NCBI RefSeq assembly: GCF_008932115.1
Contig: NZ_CP044543.1
Span: 3,850,501-3,914,500, forward strand
Reading direction: 5' to 3'
Length of the DNA stretch: 64,000 nt
Origin: Bradyrhizobium betae
GTDB lineage: Bacteria; Pseudomonadota; Alphaproteobacteria; Rhizobiales; Xanthobacteraceae
Shown: in pieces, positions 1-64,000 of the stretch
How positions within the stretch are numbered: the stretch's first letter is position 1
Layout: each line of letters opens with the position of its first letter
Program-made: the position numbers and the translations under genes
Notes under the pieces: model-generated
What the model was told of the DNA's origin: nothing
Databases searched by the model: none
Seen by the model: the letters and a program-made list of their open reading frames with translations, nothing else

Positions 1-178
1 GGGCTCGTTCGGGCTCGCGGTCCGGATCGATGCCGAACAGCAATGCGACCGCCTCCCGCCAATCGGCCCCATCGGTGTCGGCGTCGAGCAGGCGCAAATA
101 GAGCTTCACGTGCGTACGGTCGTAGGGTGTCAGCGCCGGGCTCTCCGGCGGCTGGTCAAGAAACTCTTGCTGGGTCAT
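1..178 (-). CDS. DUF2285 family protein, N-terminal part (runs off the left edge)
   Basis: The gene starts at an ATG at 178 and is open to base 1, giving 59 residues. The fragment contains LTPYDRTHVKLYLRLLDAD and DWREAVALLFGIDPDREPE, which I recognise as the start of the DUF2285 domain of rhizobial ICEs and plasmids. In Mesorhizobium ICEs a DUF2285 protein forms part of the FseA activator of excision and transfer; a similar role here is only inference. It lies 128 bp downstream of an XRE regulator on the same strand and may share its transcript. The C-terminal part is outside the window. Confidence 0.75.
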   Translation of the reverse strand, partial: MTQQEFLDQPPESPALTPYDRTHVKLYLRLLDADTDGADWREAVALLFGIDPDREPERA

Positions 179-306
179 GCGTTCCCCCCGCCGTGATGAG
201 CGCCGCTGAATCAGCGGTTAACCATATCCACAATTCTGCGACATGCGAGGGGCGATGGGGGGCATCACCCGATGAACGCGCGGCATCACCGCAGGTCCGG
301 CGCACC

Positions 307-555
307 TCAAGTTGCTGAGCCGATCTTCGCACGGACAAGCATGACTCCTTCACCCTGGTCGGAGGTGAGGAGGACGATGCCGCTTCGTTCCAGGGCCCGA
401 CGGACCTGATCGCGCGTGCTTTCAAACACCTCGAGACCGTTGACGGATTCGAGGCGTTTGAGCGCGGTCAAAGAAACCTGGGCCTTGTCAGCGAGCGTCT
501 CCTGGTTCCAACCGAGCAGCGCGCGTGCGGCCCGCGACTGTCGGGCGGTGATCAT
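307..555 (-). CDS. Small XRE-family helix-turn-helix regulator
   Basis: An 82-residue protein with an N-terminal HTH (about residues 4-40: RQSRAARALLGWNQETLADK...VSLTALKRLE) and a short C-terminal extension. It is a predicted cytoplasmic DNA-binding repressor. The start at 555 is supported by a near-perfect Shine-Dalgarno, GGAGGTGAT, five bases upstream. Start codon and Shine-Dalgarno lie inside a 20-bp perfect palindrome (547-566), which suggests autoregulation. It is divergent from a second XRE gene at 710. Paired small HTH proteins next to DUF2285 recall the QseC/QseM switch of Mesorhizobium ICEs, but I cannot show orthology. Confidence 0.85.
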   Translation of the reverse strand: MITARQSRAARALLGWNQETLADKAQVSLTALKRLESVNGLEVFESTRDQVRRALERSGIVLLTSDQGEGVMLVRAKIGSAT

Positions 556-566
556 GCATGATCACC
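547..566. promoter_or_regulatory. 20-bp perfect palindrome over SD and start codon of the XRE gene
   Basis: GGTGATCATGCATGATCACC reads identically on both strands. It contains the ATG (555-553) and most of the Shine-Dalgarno of the minus-strand XRE gene. It is a likely operator for that regulator, or an mRNA hairpin hiding the ribosome site. The symmetry is seen; the function is inferred. Confidence 0.6.
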
Positions 567-654
567 TCCCACCGACACGAACGTGCACGCCAGAACTACG
601 ACTTCTCTATTCGGATCAGGCCGCTAACACGGTCCAATCCCATATCCAATCGTC

Positions 655-693
655 ATTTACATACTATAGTTGATAAACTCAAAGTATGTAAAT
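655..693. promoter_or_regulatory. 11-bp inverted repeat between divergent regulators
   Basis: ATTTACATACT (655-665) and AGTATGTAAAT (683-693) are perfect inverted copies, 28 bp centre to centre. They lie in an AT-rich patch between the divergent XRE genes and 17 bp before the plus-strand start. The spacing is nearly three helical turns, which suits cooperative binding of an HTH dimer. Confidence 0.55.
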
Positions 694-709
694 CACGATC
701 CTCCTGCGC

Positions 710-928
710 ATGGATATGCGCAAATTGGTCGGCCGGAACTTCGCCCGTCTGCGTCGGGAGAAGGGCCTGACCCAGGAGGAGGTCGAAGCGCGTTCTGGGT
801 TCAGTCAACAATACCTCAGCAGTCTGGAGCGCGGGCGGCGCAATCCGACCGTGATCACCCTTTTCGAGCTGGCCCAAGCCCTGGGCGTCAGCCATATCGA
901 GCTCGTCCAACCGGACGGCGAAGGCTGA
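710..928 (+). CDS. XRE-family transcriptional regulator
   Basis: A 72-residue protein that is almost entirely one HTH_3 domain: RKLVGRNFARLRREKGLTQE, then SGFSQQYLSSLERGRRNPTV and LFELAQALGVS. It is a predicted DNA-binding repressor. An alternative ATG lies two codons downstream (716); neither has a clear Shine-Dalgarno. It is divergent from the XRE gene at 307-555, and the inverted repeat at 655-693 is the natural candidate operator. Nothing recognisable follows it until the IS110 transposase, about 200 bp on. Confidence 0.85.
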   Translation: MDMRKLVGRNFARLRREKGLTQEEVEARSGFSQQYLSSLERGRRNPTVITLFELAQALGVSHIELVQPDGEG

Positions 929-1131
929 TAGGCATACCCGTGAGGATCATGCTTCTCTTCGTGGTCGGCACAAAGCCGCCACAGGATGGGGTCAGAGGAG
1001 CGGCGGAACAATCTAAAATGCGGCATCGCGTTGGTAGGACCGACGCGGCCAAGTCGTATTTGCGAACTCGCCGTCCCTCGTCCCCTCGCGGGGAGCCCTT
1101 CGCACCCGGCCTGCGCCCGGCGCGAGATCGT

Positions 1132-2172
1132 TCAGGCCGTAGCCGCCGCAGGCGGCGTGCCCCAGTCGAACTCCGTACCATCGACCCACATGCGATGTAG
1201 GACGACACCAATGCGGCGCGCGAGGGCGACGATTGCTTTCTTGTGCCCGCGGCGCCGCGAGACGTGAGCGGCCCACGCCTTGAGCGCAGACCAGCGTTTG
1301 ACGCGCGTGAGGAGAACCTGTGCTGCCTCGTAGAGCGCGCTTCGCATCATGGCATCGCCCCACTTGGAGATGCGACCGGTGCGGTCAACTTCACCCGATT
1401 GGTACTTTCGTGGCGTTAGGCCGAAATGCGCGCCCACGTCTCGCGATCGAGTGAATCGTGCTGGCACGTCGACAGTGGCGCGGAAGGTCAGTGCGACCAC
1501 CGGGCCGACGCCGGGAACGGTCATGAGACGGCGCGAGAGTGCATCATCACGTGCAAGCCGGACCAACAGATTATCCAAGCGGCCGAACTCCTCGCGAAGA
1601 ACCCGACGTGCATTGAGCAACGGATCGGCGATGACATGCAGATCGCTCTCGCTGAGCAATTCGCGGACTCGCGATTCGAACTCGCGTGCTGTGACCTTGC
1701 CGAGATGGTAGCCGAAGTTGCGGATGAGACCCCGGATCTCGTTCTCGACATCCTGGAGCTTGTTTCTCAGCAACTGGCGCGCCGTCAGGATTGTGCGTAG
1801 CCGCTGGCTGGTCGGCGTCTTGACGTGCACCGGCTTGAATAGACCGACGCGCATCATTTGGGCGATGCCGCGGGCGTCGTGACGATCGGTCTTATTGAGC
1901 TGTGCGGAGAGCGCCGCCTTCATATGACGGGTCTCGACGCAAACAACGGGAAGTCCCGCTGCCGCCAATCCCGCAAACAGATGCTGCGAGAGCATTCCGG
2001 CCTCGAGGCCGATGCGGGCGAGATGCAGATCGAGACCAAGAAGATGCGCTGAGATGGCGTCAGGGTCGACGTTCAGCTTGCGCTCGTGCGCCACGCGACC
2101 CTCGTCGTCGACCACGCACAAGTTCACGGAACGGGCGGATACATCAAGTCCAACGTAGTGCTTTGCTGTCAT
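1132..2172 (-). CDS. IS110-family transposase
   Basis: A 346-residue DEDD transposase. The N-terminal RuvC-like half has HYVGLDVSARS (first D), IGLEAGM and LNKTDRHDARGIA; the C-terminal half has the IS110 transposase_20 region VPGVGPVVALTF...FGLTPRKYQSG. ATG 2172 is preferred because the protein then begins MTAKHYVGLDVS, as family members do; an upstream ATG at 2235 would add 21 unconserved residues. An inverted repeat (ATCACCGGA 2171-2179, TCCGGTGAT 2195-2203) overlaps the start. IS110 elements use a bridge RNA encoded in their non-coding ends. About 200 bp of non-coding DNA lies beyond the stop (929-1131) and about 115 bp before the start. The element's ends were not identified; these insertions lack classic terminal repeats. 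Confidence 0.9.
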   Translation of the reverse strand: MTAKHYVGLDVSARSVNLCVVDDEGRVAHERKLNVDPDAISAHLLGLDLHLARIGLEAGMLSQHLFAGLAAAGLPVVCVETRHMKAALSAQLNKTDRHDARGIAQMMRVGLFKPVHVKTPTSQRLRTILTARQLLRNKLQDVENEIRGLIRNFGYHLGKVTAREFESRVRELLSESDLHVIADPLLNARRVLREEFGRLDNLLVRLARDDALSRRLMTVPGVGPVVALTFRATVDVPARFTRSRDVGAHFGLTPRKYQSGEVDRTGRISKWGDAMMRSALYEAAQVLLTRVKRWSALKAWAAHVSRRRGHKKAIVALARRIGVVLHRMWVDGTEFDWGTPPAAATA

Positions 2173-2286
2173 CACCGGAGTCCTCAGTTGAATGTCCGGT
2201 GATTTCTTTAGCGCTTCCGACGCGGCTTTTGGCAACTACGACCTTTCTAGTCGTCCTTCACGACGACAGTCGCAAGCAGGCCGTGC

Positions 2287-4551
2287 TCAGCCGGCGCAGC
2301 ACGATAACTTGGCGACATCCTTGCCGAACGACAGCGCCGCGAGCTTCAGACCCTCGACAGTGGTGAGATACGGAAAAATGGTATCCACGAGGTCATCGAC
2401 CGTGAGGCCCTGTCGGATTGCGATCGCCGCGGTCTGGATGCTGTCGGCGCCTTCCGGCGCAAGGATATGGGCGCCGAGTAGACGGCCGCTGCCGGCGTCG
2501 GCCACGAGCTTGATCAGCCCGCGGGTGTCACGAGCGGCAAGCGCGCGTGGCACCTGGTCAAGGCCGATCGTCGAGACACGAACGGTATGACCGGCCGCGC
2601 GCGCGGTGGCCTCGGTCAGCCCGACGCTCGCCACCTGGGGATCGGTGAACACGATGGCGGGCATGGCGCTGTTGTCGTAGCGCAGGCTGTCGCCATTGAA
2701 GGCGTTCCTGGCGGCGAGCTTGGCGCCGTAGGCAGCCATGTAGACGAACTGGTCGCGGCCGGTGACGTCGCCGGCGGCATAGACGCCAGTCTTGGTCGTG
2801 CGCATCCGGTCGTCGACTACGATGCCGCCCTTCGTCGAGACAGTGATCCCGTGCTCGGCCAGCCCAAGGCCTTCGATGTTGGGCGTGCGCCCCGTGGTGA
2901 TCAGCACCTGATCGGCGTCGATCGCAATATCCTGGCCGTCGCGCGTGACCGTCAGTGACACACCGCCATCAATTTTACGGATCGCGCGGTAAGCGATGCC
3001 GGAGACAACGGTGATGCCTTCGTCCTCGAAATACCCCGTGAGCGCCGCGCTGATCTCGGGCTCGGCCTCTGGGAGCAGACGAGACCGGCAGACGAGAGTC
3101 ACCTTAACGCCTGCACGAGCGAACATCTGCGCGAGCTCCGCGCCGATGTAGCCGCCGCCGATCACGAGAAGCGAGCTCGGCAGCTCCTCGAGCTCGAGCG
3201 CCGTTGTGCTGGTGAGATACGGCACGGTCACGAGGCCAGGAATGGCAGGCACTGCCGGCCGCGCGCCGGTCGCGATGATGATCTTGCCAGCGGCAATGCG
3301 CGCGCCGTCAACTTCGACACCGCCGTCGAGGAGGCGAGCTGGCCCGTCGCGATAGGCGATGCCGTTATACGCGGGGAGCAGATCGGCGTACTTGGCTTGG
3401 CGCAGTTCGGAAACGAGGGCGTCTTTCTGACGAACGGTTCCGCGCCAGTCGATCAGTTCGGCCGCCGCCGTGATGCCGGCAAAACGTGCCGCCACGCGAG
3501 CGTTGTGAAGCGTCTCGGCGGCGCGGATCAGGGTCTTTGACGGCACGCAGCCGATATTGACGCAGGTGCCGCCGATGGCGCCGCTGCCGATGAGCGCCAC
3601 TTGCGCGCCCTGATCGGCGGCCGTGATCGAGGCCGAGAAGCCGGCAGAGCCGGCGCCGATCACGACGAGATCGTAAGCGCCTCCATTGCGACCGTTTGTG
3701 CGGAAGGGGCGGTTCGCGACTGATGGGCTGTTCGATTCCGGATCGGCAGGCGGTTGTTGTGTCACACCGAGCCCGGCGAGGCTCGGCCCGAACAGAGCGC
3801 GGCCGGCCTCCAGGCCTTCATCGATCGACAGCCGAAAACCTGGCTCGTCGGCGGAACGCTCGCGGCGCCAGGCGGAGAGATGCTCATCCGAGCAGAAAAA
3901 GGTGGTCGTCGCGCACAGCGAGTTCGCGGCGCATGCGTCTTCATAGCGAACGCTTTGCCACATGACGGCCGTCTGCGGCTCGACATCGGCCAGCACCCGC
4001 CCTCGGTCCCGTGTGGTGATCCGGATTGGCGCGCCGCAATGGCGGCAACTCGAGGCGATCGAGATGTCGCGATCGGTCATGGCGCCGATCCCAAGCGCGT
4101 CGACCGCGCACATAGCGTTGAGCGCGCGCCCGTCCAGCGTGACCTCATGGCCCCTGTCTTGGTCGGTGAACGGATAGGCGCCGACGATTCGTTCGCCGTC
4201 GAGAACGACCAGGTCGCGCCGGCGGAGCTCGTCGAGCAACGGCGGGACGGCGGCCTCACCGAGACCTGCAAGGTTCGCAATCGCGGCTACGGTCAGCGCT
4301 CGCCCGTGTTCGACGTAGAGCTGAAGCAGCGCAACGCGCACGCGATCCGTGGCGGGATCGTAGCCGCTCCAGCGATTGAGCACGTGGCCAGACCCGACCA
4401 TGGCCAGCAAAGCGTCCCTCACTGCGGGCGACGTGACCGTCGACCAATCCGGGAACGTGACGCCCGGCCGCACCGCATAGCTGGGCAGAGTGTCGGGCGT
4501 AGGGATGACAGCTTCGTTTCGGGACGAGGAGGAGGCACAACAATCGTTCAC
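2287..4551 (-). CDS. merA: MerB-MerA fusion: organomercurial lyase / mercuric reductase, copy 1
   Basis: A 754-residue cytoplasmic fusion. Roughly residues 30-270 are MerB: a winged-helix start, then MCAVDALGIG (catalytic Cys and Asp) and SLCATTTFFCSDEH (second catalytic Cys). Roughly residues 290-754 are MerA: FAD-binding VVIGAGSAGFSASI, the redox-active GGTCVNIGCVPSKTL, NADPH-binding VIGGGYIGAELAQMF and C-terminal KLSCCAG. The protein should cleave C-Hg bonds and reduce the released Hg(II) to Hg(0) with NADPH. There is no N-terminal HMA domain. GTG 4551 is chosen over the ATG at 4623 because it overlaps the merF stop as GTGA and matches the start of copy 2 (NDCCA). It is last in merT-merP-merF-merBA. 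Confidence 0.93.
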   Translation of the reverse strand: MNDCCASSSSRNEAVIPTPDTLPSYAVRPGVTFPDWSTVTSPAVRDALLAMVGSGHVLNRWSGYDPATDRVRVALLQLYVEHGRALTVAAIANLAGLGEAAVPPLLDELRRRDLVVLDGERIVGAYPFTDQDRGHEVTLDGRALNAMCAVDALGIGAMTDRDISIASSCRHCGAPIRITTRDRGRVLADVEPQTAVMWQSVRYEDACAANSLCATTTFFCSDEHLSAWRRERSADEPGFRLSIDEGLEAGRALFGPSLAGLGVTQQPPADPESNSPSVANRPFRTNGRNGGAYDLVVIGAGSAGFSASITAADQGAQVALIGSGAIGGTCVNIGCVPSKTLIRAAETLHNARVAARFAGITAAAELIDWRGTVRQKDALVSELRQAKYADLLPAYNGIAYRDGPARLLDGGVEVDGARIAAGKIIIATGARPAVPAIPGLVTVPYLTSTTALELEELPSSLLVIGGGYIGAELAQMFARAGVKVTLVCRSRLLPEAEPEISAALTGYFEDEGITVVSGIAYRAIRKIDGGVSLTVTRDGQDIAIDADQVLITTGRTPNIEGLGLAEHGITVSTKGGIVVDDRMRTTKTGVYAAGDVTGRDQFVYMAAYGAKLAARNAFNGDSLRYDNSAMPAIVFTDPQVASVGLTEATARAAGHTVRVSTIGLDQVPRALAARDTRGLIKLVADAGSGRLLGAHILAPEGADSIQTAAIAIRQGLTVDDLVDTIFPYLTTVEGLKLAALSFGKDVAKLSCCAG

Positions 4552-4796
4552 GGCTTCACGCCTTCCTTGTGAATCGTCGTCTCGCAACGGGCGGCCTTTG
4601 CGTGGCGACGATGGAATATCCAAGCGATGAGGCCGAAGCTCGCAGCCATCAGCGGAAGCACTACAAGGCCCTTACCGGCTAGCCACGCGCCAAGGCCCGC
4701 AAAGGACAGGCCGACGGCAATGAGCGGCGCGGCGCAGCAGATCGCGACCAGGACGGCACCGGCCATGCCTACGCGGATTGCGGTGCGGTCACTCAT
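4548..4796 (-). CDS. merF: MerF mercury transporter, copy 1
   Basis: An 82-residue inner-membrane protein with two predicted helices and a vicinal Cys pair in the first (VAICCAAP, C20-C21). It should carry Hg(II) inward for the reductase. Known MerF has a second Cys pair near the C-terminus; here only one Cys remains (AARCETT). It lies one base after the merP stop and overlaps merBA by GTGA, so it is translationally coupled to it. Confidence 0.88.
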   Translation of the reverse strand: MSDRTAIRVGMAGAVLVAICCAAPLIAVGLSFAGLGAWLAGKGLVVLPLMAASFGLIAWIFHRRHAKAARCETTIHKEGVKP

Positions 4797-4797
4797 C

Positions 4798-5091
4798 TTA
4801 GCTGCCCCGCTGCCTCAGATGGGCTGGATAGCCCGCGTTCATGCTGGCGACGGCGATGATGTCGGCGTTCGTCTTTGCGTCGTCGAAGGTCACGGTCGCT
4901 GTCTTTGCCTCGAAGGAGACGGTCACATTCGCGACGCCCGGGACTGCCGTCATCGAGGTCTTCACGATGTAAGGGCACGAGGCGCAGGTCATGTTGTCGA
5001 CGGCAAACGTAACGGTGCGTTCGGCGGCGAACGCGGTCGATGCCGTCATCACCGAGGCGATTAGGGCAAGGACGCTCAAGCTCTTCTTCAT
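4798..5091 (-). CDS. merP: MerP periplasmic mercury-binding protein, copy 1
   Basis: A 97-residue protein with a signal peptide (MKKSLSVLALIASVMTASTAFA, cleavage near residue 22) followed by a heavy-metal-associated domain with the binding motif MTCASC (C36, C39). It should bind Hg(II) in the periplasm and pass it to MerT or MerF. The length matches the family. It sits 20 bp after merT. Confidence 0.93.
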   Translation of the reverse strand: MKKSLSVLALIASVMTASTAFAAERTVTFAVDNMTCASCPYIVKTSMTAVPGVANVTVSFEAKTATVTFDDAKTNADIIAVASMNAGYPAHLRQRGS

Positions 5092-5111
5092 GGGATGGTC
5101 TCCTCTTGGTG

Positions 5112-5537
5112 TCAGGCGAGCAGCAGCAGCGGGGCGACATAGTCAAAGGCAAAGGCGGCGATCACGAGCACAGTCGCGATCCAGAGCGCGAGCTGGACGA
5201 GACGGCTGGGGATGGGGCGCGCGCACGCGGCGCCAGCGGCGCAGGCGCGCCGCGGCTTCCAGTATACGAGGTAGAAACCGTATCCGAGGAGTCCCGCCGT
5301 TCCAGCGACGAAGAGCGGCTTGTACGGCGCGAGCGCCGTAAGGTTGCCGATCCAGGCGCCGCCGATGCCGAGGCTAAACAGGATGAGCGGAATTACGCAG
5401 CAGGACGACGCGGCGATCGCGCCGAGAATGCCGCCCAGAGCAACCAGACGCTGCCGTCCAGCCTCGGTCCGCTCCGACGATGCAAGAACTGTCGTGACGG
5501 GTGCCATATCTGCCGTTCCGGATCGCGGTGTAACCAT
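5112..5537 (-). CDS. merT: MerT mercuric transport protein, copy 1
   Basis: A 141-residue inner-membrane protein with three predicted helices, the Cys pair SSCCVIP in helix 1 (C46-C47) and a loop Cys pair (RRACAAGAACA). It moves Hg(II) from MerP to the cytoplasm. The start at 5537 (MVTPRSG) gives the same length as copy 2; an in-frame ATG at 5570 would add 11 residues. It is the first gene of the operon and is divergent from merR across a 19-bp-spacer promoter. Confidence 0.92.
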   Translation of the reverse strand: MVTPRSGTADMAPVTTVLASSERTEAGRQRLVALGGILGAIAASSCCVIPLILFSLGIGGAWIGNLTALAPYKPLFVAGTAGLLGYGFYLVYWKPRRACAAGAACARPIPSRLVQLALWIATVLVIAAFAFDYVAPLLLLA

Positions 5538-5578
5538 GTCCGACCTCTCATTCCTTGCCGAAATCCTCATTGCGGCGT

Positions 5579-5609
5579 AGGATGCGGTCTGTAGTCACTA
5601 CAGGGTCAA
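5579..5609 (-). promoter_or_regulatory. merT promoter and MerR operator, copy 1
   Basis: On the minus strand, TTGACC (-35, 5609-5604) and CATCCT (weak -10, 5584-5579) are separated by 19 bp, the long spacer typical of MerR-activated promoters. The spacer holds the dyad CTGTAG-TCA-CTACAG (5589-5603). MerR would repress without Hg(II) and untwist the spacer with it. Confidence 0.8.
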
Positions 5610-5621
5610 GGGGTATTTGCG

Positions 5622-6044
5622 ATGCGCGATCACGCTGTAGTGAAGGGCCTGCAGCGAGCCGAACTCGCCCGGCGGACGGGCAGCAATCTGGAGACGGTCC
5701 GCTACTACGAGAAGGTCGGGCTGCTGCCTGAGCCGCCGCGCACGACGGCGGGCTACCGCAGCTATGACACGACGCACGAGCGGCGGCTTCGCTTCGTCCT
5801 GCGGGCGCGCGAACTCGGCTTCTCGCTGGATGAAATCCGCGAGCTGCTGCGGCTCGTCGATGAACGCGATCAACCTTGCGCGGAGGCGCGCGCCGTCGCT
5901 GCTGCCCATCTCGACGACGTGCGAGCGAAGATCGCCGATCTGAAACGGATGGAGCGGGTATTGAAGGACGTGGTCGCACAATGCGCCGACGGCACGCTGC
6001 CAGAATGTCCGCTGATAGAGACGTTATTTGGTGAAGCCGCTTGA
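5622..6044 (+). CDS. merR: MerR mercury-responsive regulator, copy 1
   Basis: A 140-residue MerR-family activator-repressor. The N-terminal winged HTH (residues 10-50) includes ETVRYYEKVGLLPEPPRT; a dimerising helix follows. The three Hg(II)-binding cysteines of MerR are present: C86 (DQPCAEA), C121 (AQCADG) and C129 (PECP). It is divergent from merTPF-merBA and should control both directions from the operator at 5589-5603. Confidence 0.93.
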   Translation: MRDHAVVKGLQRAELARRTGSNLETVRYYEKVGLLPEPPRTTAGYRSYDTTHERRLRFVLRARELGFSLDEIRELLRLVDERDQPCAEARAVAAAHLDDVRAKIADLKRMERVLKDVVAQCADGTLPECPLIETLFGEAA

Positions 6045-6405
6045 ACGCTTCGCCTATACGCTTTGCGGACTATGGAGCAACTAAAGCCGACCGCTAAACG
6101 CTCCGAATACCCCATCTATAATAGTCGTCCTTGTGTCGGAGCCGCCAGTGTTTTTCCGTTTCGGGGCAACTTTTCCGGGCGGAGCGGCCAACCTGATTCG
6201 GTCGCCTGATCCGTTGCTGATGTTTGGCCCAATTGATCAGATGAGCCGTATCGTCAGACCCCTAGGTATGAGCGCAAATCGACTGTGATCGGAGGGGGAT
6301 CGAGCCGTCCGCCTCCACAAGCCCAAGGAGGATTCAGCGCACCAGAATGGCGGTGGGCGCGCGCAGAATTGCCGGTCGCCGCTGCTCCGGCGCCTTCGGA
6401 TCTGC
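6045..6405. other. Non-coding stretch between merR-1 and the NDUFS4-like gene
   Basis: No open frame with family-like content was seen on either strand. It is the junction between mercury operon 1 and the stress block; homology with mer copy 2 stops just inside its left edge. No clear hairpin or repeat was found. Confidence 0.5.
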
Positions 6406-6750
6406 TTAGTTCACGACATAGGTTAGACCCTGGCGTCGGGCGTAGGCGACCGCGGATTCGAGGGTCGGAAACCGGAGTTCGACCTGCGTCAGCGGATCGT
6501 CACCACCCGTCCAACCCATCAAAGGCTCGATGAAGGGTGGGGTTTGCCGTTCGAAGCGGAGAATCCAATGCTTCGTGCGCGCCTTGCCCGAGGTCATGAC
6601 CGAGCGCGAGGGGCGAAAGATCCGAGCGACGGCATCGGGAGGAAACACCGAGTCCGGGTTGTGCGCACGCGGCGCGCGGCGGCCGAGGTCGGTGCGACTT
6701 GTCTCGGACAGGGGCTGCGCGGGTTCTATTTCTTTCCAGACATAGCTCAT
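6406..6750 (-). CDS. NDUFS4-like ETC complex I subunit family protein
   Basis: A 114-residue protein whose C-terminal 70 residues match the ETC complex I (NDUFS4-type) conserved region: ARIFRPSRSVMTSGKART, WILRFE, PLMGWTGGDDP, VELRFPTLESAVAYARRQG. Chromosomal alphaproteobacterial homologues are small accessory subunits of NADH dehydrogenase. This copy has about 40 extra N-terminal residues and sits 78 bp after the small heat-shock gene on the same strand, so its role in the stress block is unclear. A purine-rich Shine-Dalgarno (GGGAGGGACAGG) precedes ATG 6750. Confidence 0.8.
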   Translation of the reverse strand: MSYVWKEIEPAQPLSETSRTDLGRRAPRAHNPDSVFPPDAVARIFRPSRSVMTSGKARTKHWILRFERQTPPFIEPLMGWTGGDDPLTQVELRFPTLESAVAYARRQGLTYVVN

Positions 6751-6828
6751 GACCTGTCCCTCCCGCGTACGGCAAAGGAAAGGCCGGGGGCGACGACCCG
6801 GCTGGGTCTGCCCCTGGCCTCGTCAGGC

Positions 6829-7335
6829 TTACTGCGCCTGGGCGCCGCCGTTGATGGCGATGCGCTTGGCTTTGGACTGGGCCTTTTCGGACTTCGGCAG
6901 GGTGATGGTCAGCACGCCGTTCTTGAAGTCGGCAGCGACCTTTTCCTCCTCGACGTCGAAGCCGAGCCCGATGCGGCGCTCGAAGCGGCCATAGATCCGC
7001 TCGCTGAACTGCCGCGCCGCGTCTTCGGTGTGTGAGCGCTTTTCGCCGCGGAGCGTCAGGACGCCGTCCTCGATGAGGACCTCGACGTCCTTCTCCTCCA
7101 GGCCGGGGAGTTCTGCGGCGATACGCACGTCCTTCTCGGTCTCGGTCACCTCGACGCTTGGCCACGCCGGGGTGCGGCCGAAAAGACCGGGCGCGCCGAA
7201 GTCGCGGAAGGCCTCATCGAACAGGCGGTTCATGTCGCGATGGAGCGACAGGAACGGGCTCGGAGTCCCGCTCCGATAGGGGGTCGGGGTCTGATCGGTT
7301 TCCCGACCCCAGGGGATCAGATCACGCACGTTCAT
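6829..7335 (-). CDS. Hsp20 / alpha-crystallin small heat-shock protein
   Basis: A 168-residue protein with an N-terminal region containing PFLSLHRDMNRLFDEAFRDF and an alpha-crystallin domain (about residues 60-150: PSVEVTETEKDVRIAAELPG, DGVLTLRGEKRS, then FKNGVLTITLPK). It is a cytoplasmic ATP-independent holdase chaperone. ATG 7335 (MNVRDLIPW) is chosen over ATG 7341 because the Shine-Dalgarno AAAGGA (7348-7343) stands seven bases before it and only one base before the other. It heads a short minus-strand unit with the NDUFS4-like gene. Confidence 0.92.
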   Translation of the reverse strand: MNVRDLIPWGRETDQTPTPYRSGTPSPFLSLHRDMNRLFDEAFRDFGAPGLFGRTPAWPSVEVTETEKDVRIAAELPGLEEKDVEVLIEDGVLTLRGEKRSHTEDAARQFSERIYGRFERRIGLGFDVEEEKVAADFKNGVLTITLPKSEKAQSKAKRIAINGGAQAQ

Positions 7336-7711
7336 CGTCATGTCCTTTCTCAAAGCAACATGGTTGAATGAGGTGCGCCCGGAGCGCCGGACGCCCCTCG
7401 GAGCCGGACCTCAATCGAGCGTCCGGCGCGTCAGAAATTTGGGAATGGGGCGGCCGGAGGTCAAGAACCACACGGTCGTGGTTGGGCAACTTTTCGATGA
7501 AGAAACAGCTTCGTCGGGCTGATCGCGACCTTTGGGCGACGCGCAGTCCCAGACATCTGCAAGATCAGGCAAGCTTGTTTGAACCAAACCGGCTTTGTTA
7601 AGTTACAGGCTGCGATGGAGTCTTGCGCCAAAGGGGCTGGCCTTGTGACGAACTGAGGTCGTGCGACCCGGCCGCGCGCTCCAAGCGTGTTTGCACCGGG
7701 GAGCGTCGACC
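7336..7711. other. Intergenic region between hsp20 and the KaiC-like gene
   Basis: A divergent intergenic region that must hold the hsp20 promoter (minus strand) and the KaiC promoter (plus strand). I saw no convincing sigma-32 or sigma-70 pair, hairpin or small gene. Confidence 0.45.
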
Positions 7712-9217
7712 GTGGAAGACCGACCGCAACTGGATAGCTTGGCCGCGAGTGGCATCGCCGGTTTCGATTCTGTCGTGCATGGCGGGTTGGCGCGCGAACA
7801 CATGTACCTGGTCGAGGGCACCCCGGGTTCCGGCAAGACCACGCTCGCGCTGCAGTTCCTCCTAGAAGGCGTCCGGTCGGGCGAGCGATGCCTCTACATC
7901 ACGCTGTCGGAAACCGAGCGCGAGCTGCGCGCCACCGCACTCAGCCACAGCCTCGACCTGAATGGCTTGACCATCCTGGAGGTCGCGCCGCTGGAAGCCG
8001 ATCCGGAGCAGCAGCAGGGCATCATCCACGCCGCCGAGGTCGAACTCGACCACACCGTCGGTTTGATCATCGACAAGGTGAAAGCGCTCCGGCCGGACCG
8101 CCTGGTCATCGATGCCCTGACCGAATTGCGTCTCCTCGCGCTCGACTCTTTAAGCTACCGCCGCCAGCTGCTGACCTTGAAGCGTTTCTTCGCGGATCAG
8201 CAATGCACCGTCCTGGCGCTCGATGATCTCACCGACAACGCGCAAGGTCTTCAGTTGCACAGCATCGTCCATGGCGTCGTCACCCTCGAGCAGCGGCGGA
8301 TGCAATACGGCGTCTTCCGCCGCCGCATGTGCGTCGCCAAGCTGCGCGGTGTCGATTACCGCACCGGCTATCATGACTATGCAATCTGCAAGGGCGGTAT
8401 TTTGGTGTACCCGAGCCTGATCGCGGCCGAGCATCGGACCGAGTTCACGGCAGATGTGCTGCGGAGCGATGTCGGGCCGCTCGATGAGATGCTCGGCGGA
8501 GGGCTTCAACGTGGGACCAGCACGCTCCTGATCGGTCCGTCGGGCGTCGGCAAGTCGTCGCTCGCGCTGCAATACACGATGGCGGCGGCGCGCCAGGAGC
8601 AGCGGGTGGCGTTCTTCGCTTTCGACGAGAACTACCGCACCGCCGAGGCGCGAGCCGCAGGGCTCGGCATGGAGATCGAGGCGGCGAGAGAGAGCGGAAC
8701 GCTTGTCTGGGAGCAGATCAACCCGGTGACGCTGTCACCGGGCGAGTTCGTCGACAAGGTGAAGCGCAACGTCGAGGCGGGCGCGAAGCTGGTCGTGATC
8801 GACAGCCTCAACAGCTATATGGCGTCGATGCCGGAGGAGCAGGCGCTCATCCTGCATATGCACGAGCTGCTGGCGTATCTCGGGAATCAAGGGGTGGTCA
8901 CTATCCTGATCATGGCCCAGCACGGCATGGTCGGCGACGTGGCGGCGCCGATCGATCTCAGCTTCCTCGCCGACGGCATCGTCCTGCTGCGTTACTTCGA
9001 GGCTGAAGGCGAGGTCCGCAAGGCGATATCAGTCTTGAAGAGCCGCAGCGGCCGGCACGAGACGACGATTCGCGAATATCGTCTGATATCTGGCGAGGGC
9101 GTCAGCGTCGGTCCGCCGATTCGTTCCTTCCGTGGGGTCCTGTCGGGCGCGCCCAGATTTGTCGGAAGTCCCGAGGCCCTTCCGGACGCCCGCGATGACG
9201 CAAATCCCGGGCGCTGA
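7712..9217 (+). CDS. KaiC-like double-ATPase (RecA superfamily)
   Basis: A 501-residue protein with two KaiC/RecA domains in tandem: Walker A GTPGSGKTT (about residue 36) with ALTELRLLALDS, and Walker A GPSGVGKSS (about residue 277) with LVVIDSLNSYM. The catalytic Glu areas read LSETERE and AFDENYR. Such proteins occur in many proteobacteria as signalling ATPases, often with a histidine kinase; clock function is not implied, and no kaiA or kaiB lies nearby. GTG 7712 is chosen because GGGGAG (7698-7703) stands eight bases upstream; the frame stays open further 5' with unconserved residues. It overlaps the kinase start (9195) by 23 bp. Confidence 0.85.
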   Translation: MEDRPQLDSLAASGIAGFDSVVHGGLAREHMYLVEGTPGSGKTTLALQFLLEGVRSGERCLYITLSETERELRATALSHSLDLNGLTILEVAPLEADPEQQQGIIHAAEVELDHTVGLIIDKVKALRPDRLVIDALTELRLLALDSLSYRRQLLTLKRFFADQQCTVLALDDLTDNAQGLQLHSIVHGVVTLEQRRMQYGVFRRRMCVAKLRGVDYRTGYHDYAICKGGILVYPSLIAAEHRTEFTADVLRSDVGPLDEMLGGGLQRGTSTLLIGPSGVGKSSLALQYTMAAARQEQRVAFFAFDENYRTAEARAAGLGMEIEAARESGTLVWEQINPVTLSPGEFVDKVKRNVEAGAKLVVIDSLNSYMASMPEEQALILHMHELLAYLGNQGVVTILIMAQHGMVGDVAAPIDLSFLADGIVLLRYFEAEGEVRKAISVLKSRSGRHETTIREYRLISGEGVSVGPPIRSFRGVLSGAPRFVGSPEALPDARDDANPGR

Positions 9218-10448
9218 AGAACGTGACGAGCGCGTGCTGATCCTGGCGCCGTCGCGTCGGGACGGTCCCACGGTCGCGGCGATCTTGGAGCGAGCAGGAC
9301 TTGCGACCCAGACCGTCGCCACGCTCGCCGATCTATGCCGGGGAGTGGACGAAGGGGCCGGGGCAGTGGTGGTCGTCGAGGAGGAGGTCTCGCCACCGAC
9401 CGCGATGTCCATGCTGCAGGCTTGTCTTGCGCGGCAGCCCGCGTGGTCGGAGCCGCCGATCCTGGTGGTGACGGCCAGTGGCTCGCGCGGCAGCGCCGGG
9501 TTCGGCCGCGGCAGTGAACACTTCGCAGGCTTCGGCAATCTGGTGCTGCTGGAGCGGCCGCTTCGCTCTGCAACGCTGGTCAGCACCCTGCATTCGGCGC
9601 TCCGGGCGCGACGGCGGCAATATCAGGTGCGCGACCATTTGCGCGAGCGGGAGCGTGTCGAGGCGCGGTTGCGGGCGCAGGAGCAGGAATTGCGCGGCCT
9701 CAACGAAACGCTCGAAGAGCGCGTTCGCGAACGCACCGTGGAGCTGGAAGAGGCGAACCGCAGGCTGGCGGCGGAAATGGAGCAGCGGCAGGAGGCCGAG
9801 CGGGCGCTCCGGCAGGCGCAGAAGATGGAGGCGATCGGCCAGCTCACGGGCGGCGTCGCCCATGACTTCAACAATCTTCTGATGGTGGTCTCTGGCGGGC
9901 TGGACATGTTGGGGCGGGCTCCCGACCCGGAGCGCCGCGAGCGGATTGTCTCCGGCATGCGCCAGGCCGTCACGCGCGGCGCGTCGTTGACGCGCCAGAT
10001 GCTTGCCTTCTCGCGACGCATGTCGTTGGCGCCCGAGGCGATCGACTTGCGTGCTCGCTTCGATGACATGCGCATCCTGATGGCAGGGGCTCTGCGCGAG
10101 GATATCGCGCTCGAGATCGAGCTTGCGGAAGACCTCTGGCCGGTGATGGCGGACCAGACGCAGCTCGAGCTTGCCATCCTCAACACGGTCGTCAACGCGC
10201 GGGATGCCATGTCGCAGGGCGGGACCGTGACGATCTTCGCTGGCAATGCGCGACTGGACGGCCGTGGCGAAAGTCGTCTGGCCGGCGAATTCGTGCGGAT
10301 CGAAGTTCGTGACACCGGCATCGGAATAGCACCTGACATCTTGGATCGGATCTTCGATCCCTTCTTCACGACCAAAGAGGTCGGGAGCGGCACCGGGCTC
10401 GGCCTCAGCCAGGTCTACGGCTTCGCCAAGCAGTCGGGGGACATGTGA
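9195..10448 (+). CDS. Hybrid histidine kinase, kinase part, cut by a frameshift
   Basis: A 417-residue product. Residues 1-140 look like a degenerate receiver (VLILAPSRRDGPT...; the usual phospho-Asp strand reads VVVVEEEV). A coiled coil follows, then HisKA with GGVAHDFNNLL (phospho-His about residue 223) and HATPase_c with NTVVNARDAM, DTGIGI and GTGLGLSQVYG. The frame ends at TGA 10446-10448, just before the last ATPase strands, which continue one frame away at 10445 (VKVRSRLWEGTRIILHL). One missing G in the G run 10436-10440 explains this. It is probably an inactivated gene or an assembly error. It overlaps the KaiC-like gene, so the two likely form one signalling unit. Confidence 0.85.
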   Translation: MTQIPGAEERDERVLILAPSRRDGPTVAAILERAGLATQTVATLADLCRGVDEGAGAVVVVEEEVSPPTAMSMLQACLARQPAWSEPPILVVTASGSRGSAGFGRGSEHFAGFGNLVLLERPLRSATLVSTLHSALRARRRQYQVRDHLRERERVEARLRAQEQELRGLNETLEERVRERTVELEEANRRLAAEMEQRQEAERALRQAQKMEAIGQLTGGVAHDFNNLLMVVSGGLDMLGRAPDPERRERIVSGMRQAVTRGASLTRQMLAFSRRMSLAPEAIDLRARFDDMRILMAGALREDIALEIELAEDLWPVMADQTQLELAILNTVVNARDAMSQGGTVTIFAGNARLDGRGESRLAGEFVRIEVRDTGIGIAPDILDRIFDPFFTTKEVGSGTGLGLSQVYGFAKQSGDM

Positions 10449-10945
10449 AGGTGCGGAGCCGTCTCTGGGAGGGGACGAGGATCATCCTACACCTGCCGCG
10501 CGCCAGCAGCCTTCCGCTCGCGGCGGCTGTCGAGGCGAGTGCACCCGCAATACAGGTACCAGGCCCGAAGGGCGAGCGCCGGATTCTCCTAGTTGAAGAC
10601 AATGACGAGGTCGCGGAGCTGGCCGGCCAGATGCTGGAGGGGCTCGGCTTCACGGTTCGCCGGGCGGAGAGCGCGCCGTCCGCGCTCGCGCAACTGGAGA
10701 ACGGCCACGCCGCCGATCTGGTGTTCTCCGACGTGGTGATGCCGGGCGGCATGAGCGGCATTGAACTCGCCCGCGAACTCGCGCGCCGCCGTCCGGGCCT
10801 GCCCGTCGTGCTCACGAGCGGGTTTAGCGACGGCCAGCGGGATGGCGACGCAGAGGGCCTGAGATTGTTGCGGAAGCCCTATCGGCTCGACGAGCTGGAG
10901 GCGGCACTCGCGGCTGCCTTTGGAGCGCATCTCCCTTCCAGCTGA
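10445..10945 (+). CDS. C-terminal receiver part of the frameshifted hybrid kinase
   Basis: The frame opens at a GTG (10445) that overlaps the kinase stop as GTGA. The first 20 residues finish the HATPase fold (WEGTRIILHLPRA). The rest is a receiver domain: RRILLVEDNDEVAEL, phospho-Asp in DLVFSDVVMPGG, then PVVLTSGFSDG and LLRKPYRLDELE. With one extra G near 10440 it joins the upstream frame as a normal hybrid kinase of about 580 residues. A free receiver could still be made by coupled re-initiation at the GTGA. Confidence 0.85.
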   Translation: MKVRSRLWEGTRIILHLPRASSLPLAAAVEASAPAIQVPGPKGERRILLVEDNDEVAELAGQMLEGLGFTVRRAESAPSALAQLENGHAADLVFSDVVMPGGMSGIELARELARRRPGLPVVLTSGFSDGQRDGDAEGLRLLRKPYRLDELEAALAAAFGAHLPSS

Positions 10946-10993
10946 ATCGATGGCCGTACGGCAAAGCCAAAGGTGCCGGAGAGCTGAAAGATC

Positions 10994-11020
10994 GCCCCGC
11001 CCGGTTTTGCCGGGCGGGGC
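10994..11020 (-). terminator. Strong hairpin, terminator of the DUF736 gene
   Basis: GCCCCGCCCGG and CCGGGCGGGGC form an 11-bp stem with a five-base loop. On the minus strand it lies 14 bp after the DUF736 stop and is followed by a short T run (GATCTTTC). It can also stop plus-strand transcription from the kinase. Confidence 0.7.
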
Positions 11021-11033
11021 ATTCGCTGGGGCC

Positions 11034-11360
11034 TCAGTCGCCGTTGCGGCGGCTGGGGCGGGACCAGATGAGGCTGAAGCCTTCGCCTTCCTCGTCGTCG
11101 AAGAGGTTGGCGTAGATCGGAGCGGTGAAGCTCGGATCGTCCAGCTTGAGACCGAGATAGTCGCGGCCCTCGTTGGAGCGCTTCGACCAGGCGGCGCCGA
11201 TCTCGGCGCGGCCGACGAAGACCCGGTGGCTGGGGGCGTTCTCGCCGCTGGCGCGGGCTTCGGGGACGATGCGGACGTTCTTGGTCTGGACGCTGAGGGT
11301 GACGATTTCGCCGGTGTACTCGTTCGAGCCGGTCTTCTTGAAGGTGCCGATGGTCGCCAT
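11034..11360 (-). CDS. DUF736 family protein
   Basis: A 108-residue protein starting MATIGTFKKTGSNEYTGEI, with SHRVFVGRAEIGAAW and DYLGLKLDDPSFTAPIYANL, the DUF736 signature. The family is common on alphaproteobacterial plasmids and ICEs and has no proven function. The start is backed by AAAGGAGA upstream. It stands alone between a terminator hairpin and a 570-bp non-coding stretch. It belongs with the ParB, DUF932 and Toprim set at 26-31 kb but is separated from it by the second mer region. Confidence 0.92.
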   Translation of the reverse strand: MATIGTFKKTGSNEYTGEIVTLSVQTKNVRIVPEARASGENAPSHRVFVGRAEIGAAWSKRSNEGRDYLGLKLDDPSFTAPIYANLFDDEEGEGFSLIWSRPSRRNGD

Positions 11361-11930
11361 GGGAAGTCTCCTTTGGATTTGCCTGTCGAGCCCGCACCAT
11401 TGCGGCCTCGATGGTGATCGCCCGGCCGGAGGCAATCGACGGCGCACCCGCAGGGCTTCAGACAGCAAAGGAGGGACTTTCTTGGTGCGCGAGGAATGAC
11501 GGCGCAGCCGGCAGGGGAAGAAAGTCTTGACGGCGCTGTTGCGCCTTAGGCGATTGAGGCGAAGCCGTCCTTCGGCCAGATACACCCATCGAAGAGGCCG
11601 TGTCGGTGCGCTCGCAACAGGCAATGGGTCAACGGAGACCTAGCGATCTGTCGCCGCCCGCAAAGCCCGGCTCCGGACAGATGGCGATCGTCATCAACTT
11701 GGCGTGCGTACGACGCTCGCGCGGTCCCCGAAGCCCGCTTCTGGGCGGGGACGCTGCTGCTCGCGTCTTCATCAATGCGTGCGTCCGCGCCGACCCCGTC
11801 GCAAGCCCTCGAACGGCGCGGCTCTCGGCTGGACTGGACGCTTCGAGCCACCCGCTCCCCGACCGTCCTCTGGTCGAGGAGGTGCGCTGAACCAGGGTCT
11901 GGTCCCGCCGCTGCATCCCTCAGATGGGTA
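11361..11930. other. 570-bp non-coding stretch upstream of DUF736
   Basis: No gene was recognised; the open frames present have shadow-like composition. A perfect 9-bp inverted repeat, GACTTTCTT (11475-11483) and AAGAAAGTC (11518-11526), lies about 115 bp upstream of the DUF736 start and may be a regulatory hairpin. Confidence 0.4.
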
Positions 11931-12365
11931 TTACGCCCCCGCGAGCCTCTCGCCCGACTGGGCGGGAGCTGCGGCAGCGATCCGGACCCAGGCCGTCACG
12001 CCGACGGCGACGGCTCCGATTGCGGAGAACAGCATCTGCCAAGTCTCCGAGGGCACCGCGTGTTTCACGATCCCGTGGACGGCGTGATAGCCGGCCAGCG
12101 CCGCAGGCGCTGCAAAGACCAGCCCGACGGCCAGCCGCAGCCAAGCCGGGCGGGTGATGGTGAAGAGGAATTGGCCGAGCCCGAGCGTCAGCCCGGCGGT
12201 TATGAGGCCGACCAGGATGCCGCCGGGCCAGCCTGCGCCCATCTCATAGGCCCAGCTGCCGGCGACGACGCCGGCAAACAGGGGCAGCGCGTAGATGGCG
12301 AGGGTGAAGAGCAGCCAGCACAAGATGCCGATGGTTGCGATGCTGAGGAGGATGCCGATAACCAT
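11931..12365 (-). CDS. Membrane protein of unknown function
   Basis: A 144-residue protein with about four predicted transmembrane helices (MVIGILLSIATIGILCWLLF, LPLFAGVVAGSWAY, GGILVGLITAGLTLGLGQFL, AVGLVFAAPAALAGY) and a fifth weaker one near the C-terminus. It has no motif I can name. Similar small membrane proteins occur beside DUF736 in alphaproteobacterial ICEs, but that is memory and not something seen here. It is probably real because hydrophobic spans are clean and codon use is like its neighbours. Confidence 0.65.
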   Translation of the reverse strand: MVIGILLSIATIGILCWLLFTLAIYALPLFAGVVAGSWAYEMGAGWPGGILVGLITAGLTLGLGQFLFTITRPAWLRLAVGLVFAAPAALAGYHAVHGIVKHAVPSETWQMLFSAIGAVAVGVTAWVRIAAAAPAQSGERLAGA

Positions 12366-12667
12366 GGTGGTGCTCCATGCAATAGCCTGCGGGTCGCGCC
12401 TTCCACCACCGCCACGGCGCAGATCGAAATATAGCCGAAAGAGAGCAAGCGCGGGAGCGGAAATCCGGCAGGATCTTCGCTCCGCGGAGCCGATCGTGCT
12501 TAGAGCGCGAAGGGATCTACTTCGTGGACGATAGCCGCGGCGTCGCCGTCATATTCGTTGGCGGGAACGACGGAGTTATCCTGACTCTGTGTTCTGTCTT
12601 ACCGCTGTGACGTTCGCAGCACACGATCAACGTTGACGACATTCCCCTTCGCTTGAGGTGAGGCGAT

Positions 12668-12717
12668 GCGATTTTCCCGCCGGGACGGGCTCGAGCCCGT
12701 CCCGGCGGGAAAATCGC
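12668..12717. repeat. 50-bp perfect palindrome before the recombinase operon
   Basis: Bases 12668-12692 are the exact reverse complement of 12693-12717, with no loop and no mismatch; the outer arms read GCGATTTT and AAAATCGC and the centre is GGCTCGAGCC. It ends five bases before the Shine-Dalgarno (AGGAG, 12723-12727) of the first recombinase gene. It could be a recombinase binding or end site, a cruciform, or an mRNA hairpin blocking read-through into the operon. The rest of 12366-12667 shows no gene. Confidence 0.9.
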
Positions 12718-12733
12718 GGCCGAGGAGAACAGG

Positions 12734-14173
12734 ATGCCCCAGCTCTTCTTCACGGATCTTTCGACGCTGCGGCAGTCTGTTACGGTTGATGGCGTCGTCC
12801 ACAGGCTGTCGGTGGATGAAGTCGCAGCCGCCGAGAAGCTGAACCTCGTGGACGGCATGCCGTTCATTCTTGGCGATGACGACAGCTACGATCACGACCT
12901 GAACCGGTTCTTTCGAGCTTGCCCCACGTTGGGGGTTCGTTCGCCCAACAGCTTGCGCGCCTATGGTTGGGATATCCTGATCTGGATGCGCTTTCTTGCC
13001 GAGCGCCGAGACAACAGAGCCCTCTGGGCGGCTGATCGGCACGATGTCGCAGCCTTCCATGCGGCGCGACGTCTGGCGCTTCCTCCGGCGCGCATCTCGG
13101 CCGCGAGCTGGAACCGGTCGGTAGCAGCGCTCGACAAGCTTTACCGATGGGCTCTTGAAGAGGGAATGATCGCCAAATCGCCTTTCACCTATCGGCAATC
13201 ATGGCGACGGACGAACGGCGGCGGGGCCATAGCGGTCGCTGCCAATGTTGCCACCGAGCGCGGCGCACGGACACGCGATATCCGGTTCCTTTCCCTGGAT
13301 CGGTATCTCCTGTTTCGCGAGATCGGCTTGCGTGGTCGTCTTCCAGACGGGAGCGAGGATCCCACCTGGCAGGGCCGCAACAGCGAGCGCAATGCGTTGT
13401 TCGCCGAATTGCTCGTCACGACGGGCCTGCGGCTCCAGGAAGCGGCAAGTCTGCTCTGGATCGAGTTCCCGAGGACGGAGCCGGTCGGTGCATTGAGGAG
13501 CCGATCTTTCCGACTGGCGCCGGCCATTGCCAAGGGTAGCAAGGGGCGCGAGATCCGCTTGCCCGAGCGCGTGCTGAAGCGTCTGCATGAATACGCGGCG
13601 TTGGAACGGACCAATGTCCTCATGCGCCTTTCGCAACCGCGCAATAGGTCAATCGAACATCCGATCCGTGTCGTCAGCCACGATCGGGGAAGGCTCCTTC
13701 TGGAAAAGGACACAGTTCGAGCCAGTGTCGACGTGCTGGCGCCGCGCGAACGCAGCCGCTTGGTATGGGCGGAAACATCCGAACCATTGTGTCTTTGGCT
13801 GGCGGAAGGGGCGCGGCCCATGCCCCCGGCCGCTTGGGAGGTGGTCTTCCGGAGGGCAAGCGTACGGTGCAGGCGGTTCGGGATCGACCTCGACGTCACT
13901 CCGCACATGATGCGCCACACCTTTGCGGTTCATATGCTGTCGCTGCTCGTGCGTGAACAGATCGGATGGGTACTCGACGAACGCCGATCCCATATCGGCG
14001 CGGCGTACCGCCGCTTGATTGGCGATCCTCTTCTGAAGTTGCAGCGTTTGCTGGGCCATAGCCGCATCGAAAGCACTCACATCTACCTGGATTGCATGGA
14101 AGAAAGCCAGGAAATGATCGACGCTGCGGTCGAGGCCTGGGAACTGCGCGTTAATGCTGGTGGACCCCTGTGA
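12734..14173 (+). CDS. Tyrosine recombinase 1 of the cassette (TnpA-like)
   Basis: A 479-residue site-specific recombinase. An N-terminal SAM-like DNA-binding region (about residues 55-150) precedes a catalytic domain with the full set: Arg in TTGLRLQEAASLLW (about residue 233), H-M-M-R in PHMMRHTFAVHML (about 392-395), LLGHSRIES, and the nucleophile in HIYLD (about 451). It should cut and rejoin DNA at the element ends through a phosphotyrosine link. It is the first gene of the operon, with AGGAG six bases before the ATG and the 50-bp palindrome immediately upstream. The end overlaps the next gene by ATGA. Confidence 0.9.
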   Translation: MPQLFFTDLSTLRQSVTVDGVVHRLSVDEVAAAEKLNLVDGMPFILGDDDSYDHDLNRFFRACPTLGVRSPNSLRAYGWDILIWMRFLAERRDNRALWAADRHDVAAFHAARRLALPPARISAASWNRSVAALDKLYRWALEEGMIAKSPFTYRQSWRRTNGGGAIAVAANVATERGARTRDIRFLSLDRYLLFREIGLRGRLPDGSEDPTWQGRNSERNALFAELLVTTGLRLQEAASLLWIEFPRTEPVGALRSRSFRLAPAIAKGSKGREIRLPERVLKRLHEYAALERTNVLMRLSQPRNRSIEHPIRVVSHDRGRLLLEKDTVRASVDVLAPRERSRLVWAETSEPLCLWLAEGARPMPPAAWEVVFRRASVRCRRFGIDLDVTPHMMRHTFAVHMLSLLVREQIGWVLDERRSHIGAAYRRLIGDPLLKLQRLLGHSRIESTHIYLDCMEESQEMIDAAVEAWELRVNAGGPL

Positions 14174-15981
14174 TGAAACGCGGTCGTCGTGCCACCTTCC
14201 CAGTTGGAATCGAATTGTTCGACACTCAAGAGGAAAATCCGCAAAATCCGCTCGTCTTCGTCCTTCGGACGGAAGATGCCGGGAGGATCGACGTCAATCT
14301 GTCTTCCTGGCCGCTGACGGCGCTGACCCATGAGGTTGCGCCATTCCTGCAGGAGTATCTCCACCGGATGGGGCCGGCACCACTCTGGAAAACCGCAGGC
14401 ACCTTTATCCGCCGTCTGCGGCGGTTCTGGCTGTTCCTGGAAGGGGCGTCGGTAAAACCTCGTCGTCTCGACGACTTAACTCCGGCGGTAATCAATGCCT
14501 ATGAGGACTGGCTGGAGCAGAACGGCGGCGAGCGACCCAATCAGCGCAATGTGCTCGGTGCTCTGATCGGGGTGCTGCGCGTCGCCGCCGAGCTCAATCC
14601 TGAAAGGCTTCCGCCCGAAACACTGTTGCGCCTGAAATACATCGGTCACGGCGAGCACGGCGTCTCAAAGCCGCGCGATGCCTACAGTGGGAGGATTGCC
14701 TCGACGTTGCTGCAGGCAGCGATGCGCCAGATCATCGAGGCTCGCGACCGGATAGCGACGGGCGAGGCTCTGCCTCCCCCACTTCTGGATGTAGGCCGTG
14801 ATCCAGAATTGCGCCGTCGCTATGACCTAGTGGTCGAACAGATTGTGACGGCGGGAGTAGTCGCCGGGGAAGGCGCGCTGTTCGACAATCTGCGCTACCA
14901 CGCTCATAGATGCGGGCTCGAGCCGCCTCCGGTCGAGGAACTGCATGCCGGCTTCCATCTGACCCGGTACGATGTCGTCGGCTTCCTCGTCTGGCTGTCC
15001 TTGACGACCGGCATGGAGATCGAAGCGCTGCGTGGGCTTGAGGCTGACTGCTTGCGCAATCCCAACCGGGGTTATGTCGAGATCGAGTATCGAAAGCGGC
15101 GCGCGCATCATGCCCAGTGGAAGCGCTTGCGTGTCCGCGATGGCGGACGGGAGACGCCCGGAGCCGTCCTGCGGCTGGCGATCAAGCTGACGGAAAAGGC
15201 TCGGCAGCACACTGGATCGAGCAAGCTCTGGATCACCTGGAAGCCGGGGCGCCTGTCGTCGCCGAAAAAGCTGGGGACCTGCGTGGCCGCGTTTGTCGAG
15301 AAGTACGGAATCGTCGATGACGCCGGAAAATCGCTGGCGCTCAATCTCTCCAGGCTGCGCAAGACCCAGAAGGCTGACTGGTATAAGCGGACCGGAGGGC
15401 AGTTGGAGAACTTTGCCGTCGGCCACACGGTAGCGGTGGCGGCCAACCATTATGCCGACATCCCCGCCCTTCGGCATCTGCATGAGCAGACGATAGTCGA
15501 GGCACTGACCGACGCGATGGCGCCGGCTCTGCGACCTTGGATCGTTGTGCCCGCGGATGAAGCCCGGCTGCGAACCTCAGCCGACGCGACCGGGCTGCCG
15601 GTGCCGTCGGAAAAGATCGGCCCGCTCCTGGACGGAGAGCAGGATCTTTGGCTGGCGGCGTGCAGCAACTTCCGCGTCAGCCCTTTCGGTCGGGAAGGCG
15701 AAGCCTGTCCGACGCCGTTCTGGGGGTGCCTGGAATGCTCCAACGCGGTCATTACCGCACGGAAACTACCGGCGCTGATCGCGTTCCAGGCGTTCATGGA
15801 CGAGCTGCGGGAGGCGTTGCCTTCTGGCGACTGGAACGAGAAATTCGATCGGCCATACCGCAGGATCACGGAGCAAATTCTGCCGATGTTCCCGTCCTCC
15901 GTCGTCGGAGGCGCACGGGTTGAGGCGGCAGAATCCTCGGCGCGGTTGCTCTATCTTCCGCCGGAGGCTTACGGCTCATGA
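14170..15981 (+). CDS. Tyrosine recombinase-like protein 2 (TnpB-like), degenerate active site
   Basis: A 603-residue protein with an N-terminal core-binding region (PLWKTAGTFIRRLRRFWLFL) and a C-terminal integrase fold. The first catalytic Arg is missing: the usual TG-L-R reads LTTGMEIEALRGLEADCL (about residue 280). The HxxR box reads LSRLRKT, with Ser for His. GHTVAVAANHYAD keeps the second His and the Tyr. The C-terminus has a Cys cluster (EACPTPFWGCLECSN) like that of Tn554 TnpB. It may act as a structural partner in a multi-recombinase complex. It overlaps both neighbours by ATGA. Confidence 0.85.
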   Translation: MMKRGRRATFPVGIELFDTQEENPQNPLVFVLRTEDAGRIDVNLSSWPLTALTHEVAPFLQEYLHRMGPAPLWKTAGTFIRRLRRFWLFLEGASVKPRRLDDLTPAVINAYEDWLEQNGGERPNQRNVLGALIGVLRVAAELNPERLPPETLLRLKYIGHGEHGVSKPRDAYSGRIASTLLQAAMRQIIEARDRIATGEALPPPLLDVGRDPELRRRYDLVVEQIVTAGVVAGEGALFDNLRYHAHRCGLEPPPVEELHAGFHLTRYDVVGFLVWLSLTTGMEIEALRGLEADCLRNPNRGYVEIEYRKRRAHHAQWKRLRVRDGGRETPGAVLRLAIKLTEKARQHTGSSKLWITWKPGRLSSPKKLGTCVAAFVEKYGIVDDAGKSLALNLSRLRKTQKADWYKRTGGQLENFAVGHTVAVAANHYADIPALRHLHEQTIVEALTDAMAPALRPWIVVPADEARLRTSADATGLPVPSEKIGPLLDGEQDLWLAACSNFRVSPFGREGEACPTPFWGCLECSNAVITARKLPALIAFQAFMDELREALPSGDWNEKFDRPYRRITEQILPMFPSSVVGGARVEAAESSARLLYLPPEAYGS

Positions 15982-18122
15982 CCACTACCTCTCCTTTGAA
16001 CGATGAGCGTGCCGTCTCACGCCTCAGGGTCGATGACGACATCGTTTTGGCTTCGATGCCTCTCAGGGATGGTACCGACCGAGCGGCGCTCTCGCGGTTC
16101 GGCGATGATGTCTGGGATATGGCGCCGGCGATGTTCAACATGGCCAGAAAGGCCTTTCGAACGGTCGACTTCGGCGTGATCCCCTGCGCGGCAGAGCGGT
16201 TGCTTGCGAAGGAATACATCTATGCCTGGATGAATGAACGGCGCGCCGACGGTGAGCCGCGGTTGCGGCCAGTCTCCGGCCATACTGCGCTTGCGACGCT
16301 GCGCCGGTTCCTGGACTTCGTGCGCTCGCGGATCGGCAAGCTCGATCTGGCAAACGTCGATCAGGATTTGATCGATGCATACGCGACCCATCACCGGGCG
16401 CGGCCGATCACGCCGGGGCGCGTGGGTGTGTGCCTCAGGCCCATCGTCCAGCTTCATCGCCTGGCGCCCTATCTGACGTGCGGTGGCATCACCTTCACCC
16501 CGTGGCGCGGCCGACCGGTCTATCGGGCAACCGGCCAGGGAACGCGCTGTTCGGAAAACCGGACCGCGCGCATCCCGGAGCCGGTCATCGGCGCAATGCT
16601 GCGATGGGCCTTGAAATATGTCGAGCACCTCTGCGACGACATCTTCACTGCCCGGGCTGAAGCCGATGCACTGAACAGCCGGTTCGCAGCACGCTCGCGC
16701 GCCCGCCACACGCGGCCCGCGGTAATGCTGGCCTCCTGGATCGACAAGCGTCGCGAGGAAGGAAGAGGCATTCCTGTCTGGGAAAGACCTCTTTCGATCG
16801 GGGGGCTGACCGGCAGATTGTCGCGGGGCGGCAGGTTTGATGGCGAGGTCATCAATCTGAAGCTCCTGACGATGCAATGCGGGCTGCATCTCACCACCGT
16901 CCACAAAGATCCGGCCCTGTTGTCGATGGTTCATGATGCTGTCGACGAGCTTGGGTTCGAGGTGGGCGGGATGGACACGCCGATCTCCCCGGATCCCGAC
17001 ACGGGGCGACCGTGGCGGGAGCGCTTCGATGCCATCAGCCTGGCGCGGGAAGAACGGCACCTGCAGACGGCCGCCTATATCGTGTGTTGCTATCTGACGG
17101 GCATGCGCGACGGTGAGGTGCAGTCGCTGCGATCCGGCTGCCTGAAACGGAATCTCGACCGGGACGGGCGAACAGAAAGGCTGGCGATTGAGGGCGTGAC
17201 CTGGAAGGATCGCGGCGCTCGCGGCGAACAGGTCGAATGGATCACCATCGAGGCCGCCGTCCAGGCGATCGGGGTTGCCGAGCGTCTTTCGGAACGATTC
17301 CGCCGGAATGCGGGGACAGAGCGGCTATGGCTTGCCCTTGACGACCGCGAGACGAACAATGCCGAGACGCCGATACTCATCGCCAAGAAGATCAACCAAT
17401 TCCGAGAACATCTCGATGAGCGATATGGCGCGGACGATAGTCCTGTGATCCCCCGAGTGGGAGAAGACGTCTGGCGCTTCAACACCCGTCAGTTCAGGCG
17501 AACGCTGGCCTGGTACATCGCGAACCGGCCCTTCGGGGTTGTCGCCGGCAAAATCCAGTACAAGCACGCCTCCGTGGCCATGTTCAACGGCTATGCCGGC
17601 TCGTCCGCATCCGGCTTCAGGCAGGAGGTCGAACAGGAACTGGCGCTCGGACAACTCGACGACATCATCGACTACTTCGAAAACCATCGACGCGGTCACG
17701 GTCCAGGCGGACCCGCCGGTAAGCGCGTCGGCGTGGAACTGGAGCGGGTCGGCCGCGAACTCGGCCCGCTTCCGGGGCAACTGGCCGATCGCAAGCGCCT
17801 GAAGGCGATGCTGGCGCATCTGGCGCGCACGCTGCATGTCGGATATCTGAACGACTGCTTCTTCGACCCATTGACGGCGCTCTGCCTGCGGGAGTCTGAG
17901 AAACCTTCAGCCTCGGTGCCGGTCCTGTCGCGATGCGCGCCCGACCGATGTCCCAACGCCTGCCTCGTCGAGCGACATCTCCCGCCATGGGAAGCCTCCA
18001 TTGCACAGGCGGAGGATCTTCTCGCCGACAAGCGTCTCTCCCCGCTGCAACGCGAAGCGCTGCGCCTGGACAACGACAGAAAACGCAGGCTCATCGCGCC
18101 GTTGAAGGAACGCACATCATGA
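15978..18122 (+). CDS. Tyrosine recombinase 3 of the cassette
   Basis: A 714-residue integrase-like protein. The catalytic region has Arg in CCYLTGMRDGEVQSLRSG (about residue 376), TRQFRRTLAWY in place of the HxLRRT box, and a late YKHASVAMFNGYAG with His and candidate Tyr (about 531-538). The C-terminus is Cys-rich (CAPDRCPNACLVERH), as in protein 2. It is longer than common recombinases because of an N-terminal domain and an insertion around residues 210-330. It overlaps gene 2 by ATGA and the small gene 4 by ATGA, so all four products are likely made together. Confidence 0.85.
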   Translation: MTTTSPLNDERAVSRLRVDDDIVLASMPLRDGTDRAALSRFGDDVWDMAPAMFNMARKAFRTVDFGVIPCAAERLLAKEYIYAWMNERRADGEPRLRPVSGHTALATLRRFLDFVRSRIGKLDLANVDQDLIDAYATHHRARPITPGRVGVCLRPIVQLHRLAPYLTCGGITFTPWRGRPVYRATGQGTRCSENRTARIPEPVIGAMLRWALKYVEHLCDDIFTARAEADALNSRFAARSRARHTRPAVMLASWIDKRREEGRGIPVWERPLSIGGLTGRLSRGGRFDGEVINLKLLTMQCGLHLTTVHKDPALLSMVHDAVDELGFEVGGMDTPISPDPDTGRPWRERFDAISLAREERHLQTAAYIVCCYLTGMRDGEVQSLRSGCLKRNLDRDGRTERLAIEGVTWKDRGARGEQVEWITIEAAVQAIGVAERLSERFRRNAGTERLWLALDDRETNNAETPILIAKKINQFREHLDERYGADDSPVIPRVGEDVWRFNTRQFRRTLAWYIANRPFGVVAGKIQYKHASVAMFNGYAGSSASGFRQEVEQELALGQLDDIIDYFENHRRGHGPGGPAGKRVGVELERVGRELGPLPGQLADRKRLKAMLAHLARTLHVGYLNDCFFDPLTALCLRESEKPSASVPVLSRCAPDRCPNACLVERHLPPWEASIAQAEDLLADKRLSPLQREALRLDNDRKRRLIAPLKERTS

Positions 18123-18493
18123 AGCCGGTCAGTGCAGCCACGGAACAGGCGCTTCGTGAGGCGATGGCGCGCCTCCTTTATGGGTGCCCCCGCGTGGCTG
18201 ATGGCAGGCTGACGGTTGTGAATCTGGCCATCGAGGCAGGTGTCAGTCGCGCGACCGCGAACCGCGCTTCCGAGGTGCTGGAAGCCTTCCGCCATGCAGT
18301 TGCCGAGTCGAGAGCCCGGCGCAACGCGACGGATCGGCCGGCGGGGACGGCCCGGGCCGAACAGGAGCGGCGCGCCGTCGAAACCGTGCTCGCCCAGCAT
18401 CGTCAAGTCCGCGCGCTGTGCCAGCTTATGGAACGGCGGCGCGATAACCGCACCGCCGACGTCATACCGATCATCGGCAGGAAACGCCCTTGA
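18119..18493 (+). CDS. Small TnpC-like protein of the recombinase cassette
   Basis: A 124-residue protein, close to the 125 residues of Tn554 TnpC. Residues 25-50 look like an HTH (VVNLAIEAGVSRATANRASE), followed by a charged helical stretch (RRNATDRPAGTARAEQERRA) likely to be a coiled coil. In Tn554 TnpC affects orientation and efficiency of insertion; the same role here is inference from position and size. The stop lies 12 bp from the convergent merBA-2 stop. Confidence 0.75.
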   Translation: MKPVSAATEQALREAMARLLYGCPRVADGRLTVVNLAIEAGVSRATANRASEVLEAFRHAVAESRARRNATDRPAGTARAEQERRAVETVLAQHRQVRALCQLMERRRDNRTADVIPIIGRKRP

Positions 18494-18505
18494 CGCCGAT
18501 TGTGC

Positions 18506-20743
18506 TCACCCGGCGCAGCAGGAGAGTTTGGCGATGTCCTTGCCGAACGAAAGTGCTGCGAGCTTCAGCCCCTCGACCGTGGTGAGGTAAGGAAAGATCG
18601 TGTCCGCGAGGTCATCGACGGTGAGACCCTGGCGGATCGCGAGAGCCGCGGTCTGAATGCTGTCGGCACCTTCCGGCGCGAGGATGTGGGCGCCGAGCAA
18701 ACGACCGCCAGCAGCATCGGCCACGAGCTTGATAAGCCCACGAGTGTCGCGGGCGGCGAGTGCGCGCGGCACCTGATCGAGACCGATCGTCGAAACGCGG
18801 ATCTCATGCCCGGCCGCACGCGCCGCCGCCTCGGTGAGACCTACGCTTGCGACCTGCGGATCGGTGAAGACGATAGCGGGCATGGCGCTGTTATCGTAGC
18901 GCAGGCTGTCGCCATTGAGGGCGTTCTTGGCGGCGAGCTTGGCGCCATAGGCGGCCATGTAGACGAACTGGTCGCGGCCGGTGACGTCGCCGGCGGCATA
19001 GACGCCAGCCTTGGTCGTGCGCATGCGGTCGTCGACCACGATGCCGCCCTTCGCCGAGACGGTGATCCCGTGCTCGGCCAGCCCAAGGCCTTCGATGTTG
19101 GGCGTGCGGCCCGTGGTGATCAGCACCTGATCGGCGTCGATCTGGACATCGTGACCGTCACGCGTGACGGTCAGTGACGCTCGGCCCTCGGTTTTGCGGA
19201 TCGCGCGGTAAGCGATGCCGGAGATAACGGTGATGCCTTCATCCTCGAAATACCCCGTGAGCGCCGCGCCGATCTCGGGCTCGGCCTCGGGGAGCAGTCG
19301 GGACCGGCAGACGAGGGTCACCTTGACGCCGGCACGGGCGAACATCTGGGCGAGCTCCGCGCCGATATAACCGCCGCCGATCACCAGCAGCGATCGCGGC
19401 AGTTCCTCGAGGTCGAGCGCCGTCGTACTGGTGAGATACGGTACGGTCTCGAGGCCAGGAATAGCAGGAACTGCCGGCCGCGCGCCGGTTGCGATAATGA
19501 TCTTGCCAGCGGCAATACGCGCGCCGTCAACTTCGACACCGCCGTCGAGGAGGCGAGCCGGCCCGTCGCGATAGGCGATACCATTGTACGCGGGGAGCAG
19601 GTCCGCGTATTTGGCCTGGCGCAGCCCAGACACGAGCGTGTCCTTCTGACGAACGGTTCCGCGCCAGTCTGTCAGTTCGGCTTCAGCAGTAATGCCGGCA
19701 AAACGTGCCGCCACGCGAGCGTTATGAAGCGTCTCGGCCGCGCGGATCAGGGTCTTCGACGGCACGCAGCCGACATTGACGCAGGTGCCGCCGATGGTGC
19801 CACTGCCGATGAGCGCCACCTGTGCGCCCTGATCGGCGGCCGTGATCGAGGCCGAGAAGCCGGCCGAGCCGGCGCCGATGACGACGAGATCGTAAGCGCC
19901 TCCATTGCGACCGTTTGTGCGCAAGGGTCGGTTGGCGACCACCAGGCTCTTCGACGCCACATCGAGACCAGCGAGGCTCGGCCCGAACAGAGCACGGCCG
20001 GCTTCCAGTCCTTCCTCGATCGACAGCCGGAAACCTGGCTCGTCGGTGGAACGTTCGTCGCGCCAGGCGGAAAGATGCTCGTCCGAGCAGAAAAAAGCGG
20101 TCGTCGCGCAGAGCGAGCTCGCGGCGCAGCCGCCTTCATAACGGACGCTCTGCCACATGACGGCCGACTGTGGCTCGACGTCGGCGAGTGCCCGCCCTCG
20201 GTCCTGCGTGGTGATCCGGATCAGTGCGCCGCAATGGCCGCAGGGCGAGGCGATCGCGGTGTCGCGATCGGTCATGGCACCGATGCCCAGCGCGTCGACC
20301 GCGCACATTGCATTCAGCGTGCGTCCGTCCAGAGTGACCCGATGGCCGGTGTTATGATCGCTGAACGGATAGGCGCCGACGATCAGCTCGCCATCGAGAA
20401 CGACGAGGTCGCGCCGGCGGAGCTCGTCGAGCAGTGGCCGGATGACCATCTCACTGAGTTTTGTACGCTCCGCAAGCGCGCTTATGGTCGGGGCACCCCC
20501 GTGGTCGGCGTAGAGTCGGAGCAACGCAACACGCACCCTGTCGGTGGCGGGATCGTAACCGCTCCAGCGATTGAGCACGTGGTCGGACCCGACCATCGCC
20601 TGCAGAGCGTTCTTGACCACAGGCGACGTGACCGCCGACCAATCCGGAAACGTTACGCCCGGTCGAACGGCAAAGCTCGCCAGTGTCGCGGGCTGAGAAA
20701 CGGCCGGGTTGTCCCGGGAGGAGGTTGCACAGCAATCGTTCAT
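18506..20743 (-). CDS. merA: MerB-MerA fusion: organomercurial lyase / mercuric reductase, copy 2
   Basis: A 745-residue fusion with the architecture of copy 1. The MerB part has NAMCAVDALGIG and SSLCATTAFFCSDEH; the MerA part has VVIGAGSAGFSASI, GGTCVNVGCVPSKTL, VIGGGYIGAELAQMF and KLSCCAG. ATG 20743 overlaps the merF-2 stop as ATGA. Compared with copy 1 it lacks a few residues in the linker between domains (VASKSLVVANRP). By eye the two proteins are near 90 percent identical, so the copies are neither recent perfect duplicates nor unrelated. It converges on the recombinase cassette with only 12 bp between stops. Confidence 0.93.
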   Translation of the reverse strand: MNDCCATSSRDNPAVSQPATLASFAVRPGVTFPDWSAVTSPVVKNALQAMVGSDHVLNRWSGYDPATDRVRVALLRLYADHGGAPTISALAERTKLSEMVIRPLLDELRRRDLVVLDGELIVGAYPFSDHNTGHRVTLDGRTLNAMCAVDALGIGAMTDRDTAIASPCGHCGALIRITTQDRGRALADVEPQSAVMWQSVRYEGGCAASSLCATTAFFCSDEHLSAWRDERSTDEPGFRLSIEEGLEAGRALFGPSLAGLDVASKSLVVANRPLRTNGRNGGAYDLVVIGAGSAGFSASITAADQGAQVALIGSGTIGGTCVNVGCVPSKTLIRAAETLHNARVAARFAGITAEAELTDWRGTVRQKDTLVSGLRQAKYADLLPAYNGIAYRDGPARLLDGGVEVDGARIAAGKIIIATGARPAVPAIPGLETVPYLTSTTALDLEELPRSLLVIGGGYIGAELAQMFARAGVKVTLVCRSRLLPEAEPEIGAALTGYFEDEGITVISGIAYRAIRKTEGRASLTVTRDGHDVQIDADQVLITTGRTPNIEGLGLAEHGITVSAKGGIVVDDRMRTTKAGVYAAGDVTGRDQFVYMAAYGAKLAAKNALNGDSLRYDNSAMPAIVFTDPQVASVGLTEAAARAAGHEIRVSTIGLDQVPRALAARDTRGLIKLVADAAGGRLLGAHILAPEGADSIQTAALAIRQGLTVDDLADTIFPYLTTVEGLKLAALSFGKDIAKLSCCAG

Positions 20744-20988
20744 GGCTTCACGCCTTCCTTGCGAATCTTCGTCTCATAGGCCGTGGCTCTTGCCCGGCGA
20801 TGATGGGGCCCCCACGCGCCGAAGCCGAAGCCCGCGACGATCAGGGGAAGCACCACTGCACCCACACCTGTCAGCCACGTGCCAAGACCCGCCAGAGACA
20901 GGCCGACGGCGAGGAGCGGCGCCGCGCAGCAGATCGCGGCGAGGACGGCGCCAACGGCACCTGCGCGGATTACGGCGCGATCAGTCAT
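20740..20988 (-). CDS. merF: MerF mercury transporter, copy 2
   Basis: An 82-residue inner-membrane protein with two predicted helices and the Cys pair AAICCAAP in helix 1. The C-terminal second Cys pair of classical MerF is gone completely (ARATAYETK). The start directly adjoins the merP-2 stop and the end overlaps merBA-2 by ATGA. Confidence 0.87.
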   Translation of the reverse strand: MTDRAVIRAGAVGAVLAAICCAAPLLAVGLSLAGLGTWLTGVGAVVLPLIVAGFGFGAWGPHHRRARATAYETKIRKEGVKP

Positions 20989-21282
20989 CTAGCTGCCTTG
21001 CTGCGTCGGGTGGGCCGGATAACCAGCATTCATGCTGGCGGCTGCGATGGCATCGGTGCTCGTCTTAGCGTCGTCGAAGGTCACGGTCGCGGACTTCGCC
21101 TCGAAGGAGACGGTCACCTTCGCGACACCGGGGATTGCCGCCATCGTGGTCTTCACGATGTAGGGGCACGAGGCGCAGGTCATGTTGTCGACGGCAAACG
21201 TCACAGTGCGTTCGGCGGCGAAGGCGGCAGGCGCAGTCATCACCGACGCGATCAAAGTGAAAGCGCTCAAACTCTTCCTCAT
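20989..21282 (-). CDS. merP: MerP periplasmic mercury-binding protein, copy 2
   Basis: A 97-residue protein with signal peptide (MRKSLSAFTLIASVMTAPAAFA) and HMA motif MTCASC. It is about 80 percent identical by eye to copy 1, with most changes outside the metal-binding region. A longer in-frame extension upstream (to 21591) overlaps merT and has no family match, so ATG 21282 is used. Confidence 0.92.
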   Translation of the reverse strand: MRKSLSAFTLIASVMTAPAAFAAERTVTFAVDNMTCASCPYIVKTTMAAIPGVAKVTVSFEAKSATVTFDDAKTSTDAIAAASMNAGYPAHPTQQGS

Positions 21283-21302
21283 GGGGTAGTCTCCTCTTGG
21301 TG

Positions 21303-21728
21303 TCAGGCGGAAAGCAGCAGCGGCGCGACGTAGTCGAAGGCGAAAGCAGCGGCGACGAGTACGGTCGCGAACCAGAGCGCGATCTGAACGAGGCGGCTGG
21401 GGACGGCGCGCGTGCAGGCAGCCCCATCGGCACAGGCCTGTCGCGGCTTCCAGTAGACAAGGTAGAAGCCGTAGCCGAGCATGCCCGCCGTTGCGGCGAC
21501 AAACAGTGGCTTGTAGGGCGCAAGCGCCGTCAGATTGCCGATCCAGGCGCCGCCGATGCCGAGGCTGAACAGGACGAGCGGAATGATGCAACAGGACGAG
21601 GCGGCGATGGCGCCGAGTATGCCGCCGACGGCGACCAGGCGCTGTCGCCCGGCCTCGCTTCGCTCTGGCGTCGTCAGGTTTGCCGCAGTCGGTGCAACGT
21701 CTGCTGGTCCGTGTCGGGATGCATTCAT
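21303..21728 (-). CDS. merT: MerT mercuric transport protein, copy 2
   Basis: A 141-residue inner-membrane protein with three predicted helices, SSCCIIP in helix 1 and the loop cysteines (RQACADGAACT). It takes Hg(II) from MerP into the cytoplasm. It is the first gene of operon 2, with merP 20 bp downstream as in copy 1. Confidence 0.92.
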   Translation of the reverse strand: MNASRHGPADVAPTAANLTTPERSEAGRQRLVAVGGILGAIAASSCCIIPLVLFSLGIGGAWIGNLTALAPYKPLFVAATAGMLGYGFYLVYWKPRQACADGAACTRAVPSRLVQIALWFATVLVAAAFAFDYVAPLLLSA

Positions 21729-21769
21729 GTTCGACCTCGCTCTTCTTGTCGAAAACCTATCCAGGCGCT

Positions 21770-21800
21770 AATGTGCGGTCTGTAGCAACTACAGGGTCAA
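21770..21800 (-). promoter_or_regulatory. merT promoter and MerR operator, copy 2
   Basis: On the minus strand, TTGACC (21800-21795) and CACATT (21775-21770) are 19 bp apart, with the dyad CTGTAG-CAA-CTACAG (21780-21794) in the spacer. Only the central triplet differs from the copy 1 dyad, so either MerR could act on both operons. Confidence 0.8.
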
Positions 21801-21813
21801 GGGGTATTTTTGG

Positions 21814-22254
21814 ATGCGCGATCACGCTGGCGTGAAAGGCCTCAAGCGCGCCGAACTCGCACAGCGCACAGGGTGCAATCTGGAGACGGTCCGCTATTAC
21901 GAGAAGGTCGGCCTCCTGCCGGAGCCGCCGCGCACGGCGAGCGGCTATCGCAGCTACGACAGCACCCACGAGCGACGGCTTCGCTTCGTCTTGCGGGCGC
22001 GCGAGCTCGGCTTCTCCCTCGATGAAGTCCGTGAACTGCTGCGCCTCGTCGACGAGCGCGACCAGCCCTGCGCCGAGGCAAGCGCCGTTGCCGCCGCGCA
22101 TCTCGACGACGTGCGTGAAAAGATCGCCGACCTGAAACGCATGGAGCGAGTGCTGAAGGACGTGGTGGCCCAATGCACAGAAGGCAATCGGCGGGAATGT
22201 CCGCTGATCGAGACGCTGTTCCGGGAGCCGGCGAGCTCAGCGAAATGCCAGTGA
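21814..22254 (+). CDS. merR: MerR mercury-responsive regulator, copy 2
   Basis: A 146-residue MerR with winged HTH (ETVRYYEKVGLLPEPPRT) and the three Hg-binding cysteines C86, C121 and C129. It is close to 90 percent identical by eye to copy 1, with a longer C-terminus (REPASSAKCQ). It is divergent from merT-2. Its 3' end overlaps a small convergent gene by 18 bp. Confidence 0.93.
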   Translation: MRDHAGVKGLKRAELAQRTGCNLETVRYYEKVGLLPEPPRTASGYRSYDSTHERRLRFVLRARELGFSLDEVRELLRLVDERDQPCAEASAVAAAHLDDVREKIADLKRMERVLKDVVAQCTEGNRRECPLIETLFREPASSAKCQ

Positions 22255-22374
22255 GACAGCTTGACTGTTCAGATAAACGCCGAGGCTGCCGTCACCGGCC
22301 TGGAAGATCACGATGGTGACCATCAGCGTCGTGGCGAGGCTGAAGGCGAAGGCGTGCGCTTGGTTGAGGGACAT
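22237..22374 (-). CDS. Small membrane protein, 45 residues, unknown
   Basis: The protein starts MSLNQAHAFAFSLATTLMVT and continues IVIFQAGDGSLGVYL. It has one predicted transmembrane helix. ATG 22374 has AGGAG nine bases upstream, which is why I choose it over a longer frame. It overlaps the end of merR-2 tail to tail. No family is recognised; it could be spurious, but hydrophobic pattern and ribosome site favour a real small protein. Confidence 0.5.
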   Translation of the reverse strand: MSLNQAHAFAFSLATTLMVTIVIFQAGDGSLGVYLNSQAVSLAFR

Positions 22375-22804
22375 CGTTCCGGCTCCTGTCTGGAGGCGGG
22401 GGACCATCCCCCGCGTGACAGGCGCCCGATGTGTCCGGGCGAAGGCCGCAATCACCGCGCAGGCGAAGCCGCAGCGGCGGCATGCGCGCATAGCCGACCC
22501 TTTACGGGTTGATGGCGTCAGGCCCTCGGCCGGACCAAGGATCAGCGCAAGGACAAGGGGGCTGGTCCGACGTCTGGACCGGAGGCTTGGCTGGATTCTC
22601 CAGTACGACGCGCCTCGATCTTTATTGGTTGGTCAGGACATAGCCTCGCGGATCGCTGTTCGGCCGGCACCTGCCTCTCGACCCGTGACGAAGGGCTGCG
22701 GTTACCCCCGTCAGAAGCGGAGTTGAGGCTGGGCGCCAACGCCCATGGTCCCGGCCGTGGGCAGGCGGCTTGACGCTCGATATGCACCGACATACATATG
22801 CATC
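22375..22804. other. Non-coding stretch before the arsR-like gene
   Basis: No convincing gene. It contains the left copy of a 43-bp imperfect direct repeat (22507-22549) and probably the promoter of the ArsR-family operon near its right end. Confidence 0.45.
22507..22549. repeat. 43-bp imperfect direct repeat, left copy
   Basis: It matches 24863-24905 at about 38 of 43 positions: shared GGTTGATGGCGTCA, then CGGACCAAGGATCAGCGCA. The two copies flank the ArsR, SRPBCC, RibD-like and GFA genes. It may be a trace of the event that inserted this module, or the shared 3' end of two lost genes. Confidence 0.7.
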
Positions 22805-22812
22805 ATGATGCA
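22799..22812. promoter_or_regulatory. 14-bp palindrome over the arsR-like start codon
   Basis: TGCATCATGATGCA is a perfect palindrome containing the start codon ATGATG of the ArsR-family gene. ArsR-type repressors often bind AT-rich dyads near their own start, so it is a candidate autoregulatory operator. Confidence 0.45.
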
Positions 22813-23143
22813 ACAAAGCGTTTTCCAGACATTGGCCGACCCGACGCGGCTTCGTATCGTCGAAGCGCTAGCAGCCGGGGAACAGGCGGTGGGCGACCTC
22901 GTTCGTGCCGTGGACATCGATCAGTCCGGCGTTTCGCGGCACCTGAGAATCCTCGGGGAAGCGGGATTCGTCGTCATGAGGCCCGATGGGGCAAGGCGCC
23001 TCTACTCGCTCCGACCTGAGCCGTTCCATGCGATCGACGACTGGGTTCGAAGCTATCGCAGGCTTTGGGAGGGCCGGCTCGATCGTTTCGATGCAGCTCT
23101 GGCGCGACGGGGGAGCGCGCGGCAATCCGAGGGTGAGAAGTGA
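22805..23143 (+). CDS. ArsR-family winged-helix regulator
   Basis: A 112-residue repressor with the ArsR winged HTH: FQTLADPTRLRIVEALAAGE, VGDLVRAVDIDQSGVSRHLR and ILGEAGFVVMRPDGARRLYSL. It lacks the metal-binding CxC motif, so it is of the non-metal type usually paired with SRPBCC genes. The ATG at 22805 (or 22808) lies in a 14-bp palindrome. It is first of a three-gene operon, with the next start overlapping its stop as TGATG. Confidence 0.88.
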   Translation: MMQQSVFQTLADPTRLRIVEALAAGEQAVGDLVRAVDIDQSGVSRHLRILGEAGFVVMRPDGARRLYSLRPEPFHAIDDWVRSYRRLWEGRLDRFDAALARRGSARQSEGEK

Positions 23144-23658
23144 TGGCGCACCGCAGCGAGCGGGCCGCGGGTCCCATCAGGTTCGAGCGGATCTATGACG
23201 CATCGATCGAGGACGTCTGGGCGCTTTGGACCACGAAAGAAGGGCTGGAGGAGTGGTTCGCACCCGAGGGAATGCGCGTCGAGATGACGGCCCTTCAGCT
23301 GCGGGTCGGCGGCGCCTTTGATTATGTGATGACCGCGGTGGGTGCCGAGCAGGTCGCCTACCTGGCAAACCTCGACATGCGGCAGACCGCGCGGGTGAGC
23401 GGTCGGCTCGTGGAGATAGTGCGCCACCGGCGACTGCGCATCCGCTTCGACATGGACTTCGTCCCCGGCGTCGAGACGTATCCGTATGACATGCTGGTCG
23501 AGATGAGCGTCGAAGCCGGGCGTGTCCGGATGGTCCTTACGGCGGATCGTCATCCGGACCCCGAGATGACAAGCGGCGCAATCCTTGGATTGACCAGCCA
23601 GCTGCAAAAATTCGACCTGGCTATCTCAGCAAGAGCAACAAAGGAGCAACGTCCATAG
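23143..23658 (+). CDS. SRPBCC (AHSA1-type) domain protein
   Basis: A 171-residue protein of the START/Bet v1-like fold: IRFERIYDASIEDVWALWTT, EGLEEWFAPEGMRVEM and RVGGAFDYVMTA near the start, and VEMSVEAGRVRMVLTAD toward the end. The family binds hydrophobic ligands; substrate unknown. ArsR-SRPBCC pairs are common, and the regulator probably controls this gene. ATG 23143 overlaps the arsR stop; the stop overlaps the next GTG as TAGTG. Confidence 0.85.
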   Translation: MAHRSERAAGPIRFERIYDASIEDVWALWTTKEGLEEWFAPEGMRVEMTALQLRVGGAFDYVMTAVGAEQVAYLANLDMRQTARVSGRLVEIVRHRRLRIRFDMDFVPGVETYPYDMLVEMSVEAGRVRMVLTADRHPDPEMTSGAILGLTSQLQKFDLAISARATKEQRP

Positions 23659-24230
23659 TGCGACCCCTTCTCTACTCCATCAACGTGACGATCGACGGTT
23701 GTGTCGACCATAGCGCCGGCTCTACGGACGCGGTGCTTCTGGAGGAGGCGCTGCGTGCAACACATCACCATGCCATAGCGAGCATGGGCCGCGCCGATGC
23801 GCTGCTCTTTGGTCGCGTCACCTACCAGATGATGGAGGAAGCGTGGCGGCTGGAGACGCGGACCTTGACAATGCCCGAGTGGACGGACCCGTTCGCACGG
23901 ACCATTGATGCGATGAAGAAGTACGTCGTTTCCAGCACGCTCGGCGAGGTCGATTGGAACGCGGAGCTGGTCCGTGGCGATTTGGCCGAGGCCGTCCAGG
24001 CGCTTAAACAAGAACCCGGGAAGGCGGTGTTCACCGGTGGCGTCAGGCTCCCAATGGCGTTGGCGGAGCTGGGCCTGATCGACGAGTATGAGTTCGTGGT
24101 CCAGCCCATTATTGTGGGGCGTGGCCCCAGCTTGTTCGCCGGCCTCTCAAAGGTCATAGACTTGAAACTCGTCGATCGGATTGAGCTGAGCTCCGGCGCC
24201 GTGGCTCTGCGCTATGAGCCTAGAAGGTAG
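23658..24230 (+). CDS. RibD C-terminal / dihydrofolate reductase-like protein
   Basis: A 190-residue protein of the RibD_C family: LLYSINVTIDGCVDHSAG, ADALLFGRVTYQMMEEAW, KKYVVSSTLGEVDWN, FTGGVRLPMALAELGLIDEY and QPIIVGRGPSLFAG. The fold is that of dihydrofolate and riboflavin-pathway reductases; members beside ArsR genes are uncharacterised NADPH-dependent reductases. It starts at GTG 23658, overlapping the SRPBCC stop by one base. It is the last gene of the operon. Confidence 0.87.
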   Translation: MRPLLYSINVTIDGCVDHSAGSTDAVLLEEALRATHHHAIASMGRADALLFGRVTYQMMEEAWRLETRTLTMPEWTDPFARTIDAMKKYVVSSTLGEVDWNAELVRGDLAEAVQALKQEPGKAVFTGGVRLPMALAELGLIDEYEFVVQPIIVGRGPSLFAGLSKVIDLKLVDRIELSSGAVALRYEPRR

Positions 24231-24434
24231 GTTGGACGCAGCTCGCAGGCCCCTTTGCTTCCAATCAGATGCACGCCAGGGGCAAATCGGAGTCTTGCGA
24301 CCAATGGTTTAGGTGCCAGCTCCTTTGACGAGTGGCCATTACGTGGCTCCCCGGCCGGGTTGTCGCGGCAGGCACCCAAGGGGGCGTTCGTGTTGTTAAC
24401 TGGCTTTACGTAGCAAGCTGTATGGAGGCGCTGC

Positions 24435-24785
24435 ATGGCTTACGAAGGCAGCTGTCACTGTGGGAAGGTAGCATTCCGAGTTAACGAAGACCTTCCAGCG
24501 AATGCGGTCAGGTGTAACTGTTCGCACTGTCGAAGGAAGGGGTTTTTGCTATCCTTTGTGCCATCAGGCAGTCTAATGATCCTTCAGGGAGAAGAGGTGC
24601 TTACGGATTATTTCTTCAATAAACATGCCATTGCTCACCGGTTCTGTTCGACATGTGGTTGTGAGGCGTTTGGTTATGGCAAGGGTCCAGATGGTGCTGA
24701 TATTGCGTTCATTAACCTACGGTGCGTGCCTTCGATCGATCTCGATGCCCTGGTAATTCAAGACGTGGACGGTGCTAATCTTTAG
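24435..24785 (+). CDS. GFA-family zinc protein (CENP-V/GFA domain)
   Basis: A 116-residue single-domain protein with the zinc ligands of the GFA fold: GSCHCGKVAF, VRCNCSHCRRKG and HRFCSTCGCEAFGYG. Some relatives were named glutathione-dependent formaldehyde-activating enzymes, but most, including this one, have no tested reaction. Base composition is clearly lower in G+C than its neighbours, a sign of separate origin. It lies 204 bp after the RibD-like gene with its own leader, between the two 43-bp repeats. Confidence 0.9.
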   Translation: MAYEGSCHCGKVAFRVNEDLPANAVRCNCSHCRRKGFLLSFVPSGSLMILQGEEVLTDYFFNKHAIAHRFCSTCGCEAFGYGKGPDGADIAFINLRCVPSIDLDALVIQDVDGANL

Positions 24786-24862
24786 ATATGCCTGATCGCA
24801 CCGTCCCATGGATGAGTCGAATGCTGAGAGCTCTTGCTACGCGGGCCGTTCCACATATTATT

Positions 24863-24905
24863 GGTTGATGGCGTCAATCGATCGGTCGGACCAAGGATCA
24901 GCGCA
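24863..24905. repeat. 43-bp imperfect direct repeat, right copy
   Basis: Partner of 22507-22549, same orientation. On the minus strand both copies encode a similar peptide (ALILGP....LTPST), so the repeat may be a remnant of a coding sequence. The rest of 24786-25029 shows no gene. Confidence 0.7.
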
Positions 24906-25029
24906 GCAAAGCGGGAGATGGTGGCCGGCGATGGGTGGTTCGATGGTTGTTCTGGATACGGGCCGGACTTCGCCCTTGTCATGAGCCCGCAGGAGAATGC
25001 AACAGTGCGCGGCCTGAAACGGAGCGGTC

Positions 25030-25488
25030 CTACGGCACCGAATTGAGACGCTCGGCCAGACGATCCAGGCCGCCGCGAATCATGCTCGCATACGGGGTGT
25101 CGGGCAGATCTGCGGTGGCGGCCATTCCTGCCGCGAGATGGCGCTGGCAAGCCGCTCTGTCTCCTAGGCGCAAATAATCGTCGCCGAGGTTGAGGTGCAA
25201 CGACGGCATGAAAGCCGCAATAGATAGGCTGTCGTGATGTCCTTTGGCTTCGGCGTCGGTGCAGCGCAGCGCTGCAGCCAGCGCTCGCTGGTCCCATGCC
25301 AGCTCATCCTGCAGGTTGTCCTGCGCATCGGCCATGAAATGCGCCAGTGTGCACTCATGGAGGGGTCTTGGATCGCGCTCAATTTTATCCCAGATATCCA
25401 CGAACGCTTGGCGCGCTTCGGCTCGTGCACCACCTTGTAAGGTCGTGATGGCTGCTTGGATCTCGGTCATGATAGGATCGTCGGACAT
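25030..25488 (-). CDS. Hypothetical protein, TPR-like helical
   Basis: A 152-residue predicted cytoplasmic protein, mostly helical with a repeat-like pattern: EARQAFVDIWDKIERDPRPL, HECTLAHFMADAQDNLQDEL, SLHLNLGDDYLRLGDRAACQ. This resembles tetratricopeptide bundles acting as scaffolds; no specific partner is suggested. ATG 25488 (MSDDPIMTEI) is preferred over a TTG two codons upstream. It lies 45 bp beyond the DUF2493 stop, opposite in position to the GFA gene. Confidence 0.65.
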   Translation of the reverse strand: MSDDPIMTEIQAAITTLQGGARAEARQAFVDIWDKIERDPRPLHECTLAHFMADAQDNLQDELAWDQRALAAALRCTDAEAKGHHDSLSIAAFMPSLHLNLGDDYLRLGDRAACQRHLAAGMAATADLPDTPYASMIRGGLDRLAERLNSVP

Positions 25489-25532
25489 TGGCAAATCCTA
25501 ACAAAAATAGATGGTTTTGCGGAAGTCCGGGG

Positions 25533-26462
25533 CTAACTCGCCCCGGCTCCGAAGTGCCAAACCGGGATGCCGAGCTTCTTCGCCTTGTCGGCGAGGTTGT
25601 CCTGGATGCCCGTGCCGGGAAAACGCATGACCCCGATCGGCAGCACGTCCAGCATCTGATCGTTACGCTTGAAGGGCGCGGCCTTGGCGTGCCTGGTCCA
25701 GTCGGGCTTGAACGCCACCTGCGGCACCTTGCGATGGTCCGCCCAACGGGATGCGATGCGTTCGGCGCCCTTGGGCGAACCGCCGTGCAACAGCACCATG
25801 TCGGGGTGCTTGGCGTGGACCTGATCGAGCTTGGCCCAGATCAGACGGTGATCGTTGAAGTCCAGTCCGCCGGTGAAGGCGATCTTCGGGCCAGCCGGCA
25901 GCATGACCTGCGTCTCGGCCCGCTTCTTCGCCGCGAGGAAGTCACGGCTGTCGATCATCGCCGAGGTCAGGTGGCGGTGGTTGACCATCGATCCGCTGCG
26001 GGGTCTCCACGATGAGCGAGTTTGGCGCTCGAACTGCTCGGCGGCCTCGTCGCGCATCAGTTCGAAGGCGTCGCGCCGCTCGATCAGCGTCTGCCCTTCG
26101 GCAATGAGGCGTTCCAACTCGACCGACTTCACCTCGCTGCCGTCCTGCTCGCGCTGCGAGCGGCGCTGCGCCTGCTCGTTGTCGTCCAGTTCGCGCTCGA
26201 TCCGCTGGGTGGCGCGGTGGAAGAGGTTGACCGTCGACCAGAGGAGGTCGTCGAGGTCCGGCTCGAGGCGGGTGTCTTCGAGCGTCGAGATCAGGGCGTC
26301 GAAGATGTCCGCGATGGCGCCTGCCACCTGGTTGCCATCGGGCAGTTCCCTCGGGTCGGGGTCGTCCGCGAAGGGACGGTAGCCATAGAGCTGAAGTTCG
26401 CTGAGGACATGGTCGGTGGGAGATGCGGCGTGGTCCGGTTCGTGGTCGTGATGCTCGCTCAT
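25533..26462 (-). CDS. DUF2493 (SLOG-like) domain protein
   Basis: A 309-residue protein. Residues 1-185 are acidic and coiled coil-rich (IERELDDNEQAQRRSQREQD). Residues 190-309 are DUF2493: PKIAFTGGLDFNDHRLIWAK, DMVLLHGGSPKGAERIASRW and GVMRFPGTGIQDNLADKAKK. The domain is a Rossmann-like nucleotide-binding SLOG relative found on alphaproteobacterial plasmids and ICEs, function unproven. A GGAG ribosome site precedes ATG 26462. It follows the Toprim gene in the standard order. Confidence 0.9.
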   Translation of the reverse strand: MSEHHDHEPDHAASPTDHVLSELQLYGYRPFADDPDPRELPDGNQVAGAIADIFDALISTLEDTRLEPDLDDLLWSTVNLFHRATQRIERELDDNEQAQRRSQREQDGSEVKSVELERLIAEGQTLIERRDAFELMRDEAAEQFERQTRSSWRPRSGSMVNHRHLTSAMIDSRDFLAAKKRAETQVMLPAGPKIAFTGGLDFNDHRLIWAKLDQVHAKHPDMVLLHGGSPKGAERIASRWADHRKVPQVAFKPDWTRHAKAAPFKRNDQMLDVLPIGVMRFPGTGIQDNLADKAKKLGIPVWHFGAGAS

Positions 26463-26777
26463 GGGATGCTCCGTCGGTCGTGACCGCGACCCTCGCGGCC
26501 TTCATGGCGACGAAAGCTGGCGAGCGGACCGGACCTGCACCCGCAGCGAAGCGCAGGGCCGAAGCGTCAGCGGAGGATGGCGGAGGCCGGCTATTTTGTT
26601 TCGCGATGGAAAGCGGCCCAACGGGGCCGCGCCGGAAAATAGTCGGCTGCAGACATTGCCGGTCCGGCCCGGTTGCCGGCCGATCGCCCTCTCGAAGGCC
26701 GGGGCGCGGTCCTCCCCGACACGGGAAAGCATCTGAGCGAGGCGGAGAGCGGATTGCCTGCCACATCCCTTCTCGGC
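26463..26777. other. Non-coding stretch with nested inverted repeats
   Basis: Between the Toprim stop and the DUF2493 start. An outer imperfect inverted repeat GCCGGCTATTTT (26586-26597) and AAAATAGTCGGC (26636-26647) encloses GCGGCCC (26613-26619) and GGGCCGC (26624-26630). It may be a terminator for the Toprim gene or a structured leader of DUF2493. No gene seen. Confidence 0.5.
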
Positions 26778-27836
26778 CTATGCCGCCAACTGCATAAAGC
26801 GCGCGACGTCCTGCGCCGCGATCTGCACCCGCAAGGCTGCCCGAAGGCTATCCTGGCCCAGGATGCGCAAGTCTTCGTTGAAGTCCTCAAGGCTCGGCGA
26901 CAGCACGATCGCCTCGATGCCGACCGCATGCGCGCGTTCGGTCAAGGTCGCCATCGCGCCGTCGCCTGCCGGATCGTCGTCGCGCGCGATGTAGAGCCGG
27001 CGCAGCGTGTCCGGGAAGAGGAGGGCGGCAAGGTGCGCGGCAGAGAGCGCCGCCGCCACGGGCATGGCGGGCAGGACTTGCCTCAAAGAAAGCATGGTCT
27101 CAATGCCTTCGCCGGCCGCCATCACCTGGCCCGCCACGCCGAACCGTACGGCGTGTCCGAGGAGGTCGCCCATCGCCCGCCTCGGCGTGTCGATCGTCGC
27201 CTTGCCGTCTGCGCTCGAATCCATGCCAGGGGGCGCGAGATAGGTGCGGTGCGCCCCGGTGATCCTGCCGTTAAGGTCGGTGACGACCGCGATCATTGCC
27301 GGCCACGTCTGGGTCGGAGAATGCTCGTCGGGGCGATAGTAGCAGCGAGGGTGGAAGCGCAGCGACCCGCTTGCGTGCAAAGCCGTAATGCCGCGTTTGC
27401 GGAGATACGTTTCGGCGAGAGTGCCCGAGATCGGCTGCGACATGGCGACCAGCCGCCGTGCCGCCTCCGGCGATCCGGTCGGAGCGGCTGCCTGGCGCGA
27501 GGACCGCTGATCAGGGTGAGGCTCAGGATGCGGCAGGCTGAGGAAGCGCCGCGCCTCATCGGTGACGTCCTTGAAATCGATGAGGCCACAGCTTTCGCGG
27601 ATCACGTCGAGCAGGTCGCCATGCTCGCCCGTGGCCGCGTCGGTCCATTTGCCGGCCGCGCCCTTGCCGGACTCGGAGCCTTTCAGCCGGACGAACATCG
27701 ATCGGCCGGGCGTGTTGCGTGCGTCGCCGACCAGCCAGTAGCGGCCCTCGCGGCGTCCGGCGGAAAGGTAATGGCGGCAGACCGCTTCCGCCTGACGGCC
27801 GAGACGCTGCGCGAGGTCTGATGCGGTTTTCGGCAT
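26778..27836 (-). CDS. Toprim-domain primase-like protein
   Basis: A 352-residue protein of the plasmid/ICE primase-helicase-like family. The N-terminal region has the CHC2-like context RYWLVGDARNTPGRSMFVRL and KWTDAATGEHGDLLDVIRES, without a clear zinc Cys set. The Toprim domain follows with Glu in MAAGEGIETMLS and the acidic LYIARDDDPAGDGAM. It probably acts in priming or processing element DNA. ATG 27836 follows the parB terminator hairpin by only about 20 bases, so expression may depend on read-through. Confidence 0.88.
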   Translation of the reverse strand: MPKTASDLAQRLGRQAEAVCRHYLSAGRREGRYWLVGDARNTPGRSMFVRLKGSESGKGAAGKWTDAATGEHGDLLDVIRESCGLIDFKDVTDEARRFLSLPHPEPHPDQRSSRQAAAPTGSPEAARRLVAMSQPISGTLAETYLRKRGITALHASGSLRFHPRCYYRPDEHSPTQTWPAMIAVVTDLNGRITGAHRTYLAPPGMDSSADGKATIDTPRRAMGDLLGHAVRFGVAGQVMAAGEGIETMLSLRQVLPAMPVAAALSAAHLAALLFPDTLRRLYIARDDDPAGDGAMATLTERAHAVGIEAIVLSPSLEDFNEDLRILGQDSLRAALRVQIAAQDVARFMQLAA

Positions 27837-27842
27837 AAGGCG

Positions 27843-27879
27843 ACCCCAGAAAAAGAAGGCCCGCCGTCGCCGGCGGGCC
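27843..27879 (-). terminator. Rho-independent terminator after parB
   Basis: GGCCCGCCG and CGGCGGGCC (27858-27879) form a 9-bp stem with loop TCGC. On the minus strand it is followed by CTTCTTTTTCTG. It stands 29 bp after the parB stop and immediately before the Toprim gene, so it may act as an attenuator. Confidence 0.8.
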
Positions 27880-27908
27880 TGAGGTGGAGACGGGTTTGTT
27901 GACGAACG

Positions 27909-30080
27909 TTATTCGGCCGCGACGGCGTGGGGGACGTTGGCCTCGGCTTCCTCATCATCGTCGACGGGATCGAACTCGCCCATAGCCGTTTCGCCGCCGT
28001 CCTCCGCCGTCTCTTCGACGACATCGGTGTCGGCGGTCTCGACCGGGGCCGGCGCCGTGATTGCCGCGTCGCCGGCGTCGGCCGTCTCCGCAGCGACGGT
28101 GCCGATCGCCCGCCCAGGCGTGCGCAGCGGCTCCGGCAGCCAGCCCGAGCCCGCGAGGATCTGCGCGGCGGCCTCCGCCATGTCGCCCTTCTTCATATGC
28201 TCGATGCGGTCACCGGCCCGGTCGCCCTTCGCCTCGCGCACGGCGGCGAGGATGCGCGCCTTGGTGAGCCGGCCGAGGAAACCGTCCACGGTCGGGGTCC
28301 AGCCGGCGCCCGCCATGTCGAGATCGACCGCCTGCGCGAGCCGGTCGGCATGAAGGATCGCCCGCGGCCGGCGATTGTAGGGCTCGATCACGGCGTTGAC
28401 CGACAGCGCGACGCAGTGCGCGAACAGCGCCTGCCGGCTGTCCGCATCGAAGCCGTCGAGCGCGTCCCAGAGCTCTTCCGGCTCCTTCGGGAGGGTGTTG
28501 GCCCAGGCCTGATGCCGCACATCGAGCGCGCGGGCCGACGGCGTATCGGCGAGCCCGGGCGCCTGAGCGGCGAAGCCGGCGCTCTTCAGGTCGAGCTCCA
28601 GGCAGGTGTCGAGCGCGTAGCGGTAGAACACGCGGATGCAGAGCGCGTGCAGCGCCGCCAGGAACGCCACGTCCGGGTTCTCGCCGAGCGCGTGGCGCAG
28701 CGCGATCGTGCGATGCGCGGTGAGTTCCGCCATCAGCCGGTCGGGAATGGGCTTCAGGCCCTCATCCTCCTCCGGCTCCTCGACGGGTCCGACCTGAACG
28801 GCCGTGCCATCGTCGTCGACCTGAGCTGCGACGGTCCGCGTCTCCTCGCCATCGCCGGTCAGTTCGCCGGTGGCGCTGTCCGCCTCCGGCTCGATCGGCA
28901 GCTCGTCCTCCGGCCGGACGAACCCGCGCTCGATCCGCAGACCGCCGCCGGCGTCGATGCTCACGAAGGCGCCGGCGCGCCCGATCTCGTCGACGTCGAA
29001 CCGGACCGGCCGCTGATCGAGGGCCTCCAGCGCGGTCTCGATCTCGCCCAGGCGTGCGTCCACCTCTTCGGGCAGCTCGTCCGCCTCGGCGTATTCGGCC
29101 TCCAGTCCATCGAGCTCGGCCTGGAGCGCGGCACGCGCGGCTTCCTCCTGCTCGGTAATGGGGACCTCCTCGCCGCGCAGCTGACGAAGGCCGAACACAT
29201 GGCCGTAGGGGAACGAAGTCGCGACCTCGGTCCACTTCCAGCCCTCGGCCTCTACCTCGGCCGCTGCTTCCCGGAGCTTCTCCGTCACCATCATGTCGAG
29301 CAGGCTGACATCCTGCAGCCAGCCGCCATCGTCGGCCTGGAACAGGTCGCGCAGGACCGTGCCGCCGGCCTCGACATAGGCGTCGATCCCGACGAACTGC
29401 GCCCGCTTGTCGGAGGCGCGGACGGCGTGCTCGGTCAGCATGCGCCGGATCACGTAGGGCTGCTTGTCGTAGCCTTGCGTCAGTCGTTCGAACACCTGCT
29501 CCTGGCGCTCATGATCGCCCGAGACGGTGAAGGCCATCAGCTGGTCCAGCGTCATGCCGTCCTCGGCATAGACGTCGAGCAGGCGCGGCGACACCGAAGC
29601 GAGCTTCAACCGCTGCTTGACGACCGCGACCGGCACGAAGAACGCCGCCGCGATATCCTCCTCGGACTGGCCCTTCTCGCGCAGCGCCTGGAAGGCCCGG
29701 AACTGGTCGAGCGGGTGCAGCGGCGCGCGCTGGACGTTCTCGGCGAGGCTGTCTTCCTCGGCGATGCCGTCGTCGCGCACGACGCAGGGCACGGGGGCAG
29801 TTTTGGCGAGGCGCTTCTGCTTGACCAAAAGCTCCAGCGCCCGGAACCGCCGACCGCCGGCCGGAATCTCGTAGATGCCAGTCTCGGTCCCGTCCTCGCC
29901 GACGATGGGGCGAACCGACAGGCCCTGCAGCAGGCCGCGCCGGGCGATGTCCTCGGCGAGCTCCTCGATCGAGACGCCGGCCTTGACGCGCCGGACGTTC
30001 GACTGGGAGAGCACGAGCTTGTTGAGGGGGATGTCGCGCGAGGACGACAGGGTAATCTTCTTCGATGCCGCTTGGGCCAT
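27909..30080 (-). CDS. ParB/Spo0J-family nuclease-like partition protein
   Basis: A 723-residue protein. Residues 15-120 are the ParB N-terminal domain: IPLNKLVLSQSNVRRVKAGV, SIEELAEDIARRGLLQGLSV, IPAGGRRFRALELL and SLAENVQRAPLHPLDQFRAF. A ParB HTH follows (DIAAAFFVPVAVVKQRLKLA). The rest is an acidic coiled-coil region and a helical tail with an acidic C-terminus. This long form is typical of alphaproteobacterial plasmids and ICEs and has no adjacent parA. ATG 30080 has GGAG nine bases upstream; 19 further in-frame residues lie upstream. Its leader shares a folded element with the DUF932 gene. Confidence 0.9.
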   Translation of the reverse strand: MAQAASKKITLSSSRDIPLNKLVLSQSNVRRVKAGVSIEELAEDIARRGLLQGLSVRPIVGEDGTETGIYEIPAGGRRFRALELLVKQKRLAKTAPVPCVVRDDGIAEEDSLAENVQRAPLHPLDQFRAFQALREKGQSEEDIAAAFFVPVAVVKQRLKLASVSPRLLDVYAEDGMTLDQLMAFTVSGDHERQEQVFERLTQGYDKQPYVIRRMLTEHAVRASDKRAQFVGIDAYVEAGGTVLRDLFQADDGGWLQDVSLLDMMVTEKLREAAAEVEAEGWKWTEVATSFPYGHVFGLRQLRGEEVPITEQEEAARAALQAELDGLEAEYAEADELPEEVDARLGEIETALEALDQRPVRFDVDEIGRAGAFVSIDAGGGLRIERGFVRPEDELPIEPEADSATGELTGDGEETRTVAAQVDDDGTAVQVGPVEEPEEDEGLKPIPDRLMAELTAHRTIALRHALGENPDVAFLAALHALCIRVFYRYALDTCLELDLKSAGFAAQAPGLADTPSARALDVRHQAWANTLPKEPEELWDALDGFDADSRQALFAHCVALSVNAVIEPYNRRPRAILHADRLAQAVDLDMAGAGWTPTVDGFLGRLTKARILAAVREAKGDRAGDRIEHMKKGDMAEAAAQILAGSGWLPEPLRTPGRAIGTVAAETADAGDAAITAPAPVETADTDVVEETAEDGGETAMGEFDPVDDDEEAEANVPHAVAAE

Positions 30081-30094
30081 GGTCTTCACTCCAC

Positions 30095-30169
30095 GACGGG
30101 CGGCCGGGAGCCTCTCTCTCGGCCTCCTACCCGTCACGAAGCGCAGCGCCGCCCTCTTCCTCTGAAGAG
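30095..30169 (-). promoter_or_regulatory. Two-hairpin leader of parB, shared with DUF932
   Basis: Read on the minus strand, hairpin I has stem CTCTTC/GAAGAG (30169-30154). Hairpin II has stems GACGGG/CCCGTC (30135-30130 with 30100-30095) and GGCCG/CGGCC (30124-30120 with 30106-30102), enclosing a loop with GAGAGAGGCTCC. The same layout and loop sequence precede DUF932, with differences that keep pairing through G-U. This points to a cis-acting RNA or protein-binding site. Confidence 0.6.
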
Positions 30170-30255
30170 AGCGACGCCGCAGAAACGTGGATCAGGAAAA
30201 GCGCAGAGCCGGAGAGCCGCGAACCGGCAAAGCCGATTCCACGGCTCGGCAGGAG

Positions 30256-31452
30256 TCAGGCCGCGCGGTCGAGGAGCTTCTTTGCCCGGGCTTCGAGATC
30301 CAGCCGCGCGTCCTGGTGCGGCTTGTCGCGGGCGACAGCGGTGATGCCCTGGACGAAGTCGAAGACGCTGGTCGGCGCGCGGCCCTCCTCGACGAGCACC
30401 GCCTCGATGATCTTGGCGGTTTCGGCCTTGCCGAATCCACGCTTGCGCAGGAAGTCGGTCCGGTCCTCGTCCGTGCGGGCGACGATCTGCGCCCGGGCGG
30501 CCTTGATGCCATTGATGAAAGGCGCCGGTGAAGAGTTCGCGAAGCGCGTCAGCGCCGGCGCCGCCTCGTGAGCGAAACGGGAAGCGGCATATTTGGAGTG
30601 CCGGATCGTGATCTCCTCGAAGTCTTCGACGCCCCAGAGATTGCGGTTCTGGCAAACGGCGCGGAGATAGAAGCTGGCCATCCCGAGCGTCTTCGCGCCG
30701 ACCTCCGAGTTCCAGCAGTAGAAGCCCCGGAAATAGAGATCAGGCGAGCCGTCGGGCAGGCGCCCGGCTTCGATCGGGTTGAGGTCGTCGACCAGGAAGA
30801 GGAACACGTCTCGGTCGCTGGCGTAGAGCGTCGTCGTGTCCTGGGTGATGTCCACTCGCGGATTGTAGAAGCCGGTCGACCAATCGAGCACGCCTGGCAC
30901 CTTCCAGCGGGTGTCGCCGGTGCCGTTGCCGGCGATGCGCTGCACCGCGGCGACCAGCTCGTGGTCGAAGATGCGGCCATAGTCCGGGCCGGTGACGGCG
31001 CGCAGTTCGACGCGTCCATCGTCGGTCTCGAGAGTCTTGACCTGCTCGGCGCGGTGCGAGGTGAGGCCGTATTGTAGGTTGATGCCCGCCAGCGGCGCCG
31101 GAAGTTGGCGCAGATAGGCGGCCGGCGCGCCGACCAGCGCGGCGAGTTGGCCGAAGCTCCAGTGCGTGGGGGCGACCGGCGCCTCGGAGCCGGGCAGCAC
31201 CAGGTCGAGCCGCTCGGCATTGTCGCGGCTGGCTTCGACGCGAACGGCGGCGCTCTCGACGGTGCGGGTGCGACTGCGCGCGGCCCGCCCTTTCACCGAC
31301 GCCATCAGCTCGGACAGTGATAGGTAGCGTTCGTCGGCCGGTCGGTTGAACCACTCGGACGACACGCGGCCGATTCGCTCACCTCGACTGACATCGACCT
31401 TGTAGCCGCCACGCGCATCGGGGCGGGTATCCAGGACTTCAACTTCGGTCAT
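30256..31452 (-). CDS. DUF932 domain protein
   Basis: A 398-residue protein of the phage/plasmid DUF932 family: SLSELMASVKGRAARS, THWSFGQLAALVGAPAAYLR, GRIFDHELVAAVQRI, FYNPRVDITQDTTTLYASDR, FRGFYCWNSEVGAKTLGMAS and NRNLWGVEDFEEITIRHSKY. The family is common on mobile elements and has no proven role. It is first of the block DUF932-ParB-Toprim-DUF2493, each on the minus strand but with separate leaders. A two-hairpin leader precedes it. Confidence 0.92.
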   Translation of the reverse strand: MTEVEVLDTRPDARGGYKVDVSRGERIGRVSSEWFNRPADERYLSLSELMASVKGRAARSRTRTVESAAVRVEASRDNAERLDLVLPGSEAPVAPTHWSFGQLAALVGAPAAYLRQLPAPLAGINLQYGLTSHRAEQVKTLETDDGRVELRAVTGPDYGRIFDHELVAAVQRIAGNGTGDTRWKVPGVLDWSTGFYNPRVDITQDTTTLYASDRDVFLFLVDDLNPIEAGRLPDGSPDLYFRGFYCWNSEVGAKTLGMASFYLRAVCQNRNLWGVEDFEEITIRHSKYAASRFAHEAAPALTRFANSSPAPFINGIKAARAQIVARTDEDRTDFLRKRGFGKAETAKIIEAVLVEEGRAPTSVFDFVQGITAVARDKPHQDARLDLEARAKKLLDRAA

Positions 31453-31465
31453 GACTCATCTCCAT

Positions 31466-31542
31466 GACGAGCCGGCCGGGAGCCTCTCTCTCGACCCTCA
31501 ACCCGTCACGGCGATAGCCGCTGCCCTCATCCTCTTATGGGC
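31466..31542 (-). promoter_or_regulatory. Two-hairpin leader of DUF932, shared with parB
   Basis: Hairpin II pairs GACGGG (31507-31502) with CTCGTC (31471-31466) and GGTCG (31496-31492) with CGGCC (31478-31474); each stem uses one G-U where parB has G-C. The loop keeps GAGAGAGGCTCC. Hairpin I pairs GCCC (31542-31539) with GGGC (31526-31523) and keeps AGAGG in its loop. The start codon is about 14 bases downstream. Confidence 0.6.
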
Positions 31543-31578
31543 GCCTTGCGGGGCAGGATGCGCGGAAAACGCGGCGCT

Positions 31579-31983
<405 letters not shown>

Positions 31984-32165
31984 ATCTCTCTCCTGACCCG
32001 GCTCCCTTTTGTCCAGTGAACCAAAGTAGGGTTGGACAGCGCCAAAGTCGTGTCTTGCAGGGCGCGTCGCCGTGCCTCGCTCCGACGCGGAGTTTCAGCA
32101 CGGCCTCCGGGGTGCCGCCCGCAGATGGGGTTCGGTGAGAGCACGGGCTGGCCCGGGGAAAGGCT

Positions 32166-32594
32166 TCATCCCTCGCCGCCCTCCACCCAAAAGCCGCTGG
32201 CGAGTGCTTTCCGAAGGCGGGTGCTCACCGTGATCGCGTCCGCCGCAGTCCAGCCGGCGGCGCCCGCCTCCACGAACTCGGCCACACGATGGACACGCGA
32301 AAAAGGGCTGAGGGCTTGCAGGAAGGCGCGAATCTCGGGGTCGATACCCTCGAGCCCCTCCCGCTCGCACGCGGCGAGCGCCTTGCCGAGATCGTGTCGG
32401 ACATCTGCGATGCAGCGCGCATCCGTCCACCCGCGATGGTGAAGGTAGGCCTTCAGCAACAGTTCCAATCCCCAATGGAGATTTTGGAACACATGCTCGT
32501 CGGTGCGGCCCCCGTCAGTCCCGTCGAATCGTTCTGCCGATGCGCAGAAATTTCCGCCCATGCTGCGGAGGTGTTGCACGAGAGTTTCCTGCAT
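32166..32594 (-). CDS. HEPN-like hypothetical protein
   Basis: A 142-residue, mostly helical protein. The stretch FQNLHWGLELLLKAYLHHRG followed by DVRHDLGKALAACEREG resembles HEPN bundles, which occur in toxins and defence RNases. The classic Rx4-6H catalytic motif is not clear. No antitoxin-like partner lies next to it, so a toxin role is not supported. The plus-strand frame through this gene has no family match. Confidence 0.6.
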   Translation of the reverse strand: MQETLVQHLRSMGGNFCASAERFDGTDGGRTDEHVFQNLHWGLELLLKAYLHHRGWTDARCIADVRHDLGKALAACEREGLEGIDPEIRAFLQALSPFSRVHRVAEFVEAGAAGWTAADAITVSTRLRKALASGFWVEGGEG

Positions 32595-32743
32595 CTGCCT
32601 GCCCCACCCTGATCACTCCTACCGGTCACGCGCTCCGTCGGCCAGTCCGTCCTTTTTGTGCGCCGAGGCGCGCTACGGCGCCCGGCTCGTGCCGCTCCAG
32701 GAACCTGGGACCAGCTTGGGCATTGTGTCGGAAAGGGGGTGAG

Positions 32744-33160
32744 ATGATCGAGCCTGCATCCGACTCGGAAGAAGAACGCACGTCGATACTCGTCGTTGAA
32801 GACGAGATTTTGGTAAGGTATGTCATATGCGACTACCTGAGAGACTGTGGCTTCCATGTCATCGAGGCTGGTACAGCCGACGAAGCTCTGGAATACCTGC
32901 GGTCACATAACGATGTAGGGCTGGTCTTCTCGGATGTGCGCATGCCAGGGTCGCTGGATGGCATAGGCCTTTCCCAGCAGGTGCGGCTTCTCTACCCGCA
33001 TATCCCGGTGATCCTGACGTCTGGGCATCTGCTGCCGGGCGAGATCGACGGAACGCCGCTGATGACGAAGCCCTATGTACTTGGCGACGTGGCTCAGAAA
33101 ATCCGTGCCATTCTGGACGACGCGGGGGGCGGTTTCACGTCGAACAGTGAAGCGGTATGA
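32744..33160 (+). CDS. Single-domain response regulator 1
   Basis: A 138-residue receiver-only protein: TSILVVEDEILVRYVICDYL, phospho-Asp D64 in LVFSDVRMPGS, IPVILTSGH and LMTKPYVLGDV with the conserved Lys. There is no output domain. ATG 32744 is preceded by AAGGGGGTGAG. It overlaps the next receiver gene by ATGA. No histidine kinase is adjacent; the decayed PAS gene at 34069 may be what is left of one. Confidence 0.9.
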   Translation: MIEPASDSEEERTSILVVEDEILVRYVICDYLRDCGFHVIEAGTADEALEYLRSHNDVGLVFSDVRMPGSLDGIGLSQQVRLLYPHIPVILTSGHLLPGEIDGTPLMTKPYVLGDVAQKIRAILDDAGGGFTSNSEAV

Positions 33161-33561
33161 CTAGTCCCCATATCCTGTTGGTGGAGAACGACGTGCTCGT
33201 GCGGAAGCCGCTCGCTGAATATTTGCGCGACTGCGGCTATAAGGTGGTTGAAGCCCTGAATACCGATGAAGCGGTTGAGGTGCTGACCACGGGCAGCGCT
33301 GCCATCGGCATCGTGCTGGCCGACGTGAGCAGCCCCGGCAAGATCGATGGCTTCGGTCTTGCGCGTTGGATGCGGTCGAACGGTATCGACGCAAAGATCA
33401 TTCTCGCCGGCACCGTCCAGAAGGCGGCCGCCAAGGCGCAGGACCTCTGCGAGGACGGCCCGCTGTTGTCGAAGCCCTACGATCACTCGCTTCTGCTCAA
33501 TCGCATCAAAAGCGAAGTGGCGGCGAGAGCGCGAAACGGAAAGCCGGAGTCTGACATCTGA
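33157..33561 (+). CDS. Single-domain response regulator 2
   Basis: A 134-residue receiver-only protein: HILLVENDVLVRKPLAEYLR, phospho-Asp D56 in IVLADVSSPGK, then AKIILAGTVQKAAA and LLSKPYDHSLLLNRI. It is similar to receiver 1 (both have EYLRDCG or DYLRDCG), which suggests tandem duplication, although the SSPG after D56 departs from the usual MPG. The start overlaps receiver 1 by ATGA. Confidence 0.88.
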   Translation: MTSPHILLVENDVLVRKPLAEYLRDCGYKVVEALNTDEAVEVLTTGSAAIGIVLADVSSPGKIDGFGLARWMRSNGIDAKIILAGTVQKAAAKAQDLCEDGPLLSKPYDHSLLLNRIKSEVAARARNGKPESDI

Positions 33562-33589
33562 GGTCGGCGAAGAGCGCGAAGAGCAAACG

Positions 33590-33799
33590 ATGGACTGCAA
33601 AGAAAAGGCGCGCCTGGTCATTGATTACGAAGCAAAAACGGCCAGTTTTTCACGCGCTGTGACGGTTTTTCAAGGCAAGTTGGCGACGTCTGCAAAGGAG
33701 GAATACGACCGACTGCAACGGCGTGTCGACGAGGCGCGGGTTGAATCGGAGGGCGCCCGGCTCGCGCTGGAACGCCATATCTCTGAACATGGTTGTTGA
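33590..33799 (+). CDS. Small hypothetical protein (69 residues)
   Basis: The protein starts MDCKEKARLVIDYEAKTASF and ends ARLALERHISEHGC; it is helical with a probable coiled coil. I recognise similar small proteins as common and multicopy in Bradyrhizobium, without known function. It follows receiver 2 by 28 bp on the same strand and is likely cotranscribed. Confidence 0.75.
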   Translation: MDCKEKARLVIDYEAKTASFSRAVTVFQGKLATSAKEEYDRLQRRVDEARVESEGARLALERHISEHGC

Positions 33800-34068
33800 A
33801 CTGACTCTGCGGTACGGCGGTGCGATTGACGGGTGCGTCTCCCCTGGCGGTCGCGCGCGAGAATATTTCGCGAGGGAGGAGGAGCGCCCGGTCCGGGAAA
33901 TTGAAGCACCTCGCGCGCGAATGCGAGGTTCTGGGACGACCAGCGGGTGGGGGACGCGGGGCGGTTTCAGGGTCGCGGCTGCAGTGGTATCGGCGTAGGA
34001 AGAAGGTCGGTCTGCTTTTGGTCCGAACGTTGCGGGTTGCCCTCCCTGGGCGATAAGCTTTCAGTGCG

Positions 34069-34336
34069 ATGAAAAGCAAGTTCGGCCCCAAAAATTGCTT
34101 ACGAGGTGCTCGTCCAAAGCGTTGTGGACTACGCGATTTACTTGCTCGACCGCGAGGGCCGCGTGTCGAGCTGGAATCCAGGCGCGGAGCGGATCAAGGG
34201 CTATTCGCCGGGCGAAATCCTGGGCAAGCACTTTTCCCGGTTTTACACCGAAGAGGATCGCCACGCCGATGTGCCCGAGGCGGCGCTTGGCCCAAGCTTG
34301 GGCGGTGACATTCAGTTCGAGACTGCCGTCCCCTGA
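34069..34336 (+). pseudogene. Decayed PAS-domain sensor gene
   Basis: The PAS core is clear (LVQSVVDYAIYLLDREGRVS, SWNPGAERIKGYSPGEILGK, HFSRFYTEEDRHADVP) in the frame from 34097. The ATG at 34069 (MKSKFGPK) is one base out of that frame; removing one A from the run 34090-34094 joins them. PAS similarity stops near 34300 and the frame ends at 34336, 30 bp before the IS21 element. It is the start of a PAS sensor kinase, broken twice. The rest is not found beyond the IS21. Confidence 0.7.
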
Positions 34337-34358
34337 GCCGCGTAGCGACGGGCTCTCG

Positions 34359-34365
34359 CGCCAAT
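34359..34365. repeat. 7-bp target-site duplication, left of IS21
   Basis: CGCCAAT directly abuts the left IS21 terminus and is repeated at 36861-36867 directly after the right terminus, as expected from one transposition. Confidence 0.85.
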
Positions 34366-34509
34366 TGTCAAACGGCTTGCAAAATTGACCCCCGATCGGC
34401 GTCCAAGATTGACCCCCCTGGCGCTGGCGTTGGCAGTCGCCCGGCGGCGTAGCGCGGAGCCCTTGCGCAGCGCAGCGCGTAGCCGACGGGCGCACCCCTC
34501 ACGGTCGGA

Positions 34510-35259
34510 TTAGGATCGGTTCTTCAGCCGCCAGCTGTCGTTGCCGGTTTCGACGATGTCACAGTGGTGGGTCAGGCGGTCGAGCAACGCCGTGGTCATC
34601 TTGGCGTCGCCGAAGACGCTGGGCCATTCACCGAAGGACAGGTTGGTGGTGATGATCACCGAGGTCCGTTCGTAGAGCTTGCTGATCAGGTGGAAGAGCA
34701 GCTGGCCGCCGGATTGCGCAAACGGCAGGTAGCCCAGCTCGTCCAAGACGACGAGATCCAGCCGCGACAGTTGGGCGGCGAGCATCCCGGCCTTGCCGCG
34801 CCGGGTTTCATCTTCGAGCCGGTTCACGAGGTCGACGAGATTGAAGAAGCGGCCTCGGACGCCGGCGCGCACAACATTGGCGGTGATGGCGATGGCCAGA
34901 TGGGTCTTGCCCGTGCCGGTCCCACCGACCAGCACGACATTGCGACGGTTGGCCAGGAAGGCGCCGTCGTGCAGCGATCGGACGAGGCCCTCATTGATCG
35001 GCGAGCCTTCGAAGAGGAAGGCCGACAGGTCCTTCATCACCGGCAGCTTGGCCGCGGTCATACGGTATCGGATGGAAGCGGCCTGACGGTGGGCGGTTTC
35101 CGCCGCCAGGAGATCGGCGAGGATTTCCATGGCCGTCCGGTTGCGCTGGAGGCCCGTGGTCACCGCGTCGTCGAAGGCGCCAGCCATGCCCTTCAGGCCG
35201 AGCTGCCCCAAGGCCTCGATCATATCATGCCGCTGCACGGGAGCCTCGCAGTAGGTCAT
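34510..35259 (-). CDS. istB: IstB, IS21 transposition helper ATPase
   Basis: A 249-residue AAA+ ATPase related to DnaC: Walker [17 protein letters not shown], Walker [19 protein letters not shown], sensor region [18 protein letters not shown] and [14 protein letters not shown]. It assists IstA in target capture. ATG 35259 ([12 protein letters not shown]) overlaps the istA stop by 35 bp, as is common in this family; a longer in-frame start lies at 35289. Confidence 0.93.
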
Positions 35260-36739
35260 AACGGGCGCAGTCAGCGACCGGAGGATCACGCAGCTTCAGG
35301 GCCTCCGATGTTGTGATCCCTTGGGGGCCTGGGGGTTCTCGTCGTCGGGCCAGGATATTGAGGATCACCTCGTCACTGGCGACGCCAGCATCCAGGGCTT
35401 CGCGGACCGCCTCATCGACGGCCTCCAGCCCGTCGTCCAGCACAGCGGCTAACACCCGCACGAAGCGCCGGTCGGCCTCGTCGCCCGATCCCAGCTTCTT
35501 TCTAAATCGGGTCAGGGCCGGTGGCAGCGACCAGTCCCGGAAGGGCGCGCCGTTGCGCAGGGCGCCTGGCTTGCGGGCCAGCACCGGCAAGTAGTGCCAG
35601 GGGTCATAGACCGTCCTGTCGCGGCCGAGGCTGCGTGGGTGATCGGCCACCTTCTCACCGTCGCAGAGCACAACGATCCGGTCCGCATAGGCGCGGATCT
35701 GAACCGCCCGGCGCGCGGCCCGGGCCGCCACGGAGTAGCGGTTACGATCGAAGTTGATCAGGCAGGTCGCCTGGGCCACCGCCTCGACCTGGTGGAAGCC
35801 GTCGAAGGGGCCGGCAAACGGCGCCAGAAACGGCCTCTCCGCCTCGAAGACCTCCCAGACCGTCCGGTCACGTTGTTCCGGATGGCGATCGCTGCGCGCG
35901 CGGCGCTCGCACTCGGCCTCCAGCCAGCCGTTGAGCTCCTCCAGGGTCTTGAAGCGCAGGCGCGGCTTGAAGATGTTGTCCCGGGCATAGCCCACCTGGT
36001 TCTCGACCTGGCCCTTCTCCCAGCCCGAGGCCGGCGTGCAAGCCACCGGCTCGATCAGGTAGTGCGAGCACATCTGCTCGAAGCGCCGGTTGAAGCGCCG
36101 AGTCTTGCCCGCGAAGACCGCGTCGACCGCCGTCTTCATGTTGTCGTAGATCCCCCGCGTCGTGACCCCGCCGAACAGTGCAAAGGCGCGGGTGTGCGCG
36201 TCGAAGACCATCTCCTGGGTCTCGCGCGGATAGGCCCGGATGTAGAAGCGACGGCTGTGGCAGAGCCGCAGATGCGCCACCTTCACCGTCAGCGGCCGCC
36301 CCCCGATCTCGACCTGGTCGTGGCTCCAGTCGAACTGGTAGGCGTCGCCCGGAGCAAAGCTCAGCGGCACAAACGCCTCGACTGGCGAGCTCACGCCGCG
36401 GCGCGCCGATGCCCAGCGACCGGCATATCGGCGCACGGCGTCATAGCCACCCTCATAGCCTTCCCGGGACAACAGATCGGCCATCCGCGTCAGCGTCAGC
36501 CGGTCCTTGCGGGCGCCCGCCGCGTTCGCATCGAGCATCGCCTCCAGCCTCGGGATGAACGCGCCCAGCTTCGGATGAGGCTGTTCGGAACGCTCATACT
36601 CGAACGCTGTCTCCCCGGATCTCAGCACCTTCCGGACCGTGTTGCGCGACAGCCCAAGCTCCCGCGCGATCGTCTTCACGCCCTTGCCCCGCCCGAAGTG
36701 CTCGCGCCGGATCTTCGCAACCGTCTCCACTACCAACAT
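35225..36739 (-). CDS. istA: IstA, IS21 DDE transposase
   Basis: A 504-residue transposase. The N-terminal HTH is [20 protein letters not shown]; the rve catalytic core includes [19 protein letters not shown] (first Asp), [19 protein letters not shown] (second Asp) and [20 protein letters not shown] (Glu). The C-terminal beta region carries [20 protein letters not shown]. Full length and intact motifs suggest an active enzyme. It is the first gene of the element. Confidence 0.93.
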
Positions 36740-36860
36740 CCCCGTCTCGATCCGCAGCTGAACAAGCCGCCGATCTGGCCATCAAAGCCTCAGGGATAGG
36801 GGGTCATTTTTCGACGCCGATCTCCCCGAGATGGGGGGCAATTTTCCACGCCGATTCACA

Positions 36861-36867
36861 CGCCAAT
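36861..36867. repeat. 7-bp target-site duplication, right of IS21
   Basis: CGCCAAT, the direct partner of 34359-34365. Confidence 0.85.
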
Positions 36868-36979
36868 CATGAAATTGTCCGTGCCGCTCGCATCAGGTCG
36901 AGGTGATGGGCCACGGCTGGCGAAGATGAGCACTACATCTACGCTTTACCACAATGATGATCCGATCCGGAGGTCGAAC

Positions 36980-37534
36980 GTGACTATCGTGGCAACTGCC
37001 TTTTGGCGACGGCTGGATACGCTCGGTCACGACGCGTGCCGTTTGGAGCAGTGCGGTAGTGGTTGGCGTATCGAAGGAACCGCCGTCTTTCGCCGTAAGG
37101 AAGGCCCGGCGTGCATTGCCTATCGCGTCGAATGTGGCGCCGATTGGAAAACGGTGCGCGGAGACGTTCGGGGTTTCCTTGGGCGCCGACCTATCGAATA
37201 CCTCATCGTTCGACAGGGGACTGAGTGGACGCTGAACGGGGAGGTCGTGCACGGCTTGGATCATCTCGTTGATCTCGATCTCGGGTTCACGCCTGCGACG
37301 AACCTGCAACAGCTTCGTCGCGTTCCGATCGCTCAAGGCTGCGCCGCTCACATCTCTGTTGCATGGCTCGATGCCGAGACAGGTGAGTTGACCGAACTGG
37401 ACCAGCGATACACGCGACGTGGCGAATCTGCCTTCTGGTACGAGGCACCGAGCGCCAGCTACGAAGGCCTCCTCAAACTCGCGCCGGATGGCTTCATTCG
37501 GCATTATCCTACTCTCTGGAAGGCGGAACAGTAG
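36980..37534 (+). CDS. Putative glycolipid-binding protein (DUF1089 family)
   Basis: A 184-residue protein: AFWRRLDTLGHDACRL, GWRIEGTAVFRRKEGPACIA, YRVECGADWKTVRGDVRGFL, HGLDHLVDLDLGFTPATNL and a C-terminal SFWYE-like AFWYEAPSASYEGLLKL. This is the DUF1089 family, named putative glycolipid-binding, with a barrel fold and no settled function. GTG 36980 has GGAGG six bases upstream and gives the normal N-terminus; in-frame ATGs at 36869 and 36926 would add unconserved residues. It stands alone between the IS21 and the convergent gajB. Confidence 0.82.
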   Translation: MTIVATAFWRRLDTLGHDACRLEQCGSGWRIEGTAVFRRKEGPACIAYRVECGADWKTVRGDVRGFLGRRPIEYLIVRQGTEWTLNGEVVHGLDHLVDLDLGFTPATNLQQLRRVPIAQGCAAHISVAWLDAETGELTELDQRYTRRGESAFWYEAPSASYEGLLKLAPDGFIRHYPTLWKAEQ

Positions 37535-37653
37535 CGTAACGGCGGCGGCGACGCCGCGCCCCAGCGTAGATTTGGCGGGGCAATTGGAGCCAGAAAGCAG
37601 CTGCCTCACAATTCTTGAACCTGAATCTCGGTGCCTCGGGCTGGACGGAGATT

Positions 37654-39579
37654 TCAGGCTATCTGGATGGTCTGAACGCCGGCCTTGCTGAGAAGGCCGT
37701 AGAGGGTGGCGATCTTGGTGCGCGCCCCGCGTTTGGCGCAGTAGGTGAAGACCACCCTCTGCTTGGCCCGCGTGAACGCGACGAAGAAGCCGGCGGTCGC
37801 CTCCATTTGGTCGCCAGCAAAACTCCACCAGGCGCCGTCATCAAGCCCGACAAAGATGACGCTATGGTATTCGAGCCCCTTGCTCTTGTGGATCGTCATG
37901 AGCGGAATGGCATGCAGGCCTTCGTAGGTGTCGAGGGTCTCCGTCCAATCTGCGGCGTCGGCCGATGACCCGTGCAGATGCACTGCGGTGGCCTCAACGA
38001 CCTTCTCAAACCACCCGCCCTGCGCATAGGCGGGATGAACGGCGATCAGCCGTTCACGGCCGACGAAGCAAAGGACGTCATCAACGATGGTCCGCGCATC
38101 GGCTTTGGACGCTGGCGGTTCGGGATGGTCGGCGCTGAGCTGGGTCGCTTGGGCGTCGAGCTCGCGGGCGAATATTGCCTGGGCGGCTTCGTCCTCGGGA
38201 GAAATCCCGCGCAAAGCCCCCAGCGCCTCCTGGCATTCGGTCCAATGCCGACCTGCGCGTTTCGTCATGGCAAGACGTAGAACCTTGACCAACAGCTCTG
38301 ATGCTTCTTCCGCGAGAAGCTCTTGCAACATGACGGCGCCGACGGTTCCGGCCTCGTTGCGAAGCGGGATTCCCGCGGCTCGAAAGGCTGGCTCGAGTAC
38401 GGCCGCATAGTCGACCGCCTTCTGGCGCACGAGCAGGACGAAGTCGCGAGGGCCGAGCGCATGGGCCTTCACTTCGCCGGCGACGAACCGGGCCAGCCGC
38501 TGTGCTTCGATCTCGGGACTCGAGAAGTCCCAGATTGCGCAGCTTTCGCCTGCAATCGTGGTTGCCGTCTTCGAAACGGGCTCTACCGCACGAGCGTCTA
38601 GCGCTTGCGCGAGGACATGCTGGATGCGCACGAGCTCGGGCGACGACCGATAGTTGTTGTAGAGCGGCGTGCGCTTGCCGCCGAAATCGGCGTCGAACGC
38701 GGAGAATGGATCGTCCATCGCCATCGCCCAACGCATGATCTGCTGCTTATTGTCTCCCACTGCAGTGATCACTGCATCGGTTCCGAGGAAGATCGTTCGC
38801 ACGAGATCGTATTGGATCTGGGTGGTGTCCTGGAACTCGTCCATGAACAGGTGCGAGTAGGTCAAACGGAGGGCGTCGCGCGCCATCGGATTGACGCGCA
38901 GGAGCAGTTCGGCGAGCCGTCCGATCATCGGGAACGACAGAAAGGTCTTCTTTCCCTCGTGCAGCGACGATTGCCAGAATCGATCCGCCGCCCACTGGCC
39001 GACTGTCGGGTCAGGCCAGCCCAGAACGGGAAGCGGTGAGCCTACGAGCAGCGAGCGCTCGAATGTCTTGATGGAGATCGCCTGGAGGTCAGCGTAGCTG
39101 CCTATGGCTTTCGGAGGCGTACCGACATCCTGGAACAGAAATCCCCGAAAGGCCGTATCGTTTGGGAACATGAGTTCATAGTCGGGTCGCGGTCGCCATC
39201 GCTCGGGCAGCGCTTGGCCGAACCGGTCGACCAGGCTTTTGGCGAACGCGTCGAAGGTCATCGAATCGAGACGGCCGGCGTGGCTGCGATGGCAGCGCTG
39301 GCGGACGCGGGCGGCGAGATTGGTCGCGGCGTCACGCTTGAAGCTGATCGCGAGAATGCGCCGCGGCGGCGGCGCGATGCCGGTCTGCAGAAGATAGGCG
39401 GCGCGCTGTGCGAGGAGCTCGGTCTTCCCCGCACCGGGGCCGGCGATGACCGAGCGGTTGTCGGTGGAGCGGACCACCTTGATCGCGTTCGCTTCGAGGG
39501 CGTCGACACCGATCGGCTTCCAATCGTCGGGTCGAACCCGTCGCGCAAGCACCGCCATGGTCAGTCTCGCCGCAGGCAT
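37654..39579 (-). CDS. gajB: GajB-like UvrD/Rep helicase (Gabija)
   Basis: A 641-residue SF1 helicase: motif I IAGPGAGKTELLAQRAAYLL (about residue 46), motif II LFMDEFQDTTQIQYD (about 255), VGDNKQQIMRWAMA (motif III), LYNNYRSSPELVRIQ (motif IV) and IHKSKGLEYHSVIFVGLDDG with a late FVAFTRAKQRVVFTY (motifs V and VI). It overlaps the OLD-family gene by 19 bp. The pair fits Gabija, in which GajA cuts DNA and GajB senses and unwinds DNA ends in phage defence. It is longer than the classical Bacillus GajB. It is the last gene of a Fic-gajA-gajB unit. Confidence 0.87.
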   Translation of the reverse strand: MPAARLTMAVLARRVRPDDWKPIGVDALEANAIKVVRSTDNRSVIAGPGAGKTELLAQRAAYLLQTGIAPPPRRILAISFKRDAATNLAARVRQRCHRSHAGRLDSMTFDAFAKSLVDRFGQALPERWRPRPDYELMFPNDTAFRGFLFQDVGTPPKAIGSYADLQAISIKTFERSLLVGSPLPVLGWPDPTVGQWAADRFWQSSLHEGKKTFLSFPMIGRLAELLLRVNPMARDALRLTYSHLFMDEFQDTTQIQYDLVRTIFLGTDAVITAVGDNKQQIMRWAMAMDDPFSAFDADFGGKRTPLYNNYRSSPELVRIQHVLAQALDARAVEPVSKTATTIAGESCAIWDFSSPEIEAQRLARFVAGEVKAHALGPRDFVLLVRQKAVDYAAVLEPAFRAAGIPLRNEAGTVGAVMLQELLAEEASELLVKVLRLAMTKRAGRHWTECQEALGALRGISPEDEAAQAIFARELDAQATQLSADHPEPPASKADARTIVDDVLCFVGRERLIAVHPAYAQGGWFEKVVEATAVHLHGSSADAADWTETLDTYEGLHAIPLMTIHKSKGLEYHSVIFVGLDDGAWWSFAGDQMEATAGFFVAFTRAKQRVVFTYCAKRGARTKIATLYGLLSKAGVQTIQIA

Positions 39580-41543
39580 TTGGCGATATGGTTGAGAAGT
39601 TCCGAAAGCAACGGCGGCATGTCCTCACGCAAGGCCTTGGTCTTGATGTGGGTGAGCGCCGCGAGATGTGTCGCCGGCTTGCTGTTCGTGATGAAGTGGT
39701 AGCGATAGGCGGGCAGCAGATCCGGGTAGTCCTTGTAAGGTCCGGTGTAGAGGGCGAGCCCTGGTCCAGCTGTGCCCAGGACGACTTCGGCTGCCTTATC
39801 GACGGCCATCTTGGGTCCGCCCCCCTTGGGTATAACTGCTTCATAGGCGTCGGGAAAAGCCGCGATCATCGCCAGGTCGAGGTCGAGCGGCGCGGAGAAG
39901 TAGACGGCGTGAGGCTTCAGGCAGTCGACCCATCCCTTGAGCAGCTTGCGGTCATCGGCATCCTGCCACGTGTGCATCTTGGCGAAATCGGCGTCCGATA
40001 ACATGCCGCCTTCGATCTTGAGCAGGTTAGCCTTCGGCACGCCGAATTCGATAAGTTTCTCGATCGCGGTCTTCACCCGGCCGAAGCCGCCGCCGCTACG
40101 GCCGAGGTCGAGATCGAGCAGAGTCGCGTGTGGAATGCCAAGGTGCGTCAGCAACCGCCAGAAATGCTGCACATGGCGCCCGCCCAGCGGCACGATCGCG
40201 ACGAAGGCAGGATCGATCAGGAGGTCGAGCGCTTCGGCGAGACGCGGGAGGACGATCCGCTCCGAGTCCCCTTCGACGAGAAGGACGAAGCGTGCGAAGT
40301 AGAGTTCCGGGTAGGCGAGCATGGCGCCACGGACGAACTTGGCCGCCTCGTCTATGCCCGTCGGCATCTTGATCTTCTTGACGGACGAGACGCGCGTCTT
40401 CGGGTCGCTGCGGCAGTAGCGAACCTCGCGCGGGTTGACCCGGCTCAGAACCGCCGGGGAATGGCTGGTGACGATCGCCTGGGCGCCCCCGCCGTCGGTG
40501 AGCGACCGGACCTGACGAATGATCCGGGCAAGGAAGTACGGCGACAGGTGGTTTTCCGGCTCCTCCAGCGCGAACAGCGTGAGTGCGGGGATACGCAGCT
40601 GGTCGTCAAGAAAGCCTTCGACCTTGCCCGCGACGACCTGGCGCTCAAGGTCGAAAACGGCCGCGGCCAGCGCGAAGTAGAAGAGCGATTGTTGGCCGTC
40701 GCTCAGCGCGTCCAGGCCGCGTTCTTGGCCGTCGGGGCCTTGGTCGAAGATGACCGCGATTTTGCTGACGATTTCTTCAAACCTACGACTAACGAGGCTG
40801 AGCCGAGGCTTGGTGTCGACGACATCGTCATGGAGGTCCGACCAGCGTGTCTGTAGGGCCTTTGCGATCGCCGCGATTGCTGCCTCGCCCTCAAACGCGG
40901 TGGCCAGATCTTCGCTCGCGCCCTTTACGGCGTCCTCGGTGTCCGATGACCATTCAATGGCGCGCAGCAGGCGCGCGGCGAGCGCTCCGGTCGTGGCGCG
41001 GATCTGAGCGGCGGCATCGCGACTGGCCGGGGTGTAGTAGAGTTGGATGAGGCCGCGATCGGCCGCAGAGACGGGGTGGCGCTTGTCGTCCGGGGGATTG
41101 TCGTCGAGCGTATCGACCCAGAACAGCTCCTGCGACACCTCGCCCTCGACGGTTCCGTCGTCCTCCCAACGCGCTTCGAGCCGCAAGCGACAGACCGGTG
41201 CTTTGTCTGCACGCTCGAGCTGCATGTGCCGAAATGACGGTGCGATGGTTTCGGGCGTGGCGGTGCCGTCGGCCAGCTCGGGCAGTCCGATCAACACGTC
41301 AATGAACAGGTCCTTCGGCTCACGGTCATCGATGTCCTCGTCAGCTCCGACATGAAAATCCGACCGCTGCACGGTGCGTTGTGCGCGCGAGACGCCGAAC
41401 AGCTTCGACAAGGCGTGGAGGAGCGCGGTCTTGCCGGCCGCGTTCGGACCAACGACGGCGGTGATCTCCGAGGCAATCGGCACCGTGATCGGGTCGGGGC
41501 CGAAGCAGCGGAAGCCGGACAGGGTGACGCTTTCTAGACGCAC
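39561..41543 (-). CDS. gajA: GajA-like OLD-family ATPase/Toprim nuclease (Gabija)
   Basis: A 660-residue protein. The ABC-type ATPase part has Walker A GPNAAGKTALLHAL (residues 32-45), signature ALSDGQQSLFYFALA and Walker B LFALEEPENHLSPYF with the switch SHSPAVLSRV. The Toprim nuclease part has RFVLLVEGDSERIVLPRLAE (Glu about 423) and ATLLDLDLGRSGGGF. OLD nucleases in tandem with a UvrD helicase are class 2, the Gabija arrangement. It starts at GTG 41543, 14 bp after the Fic stop, and overlaps gajB. Confidence 0.87.
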   Translation of the reverse strand: MRLESVTLSGFRCFGPDPITVPIASEITAVVGPNAAGKTALLHALSKLFGVSRAQRTVQRSDFHVGADEDIDDREPKDLFIDVLIGLPELADGTATPETIAPSFRHMQLERADKAPVCRLRLEARWEDDGTVEGEVSQELFWVDTLDDNPPDDKRHPVSAADRGLIQLYYTPASRDAAAQIRATTGALAARLLRAIEWSSDTEDAVKGASEDLATAFEGEAAIAAIAKALQTRWSDLHDDVVDTKPRLSLVSRRFEEIVSKIAVIFDQGPDGQERGLDALSDGQQSLFYFALAAAVFDLERQVVAGKVEGFLDDQLRIPALTLFALEEPENHLSPYFLARIIRQVRSLTDGGGAQAIVTSHSPAVLSRVNPREVRYCRSDPKTRVSSVKKIKMPTGIDEAAKFVRGAMLAYPELYFARFVLLVEGDSERIVLPRLAEALDLLIDPAFVAIVPLGGRHVQHFWRLLTHLGIPHATLLDLDLGRSGGGFGRVKTAIEKLIEFGVPKANLLKIEGGMLSDADFAKMHTWQDADDRKLLKGWVDCLKPHAVYFSAPLDLDLAMIAAFPDAYEAVIPKGGGPKMAVDKAAEVVLGTAGPGLALYTGPYKDYPDLLPAYRYHFITNSKPATHLAALTHIKTKALREDMPPLLSELLNHIAKCLRRD

Positions 41544-41557
41544 AATTTTCTCTCGGG

Positions 41558-42736
41558 TTAGGCTGCGGGCAGGGGATCGGTGCCCTCGCTGAGGATTGCG
41601 AGATAGCGGCGATAGCCGAAGACGCGACCGCGCCGCCGGCCGGTCACCTCCTCGACGATGCCGAGGCGTTCAAGATCGGCAAGCGCGGCGTTGACGGTGG
41701 GCGCGGACAGGCCCGTTCGCTCGACCAGCAGGTTTGCGGTGAGATAGGGGTTCTGCTGAAGGAGATCGTGGATGCGCAGCGCGGAGCCAGGGCGTTCGCT
41801 CTCGCCGGTGATGCGTTCGCGGTCGTGCTTGAACAGTTCGACGATCCGGGTCGCGGCGTCGAAGGCTTGGTTTGCCGTATCCGCAACGCCGGTCAGGAAG
41901 AAGTCCAGCCAAGCCTCCCAAGCCCCGTGTTCGCGCACCTCCTGAAGCAGCCTATAATAGTCGGCGCGATGGGTCTTCAGATAGAGGCTCAGGTAGAGCA
42001 GCGGCTTTCGCAGCACGCCGTGAACGCAAAGGTAAAGCGTCACCAGCAGACGCCCGATACGGCCATTGCCGTCCAGGAAGGGATGGATCGTCTCGAACTG
42101 GACGTGCAGGAGGCCCGCCTTGATCAGCGCCGGCAGTCGAGACTCGTCCTCGTGCATGAAGCGTTCAAGGGCGTCGAGGCAGCCATCCAACTCCGTCGTT
42201 GGAGGCGGGACGAAAAGCGCGTTGCCTGGTCGGCTGCCGCCGATCCAGTTCTGCGAGCGCCGGAATTCGCCCGGGCTCTTGGTGCCGCCCCGCCCGCTTT
42301 GCAGAAGCCGTGCGTGCATTTCGCGGATCAGGCGGAGCGACAGCGGCAAGTCCTCAAGCCGCTCCAGGCCATACATCATTGCGTCGACGTAGTTCGAGAC
42401 TTCGCGGATGTCGTCGATCGGCTGCCCGGCCTGCGCCTCGGTCTCGAAGCGCAGGAGGTCGGTAAGGGTGGATTGGGTTCCCTCGATCTGGGACGAGAGG
42501 ACGGCCTCCTTCCTCACATACATGTAGAGGAAGAGCTCCTGGCGCGGCAAAAGCATGGTTATGCCGTCGAGGCGGCCCAGCGCGCGTTCAGCTAGGCTCA
42601 AACGGTCCAGCAGCGTGAGCACGTCGATCGGCGGCGCCGGGGGGAGCGGCGGCGGCACGAAGGCACGCACCGTCTCGCCGGCGACGGGGGTTTCGACAAA
42701 GCGGCCCAGCCGCTGATTGGGTTCGGGATCAACCAT
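41558..42736 (-). CDS. Fic-family AMP transferase with C-terminal winged HTH
   Basis: A 392-residue Fic protein. The N-terminal inhibitory motif is SSQIEGT (about residue 82), so autoinhibition is in cis (class II). The catalytic loop is HPFLDGNGRIGRL (about residue 217). The C-terminal 70 residues form a winged HTH (PYLTANLLVERTGLSAPTVN, ADLERLGIVEEV). It may AMPylate a partner and also bind DNA. It heads the operon with gajA and gajB, and repeated GCTTAAATA sites lie just upstream. Fic proteins of this type are common and not by themselves defence genes; the operon placement is the unusual part. Confidence 0.92.
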   Translation of the reverse strand: MVDPEPNQRLGRFVETPVAGETVRAFVPPPLPPAPPIDVLTLLDRLSLAERALGRLDGITMLLPRQELFLYMYVRKEAVLSSQIEGTQSTLTDLLRFETEAQAGQPIDDIREVSNYVDAMMYGLERLEDLPLSLRLIREMHARLLQSGRGGTKSPGEFRRSQNWIGGSRPGNALFVPPPTTELDGCLDALERFMHEDESRLPALIKAGLLHVQFETIHPFLDGNGRIGRLLVTLYLCVHGVLRKPLLYLSLYLKTHRADYYRLLQEVREHGAWEAWLDFFLTGVADTANQAFDAATRIVELFKHDRERITGESERPGSALRIHDLLQQNPYLTANLLVERTGLSAPTVNAALADLERLGIVEEVTGRRRGRVFGYRRYLAILSEGTDPLPAA

Positions 42737-42761
42737 GTGCGCCGATTATGGCAACCCACCC

Positions 42762-42824
42762 TTATTTAAGCAATGCCCACTTGGCTTAAATAGGAAATGG
42801 GCTAAGGTAAGTCAGCTTAAATAA
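42762..42824. promoter_or_regulatory. Repeated GCTTAAATA sites between divergent defence operons
   Basis: TTATTTAAGC (42762-42771) and GCTTAAATA (42784-42792) form an inverted pair; a third copy GCTTAAATAA lies at 42815-42824. All are within the 104 bp between the Fic start (42736) and the plus-strand start (42841). They look like an operator controlling both directions. The Fic protein's own winged HTH is a natural candidate ligand, but that is inference. Confidence 0.65.
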
Positions 42825-42840
42825 CGAGGCCTGATGAGAA

Positions 42841-43467
42841 GTGGGAGGCTACAGCCAGCGCGTGCGCGACAGCATTCTGCCCCTTTCGGTGGCCGACACG
42901 CTGCCTGCCGCCTTCGCCGAGTGGTCCTTCACCGAAAACACGGTCGACCACGAGACACCGATCGAGACATGCGAACTGTGCGGCCAGCAGGACCTCAGAT
43001 ATCACTTCGAGATCGCCAACCCATATACCGAGGCAGCGCTCTGGGTCGGCTCACATTGCATACTTCAATTCGACGTCGCCGTCATGGAGAATGGCCGGCG
43101 CCTTTCGCCCGAGGAGGCAAAGCGCCATCTGGCCAAACTTACCCAGCGGATGCAACTGGAGTCCTGCATCCGTGCGCTGGAACAGCTCGCCACGAAGGAG
43201 GTCAACCCGGTGCTGTCGGGCGCGCTCGACTACTACCGGCGCAACAAGAAGCTCACGCCCAAATATGCCGCCGTGGTGTTCTGGAAGCTTCGGACGTTTC
43301 GGATCGACCACCACCCCTCCTTCTTTCAGGTCGAGCTTCGCCGCGCCCAGCACATCGAGGACCTGCGACAGATGCCGACACGCCGGGTTCATCGCTTCTG
43401 GAGCGCGCTGAGCGCGGGACAGCGCCGGAAGGCGGTGGAACTCGGACATACTCCCCCAGATGAATGA
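42841..43467 (+). CDS. Hypothetical protein with putative zinc finger
   Basis: A 208-residue protein. Residues 40-75 hold ETCELCGQQDLRYHFEIANP and LWVGSHCILQFD, where C-x2-C plus a later H-C may bind one zinc ion. The rest is helical and basic (RRNKKLTPKYAAVVFWKL). I recall similar unnamed proteins with a CELCG...VGS.C pattern, function unknown. The start is the GTG at 42841; a second GTG at 42862 (VRDSILPLSV) is possible. It lies between the shared operator and the ABC-three-component genes on the same strand, so it may be a companion of that system. Confidence 0.7.
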   Translation: MGGYSQRVRDSILPLSVADTLPAAFAEWSFTENTVDHETPIETCELCGQQDLRYHFEIANPYTEAALWVGSHCILQFDVAVMENGRRLSPEEAKRHLAKLTQRMQLESCIRALEQLATKEVNPVLSGALDYYRRNKKLTPKYAAVVFWKLRTFRIDHHPSFFQVELRRAQHIEDLRQMPTRRVHRFWSALSAGQRRKAVELGHTPPDE

Positions 43468-43580
43468 TGGGGGACAGGACTGGGCATTCTGTATTGCACG
43501 AGCGGTCACTTACATTGAAGGTGATCGCTGTAATTACCGAACCGAAGGAATCTTCATTTGAGTAGGGGCCAGAGCCAGGG

Positions 43581-44777
43581 ATGAAGCCAGCCAGCACGCA
43601 CGAAGCCAGCGCTTCGGCGACTGGCTACCTTTTTCAATGCCGCTACGCCTTGCTCGCCGGTCTTCAGGCTATCGCCAAGTCGCCCCAACTGGAGATTTCG
43701 ATCGAGAAGTTCGACGATGTGGGGTTCGAGGTCAACGGTGAGCCGACACAGCTTATCCAGACCAAGCACCATGTGGGCAAGCTGGGCAACCTGACGGATG
43801 CCAGCGTCGATCTGTGGAAAACGTTGCTCATCTGGACCAAGCGCGTGACGGAAGACGTCGAGGCGCCCTTCAGGATCAAGTTCGTCCTGTTGACGACAGG
43901 GTTCGCGCCAGATGGGTCAGCGGCGGCGCTCTTGCGCATGCGCGAACGGGATGAGTCGGCCGCTGATCAGCTGCTCCTGAAGACCGCTGCTTCATCCAAG
44001 AACAAGGAGAACGCTGCAGCCTATCAAGCCTACTCGGCGCTGCCGGAAGATTTGCGTCAAAGCATGCTGAAGGCGATCCTCGTTCTCGACGGCTCGCCCA
44101 ACATCGTCGACGTCGGGGATGAGATCGCGCGCGAGCTCGTTCACGCCGCGCCGCGCGATCAGGTCGACCATCTGGTAGAGCGCCTTGAAGGATGGTGGTT
44201 CGGCGTGGTGATCAAGGCCCTCTCCGGAGCAGGCCCTTCGGCCATCCCCGTGCTCGCCATTGACCAGCGGGTCGATGAACTTCGGGAGGAGTTCAGGCGA
44301 GACGCCCTGCCGGTCGATTATGCGTCCACCTATCCGTCACCGACGGTCGTCGCCGAACTCGACAAGCGTCCTTTCGTGAAACAGTTGCGAAGGATCGAGG
44401 TCGGCCCGCGGCGCGTGGAGTTCGCGATTCGAGACTATTACCGAGCGTCCGAGCAGCGATCGCGCTGGGCGCGCGAAGAGCTTCTCGTAGGTGGCGAACT
44501 CGAGAACTATGAGCGGCAGCTCGTGGAAGCGTGGGAGCCGCGCCACGCCGCCTTGGTCGACGAACTCGGCCCGGGTTGCCCGCCCACCGAGAAGGTCGCC
44601 GCCGGGCAGCTGCTTTACAAATGGGTGGAGAACGAGGCCCAGTTTACATTGAGAAGCGTTCGGGACCGGTTCCTGACCCACGGCAGCTATCACATACTGT
44701 CGAATCGATACGCAGTCGGGTGGCATCCTGAATATCAGAGCGACCAGGATGACCCTTCCGATGACGGGGTGGGCTAA
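43581..44777 (+). CDS. ABC-three-component system effector, nuclease-like N-terminus
   Basis: A 398-residue protein, first of a three-gene unit. The N-terminal part begins ATGYLFQCRYALLAGLQAIA and has ISIEKFDDVGFEV (D45, D46, E50) then QLIQTKHHVG (Q60, K62). This D...(E/Q)xK pattern matches PD-(D/E)xK nucleases of the DUF4297/Cap4 kind. The C-terminal region (FVKQLRRIEVGPRRVEFAIR, YYRASEQRSRWAREELLVGG) resembles the tail shared by ABC-3C effectors, thought to contact the other components. It would be the DNA- or RNA-cutting arm. It ends three bases before the middle-component start. Confidence 0.8.
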   Translation: MKPASTHEASASATGYLFQCRYALLAGLQAIAKSPQLEISIEKFDDVGFEVNGEPTQLIQTKHHVGKLGNLTDASVDLWKTLLIWTKRVTEDVEAPFRIKFVLLTTGFAPDGSAAALLRMRERDESAADQLLLKTAASSKNKENAAAYQAYSALPEDLRQSMLKAILVLDGSPNIVDVGDEIARELVHAAPRDQVDHLVERLEGWWFGVVIKALSGAGPSAIPVLAIDQRVDELREEFRRDALPVDYASTYPSPTVVAELDKRPFVKQLRRIEVGPRRVEFAIRDYYRASEQRSRWAREELLVGGELENYERQLVEAWEPRHAALVDELGPGCPPTEKVAAGQLLYKWVENEAQFTLRSVRDRFLTHGSYHILSNRYAVGWHPEYQSDQDDPSDDGVG

Positions 44778-44780
44778 TCC

Positions 44781-45281
44781 ATGCAGCCCTGGTCGAACCG
44801 CGTCACCGAAGAAGCTTATCTGTTCAATCCGGCTTTCTGCGCCACTTTGCTGGCGAAGACGACTGAAGACTATACGAAGAAGGCGGGGCGGCCGTTCCCG
44901 TTTGCTCTCACCTTCCTTATTCTCCCGATCGTTCTGCACCAGGGCACGCGGCGAGCGTTGCCGAGCTCGACAGTGACCTCGCTTTTGCCTTGGATTCAGG
45001 ACAACCGTGAGCAACTTGTCGACTTCGCGAACAGGGTGACGCGCCTGAGCGCGATCACCCGCGAAGCCGTTGTGTTCGGTGCTCAGCACCAGATCTTGGC
45101 GCTGGCGGACAGCGGCGACCTGAGCGTTGGGGCGAAGCGTCAAACCGCGACCGAGAAGCGGACCGCGCTGTTCACCGCAGAAGCCCGCGAGTGCGTCGAC
45201 CGGGCAGGTTTCTTGGGACGATGGTTTGCCGCCGCGGGCACAACCGCAACAATCTACGCCGCGTGGGGGGTGACACCGTGA
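44781..45281 (+). CDS. ABC-three-component system middle component
   Basis: A 166-residue helical protein: SNRVTEEAYLFNPAFCATLL, PFALTFLILPIVLHQGTRRA and a C-terminal AGFLGRWFAAAGTTATIYAA. These are the hallmarks of the ABC-3C middle component (MC), which is always next to a DUF3732-type ATPase. It probably bridges effector and ATPase. Biochemical function is not established in the family. The stop overlaps the ATPase start by GTGA. Confidence 0.85.
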   Translation: MQPWSNRVTEEAYLFNPAFCATLLAKTTEDYTKKAGRPFPFALTFLILPIVLHQGTRRALPSSTVTSLLPWIQDNREQLVDFANRVTRLSAITREAVVFGAQHQILALADSGDLSVGAKRQTATEKRTALFTAEARECVDRAGFLGRWFAAAGTTATIYAAWGVTP

Positions 45282-47215
45282 GTCTGCAAATTGCCAAGCT
45301 CATTCTCTACAGTCGCCGGGGTGAAGTTCGCGAGGTCGTGTTCAGACCCGGCGAGCTAAATATACTGACCGGCGGCTCAAAAACCGGCAAGTCAGCGATA
45401 ATCGACATCATCGATTACTGTACGGGCCGCAGCGAATGCAACGTCGCGGATGGCGTGATCCGCAAGTATGTCGGCTGGTATGCTTTGCTGTTTCAAATTG
45501 GCGACGGACAGATCTTCATCGCCCGTCGCAACCCCGATGTCGGCGATCGAACGAACGGCGATATCTACATGGACCGAGGGTCGAGCATCGAGACACCGTC
45601 GGAGTCCGCCCTGTTCAAAAACACGACGGTGGGCGCAGTAGAGAAGTTCCTCGGCGCCGCGATCGGCATCAGCGAGAACGAACATCGACCTCCGACCCCA
45701 ACCCGCGACCCGCTGGAGGCAAACTTCCGGCACGCGCTGTTGCTCTCCTTCCAAGACCAGAACGACATCGACAGCAAACAGCGCCTGTTCCACCGGCAAG
45801 GCGAGGACTTCGTCAGTCAGGCCATCAAAGATACGTTGCCCTATTTCCTTGGGGCCGTGGATGAAGACCGCCTATTCAAGCAATCCCAGCTCGATCAGGC
45901 CAAACGCGAACTACGTCAGCTAGAACGCCAGCTCCGCGACGCGGACGCCCTTGATAGCAGCACGTACCCGCGTGCGCGCGCCCTTGTCGACGAAGCCAAA
46001 CAGGTGGGACTTATCGACGAGCGGACTGTCGCGCTCACCTACGAGGCGGTCCTTGCGGTTCTTCAGCGCGTGGTGCGTGACACCGGCGTGCGCGACAATT
46101 TTATGGTGGGTGACGGCGAGGACGTGCTGGCTGGCCTACGCGCTGAACGCCAGGGTCTTCGAACCGAACTCGAGAGGGTCAACGCCGAGATTCGATCGAC
46201 CCGGACGTTTACGTCGGAGACGAGTGGCTACGAACGTGAAGCAAAAGAGCAGCGAGCTCGCTTGAGCTCCGTCGGCCTGATCAAACATGGCGATCACGAT
46301 TCCGCTCATTGCCCGCTGTGCGAAAGCCAGCTTCCCGTGCCGGCGCCGACCGTGGTGCAGATGCAGCGCTCGCTTCAGGAGCTCAGCGATCAACTCGAGG
46401 CGGTTGAGGCTGAGAACCCGCGGCTTCAGCTCAGATTGGCGTCGCTCAATCGCGAAGAGGCCGACATCGAGCAGCGTCTGCGGGAAAACCAGCAGCAGAT
46501 TGCGGCGCGAATGAGGGAGAACGAGATCCTCCGCGTTCAACAGGACAGCTTCATTCTACAGGCGCGAACAACCGGAAAGATCACTCAGTATGTCGAGACC
46601 GCCAGCACCGCCGACACCAGCTCAGGGCTGAAATCGGCCATCGCGGCAAGCCGGATTCGGGTTGCGGCGCTGGAGCGGGAGCTCGACGCCGAAGCGATGA
46701 AGGAAAAGCTTGATGCCTTCTTGAACATTATCGGCCGCTACATGACCCAGTATTCTGACGATCTGGAACTGGAGCACCGAGGTAGCCAGCTAAGGCTCGA
46801 CATCAGGGCCCTGACGGTCGTCGCTGATACTCTTGACGGTCCGGTCCCTTTGTTCCGGATGGGAAGCGGCGAGAATTGGGTCGGCTACCACGTCCTGGCA
46901 CACCTGGCTCTCCATAAATGGTTTCGTCAAAAGAAGCGTCCCGTGCCGGGGTTCATCATTTTCGACCAGCCATCTCAAGCTCACTATCCACCGGACCGCG
47001 ATGCGGAAGGTTCAATCGACGGGCTTTCCGACGAGGACCAGACCGCCGTGCTGCAGCTCTTCAAGCTGGCGGCCGATGCAGCGGCCGAACTCGCGCCGGA
47101 GCTGCAGATCATCATCATGGATCACGCAGACCTAAAGCCGGAGTGGTTCGCAACGGCGGTGATCGAGCGATGGAGGAAGGGCGAGAAGCTCATTCCCGCG
47201 AGCTGGTTACAGTGA
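45278..47215 (+). CDS. ABC-three-component system ATPase (DUF3732)
   Basis: A 645-residue SMC/Rad50-like ATPase. Walker A is LTGGSKTGKSAIIDIIDYCT (about residues 31-50); the Q-loop region is ALLLSFQDQNDID. A long coiled coil (residues 205-470) carries CPLCESQLP (C344, C347), a possible zinc hook. The DUF3732 signature GFIIFDQPSQAHYP and a late IIIMDHADLKPEWF (Walker B and H-loop) close it. It would sense DNA or nucleoprotein stress and license the effector. GTG 45278 overlaps the middle-component stop. Confidence 0.9.
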   Translation: MSLQIAKLILYSRRGEVREVVFRPGELNILTGGSKTGKSAIIDIIDYCTGRSECNVADGVIRKYVGWYALLFQIGDGQIFIARRNPDVGDRTNGDIYMDRGSSIETPSESALFKNTTVGAVEKFLGAAIGISENEHRPPTPTRDPLEANFRHALLLSFQDQNDIDSKQRLFHRQGEDFVSQAIKDTLPYFLGAVDEDRLFKQSQLDQAKRELRQLERQLRDADALDSSTYPRARALVDEAKQVGLIDERTVALTYEAVLAVLQRVVRDTGVRDNFMVGDGEDVLAGLRAERQGLRTELERVNAEIRSTRTFTSETSGYEREAKEQRARLSSVGLIKHGDHDSAHCPLCESQLPVPAPTVVQMQRSLQELSDQLEAVEAENPRLQLRLASLNREEADIEQRLRENQQQIAARMRENEILRVQQDSFILQARTTGKITQYVETASTADTSSGLKSAIAASRIRVAALERELDAEAMKEKLDAFLNIIGRYMTQYSDDLELEHRGSQLRLDIRALTVVADTLDGPVPLFRMGSGENWVGYHVLAHLALHKWFRQKKRPVPGFIIFDQPSQAHYPPDRDAEGSIDGLSDEDQTAVLQLFKLAADAAAELAPELQIIIMDHADLKPEWFATAVIERWRKGEKLIPASWLQ

Positions 47216-47365
47216 GTTTGCGGGATCAGCCCGCGCGGGGTCGGCGATGGCCGGCATGTTGCTTCGGCACCGAGGCAGTATCTCATCGTCTGTGCGAAGC
47301 GGGTCCACAGGAGCTTGGACGCTCGAGCGACAGCGGGTGAGCCTAGGGAGCTACAGGTTCTCGGG

Positions 47366-47788
47366 CTAGCGGCCGCCCTGAGGCGCGCCGATCTGCCGCA
47401 ACAATGTTCCGATCGATCGTCCGCTGATCTGGCAGACGGCGATGACGCGGTCATAGACCTGCACGCGGCCATTGCGGCCACGCACCGCGGTGCAGAAGGC
47501 CCCGCGGCCGAGAGCGACATCTTCCAGTGCTGCCTTGGCACGCGCTCCGATTGGGGCGTGAAGCTCGGGCGCATCGAAATCCGCCAGGCGGACCTCGATC
47601 CAAGTCGTCGGATCTGGGGAATCGCCGACGCACAGGCCGTCGCCGTCACCCACGTAACGGACCTGGCCCGAAAAGGAGTGACCGGCGCGAGTGGGGACCG
47701 GTGCTGTGCACGGATCCGCAGCTGCCGGGGTCGCAGCCGCCCCAGCGGCCAAGACGCACGCCACGATCATAAGTACGCGCGAGATCAC
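47366..47788 (-). CDS. Thermonuclease (SNase-like) family protein
   Basis: A 140-residue protein with a signal-like N-terminus (VLMIVACVLAAGAAATPAAA) and an SNase fold: GQVRYVGDGDGLCVG, IEVRLADFDAPEL (conserved Arg and Asp), and GRVQVYDRVIAVCQISGRSI with the late Arg. It should be exported and may degrade DNA or RNA. GTG 47788 overlaps the integrase stop by GTGA, so it is translated together with the integrase, an odd partnership. The length is on the short side for the family. Confidence 0.8.
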   Translation of the reverse strand: MISRVLMIVACVLAAGAAATPAAADPCTAPVPTRAGHSFSGQVRYVGDGDGLCVGDSPDPTTWIEVRLADFDAPELHAPIGARAKAALEDVALGRGAFCTAVRGRNGRVQVYDRVIAVCQISGRSIGTLLRQIGAPQGGR

Positions 47789-49038
47789 GCCGCCTGCTTC
47801 GCTGGCCGGCGGACGGGCTTCTTGGCCAGCATGGTGCGGGCGAACTTGTCCCAGCGCGCCATGCCAGCTCGCTTCTCTGGCATGTAGTTCCAGCGGTCGT
47901 AGCTCTTGGAGCTAACGTCCTGCAGCGCATGGTTCTGAATGCGATCGCGGATTTCCTTCGGCACGCCAGCCTTGCCTGACAGCGTCTTCCACGTTCGCCG
48001 CAAGTCGCGATTGGTCACGACCGGGATGACGCCGCGGTCGCGCTGGCGCCACATAAAGGCATAGAGCGTCCCATGGCTGACGGGCTTCGATGGATCCTTC
48101 GCCGAGGGGAAGAACCACCCATGTTCGTTCGGCTTAATGGAATCGAGAAGCTCCGCCGCCAAGGACGGAACAGGGACCGCATGAGGCTTGCTGTTCTTGG
48201 TTTTTGACCAGTCGAGAATTCGTTCGCGGGAATCCCACTGATCCTTGTGAAGGCGCGCGATTTCCTCGACCCGCTGGCCCGTGAGCATCAGGATCTGAAC
48301 GGCCCGCAGATAGGGCGGGTGCACCGGCACGTCGGGGCATTCGAGCCATCGCCAGAGCTGGACAAACTCATCTTCGTCCAGCCACCGGGACCCGACGACC
48401 TTAGGCTCAGTCGGGATACCTGCCGCCGGATTGTAGACCAGTCGAAATCGGCGCGGCGACGTGTTTCGATAGTCGTGCTCCGATTTCATTCCCCAGCTGT
48501 AAGCTGCGCGGATGTAGCAGCGGACGTGGTCCGCCATGGCAGGGGCCCCACGCTCAAAGATCGGGCGGAGCACCTCCGTCACCTCGTCCGGCTCGATCTC
48601 CCGGGCAAGGCGGTTGCGCCCAAGAGTGTCGGCTACCTTGTTCAGTCCTTTCTCCGTTTCCTTCCAGGACGGCTTACCTGCTTCTTTGAGCGAGGCGACG
48701 TAGGCTTCGAAAAGGTCGGCGACGGTTCCGGGCCGAGCATCGGTGACGATCTTGATGCTCCGACCCTTCTGGATCGCGTCCGCGAAGTCGCGCTTGAAAA
48801 CCTCTCGGGCTGCGGCGAGCGACATCGATGGATAGTCGCCGAGTTTCGCCTTGATCCGCTTACCGTCGCGCCATTGCTGGGCCATCCATTCCGCCAGCAC
48901 CCGCTTAGGCATCGGCCGCACGACGAGGACCAGGCGGCCCACGCCGCGTCCCTCGCCGTCGGCCAGGGACTTCTGCTTTCCGGTCAGTTCGACGTCCTTG
49001 ATGCTGCGCCGGATCGCGCCATCGGTGAGGCTGCCCAT
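47785..49038 (-). CDS. Tyrosine integrase of the island (P4-type)
   Basis: A 417-residue integrase. The N-terminal arm-binding domain is of the DUF4102 kind (GVGRLVLVVRPMPKRVLAEW, KLGDYPSMSLAAAREVF). The core-binding domain follows (GTVADLFEAYVASLKEAGKP). Catalytic residues: Arg in LTGQRVEEIARLH (about 255), the TNRDLRRTWKTL box (about 344-350, Asn for the usual first His) and NHALQDVSSKSYDRW (late His and Tyr, about 376-385). It lies at the island edge, reading inward, with the att region and truncated radC on its start side. Confidence 0.92.
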   Translation of the reverse strand: MGSLTDGAIRRSIKDVELTGKQKSLADGEGRGVGRLVLVVRPMPKRVLAEWMAQQWRDGKRIKAKLGDYPSMSLAAAREVFKRDFADAIQKGRSIKIVTDARPGTVADLFEAYVASLKEAGKPSWKETEKGLNKVADTLGRNRLAREIEPDEVTEVLRPIFERGAPAMADHVRCYIRAAYSWGMKSEHDYRNTSPRRFRLVYNPAAGIPTEPKVVGSRWLDEDEFVQLWRWLECPDVPVHPPYLRAVQILMLTGQRVEEIARLHKDQWDSRERILDWSKTKNSKPHAVPVPSLAAELLDSIKPNEHGWFFPSAKDPSKPVSHGTLYAFMWRQRDRGVIPVVTNRDLRRTWKTLSGKAGVPKEIRDRIQNHALQDVSSKSYDRWNYMPEKRAGMARWDKFARTMLAKKPVRRPAKQAA

Positions 49039-49052
49039 GCTACGTCTCCCGA

Positions 49053-49125
49053 AAACTGAGGGCGGTAGTCAGTCGGTTATTGGGGTCGGAATGTGCTCCG
49101 ATCCCCCAATTACCGCCCTCAGTTT
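49053..49125. repeat. Long double-stem inverted repeat upstream of the integrase
   Basis: AAACTGAGGGCGGTA (49053-49067) pairs perfectly with 49111-49125. Inside, ATTGGGGTCGGA (49079-49090) pairs with TCCGATCCCCCAAT (49097-49110) apart from two extra bases. It lies between the integrase start and the radC junction, where integrase arm sites, the integrase promoter or an excision-factor site would be expected. Confidence 0.7.
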
Positions 49126-49169
49126 GCCCCAGTCACCGGAAGCTTTTCAAGCCCAAAAATCGTGGTGTT

Positions 49170-49781
49170 TCAATGTGCTTGGGCGTGATCGAGCGTGATC
49201 GATGTGGGTCTAGTAGGATGGTTATGTACCAGGATCAGCGCGGTGGCCGATAGTTCGAGCGCGCGCTTGATCACCTCGCGCGGATAGACCGGGGTGTGGT
49301 CGACGGTGCCGGTCTGCTGCACCTCGTCGGCGATCAGCTGGTTGCGCTTGTCGAGGAACAGCAGGCGGAATTGCTCCTTGTCGGCGAAGGCCATGCTGGA
49401 GCGGCAATAGTCGATCACCTCGTTCCAGGACGATAGCGCGTTGCGGCTGTTGACCTCGCCCTTGGTCACGCGGCTCGCCGCGGCCGCGATCAGCTTGAGC
49501 TGGTTGACCGCGGCCTCGCCGACGCCCTCGACCTCGCGCAGGCGCGCGACCGGCGCATGCACGACTTCGGCGAACGACCCAAACGTCTTGATCAGCGTCT
49601 TCGCGAGCGGCTTGGTATCGCGCCGCGGCAGCGCGGGAAATAGCGCCATCTCCAGCAGCTCGTAATCGCTGAGCGCATCCGCCCCCGCGCTGTAGAAGCG
49701 CTCGCGCAGCCGCTCGCGATGGCCGTGATAGTGCGGCGTGTCTTCGGGGCTGGTTTTGTCGTGGTCTGGCTTGGCGGGCAT
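49170..49781 (-). pseudogene. radC: radC, 3' end replaced by the island junction
   Basis: A 203-residue frame that is RadC up to the JAMM motif: [99 protein letters not shown] and ALILVHNHP. The expected SGDPTPS...D that completes the metal site is missing; instead [14 protein letters not shown] and a stop follow. Normal RadC continues about 50 residues. The likely cause is insertion of the island in this gene. The last RadC codons (GTACATAACCATCCT) are AT-richer than the rest and may be the att core. Confidence 0.85.
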
Positions 49782-49911
49782 CGGCCGTCAGCATCGCTTC
49801 AACGAACGAGTATTGCAACCATAGCAGCAGGTGATGCGGCGCGCTGGGCAGTCTGCGACAATTGTTGAGTTGCCATGAAGCTCGTTATGGTTGTATAGTA
49901 CTGACTTTCTT

Positions 49912-51420
49912 ATGGGGCATTTCCGAATGTTATTTCAATCTATTGAGCGAACCCCTGCTTCTTTAGCTTTGATGGCGTTCCTCTCGCTGGTCGGCCTGGT
50001 TCTTTCAATCAGTACCGTACGTGCCGCAGATGATTCCAATTGGGGGTGTTACGACCCTAAGCCTGGACATCCCACGGCGTCCGAACGCAGCGCCTTCGTA
50101 TCCCGCCTGAGACCCGTGGCGAGGAGCCTTCAGGACGAACTCGGGGTGCCTCAGGGCGGTGTTCTTTCGATGGCGGTGCAGGAGAGCGGGTTTGGCTGGA
50201 CCAGAACTGCGATCAATGCGAACAACTTGTTCGGCTGGAAGTTTAGACAATCCGCGCGAGAGGCGAATCTCGGCTCGTGGACCTTGGCCTGCCAGCCAGC
50301 GGATGATCCTGGCAAGGTCTATGCCGTCTTCCCAACCTGGGAAGATTCGATAAGATTCGTCGCAGGGCAGCTCGCTCGTGCCTCTAGGTATAAATCTGCG
50401 ACCGCGGCTGCTCGCGCGGCAATTGCTGAGGGTGGCAGCGATGAAGCTGTCGCGGAGGCTTGGCTGAAGGGTATTCAGCAGGCGGGGTACAATCCCAATT
50501 CAGGGTACCCCTCGGAAGTAATGAATTCCGGACGGAAGGCAGGAGTCTTTGCAAAGTCGCAGGAGGTCAGCGCAGTGCAAGCGACGGCTGCCGCTGCTTC
50601 AGGGCAAGGGACGCCAGTGCCGTCCGAAGCCGACGTCGAGAAGGTGTTGGGATGGTTTAAAAGGGATGCATCAGGGCGCTATTGGATTGCTGGCGCTGAT
50701 TGCGTGCCTCTGAAGTCGAGCGCTTGGCCCGGCTACGAGTCGCTGCCCGACGGCGCGATCCGTGCCTGCCAATATACGGTTGTGTCCTGTGCAAATCTGA
50801 AGGGGACGAACCGCGCAAGTTGTGAACATAGCCGCACTGTCGTTGGGCCAAAGAGCGCCACGGTAGTAGTACTTGAACCTACCGTCGATCGCATGGCACG
50901 TTGGATTGCAACCGCTTGCGCGGAGGCTGGTGGAAGTCGGGATAGATGCCTCCAAGCGGTCTACAGCTCGGGCGTTGAAATGAGTGGCTGGCAAATCCCT
51001 ATTGCGGGCCTGGGTTACGAAGACATGGAGACTTCGCACTACGTTCAGGTCGCTTATGCGTTCCGTGATGGGCTGACGGTTCGTGCAGATTCAGTCTGCG
51101 CATGGAAGAACGGTTATCCGGGTGGGGAGGCGCCGCCATCGCCGGAACAGAACGCGGCATGTAGCAAGCCCGGCGTCCGCCCCGCCGCCGTCAGCTTTCA
51201 GGCCCGCCCGGCCCGAACGACGCGAGGCGATCTCGTCGCGTATGACAAGAAATATAACGAAATGATTCCGCCCCATCAGGCGGCTTTTCCCATTCCTGAT
51301 GCAGCAGCCGATCAATGGCGCGGGGTCGTGCGTGAGGCTCTAGCGGCAGCGTACGCATCGGACCGAAACGTTTTGGTTTCGGCCAAAGCGGTCTCGCTGC
51401 GAAAGAGCAAAGCCTTTTGA
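49912..51420 (+). CDS. Secreted glucosaminidase-like (peptidoglycan hydrolase) protein
   Basis: A 502-residue protein. A signal peptide (PASLALMAFLSLVGLVLSI, cleavage near VRA-AD) precedes a glucosaminidase domain: VLSMAVQESGFGWTRTAINA with catalytic Glu, NNLFGWKF, VYAVFPTWEDSIRFVAGQLA. The C-terminal 300 residues have several cysteines and no named domain. It should act on cell-wall glycan in the periplasm or outside. Start is uncertain: ATG 49912, or ATG 49927 which has GGGG nine bases upstream. G+C is lower than in neighbours, suggesting it too is a newcomer between radC and map. Confidence 0.75.
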   Translation: MGHFRMLFQSIERTPASLALMAFLSLVGLVLSISTVRAADDSNWGCYDPKPGHPTASERSAFVSRLRPVARSLQDELGVPQGGVLSMAVQESGFGWTRTAINANNLFGWKFRQSAREANLGSWTLACQPADDPGKVYAVFPTWEDSIRFVAGQLARASRYKSATAAARAAIAEGGSDEAVAEAWLKGIQQAGYNPNSGYPSEVMNSGRKAGVFAKSQEVSAVQATAAAASGQGTPVPSEADVEKVLGWFKRDASGRYWIAGADCVPLKSSAWPGYESLPDGAIRACQYTVVSCANLKGTNRASCEHSRTVVGPKSATVVVLEPTVDRMARWIATACAEAGGSRDRCLQAVYSSGVEMSGWQIPIAGLGYEDMETSHYVQVAYAFRDGLTVRADSVCAWKNGYPGGEAPPSPEQNAACSKPGVRPAAVSFQARPARTTRGDLVAYDKKYNEMIPPHQAAFPIPDAAADQWRGVVREALAAAYASDRNVLVSAKAVSLRKSKAF

Positions 51421-51498
51421 GGCGGCTTCGAGGCTGTGGAAGGTTCTCGCGTCTCTATAGCCTCGAATGCAAGCTTTGGATTTCGACGCGACCGGCAA

Positions 51499-52317
51499 TC
51501 AGCCGATCTGCTTCTCGCCGTGCCGCTCCGACAGCGTGAAGATCTCGACGCCCGTCGCGGTGACGCCGACCGAGTGCTCGAACTGCGCCGACAGCGAACG
51601 GTCGCGGGTGACGGCGGTCCAGCCGTCCGAGAGGATCTTCACATGCGGCTTGCCGAGATTGATCATCGGCTCGATGGTGAAGAACATGCCGGGCTTGAGC
51701 TGGACGCCTTCGCCGGGCCGGCCGATATGGATGATGTTCGGCTCGTCGTGGAACATGCGCCCGAGGCCATGGCCGCAGAAATCGCGCACCACGCTCATGC
51801 CCTGCGGTTCGACGAAGCTCTGGATGGCGTGGCCGATGTCGCCAGTGGTGGCGCCGGGCTTCACCGCTGCGATGCCGCGCATCATGGCTTCATACGTCAC
51901 CTCGATCAGCCGCTCGGCCCTGCGCGCGATCGGGCCGACCGCGTACATCCGGCTGGAATCGCCATACCAGCCGTCGACGATGAAGGTGACGTCGATGTTG
52001 ACGATGTCGCCTTCCTTGAGCGGCCGGTCGCCGGGCATGCCGTGGCAGACCACGTGGTTGAGCGAGGTGCAGGTCGAGTAGCGATAGCCGCGATACATCA
52101 GCGTCGCCGGATAGGCGCCGTGGTCGAAGGCGAAGTCGCGGACGAACTGGTCGATACGCTCGGTCGGCACGCCCGGCCCGACGATGTCGGTGAGCTCGTC
52201 GAGGCACTTGGCTACCAGGGCGCCGGCCTTGCGCATGCCTGCAAAGGCGCCCGGGCCATGCAGCTTGATCTGTCCGGTCTTGCGCAGGGAGGTATCGGAG
52301 GCTTCGACGTAGCTCAT
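51499..52317 (-). CDS. map: Type I methionine aminopeptidase
   Basis: A 272-residue enzyme that removes N-terminal Met from nascent proteins. All metal ligands are visible: His in SLNHVVCHGMPGD, Asp in NIDVTFIVDGWYGDSSRMY (two), His in FCGHGLGRMFHDEP, Glu in FTIEPMINLGKP and Glu in QFEHSVGVT. ATG 52317 (MSYVEASDTSLRKTGQ) is the usual start in Bradyrhizobium; an in-frame ATG at 52377 would add 20 residues. It is the first clearly chromosomal housekeeping gene past radC. Confidence 0.95.
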   Translation of the reverse strand: MSYVEASDTSLRKTGQIKLHGPGAFAGMRKAGALVAKCLDELTDIVGPGVPTERIDQFVRDFAFDHGAYPATLMYRGYRYSTCTSLNHVVCHGMPGDRPLKEGDIVNIDVTFIVDGWYGDSSRMYAVGPIARRAERLIEVTYEAMMRGIAAVKPGATTGDIGHAIQSFVEPQGMSVVRDFCGHGLGRMFHDEPNIIHIGRPGEGVQLKPGMFFTIEPMINLGKPHVKILSDGWTAVTRDRSLSAQFEHSVGVTATGVEIFTLSERHGEKQIG

Positions 52318-52436
52318 GCGGGGCGGTCTTCTGGGCTCAATCTCGATGTCGCGGAAAGGCTTGATTTCACGCCCCAATCTAATGGTTGCGGGCCTGCATG
52401 CAAGCCGGGCCTGCCTGCCTTGCGGCCGAAACCGGG

Positions 52437-53753
52437 CTAATTCGGGACTTCTACGGTGGTTTCCACCGGCAGAGCGCCGCCGCGGATGCGGATTTCACGG
52501 ACCGGATAGGGAACCCGGATGCCCTCGCGCTTGAAGGCGTCCCACAGCGCCAGCATGACGTCGCTCTTGACGTTGTCCATGCCGTCGGGGTCGGCGATCC
52601 AGAAGGTCAGCGAGAACTTCATCCCGGCCTCCGCGAATTCGGTCAAAATGCTGTTCGGCGGCTTGCCCTTCTGGGCGCGGGGATGGGCGGCGGCGGTCTC
52701 GGCGGCGAGCTTGCAGACCAGCCTTGGATCGGCGTCGTAGTTGGTGCCGAAGGCGATCTTCACCAGCGTGTTCTTGTCGGTATAGGTCCAGTTGACGACC
52801 TTCTGCGTCACCAGATCCTCGTTCGGCACCAGGAATTCGCGGCCGTCGCCGGCGGCGACGGAAATATAGCGCGTCTTCATCGCGCTGATGCGCCCGGTGT
52901 TGTCGCCGATGGTGACGAGGTCGCCGGGCTTCACCGATTTGTCCGCCAGCAGGATGATGCCCGAGATGAAATTGGCGACGATCTTCTGCAGGCCGATACC
53001 GATACCGACGCCGACCGCGCCGGAGAACACCGCGAGCGCCGAGAGGTCGATGCCGACCGTGCCGAGCGTAATGACAATTGCGACGGACAGAAGCCCGATG
53101 CGGATGATCTTGACCAGCAGCACCTGCACCGACGGCGTCAGATCGCTGGTCGCGTTGATCCGGCTTTCGGCGAAATTGCTGGCGATGTTGGTGAGCCAGA
53201 GCGCGATCAGCAGGAGCGCGCCCGCCTTGATCACCAGCAGCGGCGTCAGCCTGAAGCCGCCGAGCACGATCGCGACGGAGTCGAGCAGGTCGACCGTCGA
53301 ATCGAGCTGGCCGAGGATGGACAGCGCCGCGACGAACCAGGCGGTGATCGACACCAGCCTGACGATGAAGGCGTTGCGCAGCACCGAGGTCACCAGCCGG
53401 ATCGCGAGCCAGGCGAAGCCCAGCTTGGCCGCGACCATCAGGAGGTAGGAGCGGCTCGGCCAGGTCGCATGGTACATCACCACGCGGGATACGATCACGA
53501 GCAGGGTGAACACCGCCGTCGAGGCGCTCGCGACCATGATCCGGGCAAAGCGCCGGAGCGGCAGCGGCAACCGCATCGCCAGCGAGGTCGTGTCGACGCG
53601 GCTGCGAATGGTCGCTTCCGCGGCATAGGCAATGCCGGCCGCGGCCAGCATCAGGCCGAATTGCAGGTAGAACCAAGGTGAGGAGATTTCCGCCCCGACG
53701 CTGCGTGCGGTGGTCTGCACGAACTCCATGAAGTCTTTCAGGTCCATGTCCAT
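52437..53753 (-). CDS. MscS-family mechanosensitive ion channel
   Basis: A 438-residue inner-membrane channel. About six predicted helices lie in residues 25-250, then the pore helix and MscS core: GVGIGIGLQKIVANFISGII, LLADKSVKPGDLVTIGDNTG, RYISVAAGDGREFLVPNEDL and WTYTDKNTLVKIAFGTNYDA. It releases solutes on hypo-osmotic shock. It starts MDMDLKDFME; ATG 53747 two codons on is also possible. It is divergent from the antiporter gene. Confidence 0.9.
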   Translation of the reverse strand: MDMDLKDFMEFVQTTARSVGAEISSPWFYLQFGLMLAAAGIAYAAEATIRSRVDTTSLAMRLPLPLRRFARIMVASASTAVFTLLVIVSRVVMYHATWPSRSYLLMVAAKLGFAWLAIRLVTSVLRNAFIVRLVSITAWFVAALSILGQLDSTVDLLDSVAIVLGGFRLTPLLVIKAGALLLIALWLTNIASNFAESRINATSDLTPSVQVLLVKIIRIGLLSVAIVITLGTVGIDLSALAVFSGAVGVGIGIGLQKIVANFISGIILLADKSVKPGDLVTIGDNTGRISAMKTRYISVAAGDGREFLVPNEDLVTQKVVNWTYTDKNTLVKIAFGTNYDADPRLVCKLAAETAAAHPRAQKGKPPNSILTEFAEAGMKFSLTFWIADPDGMDNVKSDVMLALWDAFKREGIRVPYPVREIRIRGGALPVETTVEVPN

Positions 53754-53963
53754 TGGTCTCGTCGGAAGGCGGGTCAGAAGGATTTGATTCGAAGGCGCCG
53801 CAGAATCCCACAAAGGCAGCGGCGCGGCCATCGATACACCGCCAAGTGAAGCGCGTTAAGGCCGCAAAATACGGGCAGATTGCCGCGAGCTGGAGAAATG
53901 GGTTGGCGCGCCGGGGCTGCGACGATAAGGATGCAAATCCAGCAATTCGTACCCGGAAGGTGG

Positions 53964-55757
53964 ATGGCCTCCCTCGACTCTGTCAGCCTCGCCATATTGC
54001 TCGGTGCCGTCCTCGTGATGGCCGGTATCCTGTCGAGCCTGCTTGCGCTGCGCTTCGGCGCGCCCTTGCTGCTCGTCTTTCTTGCGGTCGGCATGCTCGC
54101 CGGTGATTCCGGCCCCGGGCAGCTCCAGTTCGACGACGTCCGCACCACCTATCTGGTCGGCTCCGTCGCGCTCGCCTTGATCCTGTTCGATGGCGGCCTG
54201 AAGACGCGCTTTGCCAGCATCCGCACCGTGCTCGCGCCGTCCGTGGTGCTCGCGACCGTCGGCGTGCTCCTGACCGCGCTGATCACGGCGCCGTTCGTCA
54301 AATACGCGCTCGACCTAAACTGGACGGAGTCGCTGCTGGTCGGCGCCGTGGTGGCCTCGACCGACGCGGCCGCGGTGTTCCTGCTGGTGCACACCCAGGG
54401 CCTGCGCCTGCGCCCCCGCGTCGGTGCGACGCTGGAAGCCGAATCCGGCACCAACGATCCCTTCGCGATCTTCCTCACCCTGATGCTGGTCGAATACATC
54501 TCGCTGGGCTCGAGCTCGGCCGGCCACGTGGCGATGGAGTTCATCCAGGAGTCGGTGCTCGGCGCTGCCGTCGGCTTCCTCGGCGGACGTCTCGTCGTCA
54601 TCGCGCTCAACCAGGTGGCGCTGCCGCAGGGCCTGCATGCGCCGTTCGTGACCACCGCGGCGCTCGTCATCTTCGGCGGCTCGCAGATCATGCACGCCTC
54701 GGGCTTCCTTGCGGTCTATCTCGCCGGCATCATCATCGGCAACCGGCCGACCCGCGCGCATAATTCAGTGGTGGCGTTCCTCGATGCCGCGACCTGGCTC
54801 GCGCAGATCGTGATGTTCGTGCTGCTCGGCCTGCTGGTCTCGCCGAGCCGGCTTGGCGCCAGCGTTCTTCCCGCAATCGCCGTCGCGTTCGTCCTGATGC
54901 TGGTGGCGCGGCCGATCGCGGTGTTCGTGTGCCTGGCGCCGTTCCGGTTCAACTGGCGCGAGAAAATCTTCATCGCCTGGACCGGCCTGCGCGGCGCGGT
55001 CGCGATCTTCCTGGCCTCGATCCCGATGCTGGTCGGCCTGTCGAAAGCCTATCTCTATTTCGACGTTGCCTTCGTCGTCGTCATCATCTCGCTGCTGTTG
55101 CAGGGCTGGACCCTGGCGCCGGCCGCGCGCAAGCTGCATGTCGCGCTGCCGCGCGCCGAGCGCGGCCCGCGCCGCGTCGAGCTCGATCTGCCGGGCCAGC
55201 TCGAGCAGCAGCTGGTTGGCTATCCGGTGCGCGCGAAGAGCCTGTATTTCCGCCGCGGCCTGATCCCGTCCTGGTCCAAGCCGACGCTGGTGATCCGCAA
55301 CGAGAACATCCTGACGCCCGTGGAGGCCGATCCGATCGCGCCGGGCGATTACATCTACCTGCTGGCCCCGCCGGAAAAGGCCGAGTCGCTCGACCGCTTT
55401 TTCGTCGACATGCAGCCGAGCTCGGCGCCGGACCCGCATCTGCTCGGCGACTTCATGGTTTCCGGCGATCACACGCTGGCCGAGCTTGCCGAGATCTACG
55501 GCGTGAAGGCCGGCGAGGACGAAAGCAAGCTGACCCTGGCTGACTATTTCGACGTCCATCTCGACCGTGCGCCGAAAGAAGGGGCGGAACTGCCGCTGGA
55601 TGAGATCGTCCTCGTCGCTCGCAGCATCTCCGGTGGCCGCGTCAGCGTCGTCGGCCTGCGTCTGCCGGAAGACGAGGAGACGCCCGTGCCGCTGACGCGC
55701 AGGCAGGCGCTGCGGAGGAAGCTTGCGGAAGTGTGGACCTCGGTCGCGGGGGTTTAG
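53964..55757 (+). CDS. cvrA: Potassium/proton antiporter, CvrA/NhaP2 type
   Basis: A 597-residue CPA1-type antiporter. Some 12-13 helices (residues 5-400) include LALRFGAPLLLVFLAVGMLA, the transport motif VGAVVASTDAAAVFLL, ESGTNDPFAIFLTLML and WTGLRGAVAIFLASIPMLVG. A cytoplasmic TrkA_C/CorC-like tail follows (PVRAKSLYFRRGLIPSWSKP, ENILTPVEADPIAPGDYIYL). It exports K+ or Na+ for H+. ATG 53964 (MASLDSVSLAI) has GGAAGGTGG upstream; the frame is open further 5' but unconserved. Confidence 0.9.
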   Translation: MASLDSVSLAILLGAVLVMAGILSSLLALRFGAPLLLVFLAVGMLAGDSGPGQLQFDDVRTTYLVGSVALALILFDGGLKTRFASIRTVLAPSVVLATVGVLLTALITAPFVKYALDLNWTESLLVGAVVASTDAAAVFLLVHTQGLRLRPRVGATLEAESGTNDPFAIFLTLMLVEYISLGSSSAGHVAMEFIQESVLGAAVGFLGGRLVVIALNQVALPQGLHAPFVTTAALVIFGGSQIMHASGFLAVYLAGIIIGNRPTRAHNSVVAFLDAATWLAQIVMFVLLGLLVSPSRLGASVLPAIAVAFVLMLVARPIAVFVCLAPFRFNWREKIFIAWTGLRGAVAIFLASIPMLVGLSKAYLYFDVAFVVVIISLLLQGWTLAPAARKLHVALPRAERGPRRVELDLPGQLEQQLVGYPVRAKSLYFRRGLIPSWSKPTLVIRNENILTPVEADPIAPGDYIYLLAPPEKAESLDRFFVDMQPSSAPDPHLLGDFMVSGDHTLAELAEIYGVKAGEDESKLTLADYFDVHLDRAPKEGAELPLDEIVLVARSISGGRVSVVGLRLPEDEETPVPLTRRQALRRKLAEVWTSVAGV

Positions 55758-55758
55758 G

Positions 55759-55774
55759 TGCGGGGCAACCCGCA
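55759..55774. terminator. Small hairpin between convergent cvrA and modC
   Basis: TGCGGG-GCAA-CCCGCA lies directly after the cvrA stop and 28 bp from the modC stop. There is no long T run, so as a bidirectional terminator it is only moderately supported. Confidence 0.45.
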
Positions 55775-55802
55775 TTGAGTTCGGCGGGATGGGCCATGGT
55801 CA

Positions 55803-56465
55803 TCACGTCAGCACCTTCACCCCGCCGAATGATGTCACCCGCCCCTGCTTCAGCATCACGATCTGCGTCGCGAGCTGGCGCAGCTCGGCGACGTCGTGGC
55901 TGACATAGACCATCGGGATGTTGGCCTCGTCGCGCAACCGCACCAGATAGGGCAGGATCTCGAGCTTGCGGGCCTCGTCGAGCGCGCCGAGCGGTTCGTC
56001 GAGCAGCAGCAGTCGCGGCTTTGACAACAGCGCGCGGCCGAGCGCGACGCGCTGCCGCTCGCCGCCGGAAAGCTTTCCGGGGCGGCGATCGAGCAGGGCG
56101 CCGATGTCGAGCAGGTCGATGATGCGCTTGTGCTGTGCCGGATCGGACGCGAGGCCGCTCATGCGCCGTCCATAGTCGAGATTCTGCGCGACGTTCAGGT
56201 GCGGAAACAGCCGGGCATCCTGGAACACATAGCCGATGCGGCGGCGCCAGGTCGGCACATGGATGCCGGCCGCGGTGTCGTCCACGGTCTCGCCGTCGAT
56301 CACGATGGTGCCACGATCGGGCCGCAGCAGCCCGGCGATCATGTTGACCAGCGAACTCTTGCCCGCGCCCGATGCGCCGAACAGGCCGATGACGCGGCCT
56401 TCGCTGGAGAAGGATGCGGAGAGCGAGAATTCGCCAAGCTGTTTTTCGACGTCGACCCGCAGCAT
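55803..56465 (-). CDS. modC: Molybdate ABC transporter ATP-binding protein
   Basis: A 220-residue ABC ATPase: Walker A GLFGASGAGKSSLVNMIAGL, signature KLSGGERQRVALGRALL, Walker B LLLLDEPLGALDEARKLEIL and the switch VYVSHDVAELRQL. It is shorter than classical ModC (about 350 residues) and lacks the C-terminal TOBE molybdate-binding domain. ATG 56465 begins two bases after the modB stop. It powers molybdate uptake with ModA and ModB. Confidence 0.92.
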   Translation of the reverse strand: MLRVDVEKQLGEFSLSASFSSEGRVIGLFGASGAGKSSLVNMIAGLLRPDRGTIVIDGETVDDTAAGIHVPTWRRRIGYVFQDARLFPHLNVAQNLDYGRRMSGLASDPAQHKRIIDLLDIGALLDRRPGKLSGGERQRVALGRALLSKPRLLLLDEPLGALDEARKLEILPYLVRLRDEANIPMVYVSHDVAELRQLATQIVMLKQGRVTSFGGVKVLT

Positions 56466-56467
56466 GA

Positions 56468-57163
56468 TCAGTTCCCGTGCAGGCGCGCGGTGGCGCGGCG
56501 GGCGAACCATTCGGCGGCGATCAATGCGCCCAGTGCCAGGACGATCGAGACGATCACGAGCCGGCCCGCTGCCGTGTCACCGTCCGGCGTCTGGATCAGC
56601 GAATAGATCGCGGACGAAATCGTCTGGGTCTCGCCGGGGATGTTGGAGACGAAGGTGATGGTCGCACCGAACTCGCCGATGGCCTTGGCAAAGCCGAGCA
56701 CCATGCCGGCGAGCACGCCCGGCAGCGCCAGCGGCAGCGTCACCGTGAAGAACACCTTCCACGGCGCCGCGCCCAACGTCTCCGCGGCCTGCTCGAGCCG
56801 GCGGTCGATCGCCTCGATCGACAGCCGCATCGGGCGCACCAGCAGCGGAAACGACATCACGCCGCAGGCGAGCGCCGCACCGGTCCAGCGGAAAGAGAAG
56901 ACGATGCCGAGATAGTCGGCCAGGAAGCCGCCGACGAGGCCCTTGCGGCCGAAGGTGAGGAGCAGGAGATAGCCGGTTACGACCGGCGGCAGCACCAGCG
57001 GCAGATGCACCACCGCGTCGAGAAATGATTTGCCCCAGAAATCGCGGCGGGCAAGCAGCCATGCCAGCGCAATGCCGAATGGCGTTGCCACCAGCGTCGC
57101 GATCACGGCGATCCTGAGCGAGAGCAGGATCGCCGTCCATTCGGCGGGAGAGATGTCGAGCAC
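56468..57163 (-). CDS. modB: Molybdate ABC transporter permease
   Basis: A 231-residue inner-membrane permease with five or six helices and the EAA loop typical of ModB (EQAAETLGAAPWKVFFTVTL, PLALPGVLAGMVLGFAKAIG, EFGATITFVSNIPGETQT). It forms the channel for molybdate. It starts MLDISPAEWTAILLSLRIAV, six bases after the modA stop. Confidence 0.95.
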   Translation of the reverse strand: MLDISPAEWTAILLSLRIAVIATLVATPFGIALAWLLARRDFWGKSFLDAVVHLPLVLPPVVTGYLLLLTFGRKGLVGGFLADYLGIVFSFRWTGAALACGVMSFPLLVRPMRLSIEAIDRRLEQAAETLGAAPWKVFFTVTLPLALPGVLAGMVLGFAKAIGEFGATITFVSNIPGETQTISSAIYSLIQTPDGDTAAGRLVIVSIVLALGALIAAEWFARRATARLHGN

Positions 57164-57169
57164 GAAAAA

Positions 57170-57952
57170 TCAGGTTGTGGGGCTGATCAGGAACTTGAAG
57201 CCGTACTTTTCCAGGATGGTCTTGGCGGCCGTCGAGCGCAGGAAGGCGAGATAGTCGTTGGTCTCGGGCTTCGCGGTGGTGGTCGCAGCGACGGGATAAA
57301 TGATCGCGGGATGCGAATCCGCCGGGAAGGTGCCGACGATCTTCACGCCCGGCTCGACCTTGGCATCGGTGGAATAGACGATGCCGAGATTGGCCTCGCC
57401 GCGCGCGACCAGCGTCAGCGCGGCGCGCACGCTCTCGGCCATTGCGAATTTCGGCTCCGCAGCGGTCCAGGCTCCGAGCTTCTCCAGAGCCGCCTTGGCA
57501 TATTTGCCGACCGGCACCGACTTGACGTCGCCAGTCGCGATCTTGCCGTCGCCGGCAAGCTTGGCGAGATCAAAGCCCTGCGCGATCGTGACGTTGTCGA
57601 TCTTGGAATCCTTCGGAGCGATCAGCACGATGCTGTTGCCGAGCAGATTGACTCTGGAAGGCTCGTTGATGGTCTTCTTGGCTGTCGCGTAGTCCATCCA
57701 GTCGGTGTCGGCCGAGACGAACACGTCGGCCGGCGCGCCCTGCTCGATCTGCTTGGCGAGCACGGAGCTTGCGGCATAGCTGACGCTGAACTTGACGCCG
57801 GTCTTGGCGGTGTAGGCCGCGTCGATCTCGTCGAGCGCGTTCTTCATCGAGGCTGCCGCGAACACGGTGATGGTCTTGTCCTGCGCGGCCGCAGGCGAGA
57901 AGGCCGCGAGCAGAACGACGAAGGCGGAGAAAAGCACGGAAAGGCGGGACAT
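57170..57952 (-). CDS. modA: Periplasmic molybdate-binding protein
   Basis: A 260-residue lipoprotein-free binding protein with signal peptide (MSRLSVLFSAFVVLLAAFSP, then AAAQ). The mature part has ITVFAAASMKNALDEIDAAY, VSYAASSVLAKQIEQGAPAD, VFVSADTDWMDYA and VPVGKYAKAALEKLG, standard ModA. It captures molybdate and tungstate. ATG 57952 has GGAGCG upstream; an in-frame ATG at 57985 would add 11 residues. It is first of modABC. No clear ModE site was found upstream. Confidence 0.95.
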   Translation of the reverse strand: MSRLSVLFSAFVVLLAAFSPAAAQDKTITVFAAASMKNALDEIDAAYTAKTGVKFSVSYAASSVLAKQIEQGAPADVFVSADTDWMDYATAKKTINEPSRVNLLGNSIVLIAPKDSKIDNVTIAQGFDLAKLAGDGKIATGDVKSVPVGKYAKAALEKLGAWTAAEPKFAMAESVRAALTLVARGEANLGIVYSTDAKVEPGVKIVGTFPADSHPAIIYPVAATTTAKPETNDYLAFLRSTAAKTILEKYGFKFLISPTT

Positions 57953-58113
57953 CGGGAGCGCTCCATACACGCTTGCGCGCGCCAATCAGGCACGCAAGAC
58001 GGCGTTGGTTGAGTAAAGGTTCGCGATCGGCGGAAGCGCTGTTCCGGTGAGCCCGACGGACTTACGGTCCTTCAGGATGTCGCTGGGCGTGACCATAACA
58101 GGCTGGCGGAACA

Positions 58114-58165
58114 GGTCAAAGCTGACCTTTTGAGGTCAAAGCTGACCTTTTGAGGCCAAAGCCGG
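58114..58165. repeat. 20-bp tandem repeat, 2.5 copies, upstream of modA
   Basis: GGTCAAAGCTGACCTTTTGA occurs at 58114-58133 and 58134-58153 and partly at 58154-58165 (GGCCAAAGCCGG). Each unit contains GGTCA-AAGC-TGACC, itself an inverted repeat. It lies 160 bp before modA and 21 bp after the next gene's stop, so it could be a regulatory array, a terminator or a neutral repeat. Confidence 0.8.
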
Positions 58166-58185
58166 ACGTATGGTCCGTGCGGTGC

Positions 58186-58689
58186 CTACTCGCTCGGCAG
58201 GATCGCGACCGATACCGAATTGTCGCCGGCGCCGCTGATCTGGAGCACGAAAGGCTGCGCCGACAGCTGGTATTTCACGGTCTTGCGGATGCCGTCGCAG
58301 TCGGTGGCGCCGCTGAAGGCCACGGGCTTCAGGAAATGGCCGTCCTGCACCACGTCGACCCAGGCTCCGCCGGACAGACTGATCATATAGAGCCCGGCCT
58401 TCGCGGTCTTGACGCTGGTGAAACCGGCAAAGGTGCCGTCCTTCGGCGCCCGCTCCGGCGGCGTCGGCAGTTTTGCCTCCGCGGGTGCGACCAACCCCAG
58501 CGTGATGGCCGATGACGGCAGCGCGGCCTGTTCGCTCCCCGATGCGAGCCTGGGGCGATCCGGCGCCGTGAGCGCGGCGCGCTCACGCTCGATCGGCCAT
58601 TTGAACTTGTCGCAGCCGCTGGGCTCTTCGGCGGCGAGAGCGGAGGTGACGCCGAGCGAAAGCGCGGCGAGGATGGCGAGGACGCGCAT
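58186..58689 (-). CDS. Exported hypothetical protein
   Basis: A 167-residue protein with a clear signal peptide (MRVLAILAALSLGVTSALAA) and a mature part lacking any named domain: DKFKWPIERERAAL, TFAGFTSVKTAKAGLYMISL, SGGAWVDVVQDGHFLKPVAF and SVSVAILPSE. Two cysteines (GCDKF, TDCDGI) could form one disulphide. Homologues of this look are common in Bradyrhizobium; the function is unknown. ATG 58689 is preferred over 58701 because it gives a standard signal peptide. Confidence 0.8.
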   Translation of the reverse strand: MRVLAILAALSLGVTSALAAEEPSGCDKFKWPIERERAALTAPDRPRLASGSEQAALPSSAITLGLVAPAEAKLPTPPERAPKDGTFAGFTSVKTAKAGLYMISLSGGAWVDVVQDGHFLKPVAFSGATDCDGIRKTVKYQLSAQPFVLQISGAGDNSVSVAILPSE

Positions 58690-58838
58690 GTCAAATCCCA
58701 TCGTTGGCCACGCGACAGACGTGGGCTTGCGGTCAGGTGTGAGGAGCGGGATGCGCGTCCCGGGATGCCACGGGCTTACGGCACGGCGGCGAGGACGATC
58801 CTAGCGCATTCCGCGGGATAGGAGCCAGTAATGAGTCT

Positions 58839-58978
58839 GTCATCCCGGGGCGCGCGCAGCGCGAGCCCGGGATCCATAGCCACAAGAAGGAGTTTGGCGA
58901 AGACTCGTGGTTATCAGCGCGCCCCGCATTTCTCTCCGGGAGTATGGGTCCCGGGCTCGCTTCGCGCCCCGGGACGAC
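58839..58978. repeat. Palindromic interspersed repeat of Bradyrhizobium type
   Basis: The left arm GTCATCCCGGGGCGCG.. (from 58839) and the right arm, in reverse complement GTCGTCCCGGGGCGCG.. (from 58978), match over about 36 bp, ending GAGCCCGGGATCCATA and GAGCCCGGGACCCATA. About 65 bp lie between. Such CCCGGG-rich dyads are scattered through Bradyrhizobium genomes. It fills most of the 315-bp gap between the exported protein and mepA. Confidence 0.75.
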
Positions 58979-59003
58979 ACCGATCGGGAGGAGACAGCGT
59001 ACG

Positions 59004-59948
59004 CTACGGCTTGGCGTCGCCTGCGTGCAGCACCACCTTGCAGGCGGCCGGCATCTGGGCCAGCGTCATCGGCGGCTTCGGCTTGGGCGGTTCCGGCGGC
59101 GGCTTCGGGTGCAGCACGCCGTCGCTGAACCAATAGGCGAGATCGGCCGGCTTGCAGCCTTCGTCCTCGGACTGCGACGGCTGGCCCTCGCATTCGCCTG
59201 ATCCCGCCGGGCAGTGCATCCGGATGTGGAAATGATAATCGTGGCCCCACCACGGCCGGATCTTCGACAGCCAGGAACGGTCGCCCTTGGCGTCGCGGCA
59301 CAGCGCCTTCTTGATCGCGGCATTGACGAAGATGCGCTGCACCGCCGGTTCCTGCGCGGCGTCGCGCAGCACCAGCACGTGGGCAGGCGTGAACACCTTC
59401 GGGTCGATGTCGAGCCGGTCCTGCCGCACCATCATCACCGCCGACATCTCCTCGCGCTCCTCGCGCGAGAGCCGGCGGTCCGGCATCGGCGTCAGCCAGA
59501 TGTCGGCGTCGAGCCCGATCTGGTGGCTGGCATGGCCTGACAGCGCCGGCCCGCCGCGCGGCTGGGCGATGTCGCCGACCAGGAGGCCGGGCCAGCCGGA
59601 ATCCTTGCTCGCTTTGGCTGCCAGCCGCTTGATCAGCGCGATCATGTCGGGGTGGCCGAAATTGCGGTTACGCGACAGCCGCATCACCTGCCAATGGTCG
59701 CCGTTGAGCGGCATCGGCATGGCGCCGCCGATGCAGCCCTTGGTGTAGGAGCCGATGACATGGGCCGGCCCCTTCGACGGCAACAGCTTGCGCGCAAACA
59801 GCTCCTTGGCGCCGAGCGTGGGATCATCGGGGTTGGCGAGCGGCGGCAGGGGTTTTGGCGTGACGCTGCCCTTGTCCTGGGCCAGCGCGTCGCCGGCGGC
59901 CAGGAACGTCATGACGAGCAGGAGAGGGGCGAGGCGGCGGGGACTCAT
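59004..59948 (-). CDS. mepA: Penicillin-insensitive murein endopeptidase
   Basis: A 314-residue periplasmic LAS metallopeptidase that cuts D-Ala-mDAP cross-links. A signal peptide (MSPRRLAPLLLVMTFLAAGD, ALAQ) precedes the catalytic GPALSGHASHQIGLDADIW (zinc His and Asp) and WWGHDYHFHIRMHCP (HxH), with IGGAMPMPLNGDHWQVM and DIDPKVFTPAHV. A Pro-rich segment (PKPPPEPPKPKPP) near the C-terminus precedes the last 24 residues. ATG 59948 has AAGGAGAT upstream; the longer frame to 60140 is unconserved. Confidence 0.94.
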   Translation of the reverse strand: MSPRRLAPLLLVMTFLAAGDALAQDKGSVTPKPLPPLANPDDPTLGAKELFARKLLPSKGPAHVIGSYTKGCIGGAMPMPLNGDHWQVMRLSRNRNFGHPDMIALIKRLAAKASKDSGWPGLLVGDIAQPRGGPALSGHASHQIGLDADIWLTPMPDRRLSREEREEMSAVMMVRQDRLDIDPKVFTPAHVLVLRDAAQEPAVQRIFVNAAIKKALCRDAKGDRSWLSKIRPWWGHDYHFHIRMHCPAGSGECEGQPSQSEDEGCKPADLAYWFSDGVLHPKPPPEPPKPKPPMTLAQMPAACKVVLHAGDAKP

Positions 59949-60413
59949 GCTGATCTCCTTATAGCCGAACGCCGTCTCAGGGTTAACAATCAGGCTTGCA
60001 GCCAACGGCGGCCTCACGCTGTCTTTACAGCCGCGGGCTCGGTGCGCATCACGACCATCCGGGATCGCGCGAAAGTTCTGGATTTCGCGCCGTCCGGTCG
60101 CTTTTTTAACAGCGCGATAACCGTATCCTGCGTTGACCATTATTCGTGCGCGGATCGAGATTCGCCTGTCTCATGCATGCAATCGGACGCGGCTCCGGAA
60201 TTGATTCATGGAGAGCGCGCGTTTTTGCACCACCTCTCGCTCCGATTGCGACGAGGGAACAGGCTCGCCGCGCCCGTCGATGCCCCTCGCGCCTCTCAAA
60301 CAGGCAAAACGGCCTGTCTGCGAGCCGGCGGTTCCGTGGCCAGTCCGCCGAAGATTACTTTTTTTTCAGACACTTGCCTCAAAGCTTGCGGCCGCTGGAC
60401 GCGGCTAGGACGA
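59949..60413. other. Divergent intergenic region, mepA / GGDEF-EAL gene
   Basis: It must hold both promoters. Local composition drops in G+C around 60080-60150 and 60350-60370 (a run of T), which suits promoters, but no pair stands out. No small gene or repeat was recognised. Confidence 0.45.
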
Positions 60414-62630
60414 GTGAAGTTGGGTTTGGGGTCTCGAAAGACAAAAAAGCGAAAGCAGAACGTGCTTGCGAAGGCTGGCCGACAGCCGCGCAAGCCGCGA
60501 TTCGCGCGCGCACCTCATCGGCCCGTTGAAGATCAGGCGCTGGTGAAAAGCCGCGCGGAAGCCGAAGCGGCCATCGCCGAGGCGCGCAAATCGCATGAGC
60601 GGCTGCGTCAGGCCGTCGACCTGCTGCCGCAGGGCATCGTGATCCTCGATCCCGAAGGCCGCTACGTTCTCTGGAACAAGCAATATTCCGAGATCTACAG
60701 CAAGACCGCCGATCTCTTCAAGGAAGGCGCGCGGCTGGAGGACACGCTGCGCGTCGGCGTTGCCCGCGGCGACTATCCGGATGCCGCCGGCCACGAGGAC
60801 GAGTGGATCGCGCAGCGGTTGAAGAAGCTCTACGAGCCCGGCAAGCGGCATGAGCAGACGCTGTCGGACGGCCGTGTCATCCTGATCGAGGAGCGCCGCA
60901 CCGATGACGGCGGCGTGGTCGGCCTGCGTGTCGACATCACCGAGCTGAAGCAGCGCGAGGCCTCGTTCCGGCTGCTGTTCGACGGCAATCCCGTGCCCAT
61001 GATCGTCTGCGCGCTGGACGACGAGCGCATCCTCGGCGTCAACGACGCCGCGGTCGCCCATTACGGCTATAGCCGCGCCGAGTTCGAGCGGCTGAAGATC
61101 CGCTCCCTGCAGGCGTTCGACAGCGAGCCGCCCTGGACCATCGATCGGTCCAGCGACGAGCAGGCGGCGCGCACCTGGAAGCACGTCAAGGCGGACGGCG
61201 CGCTGATCGATCTTGCGATCTATTCGCGCGAATTGACCTATGCCGAGCGGCCGGCGGTGCTGCTCGCGCTGATGGACATCACCGAGCGCAAGCGCGCCGA
61301 GGCGCGGCTCGCCTTCATGGCCCAGCATGATGGGCTCACCGGCCTGCCCAACCGCAATCTGCTGCGCCAGCAGGTCGACGAGATGCTGCAGTACATGCGG
61401 CGCAGCTCCGACAAGGTCGCGCTGCTGATGCTGGGGCTGGACAATTTCAAGGCGGTCAACGACACGCTCGGCCATGCGGTCGGCGACAAGCTGCTCCGCG
61501 GCGTCGCCAAGCGGCTGCGCTCGACCCTGCGCGAGGAGGACGCGCTGGCGCGGCTGAACTCCGACGAGTTCGCCATCGTGCAAAGCGGCCTGACCCGGCC
61601 CGAAGACGCGGTGATCCTCGCCAAGCGCCTGCTGGAAGCCATCGCCGATCCCTATCTGCTCGACGGCCATTCCGTGGTGATCGGCGCCTCCATCGGCATC
61701 GCGATGGCCCCCGGCGACGGCGACGATTCCGAAAAGCTGCTCAAGAGCGCCGACATGGCGCTGTCGCGCGCCAAGGCCGATGCGCGCGGCACCTTCGCCT
61801 TCTTCGAGGCCGCGCTCGATGCAAAAGCGCAGAGCCGCCGCAAGATCGAGGTCGAGCTGCGTGACGCCATCCAGAACGACGTGCTCCGCCCGTATTACCA
61901 GCCGCTGATCGACCTTACGAGCGGGCGCATCACCGGCTTCGAGGCGCTGGTGCGCTGGCCGCATGCCGAGCGCGGCATGGTCTCGCCGGCCGAGTTCATT
62001 CCGGTGGCCGAGGAAACCGGCCTGATCAATCCACTCGGCGGGCTGATGCTGCGCCGTGCCTGCCTCGACGCCGCGACCTGGCCGGACGACGTCCGCGTCG
62101 CCGTCCATCTGTCGCCGCTGCAGTTCCGCAGCGGCAATCTGCTCTCGGTGGTGACCGACGCGCTGAAGCATTCCGGCCTGCCGCCGCGGCGGCTCGAGCT
62201 CGAGATCACCGAGACGCTGCTGCTGGAGAAGAGCGCGCAGGTGCTGGCGACGCTGCATGCGCTGCGCGCGCTCGGCGTGCGTATCTCGATGGACGATTTC
62301 GGCACCGGCTATTCCAGCCTCAGCTATTTGCGCAGCTTCCCGTTCGACAAGATCAAGATCGACCAGTCCTTCGTGCGCGATCTCGGCGCCAACCGCGAGG
62401 CCCAGGCGATCATCCGCTCGATCGTCAGCCTCGGCAAAGGCTTGGGCGTCACCATCACCGCCGAAGGCGTCGAGACCGAGGCCGAGCTGAGCTGCCTGCG
62501 AGCCGAAGGCTGCGACGAGGGCCAGGGCTTTCTGTTCAGCAAGGCCCGGCCCAACGTCGAGATCATCAGCCTGCTGAAGGCGCAGCGCGGCATCGACGGC
62601 GATGAGGAAGACGCCGCGATGGTGGCGTGA
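60414..62630 (+). CDS. PAS-PAS-GGDEF-EAL cyclic-di-GMP protein, GGDEF degenerate
   Basis: A 738-residue cytoplasmic protein. A basic N-terminus and short coiled coil precede PAS 1 (LPQGIVILDPEGRYVLWNKQ), PAS 2 (FDGNPVPMIVCALDDERILG), a GGDEF domain (QHDGLTGLPNRNLLRQQVDE) and EAL (GFEALVRWPHAERGMVSPAE, DDFGTGYSSLSYLRSFPFDK, EGVETEAEL). The diguanylate-cyclase motif reads LNSDEF, not GGDEF, so synthesis is unlikely. The EAL motif and metal residues look intact, so it is probably a phosphodiesterase. GTG 60414 (VKLGLGSRK) has AGGA a few bases upstream. Confidence 0.88.
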   Translation: MKLGLGSRKTKKRKQNVLAKAGRQPRKPRFARAPHRPVEDQALVKSRAEAEAAIAEARKSHERLRQAVDLLPQGIVILDPEGRYVLWNKQYSEIYSKTADLFKEGARLEDTLRVGVARGDYPDAAGHEDEWIAQRLKKLYEPGKRHEQTLSDGRVILIEERRTDDGGVVGLRVDITELKQREASFRLLFDGNPVPMIVCALDDERILGVNDAAVAHYGYSRAEFERLKIRSLQAFDSEPPWTIDRSSDEQAARTWKHVKADGALIDLAIYSRELTYAERPAVLLALMDITERKRAEARLAFMAQHDGLTGLPNRNLLRQQVDEMLQYMRRSSDKVALLMLGLDNFKAVNDTLGHAVGDKLLRGVAKRLRSTLREEDALARLNSDEFAIVQSGLTRPEDAVILAKRLLEAIADPYLLDGHSVVIGASIGIAMAPGDGDDSEKLLKSADMALSRAKADARGTFAFFEAALDAKAQSRRKIEVELRDAIQNDVLRPYYQPLIDLTSGRITGFEALVRWPHAERGMVSPAEFIPVAEETGLINPLGGLMLRRACLDAATWPDDVRVAVHLSPLQFRSGNLLSVVTDALKHSGLPPRRLELEITETLLLEKSAQVLATLHALRALGVRISMDDFGTGYSSLSYLRSFPFDKIKIDQSFVRDLGANREAQAIIRSIVSLGKGLGVTITAEGVETEAELSCLRAEGCDEGQGFLFSKARPNVEIISLLKAQRGIDGDEEDAAMVA

Positions 62631-62660
62631 GGCTGCGAGCTGTCGCGATCCGAAAAGGTC

Positions 62661-62689
62661 GTCATGCCCGGGACAAGCCCGGCCATGAC
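62661..62689. repeat. Short REP-like hairpin
   Basis: GTCATGCCCGGG-ACAAG-CCCGGCCATGAC, an imperfect dyad of the kind repeated in Bradyrhizobium intergenic DNA. It lies 30 bp after the GGDEF-EAL stop and may help end its transcript. Confidence 0.7.
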
Positions 62690-62710
62690 GAAGGGTGATT
62701 GGCGGTGCCC

Positions 62711-62730
62711 CCTCCCGCAAGCGGGAGAGG
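62711..62730. terminator. Hairpin between convergent GGDEF-EAL and MCP genes
   Basis: CCTCCCGC-AA-GCGGGAGAGG forms a 7-8-bp stem, followed on the plus strand by TTTAAG. It stands between the two convergent stops (62630 and 62777) and could serve both. Confidence 0.5.
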
Positions 62731-62776
62731 TTTAAGCGAGCCCGCGGCTCGTCTGTCCTAACTCAAAGCCGAAGCC

Positions 62777-64000
62777 TTACGCCGCCCGCAGCCCCGCCAA
62801 AAACGTATCCACGCTCGTCTTCAGCGCCGATGCGTGCTGCCCGAGCTCGCCCGAGGCGACCATCACATTGCCGGCCAGGGCGCGCGATTGATCCGCGGCC
62901 TGGCTCGCGCCGGCGACATTGGCGGAGACGTCGGTGGTGCCCGCGGAGGCCTGCTGCACGCTGCGGGCGATCTCCCGCGTCGCCGAGCCCTGCTCTTCGA
63001 CCGCGGCGGCAATTGTCGTGGTGATGCCGCTGATTTCGCGGATGGTGTCGCTGATGCCCGAGATGGCGGTGACGCAATTGCCGGTCGCGACCTGGATCGC
63101 GTTGACCTGACTTGCGATCTCGTCGGTCGCCTTCGCGGTCTGGCTGGCCAGCTCCTTCACCTCGGAGGCGACGACGGCAAAGCCGCGGCCGGCCTCGCCC
63201 GCGCGCGCCGCCTCGATGGTGGCGTTGAGGGCCAGCAGATTGGTCTGGCTCGCGATCTCGCTGATCAGCCGCAGCACGTCGCCGATGCGCTCGGCGGCGC
63301 CGGCAAGGCTGGTGACCATCTCGGTGGTTTCGGCCGCCTTGACCACTGCGCCGCTCGCGACCTGGCTGGAATGGGTGACCTGACGGCCGATCTCGCTGAC
63401 CGACGAGGCCAGTTCCTCGGTCGCCGCGGCAACCGCATTCACGCTGGTCGAGGCTTCCTCGGACGCCGTCGCCGCGGCGGATGCGCGCTGCGAGGTGCCG
63501 TTGACGCTTGCAGTGATCTCGCCGGCGACGCTCTGCATGCCCTCGGTGGCCCTGGCGACCGCCGCGACCACGCCCTTGACGTCGGCCTCGAAACGGTCGG
63601 CCATCTGGCGCTGCAGCGCCTGCTTCTCGACCTCCGCCCTGGCCTTGTCGGCCTCCTGCGCCTCGCGCATCGCGACCGATTCGAGCATGTTGCGGCGGAA
63701 CATCTCGACCGCCTTGGCCATGGTGCCGAGCTCGTCCGGGCGCTCGCTGCCGGGAATGGTGACGCTGGTGTCGCCGCTGGACAGCCGGTTCATGACGGCC
63801 GTGATCGCGGTGAGCGGGCGCGACAGGCCGCGTCCGAGCAGCAGCGCCAGCACGATCGCAACGGCCAGGATCGCGACCGTGCCGAGGATCAGATTGCGCT
63901 CGGCGGTAGCGAACGCGGCCTCGTATTCCGTCGTGTCCTTGATGATCTCGAGCACGCCGACCGGCGCTCCCGCATAGTTCCTGATCGGGCCGGCGTAGAC
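62777..64000 (-). CDS. Methyl-accepting chemotaxis protein, C-terminal part (runs off the right edge)
   Basis: The frame is open to base 64000; about 407 residues are visible and the N-terminal sensor is outside. Visible parts are the end of a periplasmic or linker segment (VYAGPIRNYAGAPVGVLEII), a transmembrane helix (LILGTVAILAVAIVLALLLG), a HAMP domain (LSRPLTAITAVMNRLSSGDT) and a signalling domain with the hairpin tip LISEIASQTNLLALNATIEA and ARAGEAGRGFAVVASEVKEL. It signals to CheA/CheW. No C-terminal CheR-binding pentapeptide is seen; the end reads TFLAGLRAA. Confidence 0.92.
   Translation of the reverse strand, partial: VYAGPIRNYAGAPVGVLEIIKDTTEYEAAFATAERNLILGTVAILAVAIVLALLLGRGLSRPLTAITAVMNRLSSGDTSVTIPGSERPDELGTMAKAVEMFRRNMLESVAMREAQEADKARAEVEKQALQRQMADRFEADVKGVVAAVARATEGMQSVAGEITASVNGTSQRASAAATASEEASTSVNAVAAATEELASSVSEIGRQVTHSSQVASGAVVKAAETTEMVTSLAGAAERIGDVLRLISEIASQTNLLALNATIEAARAGEAGRGFAVVASEVKELASQTAKATDEIASQVNAIQVATGNCVTAISGISDTIREISGITTTIAAAVEEQGSATREIARSVQQASAGTTDVSANVAGASQAADQSRALAGNVMVASGELGQHASALKTSVDTFLAGLRAA

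Follow-up and report, generated by a model that had tools for sequence, protein, structure and literature searches.

Recombinase-in-trio (RIT) elements carry three adjacent tyrosine-recombinase-type genes in one operon and have inverted-repeat ends. The Tn554 family (TnpA-TnpB-TnpC) comprises tyrosine-recombinase transposons that have a short core, carry resistance genes and close their operon with a small accessory gene. In IS10, IS50 and IS200, hairpin leaders limit transposase expression. We analysed a 64,000-nucleotide stretch of the Bradyrhizobium betae genome (the window; contig NZ_CP044543.1) that contains a perfect 50-bp palindrome. On balance, we regard this palindrome as probably being the 5'-leader hairpin of the recombinase operon in a tyrosine-recombinase-trio transposon, folded as sense RNA and controlling recombinase expression. 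The direct support is threefold: the position of the palindrome inside the element, compensatory change in relatives, and other stem-loops at the same place in other branches. The host of the palindrome is a 9,701-bp tyrosine-recombinase transposon at 12576-22276 with imperfect inverted-repeat ends, and its features are as follows.

12570..12575, no strand: left flanking core ACGGAG, 6 bp, from flank comparison of copies
12576..12601, plus strand: transposon left end TTATCCTGACTCTGTGTTCTGTCTTA, from the end pattern; outside it the flanks differ among copies
12668..12717, plus strand: 50-bp perfect palindrome; its RNA form is a 23-bp hairpin with a UCGA loop, predicted at -51.5 kcal/mol
12734..14173, plus strand: recombinase 1, 479 aa, a tyrosine recombinase with Phage_integrase and SAM-like domains and HMMRH and LGH...Y motifs
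14170..15981, plus strand: putative recombinase 2 (602-603 aa), GH...Y motif retained; no family above the Pfam cut-off
15978..18122, plus strand: putative recombinase 3 (714 aa), labelled 'integrase' in relatives; no family above the Pfam cut-off
18119..18493, plus strand: small fourth ORF of the operon, 124 aa, with a weak helix-turn-helix match below cut-off
18506..20743, minus strand: cargo merBA, fused organomercurial lyase and mercuric reductase, from annotation of the same element elsewhere
20740..22254, no strand: remaining mer cargo genes, by position, from annotation of the same element
21814-22254, plus strand: merR-type cargo gene, within the remaining mer genes
22252..22276, minus strand: transposon right end, related to the left end in inverted orientation and reading TTATCTGAACAGTCAAGCTGTCTCA on this strand, from the end-pattern search
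22277..22282, no strand: right flanking core ACGCCG, 6 bp, from flank comparison

Recombinase 1 matches Phage_integrase with an E-value of 7e-13 and possesses the R...HxxR...Y catalytic set, the first Arg of which was read by eye. The naming of genes 2 and 3 as putative recombinases draws on motifs and on how their relatives are annotated rather than on a family score. The GMRDxE, TRQxRRT and KHAS...GY motifs of recombinase 3 are invariant in nine aligned proteins. Recombinase 2 features a Glu (TGMEIEAL) at the position expected for the first catalytic Arg, invariant in 8/8 aligned proteins, and given this Glu in place of Arg the subunit may be catalytically altered. AlphaFold models of recombinases 2 and 3, made from three-row alignments, reached mean pLDDT values of 45.7 and 46.4, too poor for use. 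The viral contigs searched contained no relatives; among genomes, relatives were found in 1/385 at class level (the genome studied here), in 1/12 and 1/6 at family level, and in 4/397 in each of two order-level searches, own genome included.

The terminal inverted repeat is imperfect, about 26 bp long and present at both ends, as in RIT elements, and a short overlap core flanks each end, as is expected of a tyrosine-recombinase transposon. The left-end pattern TTATC...GTCTYA occurs in the window and in 24 of 26 related loci (L001-L026, with no match in L025 and L026), and its inverted right-end partner in the window and 11 of these 26; several of the loci lacking a right end stop too early to show one, and L022-L026 extend further and still gave no match. 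Among the 12 elements listed, the 6-bp cores are identical on both sides in L005, L011, L012, L016, L017 and L020 and unequal in the window, L013, L015 and L021; L018 has no clear pair, and in L019 the left flank lies outside the piece covered. A copy on the second contig of the genome (L063) is identical to the window element at 9,701/9,701 bases, with the same two cores in swapped order (ACGCCG/ACGGAG versus ACGGAG/ACGCCG). Judged from the flanks, this swap appears to have been left by strand exchange with a 6-bp stagger and unequal cores, or else by the copies recombining with each other. The same element, palindrome included, is present on Sinorhizobium pSinA, Aminobacter pSR2 and Paracoccus pTAV4 with 2-5 mismatches per 9,701 bp and with flanking sequences that differ from those of the window. 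The related element L005 (recombinase 1 87% identical) has the same ends and spans 5,939 bp, its match to the window stopping before the mer genes. A second mer-like cluster at 2283-6023, outside the element and 16 kb upstream, is about 84% identical to the cargo (about 18502-22228) in the form found in L015-L017.

Ten relatives (L011, L012, L013, L021, L025, L047 and L054-L057) share an insertion point, a single run of codons in an ArdC-type zincin metallopeptidase gene; directly before TTATC the left flank can be translated as EE(L/I)(V/I)A, and the zincin metallopeptidase annotation of the target gene comes from L025, L054 and L056. In L025 (1-3130) a smaller trio lies directly upstream of a trio with a type D leader (leader types are given below), and the type D trio has stretches annotated as zincin metallopeptidase on either side. 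The window itself has an intact minus-strand ORF at 30256-31452, resembling DUF932 genes in L022 and L024; both flanks of L018 place its insertion at the point that corresponds to window 30973, and the right flank of L019 matches the same point, so that, as judged from these matches, the window holds an empty target for the L018 and L019 elements. This ORF is flanked by 72-nt direct repeats (30101-30172 and 31473-31544, 76% identical), which may represent leader or regulatory elements used in common by the plasmid-like backbone.

The palindrome consists of two 25-nt arms (12668-12692 and 12693-12717) that are 100% complementary with a 0-nt spacer. This repeat-search result bears out the first-pass annotation, which had described a perfect 50-bp palindrome with 25-bp arms and no loop or mismatch. 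The same annotation placed it just ahead of a recombinase operon and near a ribosome site, which also agrees with what we find: an SD-like GAGGAG begins 4-5 nt past the palindrome and recombinase 1 starts at 12734. Its further claim that such a sequence is unstable unless selected is overstated, as palindrome arms as short as 25 nt are usually tolerated in bacteria; the sequence is unchanged in the window and 10 of the 26 scanned loci (L001-L026). With the base composition of the window (G+C 64%), about 4e-10 loopless palindromes with 25-nt arms are expected in 64 kb, which rules out a chance origin. No second perfect inverted repeat (arms of at least 13, loop of at most 8) was found by the scan of the window, and the arm has no further match within the 64 kb. 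In the whole genome (7.4 Mb, two contigs) a search allowing up to 3 mismatches places the arm at the two transposon copies and nowhere else, the second copy being on the 269-kb contig, which excludes a repeat scattered through the genome. Within the element the palindrome lies 92 bp from the left end and 16 nt upstream of recombinase 1.

Ten loci, L001-L007 and L015-L017, carry the palindrome letter for letter, among them L005 and L006, in which recombinase 1 is only 87% and 86% identical. Between L005 and the window the palindrome is conserved at 50/50 positions, the preceding 92 bp at 82/92 and the third codon positions of recombinase 1 at 80%. More distant elements have a different sequence with the same symmetry at the same place: a perfect 46-bp palindrome in Novosphingobium (L019, recombinase 1 60% identical in amino acids) and a 50-bp palindrome with a single G-T in Mesorhizobium (L018, recombinase 1 58%). 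In a relic on a Rhizobium etli plasmid (L034) the left end is degenerate and the palindrome contains three G-T pairs; on this plasmid (L034:5900-6070) no recombinase gene is annotated after the palindrome, and an AraC-type regulator gene adjoins. Across these four distinct palindromes, with one row standing for the identical ones of the window, L001-L007 and L015-L017, 89/89 aligned cells are paired and 13/23 pairs have changed on both sides. None of 500 shuffles reached this covariation, in a test that is favoured by the structure having been derived from the same four sequences, and sliding the partner by 1-3 columns lowers pairing to 40-52%. The central 12 bases, GGGCTCGAGCCC, are invariant in 4/4 distinct palindromes. 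A palindrome search of plasmids returned 11 records, a list from which L019 is absent: four of the same element, L018, the relic L034, and five others (three Streptomyces, Nonomuraea and Azospirillum; E 0.07-0.9) that we take as chance matches; the Azospirillum record, the one of the five that was opened, has no trio annotated.

Relatives of the trio beyond these have other structures in the leader, here grouped into four types.

Type A: the palindrome
Type B: about 180 nt with several stems (L008, L009, L020, L021, L031 and L035-L037)
Type C: a 22-nt loop on a stem that contains one mismatch (L022-L024)
Type D: a stem of 12-24 bp closed by a loop of 16-29 nt that is well conserved (13 loci)

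The first-pass annotation had called for a search for the palindrome at the same place in related cassettes. Some relatives do have a palindrome there, of differing sequence, and other branches have stem-loops with 6-29-nt loops instead. It had also named, as outcomes against its reading, related cassettes that move without the palindrome and a lack of protein binding. On the first point, relatives lacking a perfect palindrome do seem mobile (one Mesorhizobium sophorae genome has six such loci, each on its own contig), but they have other hairpins in its place. A best stem score of at least 9 is reached by 28/29 leaders versus 102/580 random windows of the same loci, and a score of at least 12 by 18/29 versus 22/580 (the leaders of L032, L040 and L049 being left out). 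The folding z-score over 60 shuffles is -2.0 or lower in 24/29 leaders, for 22/29 at most 5 of 60 random windows fold as low, and the window leader has a z of -5.5 over 195 nt. Single type B stems of 9-10 bp are not rare, since 18% of random windows reach 9. A left end related to that of the window, TTATCTNGACAG, occurs in 13 of the 16 further leaders (type D). Type D pairing is kept in 96.2% of 209 cells in an alignment of 11 of the 13 leaders (L046 and L048, whose hairpins are identical to those of L043 and L042, were omitted), and two of five covariation measures are weak, namely both-side changes (20/500 shuffles as high) and further pair types (40/500). In L045 no stem reaches the threshold and folding is matched by random windows (36/60 as low), and L058 has no recognisable left end; both were included in the recombinase 1 tree and excluded from the pair counts.

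Leader type and recombinase seem not always to travel together. The type B leader of L008 matches 20 plasmid records at 84-92%; at L008:7810-7985 it is about 180 bp long and shows 92.3, 89.8 and 87.9% DNA identity to the leaders of L035-L037, the three opened records that contain other trios, in which recombinase 1 is 25-27% identical to that of the window and, for L036, 25-28% identical to those of L008, L009, L020 and L021. The leader of L008 is 89.0% identical to that of its sister L021, with recombinase 1 at 83%, and is as close to the leaders of L035-L037. Compensatory pairs are present in type B as well, at 4 of the 53 predicted pairs. In the recombinase 1 tree, in which L019 and L020 are flagged as long branches, L020 with its type B leader falls inside a clade of four type A rows (100/98, then 95/92). 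Since a type B leader kept at 88-92% identity spans recombinases of about 25% identity and L020 lies inside the type A clade, modular exchange of leaders is the simplest reading. We suggest, tentatively and at less than even confidence, that the trio transposons of alphaproteobacterial plasmids possess interchangeable structured leader RNAs (types A-D), swapped between elements with recombinases of about 25% identity, which would constitute an undescribed RNA class regulating site-specific recombination.

The pairs that depart from Watson-Crick geometry point to the molecule that folds. In type A they are three G-T cells, with no A-C and no other mismatch among 89, and all are G-T on the sense strand; the longer L034 stem adds one further G-T. 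In type D there are 12 G-T, no A-C and 8 other mismatches among 209 cells. Because the sequences share ancestry, we take as the fair count the one in which each column and pair type is counted once, which gives 9 G-T (10 with the extra pair of L034) against 0 A-C in the aligned stems; one minor stem of the L009 leader, with two G-T and one A-C, is the exception. A duplex-DNA palindrome has no reason to favour G-T over A-C, so G-T pairs without A-C argue that the sense strand folds. Strand-biased C-to-T mutation (deamination) could also produce the G-T excess. The minimum free energy is lower on the sense strand in 25/29 leaders, but the shuffle z-scores show no consistent strand difference, so it is the G-T counts that carry the strand argument.

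These counts bear first on the idea of a site read in DNA: an operator close to the element end, or an arm-type binding site, to which the recombinases or the small fourth protein would bind, and which would act as duplex or cruciform in autorepression or synapsis. The perfect dyad, the invariant 12-bp centre in 4/4 distinct sequences and the location 92 bp inside the left end, ahead of the operon, are what such a site might look like; however, other branches have stem-loops with loops of 6-29 nt, the arm has no other match in the window, and the departures are G-T with no A-C (type D also having 8 other mismatches), so that we consider it unlikely. The cruciform recognised by the recombinases, one of three guesses in the first-pass annotation, is disfavoured by the same looped stem-loops and by the presence of G-T but no A-C in the stems counted. 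Folding of the sense strand as single-stranded DNA during conjugative transfer, either as a single-strand promoter or as a recombination substrate, has a slim chance of being correct: which strand enters would depend on the orientation of insertion, no sigma-70-type match was found, and the element ends lie elsewhere, although many carriers are conjugative plasmids (66 of the 117 plasmid records matching related DNA are of conjugative type) and the G-T bias marks one strand. It is quite improbable, too, that the palindrome is neutral and kept perfect by template-switch (quasipalindrome) correction between its arms. Such correction makes arms match without selection and covariation alone is compatible with it, but the branches with looped stems keep their pairing (the 96.2% of type D cells), the L005 palindrome is conserved at 50/50 positions, G-T pairs persist in L018 and L034, and every type A element that has an operon carries the palindrome before it. 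Finally, a recombination or end site of the element, another of the earlier guesses, or a hairpin-telomere-like site for one recombinase, which perfect palindromes bring to mind since telomere resolvases, relatives of tyrosine recombinases, act on them, is rejected as highly improbable: the ends were mapped at 12576 and 22276 with the 6-bp cores outside them, ends and cores lie away from the palindrome in several copies, palindrome-less relatives end in the same way, and no second match to the arm was found in the window, so the palindrome is a leader between the left end and recombinase 1, neither end nor crossover.

For the leader RNA hairpin, we envisage that the sense-strand RNA would form a stem of 23 bp capped by a UCGA loop, 16 nt ahead of the recombinase 1 start codon, and that this hairpin would hold recombinase expression low or conditional. 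Candidate modes include a roadblock to ribosome loading, a processing site of the RNase III type (a duplex of 21-26 bp), mRNA stabilisation, and binding of the invariant tip by a protein of the element. The combination of an invariant tip, GGGCUCGAGCCC, with a covarying lower stem suggests that the tip may be read as sequence and the stem as structure. Since relatives sit inside plasmid genes, such as the ArdC-type and DUF932-like ones, whose read-through transcription can reach them, limiting expression from read-through transcripts would make sense. A scan for promoters of the sigma-70 type found no match in 12400-12800. The third earlier guess, a hairpin that blocks outside transcripts, is in kind the best supported of the three as a leader RNA hairpin, with blocking of outside transcripts as a possible effect. 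Predicted accessibility of the ribosome site in the window is 0.41 with the leader and 0.36 with only its last 16 nt; no loss of access is predicted in the window, L005 or L018, and simple SD sequestration in the window is rejected on this basis, while in L019 the predicted access is 0.31 with the leader versus 0.50 without. An intrinsic terminator on either strand is likewise rejected: there is no U run, with GGCCGAGG following on the plus strand and ATCGCCTC on the minus strand, and the palindrome is not among the sites returned by the terminator scan. Terminator-like sites were found elsewhere, at 12537-12549 and 12570-12590 (2 in 400 bp versus 0.3 in shuffles); the weak match at 12570-12590 spans the left end and the flanking core, with 9 pairs followed by GTTCTGTCTT. 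A known Rfam RNA family is rejected as well, as the search (six loci; window 12000-19000) gave no leader match above gathering score, the best sub-threshold matches being mir-610 (29.3/90 bits) and c-di-GMP-II-GCG (26/47.9).

If the leader RNA reading holds, a structured, swappable leader RNA would set the expression of large multi-recombinase transposons that carry mercury resistance between distant alphaproteobacteria, and it would offer a directly testable handle on how trio transposons restrain their recombinases. The locus resembles IS10, IS50 and IS200 in having a strong hairpin upstream of a recombination gene; unlike theirs, the window hairpin is internal, excludes the element end and brings no predicted drop in ribosome-site access. 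The likeness to RIT elements lies in the gene arrangement, with genes at 12734-14173, 14170-15981 and 15978-18122 on the same strand and with overlapping ends, of which only recombinase 1 passes Pfam cut-offs and the other two are putative recombinases; unlike RIT elements, the window element has proteins of 479, 602 and 714 aa, a fourth ORF and mer cargo. The neighbouring trio of L025 (about 400, cut, 313 and 330 aa), which we take to be of RIT size, is the sole RIT-sized comparison: it matches recombinase 1 of the window element only at E 0.001-0.003 or worse and shows no significant match to recombinases 2 and 3. Like the Tn554 family, the window element is a tyrosine-recombinase transposon that bears resistance cargo, has a short core and ends its operon with a small gene; unlike that family, it has three large recombinase-like genes and clear inverted-repeat ends.
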